DNA of 31,909 nucleotides, taken from positions 1-31,909 of IMG/VR virus record IMGVR_UViG_3300036715_001164; one strand, written 5' to 3'. The stretch is from a virus. Made by a program: the position numbers and the translations under genes. This document shows positions 1 to 31,909 of the stretch, one piece after another. Every line of letters begins with the position of its first letter. Position 1 is the stretch's first letter. A model generated the notes under the pieces. The model was not told the DNA's origin, made no database searches, and saw only the letters and a program-made list of their open reading frames with translations.

Positions 1-879
1 AACAGGTGCTACTGGATTGATGTCTAAGCTTTTACTCCAACCACGAAGACGATCATATGGAAATACTTCTTTCTTTTCTGCACATCCAGCCAAACGATCC
101 AACCAAACATCAACACTGGAGTTATTACCAATTGCCCTTATTCCGAGATCCGTATTGAATGGACTTGTCCACAAATAATTATAGTAATAATCCAATCCAC
201 GAAGGTTATTATCCTTGTATCGATTAGGCATGCTATTACTACCATAGCACATATTACCACCATCATAGGTGTTAGGAAATGGCAACAAGAAGATCCTATC
301 CTCAGAACTAATCTCATTTATGAATGTACGAGGTAATTTTGAAATAGGAGCATCAGTACAGAAGTATTTAGTACTTGTGATAATCCAGTCCTCACGTTCA
401 CGTACCATCATATGACTGATGATGATATTTGGAGCAACGACTTCCATTTTTCTATCAAAGAATAGAAGAGGTTTAATAGTAGTTGGGTAATAACAGCTCA
501 GTCGTAGTTCTTTAGCGCCTTGACTTATAAAGAACATATTTGAAGGAGGTAACATACCATTGATTTCTGCTTGACTGGTATCGTTCATACTCTTAACAAG
601 AATATCACGAAAATCTTTATAAGATATTTGTTTACCACGAACACCTTTTCCGCTGTCCATCTCAATATAATCTTTAAACATCTTTAAAGAAATATACTCA
701 GATATTATTAGATTAGTGTCATCAGATAGATGTTGTTCTAATACTTGATCAAATGAAGGAGCTGAAATTGGAGCAGAAGCAGCAGTGATAGTCGGTTCAG
801 TAACAACTTGAGAAGACTGAGATAACAAACCAGTCAAATCCGAAACTGAAGAAGCGAGTTGAAATTGTGGTATTGTCAT
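1..879 (-). CDS. E2-like ubiquitin-conjugating protein, PRTRC protein B type (C-terminus cut by window edge)
   Basis: The frame is open from the ATG at 879 to base 1 (293 codons visible) and continues outside the window. Residues 200-211 read PFPNTYDGGNMC, which matches the E2 active-site signature (HPN, then a Gly turn, then the catalytic Cys); C211 is the candidate thioester cysteine. The following residues YGSNSMP and an aromatic stretch near 229-240 ending in TSPF resemble PRTRC protein B, a family described as E2-like and normally found with a ubiquitin-like protein C, a ThiF-type E1 and a JAB peptidase. Residues 1-45 are Ser/Thr/Ala/Pro-rich and probably disordered. The start overlaps the stop of the upstream 86-residue gene by ATGA, so translation is probably coupled. 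The motif match is seen in the sequence; family membership is recognition from memory; conjugation activity is inferred. Confidence 0.72.
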   Translation of the reverse strand, partial: MTIPQFQLASSVSDLTGLLSQSSQVVTEPTITAASAPISAPSFDQVLEQHLSDDTNLIISEYISLKMFKDYIEMDSGKGVRGKQISYKDFRDILVKSMNDTSQAEINGMLPPSNMFFISQGAKELRLSCYYPTTIKPLLFFDRKMEVVAPNIIISHMMVREREDWIITSTKYFCTDAPISKLPRTFINEISSEDRIFLLPFPNTYDGGNMCYGSNSMPNRYKDNNLRGLDYYYNYLWTSPFNTDLGIRAIGNNSSVDVWLDRLAGCAEKKEVFPYDRLRGWSKSLDINPVAPV

Positions 880-1136
880 ACAAAATTCATTTCAAAATTG
901 TTAGGATCGTAATAAACTTTAGTCAATAATAATTGACCATTTATTACCCCAAGGGGAACTGAAGTGAAATTAGGAATTTCAAAATTAGTCATATCAAAAC
1001 TTAATTTACTTAATATATCAATTTCATTTTCAGTTTGGATTTCCCCAATGGAATATAATTTCTCAAAAGATTCTCTTGGTGATTGAATAATATCAGGAAT
1101 CTGATTTAGACTTGAATTCATAAGCTGGAGATTCAT
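876..1136 (-). CDS. Small protein of unknown function in the ubiquitin-like cassette
   Basis: This 86-residue protein is acidic, with no signal peptide or membrane segment. I do not recognise it. Starting at 1136 gives an AAAGG ribosome binding site about eight bases upstream; a second in-frame ATG lies five codons downstream. Its first 44 bases overlap the end of the 302-residue gene in another frame, and its stop overlaps the start of the E2-like gene (ATGA). This tight packing between the two larger cassette genes suggests it acts in the same pathway, but nothing in the residues shows how. The long overlap makes the exact start slightly uncertain. Confidence 0.6.
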   Translation of the reverse strand: MNLQLMNSSLNQIPDIIQSPRESFEKLYSIGEIQTENEIDILSKLSFDMTNFEIPNFTSVPLGVINGQLLLTKVYYDPNNFEMNFV

Positions 1137-2001
1137 AATATGCCTTTCTACTTAAAGTTGTAAAAACCTTTATGATCTTATCTAAATGCATAAAAAGTTT
1201 GACTGGAGAATATCGATAGGATTCACGAAGGTTATGCCCACGATTACCCATGATAGTTATATGGGTCCAACGACCAGTAGAATAAAATTCATCTGTTTCT
1301 GGACTTGGATTTTCACGAATAGTGTTATGATACTCTTCATCACTAGCTTTCCATGCCACAAAAAAGAAACTAAAACTTATTACATAGCAATGTCTTATTT
1401 CAGCTTTCCTTTGAGCTTCCTCTAACAAACTATACGCAGCATGAGAATCACCACTATGAAATCTCAAGCTACGTTCAGCTTTTACCCTAATCGGAATATA
1501 ATGTTTCCTACAAATGTAGTTAAGATATCGTTCATATCGTAATACCCATTTCAGTCTCTTCATTGTTGCTAAAACAGCATTACACAAAGAACTATTATTA
1601 GCAGTTTCATAACTGGTGTATTTTCGCCTGTAATCTACACCCGCACTTGCCCAATCAAATTCTCTAAAATCATAAGAAATATAAGGAGAATCGAGTGTGA
1701 TTTTAAAGTTATCCCTATTTTCTACTTGTAAGAACTCAACCTTCAAGAATGACAAATATGGAATAAGCTTTATTAAATGTTTATTAAAAATACTCTTAAG
1801 TTTACCAATTGTTTTTCGGCTCGTATTAATATCCATGCCCAAATAAAATTCGTGTTTAAGAGTTCTAGGAACTAGTCCTAAATCAATCATTCGTTTGTTG
1901 CAGTAACCAACGAGCTTCCTTTGTGCAGCGTTTTTCATGCTTTGGTAGAAGCTATGAATAATAACAATCGCACTAGAAGTTCTCATTTTTTCCATTTGCA
2001 T
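1093..2001 (-). CDS. 302-residue protein of unknown function, in the position of PRTRC protein F
   Basis: The ATG at 2001 is preceded by AGGA with seven bases of spacing, which fixes the start. The protein is rich in Lys, Arg and Tyr and predicted soluble; a hydrophobic stretch near residues 205-218 (VISFSFFFVAW) looks like a buried strand rather than a membrane anchor. I see no catalytic motif that I can name. In the plasmid PRTRC cassettes that I recall, a protein of similar length (protein F) follows the ubiquitin-like protein C, so this may be its positional equivalent; that is inference from gene order only. It lies 3' of the terminator that follows the ubiquitin-like gene, so it would be expressed by readthrough or from a weak local promoter. 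Confidence 0.65.
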   Translation of the reverse strand: MQMEKMRTSSAIVIIHSFYQSMKNAAQRKLVGYCNKRMIDLGLVPRTLKHEFYLGMDINTSRKTIGKLKSIFNKHLIKLIPYLSFLKVEFLQVENRDNFKITLDSPYISYDFREFDWASAGVDYRRKYTSYETANNSSLCNAVLATMKRLKWVLRYERYLNYICRKHYIPIRVKAERSLRFHSGDSHAAYSLLEEAQRKAEIRHCYVISFSFFFVAWKASDEEYHNTIRENPSPETDEFYSTGRWTHITIMGNRGHNLRESYRYSPVKLFMHLDKIIKVFTTLSRKAYYESPAYEFKSKSDS

Positions 2002-2021
2002 AATAGATTCCTGAGCTAACT

Positions 2022-2054
2022 AAAAAAAACAGACGAGTCATGTAACTCGTCTGT
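2022..2054 (-). terminator. Rho-independent terminator after the ubiquitin-like gene
   Basis: A perfect 10-bp inverted repeat (2029-2038 with 2045-2054, six-base loop) is followed on the minus strand by eight U residues. It lies 23 bases past the stop codon of the ubiquitin-like gene and 20 bases before the next gene of the cassette. It would make most transcripts monocistronic for the ubiquitin-like gene and reduce transcription of the genes beyond. Confidence 0.85.
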
Positions 2055-2077
2055 CAGCTTATCTAACAGAAGTTAGA

Positions 2078-2296
2078 TTAGCCCTTTGTACCAGTGCGTG
2101 GGCTAAAGGTAACAATGCGGACATTGCCCAAGCCATCACGGAACTCGTAACGTTCGGTGAATGTCATGTTAGCCAGACCTGGGATAGACGCACCGTATGC
2201 AGCTACCAGTTGTTGTGGACTCATATCACCAGGAACCTGGTAGTCAGAATCAGTAGTAGTCAGAATCAGTTCGGTACGTACGACGTTATTTGCCAT
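2078..2296 (-). CDS. Ubiquitin-like protein, PRTRC protein C type
   Basis: This is a 72-residue protein ending in RTGTKG. PRTRC protein C, the beta-grasp ubiquitin-like member of PRTRC cassettes, has the same length and characteristically ends in GTKG; an exposed C-terminal Gly is what E1/E2 systems activate. The middle has LVAAYGASIPGLANMTF, which fits the helix-then-strand portion of this family (helix, then a Y-x-P-E-L type segment). I chose the ATG at 2296 because a GAAAG motif lies just upstream and the length then fits the family; an in-frame ATG at 2320 would add eight residues. The gene is about half G+C by my count (107 of 216 bases), visibly higher than its AT-rich neighbours, as expected of a highly expressed gene. 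The E2-like protein downstream in the same direction supports the call. Confidence 0.75.
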   Translation of the reverse strand: MANNVVRTELILTTTDSDYQVPGDMSPQQLVAAYGASIPGLANMTFTERYEFRDGLGNVRIVTFSPRTGTKG

Positions 2297-2340
2297 TTTA
2301 TTGCTTTCGTTATTTAACATTAATGTAAAAAATTATAAGG

Positions 2341-2376
2341 TTGATTCGGCTATTAATCTTCCTTACAATTCTGTTA
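2341..2376 (+). promoter_or_regulatory. Candidate sigma-70 promoter for terL
   Basis: TTGATT (2341-2346) and TACAAT (2364-2369) are separated by exactly 17 bases, giving a predicted start near 2376 and a leader of about 60 bases before terL. Its -10 overlaps the predicted start of the divergent minus-strand promoter. This is motif matching only. Confidence 0.4.
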
Positions 2377-2401
2377 TACCATAGATACCTAAAATATTGA
2401 A
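2366..2401 (-). promoter_or_regulatory. Candidate sigma-70 promoter for the ubiquitin-like cassette
   Basis: On the minus strand TTCAAT (2401-2396) and TATAAC (2378-2373) are separated by 17 bases, and TGG directly before TATAAC makes an extended -10. Transcription would start near 2366, about 70 bases before the ubiquitin-like gene. This is motif matching only. Confidence 0.4.
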
Positions 2402-2436
2402 TTTATACAACTTGAATAATGTGTTAAACTGAGCGT

Positions 2437-4083
2437 ATGAGTACTTTACCAAATAAGATAATAAAACTTAGACCTTCAGACTTCGCAAAGAGTGTTTTGC
2501 AGTTAAAAGGTCAACCTTTAGATTTAGAGGAATACAAACCTTTCGAGTTAATTTATAACATCGCTCCTCCAGAGTTAGTTATTAAAGCGGGACGACAAGT
2601 AGGTAAATCTGTATCCCTAGGAGGATCGATCGTATCCAATGCTGTTATTCGCCCGTACTTTAATACCCTATATGTAGCACCACTATCAGTACAAACTTCT
2701 CGTTTTTCTTCAACATATATTGATCCATTCTTAAACTCACCTCTCGTTAAAAAACACTATCTAGATGCTACATCTAAAAAGAACGTGTTTGAGAAGTCAC
2801 TTAATAATGGATCACGCATCTTTTTATCCTATGCAGAAACTGAACAAGACGCTGATAGAATTCGTGGAGCCTCAGCTGACTTAGTATTAGTCGATGAGGT
2901 TCAAGACGTTAGTATGGACGCACTACCAATTTTGTACGAAACAATGGCAGCGTCCAACCATTCATTTAAAAGATTAACAGGCACAGCTAAAACTGAGAAT
3001 AATACTCTTGAGCATAGTTGGAAGCGAAGTAATATGCTTGAATGGGTAGTTAAATGTACTGGATGTAACAAACATAGCATACCTAATGATTTCAAATCTT
3101 GTACCAAAATAATGAGTAACCTTGAAGGTCCTCAATGTGTACATTGTGGTAAGTTATTAGATATGAAGACTGGGGTATGGATAGCTGCTAAACCTCATAT
3201 CAGAGACGTTATAGGATTTCATATACCTCAGTTTATCATACCAGCCCGTACAAGAACTAAAAAATGGAAAGAATTAAGAACTAAGGCATTTGGTGCCGAA
3301 GGTAACAAAGGTTATTCAGCTCAAAAATTAGCTAATGAGGTTTATGGACTTGCCTCAGGAGTTGGTGGCCGTATTCTTACTCTTAAAGAAGTTATGGATT
3401 GTTGTGATATTAACAGAACCAAATTTGATACTTGTTTTCCTTATGATGATCGTAAAATCTACATGACAACTATTGGAGTAGATTGGAGTACTTCTGGTTC
3501 GACAAAGAGTTATACTGTTATTACAGTACTAGGTTATGACTATAGTGGTAAATGTTACGTACTTTATTCTCAACGCATAGACGGAGTTGATATTCTAGAA
3601 CAAGTAGCACGAGTTGAACAACTATACCACCAGTTTGATTGTAGTATGATTGGTTCTGATCGGGGTGTTGGTGTGTTACAAGGCCAATTAATGAAACAAC
3701 ATATTGGTGAAGACAAAGTTGTTATGGTTAACTATGTAGCAGCTAAAGCTTACTTACGTTGGGATAAAACAGCTGGATATTATGCTGCTGATCGTACAAT
3801 GAATATTGACACTGTGGTTGTTAAAGCTAAGATGGGTCCTAAAATGTTTAGTACGCCTTGCTGGACTTTAATGGCTGAATTTTGGGATGATGCTTTGAAT
3901 CTATATGAAGAAGAGAGTCATTCCGGAAGGCGCTTGTATAGAAAAGATGAAGACTTGACAGATGATTGGTTACACTCAGTCGTGTTTGCTAATATCGCTG
4001 CTCAAGTAGTTAAAGGTGAATTTGTTAGCGTTGATGAGACTCCATCAGCTCACTCAGCGTTTGACTTGTCCCAATATTTGTAA
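2437..4083 (+). CDS. terL: Terminase large subunit (DNA packaging ATPase and nuclease)
   Basis: This 548-residue protein drives DNA into the prohead and cuts the concatemer. Walker A is AGRQVGKS (residues 51-58) and Walker B is LVLVDE with D153 and catalytic E154. A zinc ribbon with C207, C210, C234 and C237 lies between the ATPase and nuclease parts, as in the lambda gpA-like branch of large terminases. The RNase H-like nuclease has D349 (IGVDWS), D408 (IGSDRG) and a C-terminal DDWLH (509-513) as metal ligands. The start at 2437 has no clear Shine-Dalgarno sequence. No small terminase, portal or capsid gene lies next to it, so the head module is elsewhere. The tail assembly chaperone follows after 30 bases. 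Confidence 0.95.
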   Translation: MSTLPNKIIKLRPSDFAKSVLQLKGQPLDLEEYKPFELIYNIAPPELVIKAGRQVGKSVSLGGSIVSNAVIRPYFNTLYVAPLSVQTSRFSSTYIDPFLNSPLVKKHYLDATSKKNVFEKSLNNGSRIFLSYAETEQDADRIRGASADLVLVDEVQDVSMDALPILYETMAASNHSFKRLTGTAKTENNTLEHSWKRSNMLEWVVKCTGCNKHSIPNDFKSCTKIMSNLEGPQCVHCGKLLDMKTGVWIAAKPHIRDVIGFHIPQFIIPARTRTKKWKELRTKAFGAEGNKGYSAQKLANEVYGLASGVGGRILTLKEVMDCCDINRTKFDTCFPYDDRKIYMTTIGVDWSTSGSTKSYTVITVLGYDYSGKCYVLYSQRIDGVDILEQVARVEQLYHQFDCSMIGSDRGVGVLQGQLMKQHIGEDKVVMVNYVAAKAYLRWDKTAGYYAADRTMNIDTVVVKAKMGPKMFSTPCWTLMAEFWDDALNLYEEESHSGRRLYRKDEDLTDDWLHSVVFANIAAQVVKGEFVSVDETPSAHSAFDLSQYL

Positions 4084-4113
4084 TAGAATAGTAATTATTA
4101 TTAAGGATTAGAA

Positions 4114-4605
4114 ATGCCCGAATTCGAACTACCACCAACCGAGACAACAATTCCAGATACTAAAAAAGGAAAAGTTGCTTCTAAAGCTGAAACTAAAGAA
4201 GAAATTCCTGAAGAGAAAAAATCTCTTTTCAAGGAAGAAGACTTGCTTAAAATTTTTGATGAGATCATCTTCGCTGGTGAATACTCGGAAGACGTTGTAA
4301 TCAAAGGCAAACTCAGAGTTAAATACAAAACTAGAACAGCGCAAGAAACAGAAGAAATCACTTCTAAACTTGATTCCACAACGGCTAACTTGGTTTCAAC
4401 GTTCCAAGAGAAACGTCTACTACTAAATCTTCATTACTCTTTGATTTCGTATCAAGGTAAAGATCTGTCTGGTATGAAAGTCGAAGATCGTGCTAAGGTC
4501 ATTAATCAAATGCCTACTCCGATCGTGGCTTCGCTTATCAACGCTTTACAACGTTTTGATACTAAAGTATATGAAGCCTGTAAAGAAGGCGAAGAAAATT
4601 TTTAA
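4114..4605 (+). CDS. Tail assembly chaperone, short form
   Basis: This 163-residue protein begins with a charged, disordered region (residues 1-40, Glu/Lys-rich) and continues as a predicted helical domain. An AAGGA site six bases upstream supports the start. Position between terL and the probable tape measure gene, small size and a -1 frameshift signal at its 3' end identify it as the lambda gpG-like chaperone that coats the tape measure protein during tail tube assembly. It would be made in excess over the frameshifted form. Sequence identity to known chaperones is not obvious to me; the call rests on position and frameshift architecture. Confidence 0.75.
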   Translation: MPEFELPPTETTIPDTKKGKVASKAETKEEIPEEKKSLFKEEDLLKIFDEIIFAGEYSEDVVIKGKLRVKYKTRTAQETEEITSKLDSTTANLVSTFQEKRLLLNLHYSLISYQGKDLSGMKVEDRAKVINQMPTPIVASLINALQRFDTKVYEACKEGEENF

Positions 4606-4669
4606 AACGCCCAGCTTCGGTTCAACGAATGAAGCTGTTTCTCACTGGCATAAAACTACCGAAGCTGGG
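4596..4669 (+). promoter_or_regulatory. -1 programmed ribosomal frameshift signal
   Basis: The heptamer A AAT TTT (4596-4602) has the X XXY YYZ form in the zero frame and is directly followed by the TAA stop (4603-4605). After a seven-base spacer there is a perfect 12-bp stem (4610-4621 with 4658-4669, 36-base loop). A shorter competing 7-bp stem can form between 4612-4618 and 4631-4637, so the RNA could switch between two structures. Heptamer, spacer and stem all fit canonical -1 signals. Confidence 0.85.
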
Positions 4670-4991
4670 ATCCCTACAGGATAGAATCATTCGTCAACAC
4701 ATGACGAGCGAATCTCAGAAAGAAACAAAAAAAGTTCAGTTCCTTGCGTTGTTAGCTATCAATTCAGTTAGTACAGCTGATGTAAGTAGTACTACAGAGT
4801 GGGAAAAGAAAGTTAAAAACTTATGGACTAGTTATCTTGGTTTAGAATATGGTGTTGAAATACCTGAAGATAACGATAAAGAAATAGAGATGATGGAATA
4901 TTATCAGAGCACTGTTAAAAACCTGAAAGCTCAATTAAGTATGAAAGCTGGGCAATTGACAGTAACAGGACTTGATAAACTCAAAGCGTAA
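4602..4991 (+). CDS. Tail assembly chaperone, C-terminal extension made by -1 frameshift
   Basis: This frame opens at 4584, has no Shine-Dalgarno sequence before its first ATG (4629), and lies -1 relative to the preceding gene. After slippage at 4596-4602 translation continues from the codon at 4602 to the stop at 4989-4991, adding 129 residues and giving a fusion of 292 residues. This mirrors lambda gpG/gpGT, where the extended form recruits the tube protein to the tape measure. The extension is helical and charged. An independent start at 4629 is possible but less likely given the strong frameshift signal. Confidence 0.75.
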   Translation, partial: LKRPASVQRMKLFLTGIKLPKLGSLQDRIIRQHMTSESQKETKKVQFLALLAINSVSTADVSSTTEWEKKVKNLWTSYLGLEYGVEIPEDNDKEIEMMEYYQSTVKNLKAQLSMKAGQLTVTGLDKLKA

Positions 4992-4996
4992 CAAAG

Positions 4997-5026
4997 AAAA
5001 GGCTAGAATTTGTTCTAGCCTTTTTT
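4997..5026 (+). terminator. Rho-independent terminator after the tail chaperone
   Basis: The stem is GGCTAGAA with TTCTAGCC (5001-5008 and 5013-5020), loop TTTG, flanked by AAAA and TTTTTT which extend it. It lies just after the chaperone stop and closes the terL-chaperone transcription unit, so the following gene needs its own promoter. Confidence 0.85.
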
Positions 5027-5073
5027 ACATACGCCTAAAATACCTCTAGCAAACTTAACTATGAGCACAACCA

Positions 5074-8000
5074 ATGTTTGGTAATCCCGATATAAGCGCA
5101 ACACCAGTCTCCGATATTTACGCTTCACAAGCTAACGTATACGGTAACTCTTTCCAAAATCCGATGAATCCTGCCAACCAAAATTCTGGTTGGAATATCG
5201 ATCCATCTTTGCTTAGCCCAAGCTATACTGCACCGTATCGTCCTCAATATCAAGGCCCAAACGGGGCTAGTAGATATGGTCATACAGGTTTCTTTGGAGG
5301 TCTAAGGCAATTAAGCCCAACGTCACAAGATGTGATGTGGGGTAATCCTATTATGCAACAACAGCAAGCTATCGAAGACGTTAGTTCTCGTCCATTCGAT
5401 GCTTTAGCCTGGACCACTCAACGTATAGCTTTACCTATTGCTGGATTTACTGCTGCCCGTCATATTACTAAGGGGTTAGGTCTTGGTTGGGGTATGGGTA
5501 GTCGATTTGGTGCTGGTCTTGGTAGTGGACTAGCCTCAGGATTTGGAGCAACTGCTCCTAGTTTTGGTGGATTTGCAGGCACTGCCAAAGGTTTAGGAAA
5601 AGCTTACCAAGCAGGAGGTATGTGGGGAGCTGCAGCTTCTGCATATACTGACGTTGGATTCAAAGGAGCTATGAATTTAGCTGCTCGTGGAGTTATGGGA
5701 ACAGCCTTTGGTGCGGTGGCTTCACTAGCGGTTCCTTTAGTTATTGGCCAAGGATTAACGTATGGTGCTGAAAAAGGATTAATTGATCCTTATATAAACA
5801 CTCGTGTTTCAAGTAAAAATCTTCGTGAAAATTTCGCTGGTATTACTTTTGGAGATGCTGAAGGTAATGCAGTGACCGGTGGTGGATTGAGTAATAGCGA
5901 AAGCTATAAAATGGCTCAACAGATAACCCACGCTGGTATTTCTGATATGACGTTCTCAAATACTCAGTATCGTCAAGGTGCTGACATGATGGGCCGTGCT
6001 GGACTCATGGACAATATTGGTTCTAAAGACATTGTTAAACGTGTCAAAGACAGTATGGACCAAGTCAAACTTATTATGGCAATTGCTAATATGCCAGAAA
6101 TGAAAGATGCTATTGAGCAATTAGCTAAATTACAGCAAGCAGGTGCTTCTATTGCTGGAGGAACTTCATCTACTGCGTCTTCTACTATGCGTATTCTTGG
6201 TGGTCACGCAGCTATGGCAGGTACTAGTGTTCAGAGAATGATGAACACCGTAGGAGCTCAAGGACAGTATTTATACTCAGCCAATGGTATGACCCCTTAC
6301 CTTGGACAAATAGCAGCCGCTGGGGCCTATTCAAGCCTTGCAGCAGGCCAACGCATGGGCTTGTTATCTACTGAGCAGATTGCTCGTATGGGTGGACTAG
6401 AAGGTGCTACTCAAGCCTCATTAACTGGGCAAATAAATATGTCCCAAACACTGTTTAACAAAATGGCATTACACAACTCTTTCCTAGGTGGAGGTAAGGG
6501 TGGAAGCGCATATGGTAATCAAGAAGATACCATGAGTATTACTAGTAAATTCAGTGAGAATATGGTTGCAGATCCCCTAGGAACATATGGGGGCATGATG
6601 CTGCATAGCCGTCAAATGGCTGGTAAACAAATAGAAGAACGTGGTTCGTTAGCTGTGGATGACCAAGTCTATGCACTGGCTAAAAATCATCCTCAAGTCT
6701 TTGATAAGAATGGGAAAATTTCTTTGGAACGTGCAGTGCCCTTCATGCTGCAAGCCAATATGAGTGAGGATCAAATTCAAGCATATGCTGCTCAACGTCT
6801 CACAGAAACGGATCCTAAATTACAAAGTGCTAAACAAAAAGCATTGGATCGTAACCGTGAGGAACAACTTCGTGAAACGATTTCCCAACAAGGGACATAC
6901 GGTGGCCCTATCGGAAGTTCAATTTACGCTTTAAGAAAAGGTGGCCGTGCTGTAGTTAATGGGGTGTCTGGTACAGTAGTAGATCCAGTGACATCAGTTA
7001 TTGGTACCTTTGGTGATGCTATTCAAAGAACTACTGACTGGGCTGTGTTTGGTACGACTTTAGAAAAGAATAAAAATGAAAGTATTAATGATTACTTAAC
7101 AGACCCTTCTTCTAAAATGCTTGAAAACAAAGATCTTAAAGTCTTTGATATGAAGAAATTTAACGAAGGATTAGGAACTTTTAACAAAACAGTTAGAGGC
7201 GGAGATGTAATCAAAGTTAATAAAACTTCTCCTCATGCCGAGTTAGCTGAAAAGCTTAATGACCTGGCAATTAGACAAAATAACCAAGGCGCTAAAAACT
7301 ATTTCCAAGCTGAAACTAAAGAAGAAAGAAGTGCTGCCCTTAAAAAGGTTATGGCATCTGGGGATCTTGGAGATGTTTTAACTTCGCAATACTCTGGATT
7401 CGAATCAAGAGCAAACTTAGATGACTTTTTGGAATCTCGTCAAAAATCTGTGGATACAACAGATAGAGGCATGCGTATTATTGGTCGATTTGGAGGATCA
7501 AGTGGCCCTGTCAAAGAAGCTAAAGTATCTGCTTCTGAGAAATTACAGAAGTTAAAAAATGATTTGAGCCTTGCGTCAGGTATGACAGGAGAAATTCCTG
7601 AAACAATGCAGGCTGCTGGTTTGGCGTACAAGATATGGGGTAAAACTGAATCTGGGGACATCAATCCTAATATGAGTGACACTGATTTAGCTAAAGATTC
7701 TGATGTTGCTGAATACGCTAAGTTAACTGGAAGTAAAGTTAACGGAGATTTGATTACTAAAGCTAGAGCTGCTGGAGTACAAAACTATAAAGCGGGACTA
7801 GAAGGAGTGACTACCACTGCTGCTGGTATGAATCGCAAAGATTACAAAACTAATGATGATTTCTTAAAAGCAGTTAACGAAAAGAACGGTAGAATATATG
7901 GTATTGCTAAGAAAAATGCGGATAGCATTGATTCTAAAGAAGCTTATAATGAGTCACAAATAGACGTTAACATTGCTAGACAAAAACAACATATTTCCCA

Positions 8001-8214
8001 ATTGCTAAAAGAAGGTCGTATCGACGTTAGTAGTGCTCAGAATAGTATTAATGCTATTGATCAAGGCAGAGCTATTGACAAATTTAGTAAAGCAGTTGAT
8101 AGATTTGATGTTACGGTTAATAAAGATAATAAAAAACCTACTTTCCTTAATTCTAGTCCTGGTGAAGTTAAGGATAGGATTCTGGGTAAAGTTAAAAGTA
8201 GCGATTCTAAATAA
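5074..8214 (+). CDS. Probable tape measure protein
   Basis: This is a 1046-residue protein located directly after the frameshifted tail chaperone, where contractile and flexible-tail phages encode the tape measure protein that sets tail length and is ejected with DNA. The first 110 residues are Pro/Asn/Tyr-rich. Residues of about 118-235 are Gly/Ala-rich and hydrophobic, with possible membrane-active helices (for example VMGTAFGAVASLAVPLVIG near 207-225). The rest is largely helical with long Lys/Asp/Ala-rich stretches toward the C-terminus. The start is the only ATG after an in-frame stop at 5062, but no Shine-Dalgarno sequence precedes it. A structural or ejected inner protein is the alternative; position favours tape measure. 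Confidence 0.65.
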   Translation: MFGNPDISATPVSDIYASQANVYGNSFQNPMNPANQNSGWNIDPSLLSPSYTAPYRPQYQGPNGASRYGHTGFFGGLRQLSPTSQDVMWGNPIMQQQQAIEDVSSRPFDALAWTTQRIALPIAGFTAARHITKGLGLGWGMGSRFGAGLGSGLASGFGATAPSFGGFAGTAKGLGKAYQAGGMWGAAASAYTDVGFKGAMNLAARGVMGTAFGAVASLAVPLVIGQGLTYGAEKGLIDPYINTRVSSKNLRENFAGITFGDAEGNAVTGGGLSNSESYKMAQQITHAGISDMTFSNTQYRQGADMMGRAGLMDNIGSKDIVKRVKDSMDQVKLIMAIANMPEMKDAIEQLAKLQQAGASIAGGTSSTASSTMRILGGHAAMAGTSVQRMMNTVGAQGQYLYSANGMTPYLGQIAAAGAYSSLAAGQRMGLLSTEQIARMGGLEGATQASLTGQINMSQTLFNKMALHNSFLGGGKGGSAYGNQEDTMSITSKFSENMVADPLGTYGGMMLHSRQMAGKQIEERGSLAVDDQVYALAKNHPQVFDKNGKISLERAVPFMLQANMSEDQIQAYAAQRLTETDPKLQSAKQKALDRNREEQLRETISQQGTYGGPIGSSIYALRKGGRAVVNGVSGTVVDPVTSVIGTFGDAIQRTTDWAVFGTTLEKNKNESINDYLTDPSSKMLENKDLKVFDMKKFNEGLGTFNKTVRGGDVIKVNKTSPHAELAEKLNDLAIRQNNQGAKNYFQAETKEERSAALKKVMASGDLGDVLTSQYSGFESRANLDDFLESRQKSVDTTDRGMRIIGRFGGSSGPVKEAKVSASEKLQKLKNDLSLASGMTGEIPETMQAAGLAYKIWGKTESGDINPNMSDTDLAKDSDVAEYAKLTGSKVNGDLITKARAAGVQNYKAGLEGVTTTAAGMNRKDYKTNDDFLKAVNEKNGRIYGIAKKNADSIDSKEAYNESQIDVNIARQKQHISQLLKEGRIDVSSAQNSINAIDQGRAIDKFSKAVDRFDVTVNKDNKKPTFLNSSPGEVKDRILGKVKSSDSK

Positions 8215-8230
8215 AAGATTATCATAAATC

Positions 8231-8458
8231 ATGGCCAGAATTATACCTTCCCAATCTCCCGAAAAGTTTCTACCTAAATTTGTAGAAATGACTCCATATC
8301 AGATTTACCTTAACCAGGTTAAATCTGCTATTGAACCTATCCGTTTTGCTAGACAGAACATGGATTACTTTCCACCACAACTTGGGGGATTATCTGGACA
8401 ACGTAACACTCTTACGGAAGCCGTTGTACTACAACTAATTGAATTTGAGATTAAATAA
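8231..8458 (+). CDS. Small baseplate-cassette protein of unknown function
   Basis: This 75-residue soluble protein has no motif I recognise. It sits 16 bases after the probable tape measure gene, and its stop overlaps the start of the next gene (TAATG). The packing suggests a small structural or assembly protein of the tail or baseplate; that is inferred from context alone. Confidence 0.7.
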   Translation: MARIIPSQSPEKFLPKFVEMTPYQIYLNQVKSAIEPIRFARQNMDYFPPQLGGLSGQRNTLTEAVVLQLIEFEIK

Positions 8459-10014
8459 TGCCTAGTTTTGACCTACCTTTTTTAAACAGTTCTGTAACTA
8501 ACAACATTAGTAGTGCGATCACGTCTTTAACTAGTACAAGTTCAGTTATTAACTCTGTTGCTGGACTGCTAGGGTCTAGCCCATCTAATGCTACCAACAC
8601 TAGTGCTCCATTGGCGTTCACTATCGATCAACAAGAACGTTTATTCACAACTCGTAGTCGTCAAGTACTACTTGATGATACACATGGTAATCGTGGACAA
8701 CGTAGTTATATAAAATTATTAACGAGTGATCCTTCCAAAGCTTTTGATCGTCATACCGAACATGCTGATGCTAAACCTACAAGTTTAGGTACATCCCGCA
8801 AAGGAGTACTATCGGATGCTATTACTGGAGGAACGTTTGGGGGATATGCGGATTTTTTACTAACTGATATTCAAGGTTCCTTCGATGAGAAAATTCAAAT
8901 AGTAGAGGTATTTGGAGATGCTGAAGTCGTATACTACTTTGGTAGACAGCCTATCATGCTTCAGATGTCCGGAATTCTTATAGATTCTGCGGACAACAAT
9001 TGGTTTGTCGAGTGGATAGAGATGTATTCCCATGTATTACGTGGTACCCAATTGGCTCGTAACTATGAATTGATCAAGATTGTGACACCCAATATGTCAA
9101 TGATCGGTACAATTACGAGAATGGGTTGGAATCAGAATGCTGCTCGTGATGTAGATATTCCTTTTAACTTTACATTTTTAGTTAAACAGATTATACCAAT
9201 GCCTATTATTGGCTCAGGTCGTCCTTTAACTAAAGACGCAATTGTAAACGCAAATAAGGCTGAAACTTTTAAAACCCAATCACAAATTGTTAGCCAAAAA
9301 ACTGCCTTAAGCAAATTAGCTGCTGTAATTCAAAACCCTATTTCAACTATAAAAGACTATTCTTCTGCATTGATTTCAAATACCATCTTAGGGGGTATTG
9401 GATTATCAACGCCTAGTTTAGGGAGTATAATTAATGGTGGGACATCTAGCTTCTTATCTAAAGGTATTGATAGCTTAACAGCTGGAATCAGTTCTACTAC
9501 TAGTAGCAATGGTAATATTTTTTCTAATGTTACTTCTAACTTAGCAGGGATTAGAGCAAGTTTGTTTTCTCCGGTATATGGAGTACTAAGTTCACTAACC
9601 AAACTTATTAAGAGTGTAGGTGGTAATAGCGCAGGAATTATTAGTTCATTTACCAATCCAGTAAGAGATATTCTTCGTGATATCCGTAATATTTCTAACC
9701 AAGCTATTGGTGTGGTTAATCTTATAAATGGTACTATTCATAACGCTGCCAATACTTCACATAATTTAGATGCCGATCTTCGTTCAACTTTGGCGTTATT
9801 AAAGAAAACTGGAGGAGTCATATCCACTGCTCCCCAGACTATTACGTCTAATCTAAGAGATATGGTTAACGCTGGTAAGTTACCTGCTACCGTAGGATTC
9901 TTGCAAAATAATAATAGATCGATTATTATCGGTTCTTCATCACATACTAGTTCCAAATTAGTTTTACTAAATTCTGGACCTAGACACTCGGCTGAACAAG
10001 GAGCCAAATTATGA
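8458..10014 (+). CDS. Probable baseplate or tail-tube-end structural protein
   Basis: This 518-residue protein has three parts: a Ser/Thr/Asn-rich N-terminus (1-60), a compact mixed alpha/beta domain (about 85-265) containing YYFGRQPIMLQMSGILID and a conserved-looking MGWNQN segment, and a Ser/Gly/Ile-rich C-terminal half (about 290-500) with repeated helical stretches. The central domain has the feel of tube-like proteins that cap the tail tube at the baseplate, but I cannot name the family. It starts one base into the previous stop and overlaps the next start by four bases (ATGA). Confidence 0.6.
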   Translation: MPSFDLPFLNSSVTNNISSAITSLTSTSSVINSVAGLLGSSPSNATNTSAPLAFTIDQQERLFTTRSRQVLLDDTHGNRGQRSYIKLLTSDPSKAFDRHTEHADAKPTSLGTSRKGVLSDAITGGTFGGYADFLLTDIQGSFDEKIQIVEVFGDAEVVYYFGRQPIMLQMSGILIDSADNNWFVEWIEMYSHVLRGTQLARNYELIKIVTPNMSMIGTITRMGWNQNAARDVDIPFNFTFLVKQIIPMPIIGSGRPLTKDAIVNANKAETFKTQSQIVSQKTALSKLAAVIQNPISTIKDYSSALISNTILGGIGLSTPSLGSIINGGTSSFLSKGIDSLTAGISSTTSSNGNIFSNVTSNLAGIRASLFSPVYGVLSSLTKLIKSVGGNSAGIISSFTNPVRDILRDIRNISNQAIGVVNLINGTIHNAANTSHNLDADLRSTLALLKKTGGVISTAPQTITSNLRDMVNAGKLPATVGFLQNNNRSIIIGSSSHTSSKLVLLNSGPRHSAEQGAKL

Positions 10015-10868
10015 GAACCTACGCAGGCACTCTTCTATTAGAAGATATTTTTGATTATATTCCGACTACTAACGCAGATATTTATAATCTGGGATTAGCC
10101 GTTTTTGAACCTAATATACTCGTAGTAGAAAATAATTGCCATACAACGTTAGGCAAATTTCAAACTATAGATTTTGAAGCAGAAGGACTAACGGAATTAT
10201 CCACGGAAACTGTATTAAGTTATAACCGTATAACCACATTACTATCTCAAGGAATCTACTCGGCTGCAACTAGACATTCAAGTACCTGTATTTCTAAAGG
10301 GGGAATTTGTGTACGTTGTTACAAAGCAACGTATCCAGATAAAAGTGTACCAGCAGTTAATGATCGTGTTACTTTAAAGCCTGAGTATCTTGTCAATGCT
10401 GAAATTATACGAGCGACTCCTACCAATAATATTTACAGTTTAGTTACGGATTCAGCTCAATACGATAAATACAATGTATTTCTAGCAGGTGTTTTGTTGG
10501 TAAATGGTACAGACTATAGTATTACGGGTAACACTTTAACTCTTAGTGTTACAATTGCTTCCGAAACTAATTTAGTTATTCGTTTTTTACGTATAGATCG
10601 TCGCCCCTTTTTGAGTTGGCTTTCAACAACGTATGCTGGAGCATTATTGGGAATGAAACCTTTAGTAGGAGAACAGTTACCTATTCGTCCATTGTTTTTA
10701 GCTTCCACATTGACTGAAAATAGGTTACAATCCATTAGCGAACTTATAAAAGCTTCTGGCAAAATACCCATTGACTATACTGAGTATAGTGATCTTATTA
10801 AAGATCCTCTAGAAAAAGCTTTATACATGTTAGCTATTTTCTCGATCTATTATAATGTCACTTCTTAA
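10011..10868 (+). CDS. Baseplate-cassette protein with RNA polymerase beta-prime-like zinc site
   Basis: This 285-residue protein has exactly four cysteines: C43 (ENNCHTTLG), C93, C100 and C103 (TCISKGGICVRCY). The C-x6-C-x2-C-Y spacing and a more distant first Cys followed by T-x-x-G match the second zinc site of bacterial RNA polymerase beta-prime. Near the end, residues 209-229 include GEQLPIRPLF, which resembles the beta-prime segment GTQLTMRTFH that follows the zinc site. Between them (about 130-195) is an apparent inserted beta domain (VFLAGVLLVNGTDYSI). It is too small to be a polymerase. It most likely uses this fold as a structural part of the baseplate. Overlaps of 4 and 14 bases tie it to both neighbours. 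Confidence 0.6.
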   Translation: MRTYAGTLLLEDIFDYIPTTNADIYNLGLAVFEPNILVVENNCHTTLGKFQTIDFEAEGLTELSTETVLSYNRITTLLSQGIYSAATRHSSTCISKGGICVRCYKATYPDKSVPAVNDRVTLKPEYLVNAEIIRATPTNNIYSLVTDSAQYDKYNVFLAGVLLVNGTDYSITGNTLTLSVTIASETNLVIRFLRIDRRPFLSWLSTTYAGALLGMKPLVGEQLPIRPLFLASTLTENRLQSISELIKASGKIPIDYTEYSDLIKDPLEKALYMLAIFSIYYNVTS

Positions 10869-13800
10869 TCTACTAACTGATAAAATTACTTCATCTGTAC
10901 TCTCTAATAACAGAGCTATCTCTAGTTATACTAGTACAAGTTTTGCTCAAGCAAACACTTCACTTTCTCAAATTTATCAAGATGTAGGTTTGTCTACTCA
11001 AAGATCCGCAGCCGCTTCTGGAGTTAACGACCAGGTATTATATTCTCCTGTGAACAACATGAGAAATTTTGCCTTATCTAATGACTCCATCAATGCTAGT
11101 TCAATTAATAAAGCGGCTGATAAAGCTATTGCAGGTATTGATTCTTCTGCTCTTTCTGCTTTACCTGGAGCTGATAATAGTCTGTATGACATTCAAAAAG
11201 CATCTAGAGATTCTATAGGTTTTGGAGTTAATAGTTTTGGTACTGATTTACAAAAAATTAATCCAACTATTACAGGCGGAGCTACAGGCATTGGTCTGTC
11301 TAGTTTAGAAAGTGTTGGTCGTCAAAGTGATTCTATGTGTACAGCTGCGTATGCTGCTGCTACCGGATCAGCTAATGATACTGTTTCAGCTATTAATAAC
11401 ACTATAGCTGACAAGGCCCAATCTTCCATAGCTGCCATACCTACCAGTATAACTAAATTACCCAATTTGGATTTACTTACCGGTGCAGTTATTCCTTCGG
11501 TAACTAAAGGAAGTACAACTTCTACTGCAGAAGATCCAGCACCTACTGGTCAAAATACTACCGATGTAATCAACCAAGAAGTAAAAATATACGTTGAAGG
11601 AGTTCAAATTCCTTTTGAGAGCTGCTCCGTAACTCAATCTATTGGTAATCTACCTTCTGCTGTATTCCAAATTCCACCTCAAGCTGGACTCATGGACATA
11701 GCACGTTATTACCAACCTAAAGTCCATATTTTTTATACTGATGCCAATACTGGTGGGGATCGCCTACTATTTTGGGGTCATATCATTGCTGTTAACTATG
11801 CTCGTTCCCAGCAAAATCAATTTGCAACTATTTCGTTTACTTGTGCTCATAAAAATGCTTTAATGCAACAAGTAACATTTGAGTGGAGTGCTGGAGGAGC
11901 AGATCATACTACATCAGGACGTACTCTAACGGATAATAATCCTGATCAAGCCACGGTTCAATTCCATAACTTTAATTCTGAACTTACTATTATTCAGGCG
12001 CTACAAGGAATTACCGGACCTCAGGCTAAGGCTGAAGACTTGATATCTGTGACTAACACTGATGTTATTAAAGCTGATCCGACTAAGCTGGATGCCAGAT
12101 TTAAAGATTTCGAATCCCGTTTAATTGGAATGCCATCTGTCGTCATTAATTTATGGAACCAAGTAAAGAAAGAAGTTTTCGCTAACGAAAAACTAAACCT
12201 TATTTTTTCTAAAATGTATTTACCATTGGTTGAAGATGGATTGGCATTCTTCGATAGACTAGCTGGCCACGATTTTCTGGAAACTCAGATTCAGCAAACT
12301 AAGCAAGAGCATTGTAACGACCATGCTAAACCAGAAGCTAGTAAATATCCAACTATGTTACCTCCATCATATCGCATGGATATACTTAGTGCTAACCAAA
12401 CACAAATGGTTGTTAATAGTTTGACTTCATCTCTTGGATTTAGCGGAGAACTAATGAGTTTTTATGATCTGTTTTTGAATTTCTACTTTAATGTAGAATA
12501 CGATATGATCACCTTGGCTAGTCCTTCGGAAGTACCTATAAATCCCAAATCGACTGCAAATTTAGATGATCCTACCACTTGGAGAGCTCAAAAAAGAATG
12601 GCGATCGAGACGGTGATTAAACCTCAGATTCCTTTTTATTATGCTCCTATATGTAATGTATTATTACCTAACATGTTCCATACTATTACTGTAGATCAAC
12701 AAGAGGCTAGCATTCCTACTCGTATTACAGCGTTTAGTACTGCATCTAGTGCTATCAGTAATAATCCGTCAGCCATAGGATTAAATTATCGTTCTCCACA
12801 ATCTATTAGAGAAGCTATAGCTATCGGTAGACAACTTATTATTGGAGACGATGGTAATGGTGGAACTCTGCGTAATACAACTGCTAGTTCATTTAACATA
12901 CCCGGTAAATATGAACTTGGTCGTGGTATTAAACATCACAAAATTACGATGCCTAACTGGCTTGCTCAATTCGCAGCGGGAGCAAATGAAAAACGTTCAG
13001 CTAAGGATGATGAAACTTATCCGGTAGCAGGTTCTCTTGGAGATAAAAATCTGCAAGATCTGAAAGCTGCTTGGATTGATCGTTATGGATATTCAGCTAC
13101 CAGTGCTACTGGAGGTGGTGGCACAGCTGAGGGAGAAGCTCGTAGAAATAAACTTAATCCTTACGCCTCTGAAAGTGAAATCATGGCTTATGAGCGTTTG
13201 TTATTTGCATCATCAGACTACGAGTTTACTAAATCAGTAGTTAATAGTAAAACAGGTATGGTTGAATGTTTGTTTAATCCCTATATTGTTCCAGGATATC
13301 CAATGGATATTATTGAGAAAAGTCCTAACCATCCTAGTTTTCATGCAATGTGTGGATCTGTTACCCATTCGATATCTTCTAGAGATATAACAACAACCAT
13401 TAGTTTCTTAGCAGCTATTACTTATACAGAAATGAGTAACTATTTTATTCAACCTACCCATCCTTGGTTACAAACTTCTCTTAAAATGTTAAATGTATCC
13501 AGAAGTGGAACTGATACTTCTACTTCCAATGATCTCTTAGGAACAAGTAGTGGTGATGCTTTATTTTCTCCAGAACAAGCCCAAGCTGACTTACTTGCTC
13601 AATCACAATCTGATGCTAGTACCAAATATGGTCTTAAAGCTAATCCTAGTTTTGATGGAACATCAGGAACTGTAGAAAGTATTAACCAAAGTATCATAGG
13701 TAATACTAGAGCTAAAGCTGTTGCTGATCAATTCTATAAAAGTGTATTTGGAGTTGGAGCAGCTGAACCCAGTTTTATTTTTGACTTTAGTTTAGGTACG

Positions 13801-14139
13801 GCTTCAGCTGTAAATCGTAATAACGGCATATGGTTAGAACAAGGTCCAACCGATAAGTTACCTGATGTTACCAATGGAGGAGAAAAGAATGATAACCTTA
13901 CTGGTGTCGGTGGGTTAAGATTAGTTCACAGACAGATTGAATCTAAAAAAGGTATCGAGGCTAAATTCGATATTAAATTTATTGATATGACTCCAGATAA
14001 TTATTCCGGAGCTCCTGCAGTATATGAGAATACAGTTTTATCTAACAGTAAGTTGTTGGAGCCAGGTGCTAGTCCATTTTTAGACTATTTAGAAATACAA
14101 GATTTTATCAACGGTGATACCGAAGTTTCAGGAACATAA
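10855..14139 (+). CDS. Large baseplate hub-like protein
   Basis: This 1094-residue protein has a Ser/Ala/Asn-rich N-terminal quarter (1-230), then a region from about 244 (VKIYVEGVQIPFESCSV) through 365 that reads like the first beta domain of gpD/gp27-type hub proteins, including LLFWGHIIAVNY and an aromatic-rich segment. A further structured region (about 440-940) and a C-terminal tail follow. Hub proteins form the trimeric ring under the tail tube that carries the spike. Length well above classic gpD or gp27 suggests extra domains. The start at 10855 overlaps the previous gene by 14 bases; the stop overlaps the next start by one base. Confidence 0.6.
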   Translation: MSLLNLLTDKITSSVLSNNRAISSYTSTSFAQANTSLSQIYQDVGLSTQRSAAASGVNDQVLYSPVNNMRNFALSNDSINASSINKAADKAIAGIDSSALSALPGADNSLYDIQKASRDSIGFGVNSFGTDLQKINPTITGGATGIGLSSLESVGRQSDSMCTAAYAAATGSANDTVSAINNTIADKAQSSIAAIPTSITKLPNLDLLTGAVIPSVTKGSTTSTAEDPAPTGQNTTDVINQEVKIYVEGVQIPFESCSVTQSIGNLPSAVFQIPPQAGLMDIARYYQPKVHIFYTDANTGGDRLLFWGHIIAVNYARSQQNQFATISFTCAHKNALMQQVTFEWSAGGADHTTSGRTLTDNNPDQATVQFHNFNSELTIIQALQGITGPQAKAEDLISVTNTDVIKADPTKLDARFKDFESRLIGMPSVVINLWNQVKKEVFANEKLNLIFSKMYLPLVEDGLAFFDRLAGHDFLETQIQQTKQEHCNDHAKPEASKYPTMLPPSYRMDILSANQTQMVVNSLTSSLGFSGELMSFYDLFLNFYFNVEYDMITLASPSEVPINPKSTANLDDPTTWRAQKRMAIETVIKPQIPFYYAPICNVLLPNMFHTITVDQQEASIPTRITAFSTASSAISNNPSAIGLNYRSPQSIREAIAIGRQLIIGDDGNGGTLRNTTASSFNIPGKYELGRGIKHHKITMPNWLAQFAAGANEKRSAKDDETYPVAGSLGDKNLQDLKAAWIDRYGYSATSATGGGGTAEGEARRNKLNPYASESEIMAYERLLFASSDYEFTKSVVNSKTGMVECLFNPYIVPGYPMDIIEKSPNHPSFHAMCGSVTHSISSRDITTTISFLAAITYTEMSNYFIQPTHPWLQTSLKMLNVSRSGTDTSTSNDLLGTSSGDALFSPEQAQADLLAQSQSDASTKYGLKANPSFDGTSGTVESINQSIIGNTRAKAVADQFYKSVFGVGAAEPSFIFDFSLGTASAVNRNNGIWLEQGPTDKLPDVTNGGEKNDNLTGVGGLRLVHRQIESKKGIEAKFDIKFIDMTPDNYSGAPAVYENTVLSNSKLLEPGASPFLDYLEIQDFINGDTEVSGT

Positions 14140-14351
14140 TGGCAACAACATTCGATTATAGTAAAATACCAGTTAACTCCGGATTACCAAGAGATGTAAA
14201 CGTTCCGTCAACAATCATCAATAGTGATTTGTTATCAGTGACTTCTTTGGCTTCGGATTGCTTTATTAAACAAAAATTCAGTAGAAAATTACAAGCCTAT
14301 ATGATTGGTTATGTGAATTCTATATATTCAGACTACTCGGTATACAAATAA
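14139..14351 (+). CDS. Small baseplate-cassette protein of unknown function
   Basis: This 70-residue protein contains a Pro/Asn-rich N-terminal half and an amphipathic C-terminal half. I recognise no domain. It shares a TAATG junction with both the hub-like gene before it and the sigma-like gene after it, so it is certainly part of the same translationally coupled block. Confidence 0.7.
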   Translation: MATTFDYSKIPVNSGLPRDVNVPSTIINSDLLSVTSLASDCFIKQKFSRKLQAYMIGYVNSIYSDYSVYK

Positions 14352-15100
14352 TGAGCGACGAAATTCAACTAGCAGAATCCCCAGAATCCCTGACCCCACA
14401 GGAGTATTTTCAAGGCCGTAGACAGACCGACCAGGAGTTATATAATCAGTGGAAGGCAACGGGTAGTAAAAAGCATCTAGGGGCTCTGGTGGAGCATTTA
14501 GGTGGCTTAATTTTTTCCGAAGTAAGACGAGCTTCAGGTAGTTTACCTACTTCAGCACTAACTTCCGAGGCTCGTAAATGGGCTATCAAAGGTATTCAGA
14601 CGTATGATCCCTCTAAGGGAACAGCGTTGTCTACTCATGTTGTTAACTATCTGCCTAAAACTCGCCGTATGAACTATAAGTTTCAAAACTTAGTTCGTTT
14701 ACCAGAGAACTTACAGTTACGTTTTCATGACTATAACATGGCATTAACTATGCTAACCGAAGAACTAAATCGTGAACCAACTGACGAAGAACTGGCCCAT
14801 AAGTTAGGGTGGAGTAAGCCTCAAACTGTAAAGTTTAAAAATAGTCTATACGCTGACTTGATCGAATCTAGTTCAGCTAAAGCTTCAGAGTATACTCACT
14901 TTAACGAAAACGCTTTGTTAATGGAACATCTAATGACTCAACTGGACCCACAAGAAAAGTTTATCTTGGAAAACTCCAAAGTTATTAGTTCTACGGATTT
15001 GGCTAAAAAACTCAATGTTAATTTAAACCGTCTTAACTACCTTAAAGCCAAATTGGCTGAAAAGATCAAGGATATTAAACAAGATTCAGGAATGTACTAA
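14351..15100 (+). CDS. Sigma-70-like RNA polymerase sigma factor
   Basis: This 249-residue protein matches sigma-70 in order: a region 2-like segment (about 42-110) with AIKGIQTYDPSKGTALSTHV followed by LPKTRRMNY; a region 3 helix-turn (133-165) with LTEELNREPTDEELAHKLGW, the hallmark of sigma region 3; and a region 4 helix-turn-helix (about 197-242) with LDPQEKFILE and SSTDLAKKLNV. Sigma factors direct host RNA polymerase to promoters, here presumably late phage promoters. It starts on the stop of the previous gene (TAATG) and its stop overlaps the next start, so it is locked inside the baseplate operon, an odd place for a regulator. It may be made late, or be carried in the virion. The family call is firm; the role is inferred. 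Confidence 0.88.
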   Translation: MSDEIQLAESPESLTPQEYFQGRRQTDQELYNQWKATGSKKHLGALVEHLGGLIFSEVRRASGSLPTSALTSEARKWAIKGIQTYDPSKGTALSTHVVNYLPKTRRMNYKFQNLVRLPENLQLRFHDYNMALTMLTEELNREPTDEELAHKLGWSKPQTVKFKNSLYADLIESSSAKASEYTHFNENALLMEHLMTQLDPQEKFILENSKVISSTDLAKKLNVNLNRLNYLKAKLAEKIKDIKQDSGMY

Positions 15101-15501
15101 TGGCATTAGATCCAGGCTCAGCAGTAGGTCAAGCAGAAACAGCTAATGATACTTTGGCTGGCTTCTTCTCAGATTTAAACAAATTTGTCAGAGATTTGAC
15201 AGGGGCAACTTTACCTCCTGAATTTAGTGATCTAGTTGATTCATTAGATTATTCAGAATTACTTCGTATGACTACTAGTAGAGTATCTGATGCCGCTTCG
15301 TTTGAAAATGGTGCTGCAATTGAGAATGTACACCTTATGGTGGCTATAGTTCGTGAGTACAATCTTCGTTCTAAAAGTAAACTAGATTATTATAATGATG
15401 CTCAAAGTGATTATTTGAGTGAGAGCACTTATTACTCCGCTGCTAAAGTATTTTGGGTTAATATGATTAGTGGTTTATATGATTCAGGAAAAACAATATG
15501 A
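15100..15501 (+). CDS. Baseplate-cassette protein of unknown function
   Basis: This 133-residue protein is acidic and predicted to be mostly helical, with no motif I recognise. It overlaps the sigma-like gene by one base and the next gene by ATGA. Position between the sigma-like factor and a gp25-like gene suggests a small baseplate or assembly protein. Confidence 0.7.
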   Translation: MALDPGSAVGQAETANDTLAGFFSDLNKFVRDLTGATLPPEFSDLVDSLDYSELLRMTTSRVSDAASFENGAAIENVHLMVAIVREYNLRSKSKLDYYNDAQSDYLSESTYYSAAKVFWVNMISGLYDSGKTI

Positions 15502-16022
15502 GCAGTACTTTTAATTATCGCTTAGGCACCCCTACTAACTTACCGACTGACGGCACCTATGATCTTTTATTGATTAATTTTCCGGATAGTTATCCTGAAG
15601 GTAAGATTCAATTTGATCTGGCAGAAACTCCCCGTAAAATTACAGGTATTCAAAAAGTTGCACAAACTTTTATGAAAGTGTTATTTACTTCCGCTGGTAG
15701 TAATGTGTTGTATCCAAATCAAGGAACTAATTTTCAAGCTTTAACTATCAATGCTAATATTAGTACTAGTGATTCTGTGTTTGTGACGGAACTATCTGAT
15801 CAAATTAAAGAAGCTGAATCCCAAACTAAGGCTATTTTAAATAGTGGCAGCCAAGATCTTGCCGGACAATTACAAGAAATAAGTATACTAGGATTGGATA
15901 CTTCAACAGAAGCTGCTATTATATACCTAAAATTAGTCACTAAAGCTGGAGCGAAAGCTCAAGTAGCAGTGCCATTTCCAATGTTGGATTTGGTATTAAG
16001 TGAAGATAAAACGATTTCCTAA
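15498..16022 (+). CDS. Probable gp25/gpW-like baseplate wedge protein
   Basis: The 174-residue protein has VLFTSAGSNVLYPNQGTNF (about 56-74), which resembles the stretch in gp25-like wedge proteins where the chain is threaded through the sheath-like fold, then a helix (EAESQTKAIL) and a strand-rich C-terminus (TEAAIIYLKLVTK). Such proteins join the baseplate wedge to the sheath. A J-like wedge protein follows after a non-coding interruption, the usual gene order for gp25 and gpJ/gp6 homologues. The family match is moderate. Confidence 0.55.
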   Translation: MSSTFNYRLGTPTNLPTDGTYDLLLINFPDSYPEGKIQFDLAETPRKITGIQKVAQTFMKVLFTSAGSNVLYPNQGTNFQALTINANISTSDSVFVTELSDQIKEAESQTKAILNSGSQDLAGQLQEISILGLDTSTEAAIIYLKLVTKAGAKAQVAVPFPMLDLVLSEDKTIS

Positions 16023-16051
16023 ACTTAAATTTTCTTCAGCAGTTATTATTT

Positions 16052-16406
16052 TTAAAAATATACCTGTTGTATAGTTTTTTTATTAGCCCATGAAGGAGTT
16101 CGTTGTTTAATAATACTTCTTCTCAGCCTTGCCCCTTTAGCGTCTCTTTGTTTGTATTTTTCAACCTATAAATTTCTATATTTCTTTTTCTTTTCGAGAA
16201 TAGAAATATGATTATTTTTATAGTATGTATAATCTTTAATTTATCCCCATGATTTCTTGAGTATTCTTCAAATCGTATACAAGCACATTTTATACATCCC
16301 CCGTTAGAAACTAATCTTTCCGAAATATGTCCATGTTTGCATGGTTGATTTGTAAAATAACGCTTTAAATTTTTACGTTAGCATCTTTTCTAGTAATAAT
16401 ATCCAT
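16052..16406 (-). pseudogene. Degraded HNH homing endonuclease, catalytic end missing
   Basis: The 441 bases between two wedge genes hold no intact gene, but the minus strand carries collinear pieces of an HNH homing endonuclease in different frames. From the ATG at 16406 it reads MDIITRKDANVK, then after a frameshift RYFTNQPCKHGHISER and SNGGCIKC (the N-terminal Cys-pair domain typical of phage HNH enzymes), and after another shift GARLRRSIIKQRTPSWANKK, then a stop at 16052. In intact relatives the RTPxWA segment precedes the catalytic HNH core (a VDHI-type motif), which is lacking here. At least two frameshifts and a 3' deletion are needed. The remaining bases 16023-16051 and 16407-16463 show no other gene. 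Confidence 0.75.
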
Positions 16407-16463
16407 GGACTAATTTTACCATAAAGTGTTAAACTACTAGTACAAAATTCACCTTAACCAAAT

Positions 16464-18875
16464 ATGAGCGATCTATATAGCGTAATCCCCGGTCTACAAC
16501 CAACTTCTCAAGAACTGTTAGAAGCTGAACTTCTGTGTAAGCAGATACTAGAAGCTCAATATCCAACTCTAGATTTACGTGAAGGTACTGGACTAAGAGA
16601 TTTAGTACTTCGTCCATCAGCACTACTAATGGCCCTGGTAAAGAAAGGCTCTGACTACTTATTTACTCAGAACAGTTTAGCCGGAGTCACTGATGCTACT
16701 CCTACAGACCTGGTTGACAGTATTCTCAGTAATTGGTTTTTGACTCGTAACATAGGAACTAAGAGTGTTATTAGCACTCGTTTATTTTTTGCTCGTAGAA
16801 AGAACATCTCTATAAGCACAGATATATTCTTCTCTACTGATAATGTATCTAAGTTCATTCCAAGTGTAGCTGCTAGCTATTCTGGTGATTCTATGGTTTT
16901 TGATTCGTATTCAAATGAATACTACATTGACGTAGATATGACTGCAGAAAAAGAAGGTTCTACTTACAACATCGGTTCTGGATCTTTGCTGTATTTCTCT
17001 AACTTCGATCCTTATTTTTTACGTGGTGAAATTAATTTTCTTAAATCTGAGTCTATTAACTCAGAAAGTAACACTCAATTTATTCAACGTGCTCAATCAG
17101 CTATTTCAACTAGAAATTTAATTAACGTTCCTTCTATTGATTCTAATCTTCGTGCTGCTTTTAATTATATCTCCCGTTTAACCACAGTTGGTATGGGAGA
17201 TCCTGAAATGGTTCGTGATCAGCTTAAAGCAGTATTTGAAGATGAAGCTCCTCGTTTCTTAACTAGCCTTACTAGTTCAGGAACTACAGCAACTGCTACT
17301 TTGGCTGGGCATGGCTATAATAATGGACAATTAGTTAATATAGCTGGAGCAACTCCTTCAGGGTATAATGGACAATATGCAGTAACAGTTTTATCTGTAT
17401 CAACTTTTACTTATACTCTATCTGGGACATTAGGTGCTGTCACTGGTACCCCTAATGTTGCCGCAGTAAATAACCCTATCCTTCTTCATAATGGAGGAAT
17501 GGTTGATGTGTATTGTTCAGATAAGTTAGCAACTGCTATTGTTCAAGTGACTCTGGATTCTTTAGGGCGTGCTAGTTTAACTGGTCCTATTTACGATTTT
17601 TCTCGTAGTTCAATTACTGGAGGTATTTCTGCGGATACTGTCCCATTGAATGATATCTCTGTCGTTACAGCAATTAACATTTCCAGCACAACAGCTACTG
17701 CTACTACTTCTGCTCCACATTCGTTTATTCTTGGTGATACTGTCACAGTTTCTGGTGCAACACAATTACGTACTGTTTCAGCTATTAGTTGTTCTGGTAC
17801 AACTGTGACTGTGACTGTGACCGGCCATCAGTATGTTACAGGTAACACTGTTGTAATTTCTGGAGTAACACCAACCACTTATAATGGTTCGTACACTTTA
17901 ACTTATGTGGATGCTAATACATTTACATATCAAGTTCCTGTGACTATTGGAAGTAGTGGTTCGGGCACAATGAAAGCTCAAGTCGATTTAGTAAACGGAG
18001 TTAATATTGTTACCGGTGTATCGACCTCTACATTTTCGTACACAATACCTCAAGTATCTACTTTTCCAGTAAGTGGGACTATGAGTGCCGTGTCTCCGGT
18101 AAACTATATCTCTTACACATCTAACACACAAAGTAAAACTCTAACCAGTATTACTTCTACTGGTACTGTCGCAACAGTGACACTGCCTAAGCATGGATAC
18201 ACTATAGGAAGATATATAACTATTTCTAACTCAACCCCAACTGGGTATAATGGTAGTTGGATAGTTAAATCCATCATTAATCAAGATCAATTCACATTCT
18301 ATCTTACAGCTCCGGTTGGTGGAACTAGTACTACAGGAAATATTGTTAATGTTATTCCTTGGAAAGACTACGGATTTAGTCAAAACCAGGAAATCATTGT
18401 GGATATGGGAGCGGCTAGAGCTAATCTAACAGCAAGCTTTAATATAAGCTACTTTCAAAATTTAGACTCTATTCAAACATATCTGAATTCACCAGCTAAC
18501 AGAGTTCTTTGTGGTGACTATTTGGCTCGTGGATTTAATTTTTATCTTCTTCACGTGGAGGTGACCTCGTATAATGATAACGTTCCTAACTCTACTTTAG
18601 TTACTACGGTTATCAATAGTTACTTAGGTACGTTAACTGCTGGTGATATGTTTGTTATGTCCGATATGATGGCAAAGCTTAGAGTTAATGGTATAATTAA
18701 TATTCAAAATCCCCCATTGGTTACTTTTAAAAAGTACAATAGGGATTTAACTCCAGTGGAGACTGGAACAATTACTGACATTTTAGATCCTAATGATAGA
18801 ACTAATGTGTTCTTGTTAGATTCAGTAGTTACTAAAGCTCAAAACATAAATCCTAATACTTTAGTGATTTCTTAA
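16464..18875 (+). CDS. J-like baseplate wedge protein with inserted beta-repeat modules
   Basis: This 803-residue protein starts like the baseplate J/gp47 family: a helical segment (YPTLDLREGTGLRDLVLRP, about 33-51), helices around LVDSILSNWFLTRN, and a strand-rich part ending in EKEGSTYNIGSGSL. J-like proteins form the wedge ring of contractile baseplates. Between about residues 266 and 628 it carries repeated Thr/Ser/Val-rich beta modules with the pattern HGY-x-x-G-x-x-V-x-I-x-G-A-x-P, YNG, then TFTYT. One module is split by another. After them the J-like fold resumes (from about 629). It has no Shine-Dalgarno sequence. It follows the degraded endonuclease gene. Confidence 0.75.
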   Translation: MSDLYSVIPGLQPTSQELLEAELLCKQILEAQYPTLDLREGTGLRDLVLRPSALLMALVKKGSDYLFTQNSLAGVTDATPTDLVDSILSNWFLTRNIGTKSVISTRLFFARRKNISISTDIFFSTDNVSKFIPSVAASYSGDSMVFDSYSNEYYIDVDMTAEKEGSTYNIGSGSLLYFSNFDPYFLRGEINFLKSESINSESNTQFIQRAQSAISTRNLINVPSIDSNLRAAFNYISRLTTVGMGDPEMVRDQLKAVFEDEAPRFLTSLTSSGTTATATLAGHGYNNGQLVNIAGATPSGYNGQYAVTVLSVSTFTYTLSGTLGAVTGTPNVAAVNNPILLHNGGMVDVYCSDKLATAIVQVTLDSLGRASLTGPIYDFSRSSITGGISADTVPLNDISVVTAINISSTTATATTSAPHSFILGDTVTVSGATQLRTVSAISCSGTTVTVTVTGHQYVTGNTVVISGVTPTTYNGSYTLTYVDANTFTYQVPVTIGSSGSGTMKAQVDLVNGVNIVTGVSTSTFSYTIPQVSTFPVSGTMSAVSPVNYISYTSNTQSKTLTSITSTGTVATVTLPKHGYTIGRYITISNSTPTGYNGSWIVKSIINQDQFTFYLTAPVGGTSTTGNIVNVIPWKDYGFSQNQEIIVDMGAARANLTASFNISYFQNLDSIQTYLNSPANRVLCGDYLARGFNFYLLHVEVTSYNDNVPNSTLVTTVINSYLGTLTAGDMFVMSDMMAKLRVNGIINIQNPPLVTFKKYNRDLTPVETGTITDILDPNDRTNVFLLDSVVTKAQNINPNTLVIS
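17259..18347 (+). repeat. Four divergent beta modules, one nested in another
   Basis: Within the J-like gene, module A spans residues 266-329 (17259-17450), module B is split into 402-434 (17667-17765) and 506-545 (17979-18098), module C lies inside B at 435-505 (17766-17978), and module D is 560-628 (18141-18347). Each complete one has the GH, isGATP, YNG and TFTY landmarks. The copies are diverged at DNA level. Confidence 0.7.
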
Positions 18876-18886
18876 AAAGATAAATA

Positions 18887-21610
18887 ATGGCACGTTCCAC
18901 GTTCTCACAATTAGGTTTACCTCTAGGGGAAAACAAAATAAATATGACTTACCTATATGGGTTGTCAGATTTCTTTTCTGTCATGTTCGAAAATCCAGAC
19001 AAAGTAAACCTATTGCTTGAAACACAATCAGAGGTAGCATCAGAAACATATAGTCGTTTTTTACAAATGGCCTCTACTGTTTCGCTTGAAGATATTCAAA
19101 AAACTTCAGGGCAAACTTTAAAACTGGTAACTATTAAAACTACGGACGCCGTATTTGGTGAAGTAAATACGTATACTTTACCAGTCAACATGGTCTCATC
19201 TCGTTACATTGCTAATCGTCCATTATTACCTAGTGCTTTGATGGAAGAAAATGTCGATTACCGAGTAGAAGTAAATGCTGATGGAAGTTCTAGAATTCGT
19301 TTCTCCACAGATATCTCTACTGCAGGGTTTTCAACTCGTTTGTTACCTGATGAAGTTACTAAAGAATACGCTCTATGGTTTGTTGATTCAGAAATTGATG
19401 AAGAATGGATTGCCACTTATTTCGGGGATCTAATAGGATTGACTCCAGAAGCATCTAGTGATACGTTCCGTAATTTCGTTTATGGCCTGTATTATGTATA
19501 CGCTAATGGTCCTGCTTTAGATTTGATCCGTAAAGGTTTAAACCTAGCTTTAGGTATTCCTTTAGCTCGTGGCACGGAAACCGTATTAGAAATTCGTAAA
19601 TACCTTGGAACTGATCAGTACGTTGTAGTAACTGATTTGAACCAATACTTCATTCCTTATGGTTTACCTCCAGTGGTAGCTGAGGGTGACGTTTTACAAG
19701 TATCTGACGAGATTGCTCGTTGGGTAGAAGTTAAAGATTATGTAAACGATGGAGATTGGTGGATCAATTTACAGATTCCCGCCTCTATAATTCCATCTGT
19801 ACCACCTGGCCAAAAAGATAGATACGCAACTACTGGTAGTCATTTCGATTATCTAATGCGTAACTACTTAAAAAAACACACCTTCCTTGTTAATGTTAAA
19901 GTTACTTCTTTCAAAGAGACTCAGCTGTTCGAACAGCTCTCTCAAATTATTAAAACCGCTAAGCCTGCTTATACTGATCCTATTTATATTTGGACTGTAT
20001 CCCAAGAAGAAGTACTAACTTTTAACGATGATCAATTAGCTCTAAGATGGGATCAATTCCGTTGTGAGAATCTTAATTCTCCTATAGATAAATTCTATCG
20101 TGCCAATTATGTGACTCCTTTAAAACGAGGATGTCCTACTTTTACTCGTTTCACTGCTCCTAACTCAGTTTCTAAACTCTGCGGAACAGATCCATATACT
20201 AATGGTACACCTGATACTTTCTTAGGAGGAGCAGTAACTGGATACGTAAATACTCCTATACAAATTCGTAAAAATACTGGACTTGAAAGTGCGTGGTTAA
20301 AAACTATAAATAGCAGAGCTACTGAAACTGTCAATGGTAAACGTTCACGAGTTGGATTTTATAGAAATGCTGTGTCCCTTAACCAAACAACTAATTTAGT
20401 AAAATATTCACAAGATTTCAGCAACGCAGCCTGGACTCTTAATAACACGACTTTAACACCTAACAGTGTTATAACTCCTGATGGAACTATGACTGGCTCT
20501 ACTTTAGCTAAAACAACCACTGGTAATGCGTATATTTCACAGGTTATAACTAACTCTAACTACTCAGGTAAAACAATTATTCTATCAGTGTACTTAAAAG
20601 CTGGGACAAACACAGTTGGTACTTATATCAGAATCAAATCAAATACTGGCGTAGAATTTGCTTCCCAATTTGTAACTCCAACCAGTGAATTCAAACGTTA
20701 TATTTTACCTATCACAGTACCTACTGGCGCATCCGATGGTGTTACAATTTACATCGATCCTAACGAAAATTTAGGAACCACAACGGATAATATTTATGCT
20801 TATGGAGTTCAACTCGAAGAAAACTTTGAGGTTACAGAATACGTAAAAACTTTAGGAGTTATAGGGCCAATTTACCAAAGTTTTAATTCTGGTATACCAG
20901 TACAGACTACAGCTAACTTAGCTAAAGTTACTTCCAATATGAGAATTGTTCCTCTATATGTAACCACACAGACTGATCTTAGAAGTAAGTGTAATACTCT
21001 AGGAATAAGAACCCCAGATTTAGTAGAATGGACATTTAACTTTTTGAATACTATTAGTATTTCAGAAGAAATTGATGCATTAGCAATTAATGAAGGTGTT
21101 ATAGATACCAACACTTTACAACTTGCAAATAATTTTAATATCGCATTTTTTAGAGGAACTAATGTTAATTACCTAAGTAATATTATGCCTTTAGATTCGT
21201 TCAATAGCTGGGCTCCTCCAGATGCAAGTGCTGTTAGAACCGGTGATTATTTAATAGGTATTCGTATTCAAGGTGAAGTATTGGGGATGTATTGGGTGAC
21301 CAGTAATTTTGATATTCAAACCCCATACTTTAATATTGTTAAAGAAACTGATAGTCTATTGATGACTACATATAACAGACCATTACGAGGATTCGCTACT
21401 ATGGGTGCTCCATACTATAATCTCAGAGGTAGAGGCGCTTTAAGCTATAATACTACAGGGCTTGACATCAATGCTATTGCTATTAATGAAGGTGGGGTTG
21501 ATGCAACAATCACTATTGTGAATACATATTCGGATACTATTAACGTTTCCCCTATCACTTTTACTAGAGACGGGACTCAAGCTATGAATCACCAAATGGA
21601 ACTAAATTAA
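18887..21610 (+). CDS. Large baseplate protein with inserted carbohydrate-binding-like domain
   Basis: This 907-residue protein follows the J-like gene by 11 bases, where contractile phages encode the next wedge or baseplate-periphery protein. Residues 1-410 are a mixed fold rich in aromatic residues, which I cannot assign. Residues of about 500-657 begin NLVKYSQDFSNAAW and end LEENFEVTEYVKT, with TLAKTTTGNAYISQ between: this is the jelly-roll, carbohydrate-binding-like domain common as an accessory in phage tail proteins. The C-terminal 250 residues form another beta-rich region. The core is likely structural; the accessory domain could bind surface glycans. Confidence 0.65.
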   Translation: MARSTFSQLGLPLGENKINMTYLYGLSDFFSVMFENPDKVNLLLETQSEVASETYSRFLQMASTVSLEDIQKTSGQTLKLVTIKTTDAVFGEVNTYTLPVNMVSSRYIANRPLLPSALMEENVDYRVEVNADGSSRIRFSTDISTAGFSTRLLPDEVTKEYALWFVDSEIDEEWIATYFGDLIGLTPEASSDTFRNFVYGLYYVYANGPALDLIRKGLNLALGIPLARGTETVLEIRKYLGTDQYVVVTDLNQYFIPYGLPPVVAEGDVLQVSDEIARWVEVKDYVNDGDWWINLQIPASIIPSVPPGQKDRYATTGSHFDYLMRNYLKKHTFLVNVKVTSFKETQLFEQLSQIIKTAKPAYTDPIYIWTVSQEEVLTFNDDQLALRWDQFRCENLNSPIDKFYRANYVTPLKRGCPTFTRFTAPNSVSKLCGTDPYTNGTPDTFLGGAVTGYVNTPIQIRKNTGLESAWLKTINSRATETVNGKRSRVGFYRNAVSLNQTTNLVKYSQDFSNAAWTLNNTTLTPNSVITPDGTMTGSTLAKTTTGNAYISQVITNSNYSGKTIILSVYLKAGTNTVGTYIRIKSNTGVEFASQFVTPTSEFKRYILPITVPTGASDGVTIYIDPNENLGTTTDNIYAYGVQLEENFEVTEYVKTLGVIGPIYQSFNSGIPVQTTANLAKVTSNMRIVPLYVTTQTDLRSKCNTLGIRTPDLVEWTFNFLNTISISEEIDALAINEGVIDTNTLQLANNFNIAFFRGTNVNYLSNIMPLDSFNSWAPPDASAVRTGDYLIGIRIQGEVLGMYWVTSNFDIQTPYFNIVKETDSLLMTTYNRPLRGFATMGAPYYNLRGRGALSYNTTGLDINAIAINEGGVDATITIVNTYSDTINVSPITFTRDGTQAMNHQMELN

Positions 21611-21612
21611 AC

Positions 21613-22089
21613 ATGAAACTCACAGAAGAATTATCATTAGTAGGAACCTTGTCGGTTTCAAAAGTATTTAATAACGGTGTTAAGGAAACAGTTTTCACTG
21701 AAGAAAACTTGATCACTCTTATTGCAAAACAAAAAGTTCTTAATAGTATCTATGCTACAAGTTTAGTAGCTGATCCAATTAACGTTTTAAAAGTGGGTAC
21801 AGGGGGAACTGTAGACCCAGGTGGATTGTACCCTAAAACAGTATTACCATCTGTTACTGATCTATACACAGCTTTAATAAGTGTTGCTACTTCTTATGTA
21901 GAAAACCTTACTGTTCCATCAGTAACTTTTATAGCTGATCTTGATCAAGGTTCAGGTAATGGATCATTGATCACAGAAGCTGGTCTATTTAAAACTTCAG
22001 GATCAATTTTTAATATTAAAACTTTCCCAGGAATACCTAAGACTTCAGAGTTTTCACTCCATTTTGAGTGGACTATTAAGATTGCTTAA
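21613..22089 (+). CDS. Baseplate or tail-fibre-attachment protein of unknown family
   Basis: The 158-residue protein is beta-rich with a short helix (LITLIAKQKVLNSIY) and a C-terminal pattern LITEAGLFKTSG, then LHFEWTIKI. This ending (acidic EAGLF, then F-x-x-W strand) is one I have seen in small phage structural proteins near tail fibres, but I cannot name the family. It starts two bases after the preceding stop with no own ribosome binding site, so coupling is likely. Confidence 0.6.
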   Translation: MKLTEELSLVGTLSVSKVFNNGVKETVFTEENLITLIAKQKVLNSIYATSLVADPINVLKVGTGGTVDPGGLYPKTVLPSVTDLYTALISVATSYVENLTVPSVTFIADLDQGSGNGSLITEAGLFKTSGSIFNIKTFPGIPKTSEFSLHFEWTIKIA

Positions 22090-22091
22090 AT

Positions 22092-22457
22092 ATGAGTTCT
22101 TCATTACAAATAACCGTTCAATTGGCCTCTGATAACACTTGGGAAATCCTTGCCGTGGTAGTACCGGGAGGGAGTTTACCCGTTGATATTTTTGTATACG
22201 AAAATACTGGAAATACAACTTTAGGAGATTACCAAGGAGTTTGTACATTGAGTGATTACCAACGTATGCAAACGTTCACAGGTTCTTCAATTACTAAATT
22301 CGGCAATAAGTTCGTAAAATATGGTCAAGCTAAAATAAAAATAGACTTTGATAGTAATCCAGATGACGTAAGTGCAGCTATTATTCAATCAGTAAAAGCT
22401 CTAAGTTTAGCATTTCAAAATGCTCCGTCTACAACAACATTAATTAGTATCCCTTAA
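22092..22457 (+). CDS. Small tail-associated protein of unknown function
   Basis: A 121-residue beta-rich protein begins two bases after the previous stop and ends five bases before the next start. Its first half has alternating strands (LQITVQLASDNTWEILAVVV) and its second half a helix (VSAAIIQSVKALSLAFQNA). I do not recognise it. Position between a baseplate-type gene and a fibre gene suggests a connector or fibre accessory. Confidence 0.6.
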   Translation: MSSSLQITVQLASDNTWEILAVVVPGGSLPVDIFVYENTGNTTLGDYQGVCTLSDYQRMQTFTGSSITKFGNKFVKYGQAKIKIDFDSNPDDVSAAIIQSVKALSLAFQNAPSTTTLISIP

Positions 22458-22462
22458 ACAAT

Positions 22463-23623
22463 ATGACCATCTCAAAACAATTATACGCTGATAACGCTAA
22501 GACCACTTTGGCTTCTATCGTAAGTAGTACAGACACAACTATATCAGTGGTTGATGGGAGTAAGTTTCCTTCTCCTGGTGCTGGAGAATACTTTCTAGTT
22601 ACCATTGAATATGGTGGAGTACTAGAAATTATTAAAGTACAGGGTAAAAGTGGTAATACCTTTACTAGCTGCATACGTGGATTTCAAACATATACTGCTG
22701 CCGGTTTTCCTGCCGGCGCTCGTATTGAGTCACGTACTACAGGTGGTACCCTACAGGCATTTGCGAGATTAATAGATAGAGTTGATTCCATTCCTAGCGT
22801 TGATCTACTTAACTCACCTAATACAAGTAATAGTAATAGTTATCTTTGCCACTCAAATGATGATTCTGGTAATCCAGTTTTTGCATTGTTAAATCAAAAT
22901 AATACTTGGAGATTCACAACTCACTCAAACGTGTTAGTTTCAGGAGCCATCGCTACTGTTAACAGTACAGGGTTGACTTCTACTGCTATTGCTAATAATT
23001 TACCTACTGTTATCACTGGTAAGTATATCATTCAATTTGTTTCAGGGGTAAATACCGGTTTTGTTCGTACTATCACTGCCTCTAGCACAAATAGTATTTC
23101 TTGGGCTACTCCACTAGACGTTATTCCTAGTGCAGGGGATCAGTTTGAAATTTACAAAAGTGATACATCAACGTTAAAAGAGTTGATTGCGGCATCAGGC
23201 GTTGCTCCAAGTGATCCACTAAAAGCTAACTTAGCTGGTCCAACTACATTTACCGGACTAACAACTATTACCCTGTTAAAAATTATTAACACTGTTGATA
23301 CTAAAGTTTCTGTTAATGGTAATACCACAACTACGACTTTGGATCTCTCGACAGGAAGTGCATTTAAGGTTACAATAGCAGCTAACACAGCTTTTGTATT
23401 TATAAATGCTCCCACAGGTACTGATGTATTTTCATTTACTCTTATAACTGTTAATGATGCTACTGCTGGTAGGGCTATGAGTTTTCCTGGTACTTCTAAA
23501 TACGCTGGAGGATTAGTTCCTCCTCGCACTACCGCAGCTAATGCAGTAGACGTATGGAGTATTTATACAGATGATGCTGGAGCAAGTTGGAATATATCGT
23601 TATCTATTAATGATCTGAAATAA
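22463..23623 (+). CDS. Tail fibre protein
   Basis: The 386-residue protein starts with a module typical of phage fibre N-termini: ADNAKTTLASIVSSTDTTIS, VVDGSKFPSPGAGEYFLVTI, EIIKVQGKSGNTFTSCIRG and a glycine-rich turn. This segment is found where fibres join the baseplate. The remainder is Thr/Ser/Ala-rich beta structure (SASTNSISW-like turns, then TTTLDLSTGSAFKVTI), consistent with a trimeric shaft. It lacks a recognisable receptor-binding tip, which the next gene may supply. Confidence 0.7.
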   Translation: MTISKQLYADNAKTTLASIVSSTDTTISVVDGSKFPSPGAGEYFLVTIEYGGVLEIIKVQGKSGNTFTSCIRGFQTYTAAGFPAGARIESRTTGGTLQAFARLIDRVDSIPSVDLLNSPNTSNSNSYLCHSNDDSGNPVFALLNQNNTWRFTTHSNVLVSGAIATVNSTGLTSTAIANNLPTVITGKYIIQFVSGVNTGFVRTITASSTNSISWATPLDVIPSAGDQFEIYKSDTSTLKELIAASGVAPSDPLKANLAGPTTFTGLTTITLLKIINTVDTKVSVNGNTTTTTLDLSTGSAFKVTIAANTAFVFINAPTGTDVFSFTLITVNDATAGRAMSFPGTSKYAGGLVPPRTTAANAVDVWSIYTDDAGASWNISLSINDLK

Positions 23624-23634
23624 CAAGGAATATA

Positions 23635-24576
23635 ATGGCATTAGCTAAAATTTTACGTAGAGAGAAAACTAATCCTAAGACTAGAGGGACAACTACGTTC
23701 TATGCAACTACTGTGTATGTTCCAGTTTATGGTAAAACAAGTTTCAAAATAGGTGGAAGAGGAGCTCCAGGTAATCCTTCCACTGGTGGTAACTATGTAA
23801 GTACTAATCCTCCTAGCGGAGGTAATACCTCGTATAATCCTCCTAGTGGAGGGGACTACGCCGGTACAAATCCACCTAGCTACGGTAATTATGCAGGTAC
23901 TAATCCACCTAGCTACGGTAACTATGCAGGTACTAATCCTTCAATTCCAGGAAATTCTAGTGGTAGTAATCCAGGTACTGCTTATTGGTTTGGACCAACT
24001 AATGCTTCGTATAGTACTTTCAATAGCCCACTTTCTCCAGTACCAGGCCCCTATAGTTATGGTAATTACACTACTAATTTTTCTAGTAATAGCGAATACC
24101 AATACGATAGCGGTGGTAATGGTTTAAGTAGCGGACCTAATGTACCTAGCCCTTCTAGTAGTTATAGTTCAGATCCTACCGGGTCTTTCTACTTTACTAG
24201 TAGTTATGCATTGGCGTATTTTGTTCCTGGTAATCCCACCTACAATCCATCAACTCCTGGGAATGCTTATTACAATCCTCCAAGCTCTGGATTCGATTAC
24301 TATAATCCTGGTGACCCTGGTAATGCTTACTACAATCCAACTAGTCCAGGAAATAGTTATACTAATCCAACCATTCCAGGTAATGCTAATTACAATCCTA
24401 CTACTCCAGGTAATCCAGGATCTAATTATTCTTTACTGGGAGTTACTTTCCCTGGTGGAGGATCAGATTCTCCTGGAACTTTAGTTAGCCCAATTCCAGT
24501 TACTCTTTCGTATACTCCTGGTGGGACAACTATTACAGTTTTAGCTGGGGGATATATAGACATTACTAATACGTAG
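23635..24576 (+). CDS. Asn/Pro/Gly/Tyr-repeat tail fibre tip or adhesin
   Basis: A good AAGGA site precedes this 313-residue protein. After about 50 residues (MALAKILRREK, then a strand-rich part) it is low complexity. Residues of about 55-105 are tandem units of about 11 residues (YGNYAGTNPPS and variants) and about 199-264 are units of NPxxPGNxxY type. The composition (Asn, Pro, Gly, Ser, Tyr; almost no charge) is like extended, glycine-rich adhesin folds of fibre tips. It lies directly after the fibre gene and directly before a prolyl-hydroxylase-like enzyme, suggesting its prolines may be modified. A structural role is likely; receptor binding is inferred. Confidence 0.6.
   Translation: MALAKILRREKTNPKTRGTTTFYATTVYVPVYGKTSFKIGGRGAPGNPSTGGNYVSTNPPSGGNTSYNPPSGGDYAGTNPPSYGNYAGTNPPSYGNYAGTNPSIPGNSSGSNPGTAYWFGPTNASYSTFNSPLSPVPGPYSYGNYTTNFSSNSEYQYDSGGNGLSSGPNVPSPSSSYSSDPTGSFYFTSSYALAYFVPGNPTYNPSTPGNAYYNPPSSGFDYYNPGDPGNAYYNPTSPGNSYTNPTIPGNANYNPTTPGNPGSNYSLLGVTFPGGGSDSPGTLVSPIPVTLSYTPGGTTITVLAGGYIDITNT
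23848..23946 (+). repeat. Tandem 33-base coding repeat
   Basis: Three consecutive 33-base units (23848, 23881, 23914) encode GGDYAGTNPPS, YGNYAGTNPPS and YGNYAGTNPSI. The second and third differ at very few bases, so this tract arose by recent duplication and can change length by slippage, altering the fibre protein. Confidence 0.8.
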
Positions 24577-24582
24577 TAGTAT

Positions 24583-24614
24583 AATTGAGGTATGAACTTT
24601 CCTATACCTCAATT
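24583..24614 (+). promoter_or_regulatory. Inverted repeat covering the ribosome binding site and start codon of the oxygenase
   Basis: A perfect 11-bp stem (24583-24593 with 24604-24614, ten-base loop) contains the GAGG motif and the first two bases of the ATG at 24592. In RNA it would hide the start. No U-tract follows, so it is not a terminator. A protein or RNA that opens the stem, or its melting by ribosomes from upstream, would be needed for translation. Confidence 0.65.
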
Positions 24615-25191
24615 TACCCCTCAAGTAGAACCCTACTGTGTTTGGGGGAAAGCATTTACTCCTGAAGAATGTGATTCCATTATCGAAATTTGTGAAACTT
24701 TAGAGTTTCAAAAAGGACGTGTAGGGGGAGATCCCAATGGCGGAGTTATTGATGATGTTAGAAACTCTGATATCACATGGCTTCATCCCACTCATGATAA
24801 CGATTGGATTCATAAACGATTGAGTTCTCTTATGTCTCGTATAAACTATGATAAATTTCAAGTAGACCTTGATTGCTTCGATGGTTTTCAATACTCTAAA
24901 TACGGTCCTGATCAACATTATGGGTGGCATACGGATACCATCATAGCTCCCCCTAATGCCGAGCAACACAGAAAACTTTCGATGTCTTTAATGCTTACCG
25001 ATCCAGCTGATTACGAAGGTGGTGAATTACTATTAGCGCCGAATGGTGACAATCAAAAAGCCACTTCTATTAAACGTGATAAAGGGGATTTAGTAGTATT
25101 CTATTCGCATACTCCACACAAAGTAGTCCCAGTGACTAAAGGTGAACGAGTAACTTTAGTAAGCTGGGCATTAGGACCAAAACTTCGATGA
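24592..25191 (+). CDS. 2-oxoglutarate/Fe(II)-dependent oxygenase, prolyl-hydroxylase type
   Basis: This 199-residue enzyme has the double-stranded beta-helix signature: HxD at H113 and D115 (HYGWHTDT), the distal iron ligand H176 (TPHKVVPV), and R186 (KGER) to bind 2-oxoglutarate. YEGGELLL and GDLVVFYS are typical of the PKHD/prolyl 4-hydroxylase-like branch. Such enzymes hydroxylate protein side chains, often proline, using oxygen and 2-oxoglutarate. The preceding gene makes a proline-rich fibre protein, a plausible substrate. Its start codon is inside a hairpin, and its stop overlaps the next gene by ATGA. Family assignment is firm; the substrate is inferred. Confidence 0.9.
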   Translation: MNFPIPQFTPQVEPYCVWGKAFTPEECDSIIEICETLEFQKGRVGGDPNGGVIDDVRNSDITWLHPTHDNDWIHKRLSSLMSRINYDKFQVDLDCFDGFQYSKYGPDQHYGWHTDTIIAPPNAEQHRKLSMSLMLTDPADYEGGELLLAPNGDNQKATSIKRDKGDLVVFYSHTPHKVVPVTKGERVTLVSWALGPKLR

Positions 25192-25919
25192 ATCTTATTT
25201 CTATTTTTAAAACGCCTATAATTGAGTTCCTTTGCCGTGAAGAAGACTATGGTATTATTGCTATGCCTTACCCTGCTGGTGGTAAGTCTATACCTCAATG
25301 GTACAAAAATATACCAACCAATACTACTTCAAAAAATAGGGATCAATTTGGTAACGTGGCAATGACAGCTAAGAAATGCATGCCTATGATTGACGCTATG
25401 AATTTAGGTTTTATTATGCCTCTATATGGGGATACTAATATTCGTGTTGATAAAACTGGTAAACTTATCGAAACCAATAAACACCCACAAGGTGGAATCA
25501 TTGAGAAACATGGACTGGAACAACTAGGTGGAGAAACTAGTCCGACATTCCCAGGGCCAGCTATTAAATTTATTAATCGTTGGATTATTAAAACTGCTCC
25601 AGGATACTCAACTCTGTTTACTCCTCCAATGAATGTGATGGATCCTAGATTTACTTGTTTAAGTGCGTTGGTTGATACAGATACTTACCAGAAGGAAGTT
25701 AATTTTCCGGCAGTTTGGCACATGAAAGATTGTGATGAAACGCTATTAGCAGGAACTCCTTTGGTTGTAGCTATCCCTATTAAACGTTCAACTGTTCCTA
25801 AGACTGCACCTGTAAGAGTGTGGACCACTAAGGAAATGGCATACGCTGACAAAATTCATCGTAGCCAACAAAATCGTAATCATGTTTATACTAACGAACT
25901 AAGAGACAAACGTAAATGA
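25188..25919 (+). CDS. Paralogous phage protein 1 with PGYST and GTPL motifs
   Basis: This 243-residue protein and the next one share the same landmarks: a short N-terminal hydrophobic-aromatic segment, IPxWYK or a variant (SIPQWYKNI here), a WxIxxxPGYST segment, a D-T/H-D turn, and AGTPLVVAIPIKR near the end. Gene pairs of this kind are known to me from phages as proteins of unknown function near fibre genes and 2-oxoglutarate oxygenases; the pattern of strands suggests a jelly-roll or cupin-like fold, but no HxH metal site is evident. It is coupled to the oxygenase and its paralogue by ATGA overlaps. Confidence 0.6.
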   Translation: MNLISIFKTPIIEFLCREEDYGIIAMPYPAGGKSIPQWYKNIPTNTTSKNRDQFGNVAMTAKKCMPMIDAMNLGFIMPLYGDTNIRVDKTGKLIETNKHPQGGIIEKHGLEQLGGETSPTFPGPAIKFINRWIIKTAPGYSTLFTPPMNVMDPRFTCLSALVDTDTYQKEVNFPAVWHMKDCDETLLAGTPLVVAIPIKRSTVPKTAPVRVWTTKEMAYADKIHRSQQNRNHVYTNELRDKRK

Positions 25920-26632
25920 TACAATTCTTTAAGAATTTATTTACCTCAAAACCTACAGTAGAATTTAAATGTATAGAGGGAGCTTTTAATATTGGCTCTC
26001 CTATTCGGGAAGCTCGTAAAGTTATTCCTTATTGGATGAAACCTCAGATAGTTAAAAAAGATGTTAAGTTTGCCAAATGCCCAGGTATGTTTGACCAAGC
26101 CCAAGCTGGGTATATTATAAGTGCTCACGTCGATATTCATATCAAAGCTAATAGGCAAGCAGTTCTAGTGATGGTAGACAATATACCACCTGGATTTGAA
26201 TCTTCTAAAATGGACTACGATTTAGTAGCAGGTATGGCTCCGATAAAAGATAACGTTCAGAAAAATGTACGTAAGGTACCTTTGCCTTGGGCTATTTTTT
26301 GTAAGCCCGGTTACTCTACTACGGTTATGGCCGCTACTATGCATTCTCCTTTTTTAGATAAACTATATATCTACCCTGGAATCGTAGATCATGATTCGTT
26401 TCATACTATTAATTTGATTTTTTCCGTAACTGAAGAATGTGAATTTACTATATATGCTGGTACTCCCTTGCTACAAGTTATCCCTTTTAAAAGAGAAACC
26501 ATCACGGCGGAATACGGAAAAGGCTCCGTTGAAGATAAAGACAAACACCGTTTTACCTTTATCTCCAGAATGCCCGGCCTGTATCGTAAAATTTTCCAAC
26601 ATCGTAAACACTATAAACTAAAGAGCGTATGA
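25916..26632 (+). CDS. Paralogous phage protein 2 with PGYST and GTPL motifs
   Basis: This 238-residue protein is a diverged duplicate of the preceding gene. It keeps VIPYWMK, PWAIFCKPGYST, GIVDHDSFH and AGTPLLQVIPFKRE in the same order. The internal TAKKCMPMIDA segment of its partner is replaced by a less similar region (KCPGMFDQAQAGY). It is followed by the fibre assembly chaperone through another ATGA overlap, so the pair lies between the oxygenase and the chaperone and probably acts on the tail fibre or its modification. Confidence 0.6.
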   Translation: MIQFFKNLFTSKPTVEFKCIEGAFNIGSPIREARKVIPYWMKPQIVKKDVKFAKCPGMFDQAQAGYIISAHVDIHIKANRQAVLVMVDNIPPGFESSKMDYDLVAGMAPIKDNVQKNVRKVPLPWAIFCKPGYSTTVMAATMHSPFLDKLYIYPGIVDHDSFHTINLIFSVTEECEFTIYAGTPLLQVIPFKRETITAEYGKGSVEDKDKHRFTFISRMPGLYRKIFQHRKHYKLKSV

Positions 26633-27054
26633 ACTATTATCTATTCGATTCAAAAAATAGGTCTTTCACATTTCATGAATACTTACCAGATACTTTTGGC
26701 AATATAACGGGATTCGCTGATTGTAATTATGAAACAGTAAAAGATCTAACTTGGGCAGGTTATCCACATTTAGGATTTCTTAGTGAAGAAGACTCTATGA
26801 AAGAAGGTATTCCCCTAATTCTCATAGAAGCTAATAGACTAAAAACCATAGACGGACAATGGGCCAAAATTAGAGGTATAAGAGACGCTTATATTCAAGA
26901 TGTTCGTTGGAGAATTGAAAGGTATGATGATGAAAGAAAACTTGGTCTTCACACAACCGAGGATGTAACTCCATTACTACAATATATACAAGAACTACGA
27001 AATATTACAACACAATCAGATCCTTTCAAAATTGTTTGGCCGCACCAAAAATGA
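26629..27054 (+). CDS. Tail fibre assembly chaperone-like protein
   Basis: The 141-residue protein ends in a segment typical of Caudovirales tail fibre assembly proteins: helix IRDAYIQDVRWRIERY, then PLLQYIQELRNITTQ and DPFKIVWP, where the LRxIxxQ and final WP are characteristic. These chaperones help trimerise long fibres and are not usually found in the virion. The N-terminus (MNYYLFDSKNRSFTF) is not one I recognise. It is the last gene of the block that starts with the oxygenase; 44 bases without a gene follow before the holin. Confidence 0.7.
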   Translation: MNYYLFDSKNRSFTFHEYLPDTFGNITGFADCNYETVKDLTWAGYPHLGFLSEEDSMKEGIPLILIEANRLKTIDGQWAKIRGIRDAYIQDVRWRIERYDDERKLGLHTTEDVTPLLQYIQELRNITTQSDPFKIVWPHQK

Positions 27055-27074
27055 GAATTTTTGAGTTAACATAA

Positions 27075-27097
27075 ACCTATAAATGAAAGACATAGGT
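27075..27097 (+). promoter_or_regulatory. Small hairpin covering the holin ribosome binding site
   Basis: ACCTAT (27075-27080) can pair with ATAGGT (27092-27097), an 11-base loop between. The AGG that serves as ribosome binding site for the ATG at 27099 is inside the stem. The stem is only 6 bp and could be weak. Confidence 0.35.
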
Positions 27098-27098
27098 A

Positions 27099-27506
27099 AT
27101 GGCCGAACCAACAACTGCTTCTATAGCAACTTATTTCTCTATCACCAAACTTTGGAGTATCACCTCCGGAGTTTGTGGCTCAATCATACCGATTCTAGCC
27201 TTAGCAGATAGATCGAAAATAACCCTAACCACAGGGTTCTTCATGGCATTAACCGGCTCAAGCTTTTCTATTTTCGTAGGACCTTACTTAGCACAACGTT
27301 TAGACATAACTTCAATCGAGGGTATAGTTGCACTCTCTTGGGCTATGGGAGCAACCGGTGTGTACATTATAAGAGCTATATTTAAATGGTTAGACAAACG
27401 AGCTCTTAATGCCATCGATCTCGCAGTTAGCAAAGCCTTAGGTGTTTATAACCCTCCTTCACAGGATGATACTCCACCAGAGACTAAAGATGGAACAAAT
27501 AACTAA
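27099..27506 (+). CDS. Probable holin with three membrane segments
   Basis: This 135-residue protein shows three hydrophobic stretches: SGVCGSIIPILALA (about 23-37), FFMALTGSSFSIFVGPYLA (about 47-65) and IVALSWAMGATGVYII (about 76-91), followed by a charged C-terminal tail. Small size, membrane segments and position at the head of the lysis block fit a holin, which permeabilises the inner membrane at lysis. The 3' end overlaps the next gene by 17 bases. The alternative is another small lysis-associated membrane protein. Confidence 0.6.
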   Translation: MAEPTTASIATYFSITKLWSITSGVCGSIIPILALADRSKITLTTGFFMALTGSSFSIFVGPYLAQRLDITSIEGIVALSWAMGATGVYIIRAIFKWLDKRALNAIDLAVSKALGVYNPPSQDDTPPETKDGTNN

Positions 27507-27846
27507 TTTATTTAATCAACTATATGACTTGGATTTACTGTGGACTTTAGGATTTTATATATTAATAAGTTCACTTACTTTCTCCAGCTCGTTAAAATTA
27601 TGTGGAATTAAAAACATATTTGCCATTGTTACTAAGTACGCACTAGCATTAGTCACGGTAAATATAGTTACCAAAATTTTTATAATTCTTTTGTACCCTA
27701 ACTTCATGCTAGGACCTATTTCCTTAGAAGTTATTATGTATGTGACCATATTTCTATTAGGTGTAAGCATTATAGTCAGACATTGTTCAACTCACATTAC
27801 GACTCGCATAACTAAAAAAATAGAAACTCTAACTAGAAGTTTTTGA
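27490..27846 (+). CDS. Second small membrane protein of the lysis block (possible holin or antiholin)
   Basis: From the ATG at 27490 it is a 118-residue protein. An earlier in-frame ATG (27442) would overlap the preceding gene by 65 bases, so I prefer the later start. Hydrophobic segments are about 19-37 (TLGFYILISSLTFSSSL), 46-72 (FAIVTKYALALVTVNIVTK and on) and 82-98 (VIMYVTIFLLGVSIIV), followed by a basic tail. It is probably a second holin-like or holin-modulating protein. Identity is inferred from location and topology. Confidence 0.55.
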   Translation: MEQITNLFNQLYDLDLLWTLGFYILISSLTFSSSLKLCGIKNIFAIVTKYALALVTVNIVTKIFIILLYPNFMLGPISLEVIMYVTIFLLGVSIIVRHCSTHITTRITKKIETLTRSF

Positions 27847-27864
27847 AATAAACCGAATTAGTTT

Positions 27865-27899
27865 AAAATCCTAGTATAACTACTTATTAGGATTTTTTT
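27865..27899 (+). promoter_or_regulatory. Hairpin with U-tract overlapping the endolysin ribosome binding site
   Basis: A perfect 9-bp stem (27865-27873 with 27888-27896, 14-base loop) is followed by a U-tract that runs to the endolysin ATG. The AGGA ribosome binding site (27889-27892) is inside the 3' arm. It could act as a leaky terminator, or as an element that hides the ribosome binding site, or both. TAGTATAAC in the loop also resembles a -10 box. Confidence 0.55.
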
Positions 27900-28436
27900 A
27901 TGTCTATCTCAACTCTGCAATTATCAAAGATTGCTCCAAATCTCAAAGAACCAAAACTAACGTTATTTTGTAACGCTCTGAACGCTGCTATGGATTCCTA
28001 TTCCATTAGCACAGATATCGAACAAGCTGGATTTATTGCTCAGGTTATGCATGAAAGCGGAGAATGCCGTTATGTCAAAGAATTAGCATCTGGCTCAGCT
28101 TACGAAGGACGTAAAGACCTTGGGAATACTCAAGTTGGTGATGGCGTTAAATTTAAAGGCCGTGGACTTATTCAAATCACAGGCCGTAATAATTACAAAT
28201 CGTTAAGCGATGCCTTTGGGGTGGATTTTATTGCTCATCCAGAGAAATTAGAAGAACCTGATTACGCTGCTAAAAGTGCAGCCTGGTTCTGGTCAACTCA
28301 TAAATTGTCAGCTATTATGGATGCTAATACTGAAGATGCTTTTAAGATTGTTACACATCGCATTAATGGAGGATACAACGGATTAGATGATCGTTTGAAA
28401 TATTGGGCTAGAGCCAAAGAACAGTTAGGTGTCTAA
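27900..28436 (+). CDS. GH19-family endolysin (chitinase-like muramidase)
   Basis: This 178-residue single-domain enzyme cuts the glycan strands of peptidoglycan at lysis. The catalytic Glu is in MHESGE (E52), the next diagnostic block is FKGRGLIQITGRNNY (85-99), and the third is RINGGYNGLDDR (154-165). It lacks a signal peptide and a cell-wall-binding domain, as usual in Gram-negative phage endolysins that depend on a holin. Its stop overlaps the next gene start by one base. Confidence 0.92.
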   Translation: MSISTLQLSKIAPNLKEPKLTLFCNALNAAMDSYSISTDIEQAGFIAQVMHESGECRYVKELASGSAYEGRKDLGNTQVGDGVKFKGRGLIQITGRNNYKSLSDAFGVDFIAHPEKLEEPDYAAKSAAWFWSTHKLSAIMDANTEDAFKIVTHRINGGYNGLDDRLKYWARAKEQLGV

Positions 28437-28861
28437 TGAATCCTATATTGTTAGCTTTTTGGAATGCCGAAAAGTTACCGATCATACTAGTATTCACAAT
28501 ATTTGTTCTGACAGTATTACTTTATCGTGCTCAAAAGAAAAGTGAAATCTTTGATATTAAAGATTTAGTAACAGAAAAATCAGGGAAAATTTCTCTGAGT
28601 AAATTTGGTCAGTTAGTATCTTTAATTATTAGTTCTTGGGGCTTTTTATATTTAACTTTAAACAATCATTTAACAGAAATGTATTTCACTGTGTACATGA
28701 CTTGTTGGGCAGGATTTACTGCAGTTAATAAAGCTTTAGATAATTATCAAAGGACACCAGTTGACAATGATACTCCTCCAGAGGATAATGTACCAGATGA
28801 TCCACCTACAACAGATACAGATGATACACCGGATGTTTCGGTAAAAAAAGGAAAGAAATAA
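28436..28861 (+). CDS. Membrane protein of the lysis block with acidic tail
   Basis: The 141-residue protein has hydrophobic segments at about 15-31 (LPIILVFTIFVLTVLLY), 59-78 (LVSLIISSWGFLYLTL) and 84-97, separated by a charged loop (EIFDIKDLVTEKSGK), then a C-terminal tail of Asp, Pro and Thr with a short basic end. It sits between the endolysin and the i-spanin and could be another holin-type or regulatory membrane protein. I do not recognise the family with certainty. Confidence 0.6.
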   Translation: MNPILLAFWNAEKLPIILVFTIFVLTVLLYRAQKKSEIFDIKDLVTEKSGKISLSKFGQLVSLIISSWGFLYLTLNNHLTEMYFTVYMTCWAGFTAVNKALDNYQRTPVDNDTPPEDNVPDDPPTTDTDDTPDVSVKKGKK

Positions 28862-29313
28862 TGTTTGGTTTAAATCCATTATCCGCAATTCAAGGATATA
28901 TATACTTAGCTGTGGCATTAGCTTTTGCTGCGCTATTAGTGTATTGCAAAGTACTACATCGTGAAAATGTTACCCTCATTTCTGACAAAGCTAAATTAGA
29001 ACAGTCAGTTACTGGGTTTATAAAAACGGTTGAACGATATGATGCTGCTACTAAAGAACTAAAAGCTAAAGAAGATGAAAGAACCGAAGCTGCTAAGGCA
29101 GCAGTTGAGGAAGCTAAAAAAAGCTCCCATATAGATTATGTTGCTAGTCAAACTTTGCTGTCAAGAAAACCTAAACCTCCTATCGTTACTCCTGGTAATG
29201 CTAATCAGTATGGCGGTTTAACTACAGAGTTGAAGATGAGCGATTATCTAGCAGCACAAGACTTGGCTAACGAAGAAATTGATAGACGTCAAGCAGAATT
29301 GGCTAAAAAATGA
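28861..29313 (+). CDS. Inner membrane spanin (i-spanin)
   Basis: The 150-residue protein has one N-terminal membrane segment (about 13-30, IYLAVALAFAALLVYCKV) and then a long, charged, coiled-coil-like periplasmic region (about 36-95). It ends in a Pro-rich linker and a second helix. This is the Rz-like layout. It partners with the lipoprotein made from the next gene to fuse inner and outer membranes after the peptidoglycan is cut. The overlap with that gene is ATGA. Confidence 0.75.
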   Translation: MFGLNPLSAIQGYIYLAVALAFAALLVYCKVLHRENVTLISDKAKLEQSVTGFIKTVERYDAATKELKAKEDERTEAAKAAVEEAKKSSHIDYVASQTLLSRKPKPPIVTPGNANQYGGLTTELKMSDYLAAQDLANEEIDRRQAELAKK

Positions 29314-29579
29314 AAACAACATTCTTATTATTAATAGTAGTTTTATTCCTTACTGGTTGTCCTGCAACTATACCAACAGCTCCTGATGTAGTGGAGGTGC
29401 CTGTGGCAGTTAGGTGCAAGCCAACTGTGCAAATCACTAAAATTCAAGATTATGCTTACGATAGGGCCGTAAAAGAAATGAGCCTATATGAGAAATTTCA
29501 ATTGGCAATGTCTGAACTTAGTACTGTACGTGGTCAAAACAAAGAACTAGATGCTGCTCTGAAAGAATGCACTAAATGA
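29310..29579 (+). CDS. Outer membrane spanin lipoprotein (o-spanin)
   Basis: The 89-residue protein has a signal peptide ending in a lipobox LTGC with acylated C17. The mature protein is short, with a Pro-rich N-terminal part (PATIPTAPDVVEVPV) followed by a helix. This is the Rz1-like partner of the preceding i-spanin. Here the two genes are only overlapped by four bases, not nested. The lipoprotein shows that the host has an outer membrane. Confidence 0.78.
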   Translation: MKTTFLLLIVVLFLTGCPATIPTAPDVVEVPVAVRCKPTVQITKIQDYAYDRAVKEMSLYEKFQLAMSELSTVRGQNKELDAALKECTK

Positions 29580-30037
29580 AATCCTTAAATGTTATTCATA
29601 TTGAAGTTGATCAGGAAGCTGATGAATCCATTCGTTTTCACTACACCAATACTAGTACTGGACTACCTGTTGATTTAACTGGTTTTAGAGCAGAGTTACA
29701 AGTACGTTGTGGATACGAAGGTAACACTCAAGGAACCATTCCTGTTCTGATTTACACAAGTGAAACAAATGGGGGAATTGTATTAGGTGGAGTGTACGGA
29801 ACTATCGATTTATATATTTCGTATGAAGACACTAAAGATATAGTTTGGAATACTGGTAAATACACTTTGTATTTAATTACTCCTGCATCTGCTCGCATTC
29901 CATTTGCTAAAGGATTTTTCACTGTTAACCCTTCTAGCCTAATGTTGCTTGACACTGGTTTACCTAATATAGTAACAGGAACTCCTGCTCATCCTAATAA
30001 TGAAGGTAAAGGCGGATTGGATTCAAGTAATGGCTAA
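29576..30037 (+). CDS. Beta-rich phage protein with BppU-like N-terminal fold
   Basis: The 153-residue protein has a pattern common to small phage structural proteins: an acidic strand (DQEADESIRFHY), PVDLTGFRAELQVR, a GTIDLYIS strand and TGKYTLYLIT. This is the beta-sandwich seen in baseplate-periphery and fibre-linker proteins (BppU N-terminal-like). The last 20 residues are Gly/Asn-rich. The stop overlaps the PAAR gene start by eight bases, suggesting joint work at the baseplate. The fold assignment is moderate. Confidence 0.55.
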   Translation: MKSLNVIHIEVDQEADESIRFHYTNTSTGLPVDLTGFRAELQVRCGYEGNTQGTIPVLIYTSETNGGIVLGGVYGTIDLYISYEDTKDIVWNTGKYTLYLITPASARIPFAKGFFTVNPSSLMLLDTGLPNIVTGTPAHPNNEGKGGLDSSNG

Positions 30038-30332
30038 AGTTGTAACCACTAATATACACGTGAATGGAACTTGTACTGCCCATGCTAATCCTACGGCTTT
30101 TACTGGAACGTTTACAGTAGGATCTCCAACAGTAACTTCAAGTGGATATCCGGTGGTTAGAATTAATGATACTGGAACTACTAGTTGCGGTCATCATATC
30201 AAAGCAACGACTGGTAGCACGATAGTCAAAGCTGATGGCATTGGTGTTCATAGAGTAGGGGATACTGGCATTGTAATTGAGGGTGGAACCTACACAGTTA
30301 CTACCGGAGATCCAGTCACTGATGCTCTTTAA
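30030..30332 (+). CDS. PAAR-domain spike tip protein
   Basis: From the ATG at 30030 the protein is 100 residues. An upstream in-frame ATG at 30000 lies inside the preceding gene and would add ten charged residues, so the later start is preferred. GSPTVTSSGYPVVRINDTG, then CGHHIK and GVHRVGDTG are typical PAAR features. PAAR proteins cap the central spike of contractile injection devices and hold a metal ion through His and Cys; here C53, H55 and H56 are candidates, with H74 further on. It is encoded far from the hub gene. Confidence 0.85.
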   Translation: MAKVVTTNIHVNGTCTAHANPTAFTGTFTVGSPTVTSSGYPVVRINDTGTTSCGHHIKATTGSTIVKADGIGVHRVGDTGIVIEGGTYTVTTGDPVTDAL

Positions 30333-30338
30333 GCTAAA

Positions 30339-30360
30339 AAAGACGGCCTAGACCGTCTTT
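30339..30360. terminator. Bidirectional terminator between convergent blocks
   Basis: AAAGACGG (30339-30346) and CCGTCTTT (30353-30360) form an 8-bp stem with a six-base loop, flanked by A residues on the left and T-rich sequence on the right. It lies between the PAAR gene (plus) and a minus-strand gene, so it can end transcripts from both sides. Confidence 0.85.
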
Positions 30361-30363
30361 CTT

Positions 30364-30636
30364 TTATTTACGCTTTATAGATTCTCTAACATCTTTAATA
30401 CCTTCAGCCAGTTTATTAGCAGAGGTAATCAAAGCATTAATAGGGTCTCCATTTTCTTTACTGGTATTGAGATGATTCAACTGTAGCTCTGCCATAGCTT
30501 TAGATGAGGCTTTGAACATTAAAATACCTTGTAAATCATCATGTCTAAACTCAACTATGGTAAGTTTATCTCCCACCTCTTGTTGAGTTATACACGCAGT
30601 TAATTCCAATGTTACTTTTTTTGTTATTAGTGTCAT
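30364..30636 (-). CDS. Small protein of unknown function
   Basis: The 90-residue protein starts at 30636 with GGGAAAG seven to twelve bases upstream. The first half is strand-rich (KVTLELTACITQQ, then DKLTIVEFRH) and the second half helical and charged. I do not recognise it. It is the last gene of the minus-strand block and is closed by the bidirectional terminator. Confidence 0.7.
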   Translation of the reverse strand: MTLITKKVTLELTACITQQEVGDKLTIVEFRHDDLQGILMFKASSKAMAELQLNHLNTSKENGDPINALITSANKLAEGIKDVRESIKRK

Positions 30637-30797
30637 TCAATCTTTCCCATCAGGGTCTAGCCCTGGTTCTTCTGTTATTTCAGTCATAGACTCATACCAT
30701 CTACTTAATGGTCTGCACCAAAGTATATAGTTAGTAGTCTTCTATTCTTATGCTCCCAATGAGTTCCTGGTTTAGGAATATTAGACTGGTCGCTCAC
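30637..30797 (-). pseudogene. Remnant of a small gene with internal deletion (DUF1653-like ending)
   Basis: A frame with a GTG start at 30797 reads SDQSNIPKPGTHWEHKN and stops at 30705. In another frame the same strand reads WCRPLSRWYESM, then acidic residues and a stop at 30637. Small bacterial and phage proteins of the DUF1653 type begin with PGxxxxHKxG and end with WxRPLxxW, with about 30-40 residues between. Here that middle is largely missing and the frame is broken, so I read this as a remnant. An alternative is two unrelated short frames. Confidence 0.4.
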
Positions 30798-31506
30798 GCC
30801 CATACTCCGTTAATAACTCTTGATATTTTGTGTCCAAAGCAGAGTATAAATCTTCTTTAAACGAAGCTGAAGTAACATCTAAAGTAGTTAACAAATCTGT
30901 CAAATACTCATTATCTTCCTTGCCTTCTGTAAAGCGCCAGATATCTTTATAACGATCAGTGTCAGCTTTGTAGTTATGATTTTGACGGAAATGATTAAGC
31001 GTATTTTTACCAACATACAGCTTAAACACTTCATCCCAGCCCATACCAATAATTTCTACTGCCATCGCAAAAGCACCAACTAAGGCCAGAATACGATCTT
31101 CATTCCATTCACCAAGTGCTGATGCTGCTATACAACGTAAAGAAGTTTTGATAGCTTCAGGATTTTCTGTGAAATCTATACCTGGAGGTTTAGCTTCTTT
31201 AACTGCTGTTATCGTCTCAGAAACTAATTGATAATAAGTCATTTCTGTTTCTTCATGCGTTATTAACTCACTTAGTAAGAAATGCCATATGTCGATAAGT
31301 TCTAATTTAATCTGAGGGATATCTACTGGCTTACCTTCGTTCTTCCACCATTCCCAGTTTGTATGATTAAATGCTTCAGCAGCTTCGGTAAAAATTGCAT
31401 CAGTCCATTGACGTTTTTCTTTTCGCCACTCTTTCGTAACACGACTATTCATTGCTTCTTGCAATTCAATCATCGTTTTGAGTTGTTCTTCTGTAATATT
31501 AGCCAT
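30781..31506 (-). CDS. Dimeric dUTP diphosphatase (all-alpha NTP pyrophosphohydrolase)
   Basis: The 241-residue, all-helical protein has the metal-binding pattern of the dimeric dUTPase/MazG-like superfamily: EAAE (E41, E44) and, 24 residues on, ELID (E69, D72). KNTLNHFRQNHNYK (about 169-182) is the second conserved block of phage and protozoan dimeric dUTPases. The enzyme converts dUTP to dUMP and pyrophosphate, protecting phage DNA from uracil. It starts right after the upstream gene stop (TAAATG) and is followed by the gene remnant. Confidence 0.88.
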   Translation of the reverse strand: MANITEEQLKTMIELQEAMNSRVTKEWRKEKRQWTDAIFTEAAEAFNHTNWEWWKNEGKPVDIPQIKLELIDIWHFLLSELITHEETEMTYYQLVSETITAVKEAKPPGIDFTENPEAIKTSLRCIAASALGEWNEDRILALVGAFAMAVEIIGMGWDEVFKLYVGKNTLNHFRQNHNYKADTDRYKDIWRFTEGKEDNEYLTDLLTTLDVTSASFKEDLYSALDTKYQELLTEYGRERPV

Positions 31507-31899
31507 TTATGCCTTTGGTTTTTCTTCTTTTAAAATCTTCATTGTTGTTTTAAGATCTAGGATAATAGCTCCTAGTTTACTAAGAGCGTATCCTTGTTTT
31601 TTATTTACAGCATCGAACTGTAACAATTCAGCATAACTTTTCTCAGCGTCCACAACCATACACGCTAATTTCCATTCGATGATATCGTGAATAGTCTCAG
31701 GAGTAGGCTTAGCCAGAGTAGCGTTGCCTAGGCCATGATCAGCAAAAGGTGTGCTTGTATGGGTAATGATTGGCTTGGAAACGAACACAGTACCAGGGAT
31801 ATGATTAACAATATCCCCGATCGTTTTAGCTCCACCAAAAATTGGAGGTTGAGTTACTTTACCGTCAGCTCCAATACTCACACGACAAGGCGTAGACAT
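31507..31899 (-). CDS. Protein of unknown function next to dUTPase
   Basis: The 130-residue protein has a Gly/Pro/Thr-rich first half (QPPIFGGAKTIGDIVNHI) and a helical second half that ends in a Lys-rich tail. I recognise no family. It is immediately upstream of the dUTPase gene. Only ten bases precede its start in the window, so an upstream in-frame start cannot be excluded. Confidence 0.65.
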   Translation of the reverse strand: MSTPCRVSIGADGKVTQPPIFGGAKTIGDIVNHIPGTVFVSKPIITHTSTPFADHGLGNATLAKPTPETIHDIIEWKLACMVVDAEKSYAELLQFDAVNKKQGYALSKLGAIILDLKTTMKILKEEKPKA

Positions 31900-31909
31900 A
31901 GCCTCAGTC

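Follow-up and report, generated by a model that had tools for sequence, protein, structure and literature searches.

A predicted ubiquitin-like conjugation cassette adjoining terL in a group of large phages

Ubiquitin-type tagging kits are known from plasmids and antiphage defence, not as standard phage equipment. PRTRC systems (A, B, C, F and ThiF; TIGR03735-TIGR03738 and TIGR03742) come from plasmids and integrative elements, and PRTRC-type ubiquitin-like protein (Ubl) systems have appeared in comparative-genomics catalogues for about twenty years. No paper describing their mechanism was found in the literature searched, nor was any description of PRTRC in a phage, subscription papers being excluded. 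What, then, is such a kit doing beside the terminase gene of a virus? The question is raised by a 31.9-kb viral fragment (the whole stretch analysed, called the window), for which an earlier note had proposed a phage-borne cassette with PRTRC C and B proteins. We show herein that the genes almost certainly belong to a Ubl-E2-JAB-E1 system and that, judged by its sequences, the cassette is core equipment of a group of large phages and is vertically inherited. The familiar picture, in which bacteria tag against phages, is thereby reversed, as here phages run the cascade. A constant, vertically inherited phage set, present also in the cultured phage Arash, whose Salmonella host is a standard strain, is a tractable place to learn the cascade's role.

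On its minus strand, the window carries genes for the Ubl, for X and S, and for an E2 that is truncated where the contig stops, all divergent from terL (Table 1). This arrangement is as the earlier note had described it, except that X and S are two more genes between Ubl and E2, beyond its list. The contig ends within E2, so JAB and E1 are known from relatives only. The order of the four genes is identical in related phages. The window's terL shares 50% identity with that of Salmonella phage Arash and 41% with that of Vibrio phage D69. Between the divergent genes, a conserved element, TTATACCA-N8-TAAAATATTGAAT (2374-2402), occurs about once per genome, at the same spot, in several relatives.

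Table 1. Features at the left end of the window
Feature	Position	Strand	Description
Ubl	2078..2296 (codons 2081-2296, stop 2078-2080)	-	ORF; 72 aa
X	1093..2001	-	ORF; 302 aa, between Ubl and E2
S	876..1136	-	ORF; 86 aa, overlaps ends of X and E2
E2-like (Prok-E2_D)	1..879	-	293 aa open frame running off left end; PF14460
Intergenic, divergent	2297..2436	.	carries conserved element
terL, large terminase subunit	2437..4083	+	phrog_675, E=9e-56; neighbour, outside cascade

The small protein (MANNVV...FSPRTGTKG) is indeed present and ends in R-T-G-T-K-G, with no C-terminal extension. No Pfam or NCBIfam model matched its own sequence, and what identifies it as a Ubl are its homologues, comparisons of profiles and the predicted structure. 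By hhalign it resembles a plasmid PRTRC-type Ubl (95.6%, E=1.2e-8), and remote homology to canonical PRTRC C was also detected (82.5%, E=9.8e-6). The AlphaFold2 model (pLDDT 90.8) has the element order E-E-H-E-E (E5-12, E17-22, H27-34, E45-53 and E57-65), that is, bb-a-bb with a flexible C-terminal Gly tail, which agrees with a beta-grasp fold. Matches of this model in a Foldseek search of the PDB were mostly beta-grasp proteins, none with E<=0.001. Searches of phages by tblastn with the window's Ubl and X gave no match, so remote methods were required; the Ubl of locus L009 is 67% identical to that of the window. The sole lysine of the window's Ubl is the penultimate K71. As the body of the protein has no lysine, ordinary Lys-linked chains on it would be impossible, and tagging would be mostly single. 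Some members of the phage group encode poly-Ubls of 2, 3 and 5 repeats, and the L009 Ubl has a 17-residue tail beyond GTKG, which together imply a processing protease. Such near-identical-repeat genes in phages bear on the origin of polyubiquitin-like genes. A second Ubl elsewhere, for example one fused to a virion protein, was absent from 12 records.

The E2-type PN...GG...C motif that the note had pointed out lies in the stretch L-P200-F-P-N203-T-Y205-D-G-G-N-M-C211-Y-G. The window's E2 scores 30.7 bits against PF14460 Prok-E2_D (cut-off 25, E=3e-7), and a score above the cut-off exceeds chance. P200, N203, Y205 and C211 are invariant in 16/16 E2 sequences, which share the family motif P-F-P-N-x-Y...M-C-x-G-x-N, and N242 and D244 are likewise invariant. 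Aligned by hhalign with the PRTRC_B of Aeromonas, the E2 gave E=1.8e-7. Its model (pLDDT 80.4) comprises a helix, a beta-meander, the Cys loop and two helices, an order that fits UBC. UBC was absent from the fold matches in the PDB, perhaps because the first 40 residues of the model are disordered; among viral models, the fold matches an uncharacterised protein of Acinetobacter phage ME3 that fits the E2 position. As a single-sequence query, the window's E2 found no close relatives in viral contigs, where the E2 alignment did find relatives, and tblastn against plasmids gave no match. A PDB sequence search with the Ubl, E2 and JAB profiles returned nothing useful.

X evolves fast, and no match to it was found in Pfam, NCBIfam or PADLOC. 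Its homologues were recovered by iterated HMM searches in Arash, D69, L009, L020-L023, L026, L028 and L042. X occupies the position of PRTRC F, but was rejected as PRTRC F for want of detectable similarity. In Arash, D69, L018-L023, L026 and L028, a homologue of S holds the corresponding position; the window's S matches the family weakly (E=7e-8 after iteration).

The note had advised looking for JAB and E1 genes beyond the contig end, and in every relative of sufficient length JAB and then E1 follow E2. The complete cassette was found in 13/13 terL-selected IMG/VR loci with enough upstream DNA and in Arash and D69, in the order Ubl-(X-S)-E2-JAB-E1, and L042 also has Ubl, E2, JAB and E1; partial loci display every cassette gene that their length allows. 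Conserved motifs mark the JAB (H-S-H-x7-S-x2-D) and the E1 (GCGGTG, D-x-D-x-V-E-x-K-N-L-x-R and S-C-A-D). In Arash, the JAB is recognised by PRTRC_A (E=1.8e-21) as well as by PF14464, and the E1 by ThiF/PRTRC_ThiF (E=7e-15). The dN/dS of the cassette genes is low (~0.1-0.25 in most pairs, up to 0.43 in one Ubl pair), indicating purifying selection. Moreover, cassette divergence tracks that of terL (Mantel rho 0.61-0.88), and the E1s of the phage group form a single clade (100/100). The cassette adjoins terL, has virion genes on its flanks and keeps a mostly fixed place among relatives.

How closely is the cassette related to PRTRC? The C-terminal G-x-K-G of the phage Ubl, the family D E2, the JAB, the ThiF and the order C-..-B-A-ThiF are all PRTRC-like, and homology is measurable for all four proteins. 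Nonetheless, in the phage group every homologue of PRTRC A, B, C and ThiF falls under its NCBIfam cut-off. The window's E2 reaches 21.4 bits against PRTRC_B (cut-off 131.45) and the ThiF of relatives 55 bits (cut-off 144.75); PRTRC_A matches in 12/12 records, 0 of them above the cut-off; and PRTRC_C (cut-off 45.95 bits) matches neither the window's nor the Arash Ubl. ParB (PF02195) was absent from 12 phage records, some of them fragments, the same model being detected in 10/14 control genomes. Furthermore, the phage JAB and E1 are longer, and the phage genes are core genes beside terL, whereas PRTRC is plasmid cargo. Given the sub-cut-off scores, the absence of ParB and an X unlike PRTRC F, the cassette is, on sequence grounds, PRTRC-like rather than PRTRC proper; the PRTRC C/B identity proposed earlier holds as homology and not as membership.

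Operon type 6d (small Ubl, alpha-helical protein, E2, JAB with an N-terminal domain, and E1; PMC1779556) offers a further comparison. Of its genes, those for Ubl, E2, JAB and E1 are present in the relatives, X being a candidate for the alpha-helical protein; the gene kinds are otherwise alike, the stand-alone Ubl ends in Gly, and JAB and E1 are separate proteins. However, the conserved downstream histidine reported for this E2 type (Iyer 2006, PMC1779556) is not seen in the phage E2, no conserved His following C211 among the 16 sequences. Also unlike type 6d, several phage members have poly-Ubl, and the genes belong to the phage core.

A scheme can be proposed from these parts. E1 (ThiF fold) would adenylate the GTKG C-terminus of the Ubl, and the activated Ubl would then move to C211 of E2. 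E2, perhaps with guidance from X/S, would join the Ubl to amino groups of target proteins, and the JAB, through its JAMM motif, would trim precursor or poly-Ubl and take the tag off again. We infer that the targets are phage proteins of late infection, most likely virion proteins. That there is a working conjugation and deconjugation cascade acting on proteins made during infection, probably virion proteins, has in our estimate an even chance of being correct; that the targets are virion or assembly proteins in particular is possible, at somewhat under even; and the fullest version, in which an essential core Ubl cascade covalently modifies and later unmodifies virion or packaging proteins during assembly, is offered tentatively. 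If true, viral morphogenesis would include ubiquitin-type tagging, with tag genes that resemble those of polyubiquitin. A Ubl and a JAB within a phage virion-assembly cluster also occur in Lambda/T1 tail assembly, where I has a Ubl domain and K is JAB plus NlpC (PMC1779556); unlike the cassette, Lambda/T1 has no E1 or E2, and its Ubl is fused to another domain and is of a different, ThiS/MoaD-related type.

Proteomics of Arash bears on this proposal. Gp246-249 and Gp251 are listed for the virion sample (Table 2 of PMC10585845), and E1, JAB and E2 are among the proteins on that list (PMC10585845). The Arash E2 and E1 genes are labelled 'structural protein' in GenBank. The published numbers agree poorly with the GenBank labels in this region, a one-unit shift fitting better, and E1, JAB and E2 are on the list with or without the shift. 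Because ribonucleotide reductase, a primase and helicases are among the 116 proteins listed, and carry-over is conceded by the authors (PMC10585845), the list supports a virion location weakly. The Arash study digested with trypsin, alkylated with iodoacetamide, set carbamidomethyl-Cys as a fixed modification and searched a database of annotated genes. The Arash Ubl frame is unannotated and was therefore probably missing from that database. Trypsin would cut the tag at GTK|G and leave a single Gly (+57.0215 Da) on the target lysine, a mass identical to that of carbamidomethyl, so conjugates would have escaped detection.

The phage might instead tag or de-tag host proteins, for host take-over or counter-defence, for example against Bil or type II CBASS. 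These systems (Cap2/Cap3 in the latter) resemble the cassette in having E1, E2 and JAB-type enzymes; they ligate through a C-terminal glycine, and Cap2 is an E1-E2 fusion. Unlike the cassette, they are host-encoded defence. Ubl-type cascades are used against phages, and Bil tags a tail fibre. Conjugation of a bacterial cGAS strengthens anti-phage defence (PMC10097602). Virion-associated enzymes could enter the host early, and Arash E1 weakly matches PADLOC E1-E2 models (4e-9), a likeness of the shared E1 fold only; the PADLOC defence models matched none of Ubl, E2, X, S or JAB. Counter-defence genes, however, are usually patchy accessories, whereas this cassette is in every examinable relative, mostly in a fixed place, and diverges along with terL; in addition, an own Ubl with E1 and E2 exceeds the needs of a de-tagging mimic. 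Counter-defence thus appears unlikely; of the functions proposed earlier, one directed at virion proteins agrees better with these observations than does an accessory part in counter-defence.

Two other roles appear less likely still. The Ubl could be a sulfur carrier like ThiS/MoaD, with an E1-made thiocarboxylate used to build or modify a metabolite, nucleotide or tRNA. The E1 is indeed homologous to ThiF and matches ThiF/MoeB models too, and sulfur-assimilation clusters hold a Ubl, a JAB and an E1-like protein (PMC1779556). But sulfur carriage has no use for an E2, and one with the invariant cysteine is always there; tandem poly-Ubl (2-5 copies) suits a modifier made in bulk, and neither a rhodanese domain nor a sulfurtransferase was noticed beside the cassette. 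Sulfur carriage is accordingly improbable, and the system, as far as sequences can tell, quite likely conjugates protein. That the tag sends proteins of the phage or its host to a host protease, rather than changing assembly, is suggested only by analogy with Pup and ubiquitin, and by a poly-Ubl gene layout resembling polyubiquitin genes. Such turnover or quality control seems very unlikely, in that neither a protease nor an AAA unfoldase dedicated to it was seen within or beside the cassette, the lysine-poor Ubl speaks against Lys-linked chains, and the known hosts, Salmonella and Vibrio, have to our knowledge no proteasome.

Other phages carry independent versions, namely Burkholderia phage BgVeeders33, Bacillus phage KLEB27-3 and Acinetobacter phage ME3. 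BgVeeders33 (OK665841, 32.9 kb, Mu-like tail genes) has a canonical PRTRC set, C-?-F-B-A-ThiF, alike in order; unlike in the window's group, its F, B, A and ThiF are all above cut-off, and the genes lie in an accessory region far from terL in one small phage. This cassette is a separate acquisition. A further candidate, MT835919 ('Bacteriophage sp.'), was set aside as doubtful, its E1 grouping with Ruminococcaceae chromosomal loci. KLEB27-3 (OM634661) and ME3 (KU935715) are large phages of lineages other than the window's group, with E2-like, JAB and E1 proteins. Database notes in both name PRTRC A, so phage-borne PRTRC-type genes such as those put forward earlier have precedent. The E1 of KLEB27-3 clusters with that of a Cytobacillus plasmid (99/96), and the phage's poly-Ubl of 4 repeats reaches 61 bits against PRTRC_C only with all 4 repeats summed. 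In ME3, a stretch containing a group I intron interrupts the JAB at its HSH motif.

The window is an IMG/VR virus record of 31,909 bases. The cassette that it carries belongs to the core gene set of a phage group and is not cargo. In the window it is divergent from terL, the gene for the large terminase subunit, as had been noted earlier (see table). Prok-E2_D matched the conjugating enzyme (E2) with 30.7 bits (E=3.1e-7), above the gathering score of 25, and the E2-type motif previously claimed was read as LPFPNTYDGGNMCYG, with its Cys at position 211. The window DNA stops inside E2; the activating enzyme (E1) and tag-removing enzyme (JAB) were seen in relatives, and in the window's phage would lie beyond the contig end.

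Cassette genes and terL of the window, and the Ubl gene of Salmonella phage Arash
Feature	Position	Strand	Remarks
Ubl (ubiquitin-like protein), 72 aa	2081-2296	minus	C-terminus RTGTKG
X, 302 aa	1093-2001	minus	
S, 86 aa	876-1136	minus	
E2, at least 293 aa	1-879	minus	open at contig's left end; PF14460 (Prok-E2_D)
terL	2437-4083	plus	divergent from cassette
Arash Ubl, 66 aa	L003:107-304		ends ...RRTGTKG; unannotated in GenBank

A tblastn search with the E2 query retrieved Arash and Vibrio phages D69, D181, and D148. The gene order in Arash is Ubl, X, S, E2, JAB, and E1, where JAB matches PF14464 (E=1e-7) and E1 matches PF00899 (E=8e-15), and the window is collinear, gene by gene, with the first 18 kb of Arash. 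The terL identity to the window is 50% for Arash, 41% for D69, and ~25% for the next phages. The GenBank frame gp251 (L003:102-320) lying over the Arash Ubl gene is the wrong one, since its counterparts are interrupted by stops in relatives, whereas the Ubl frame is conserved. The D69 E1 (L002:12168-13181) is annotated from an internal ATG, thereby omitting the GCGGTG nucleotide-binding motif; its open frame extends upstream, with no ATG, GTG, or TTG start.

IMG/VR, whose records are possibly fragments, was scanned with a terL alignment blind to the cassette, giving 21 loci. Ubl, E2, JAB, and E1 were present, in the same order and on the strand opposite to terL, in all 13 loci with >6 kb upstream (L009, L010, L012, L013, L015, L016, L017, L020-L023, L026, and L028; L012 and L013 appear to be one virus). 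The shorter L011, L014, L018, and L019 contain whatever cassette genes fit (4/4), while L008, L024, L025, and L027 were left out of the judgement because their upstream DNA is too short. The closest relative, L009, possesses all four genes (identity: terL 69%, Ubl 67%, E2 52%); D69 and a further locus, L042, have a full cassette with terL not immediately adjacent. Divergence of the cassette proteins followed that of terL (Mantel rho: X 0.88, JAB 0.80, E1 0.71, Ubl 0.67, E2 0.61; observed rho reached in at most 1 of 2000 permutations), and dN/dS in five pairs was 0.09-0.43, mostly 0.1-0.25. The group's 16 E1s form a single clade (support 100/100) separate from plasmid and chromosomal E1s, in a tree whose deeper order is unsafe on account of long branches elsewhere.

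The JAB motif H-S-H-x7-S-x2-D and the E1 motifs D-x-D-x-V-E-x-K-N-L-x-R, S-C-A-D, and G-x-G-G-T-G are kept across the whole phage group (the L020 copy of the last was missed by the pattern search), and all 16 E2s share P200, N203, Y205, C211, G213, N215, N242, and D244 without variation. All 22 Ubls end in G-T/N-K-G, except that 17 residues follow GTKG in L009. Ubl is repeated in D69 (three), L042 (five), and L012, L026, and L028 (two each). A protease such as JAB would be needed to expose the glycine of the tailed and repeated forms. The only lysine of the window Ubl is K71 in the tail (chance 0.006, given the composition of its neighbours), and the Ubls of Arash, L010, L017, and L029 likewise have none outside the tail. 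Ordinary Lys-linked chains on these Ubl bodies are thus impossible, and single tagging appears more likely.

The beta-grasp fold anticipated for the 72-residue protein was supported by its AlphaFold2 model (22-sequence alignment; pLDDT 90.8), which predicts strands and helix in the succession typical of a beta-grasp, followed by a flexible tail. Its Foldseek PDB matches, all weaker than E 0.001, were mostly beta-grasp domains, including UBX of p47, protein L, Caldiarchaeum ubiquitin, and a bacterial Ubl-deubiquitinase complex. The E2 model (pLDDT 80.4; first 40 residues disordered) has a helix, a beta-meander, the Cys loop, and two helices; the PDB search with it returned no UBC match, so the fold is not confirmed. 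A search of the E2 model against a viral library hit a protein of 294 aa from Acinetobacter phage ME3 (E=2e-4); ME3_136, likewise 294 aa, directly precedes the ME3 JAB gene.

The E1-E2-JAB chemistry is established in ubiquitin-type systems and is proposed here from the parts, which set the chemistry of the cassette. E1 would activate the GTKG end of Ubl, which would pass to the E2 Cys and then to a lysine or the N-terminus of a target; JAB would strip the tag or cut precursors. The best clue to the target is location and constancy: the cassette is always present, mostly beside terL, adjacent to virion genes, and co-inherited. Between Ubl and terL lies an element, TTATACCA-N4-AT-N3-AAAATATTGAA (window 2374-2402; same spot in Arash, 180774-180801), that is exact and single-copy per genome in three IMG/VR relatives, a candidate packaging site or terL promoter.

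Proteomics of Arash particles gave unique peptides for Gp246 (5), Gp247 (3), Gp248 (2), Gp249 (5), and Gp251 (2) (PMC10585845). GenBank labels gp246 (E1) and gp248 (E2) 'structural protein', and we infer from the better fit with these labels that the table runs one number too high in this stretch; the counts would then be E1 3, JAB 2, E2 5, and X 2. With or without the shift, E1, JAB, and E2 are listed, and so are produced during infection. Placing them in the particle is a weaker conclusion, as the list holds 116 proteins, replication enzymes included (PMC10585845). Conjugates would have been hard to detect in that study: it used trypsin and an annotated-gene database (PMC10585845), and a Gly remnant is isobaric with carbamidomethyl (both C2H3NO).

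The cassette was earlier called PRTRC-type, after the plasmid and integrative-element system. Homology upholds this in part: the Ubl family profile matched a Cytobacillus plasmid Ubl that has two repeats (95.6%, E=1.2e-8) and a canonical PRTRC C (82.5%, E=9.8e-6), and the E2 profile matched Aeromonas plasmid PRTRC_B (93.7%, E=1.8e-7). The L042 poly-Ubl scored 24.6 bits against PF14454 Prok_Ub (cut-off, 25). However, the window E2 matched PRTRC_B weakly (21.4 bits; cut-off, 131.45), and the PRTRC_A matches of the Arash and D69 JABs (~1e-20) and the PRTRC_ThiF match of the Arash E1 (7e-15) fell under their cut-offs. PRTRC_A matched in 12 of 12 phage records, none over the cut-off. X did not resemble PRTRC F on comparison, and a search of 12 phage records, some of them fragments, for a ParB domain found none. 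The phage cassette is thus homologous to PRTRC and operon type 6d, a class from Iyer et al. 2006 (PMC1779556), and would work like them, but it failed several tests of membership.

Other phages carry separate versions. Bacillus phage KLEB27-3 has its own, with four near-identical Ubl repeats, and ME3 another. The ME3 JAB gene (L129:3736-6846) is broken exactly at the HSH motif (...VVVMDIH*) by an interruption. This insert contains an intron of group I (Rfam RF00028, 81 bits, 4862-5198) together with a tRNA-like sequence and several small ORFs, of which one may encode a homing endonuclease. Burkholderia phage BgVeeders33 (OK665841), a 33-kb phage with a Mu-like tail, has a canonical PRTRC C-?-F-B-A-ThiF set (26515-30438), annotated mostly as hypothetical; four proteins score above NCBIfam cut-offs and its Ubl above that of Pfam Prok_Ub. 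Many Clostridia (L053-L126, mostly Oscillospiraceae chromosomes) show another arrangement, in which JAB and E1 are adjacent and a family-D-like E2 follows them at a distance of a few kb instead of lying upstream. Elsewhere in the window, a sigma factor (phrog_351) resembling Arash gp10 is encoded at 14351-15100, and a large beta-type subunit of RNA polymerase turned up in 10 of the 15 phage records that were searched (Arash loci noted with this finding: gp206 and gp216). Near the tail fibre genes, two neighbouring genes of the uncharacterised family phrog_7084 (25188-26632; E=1.6e-50 and 3.9e-26) probably represent a tandem duplication.
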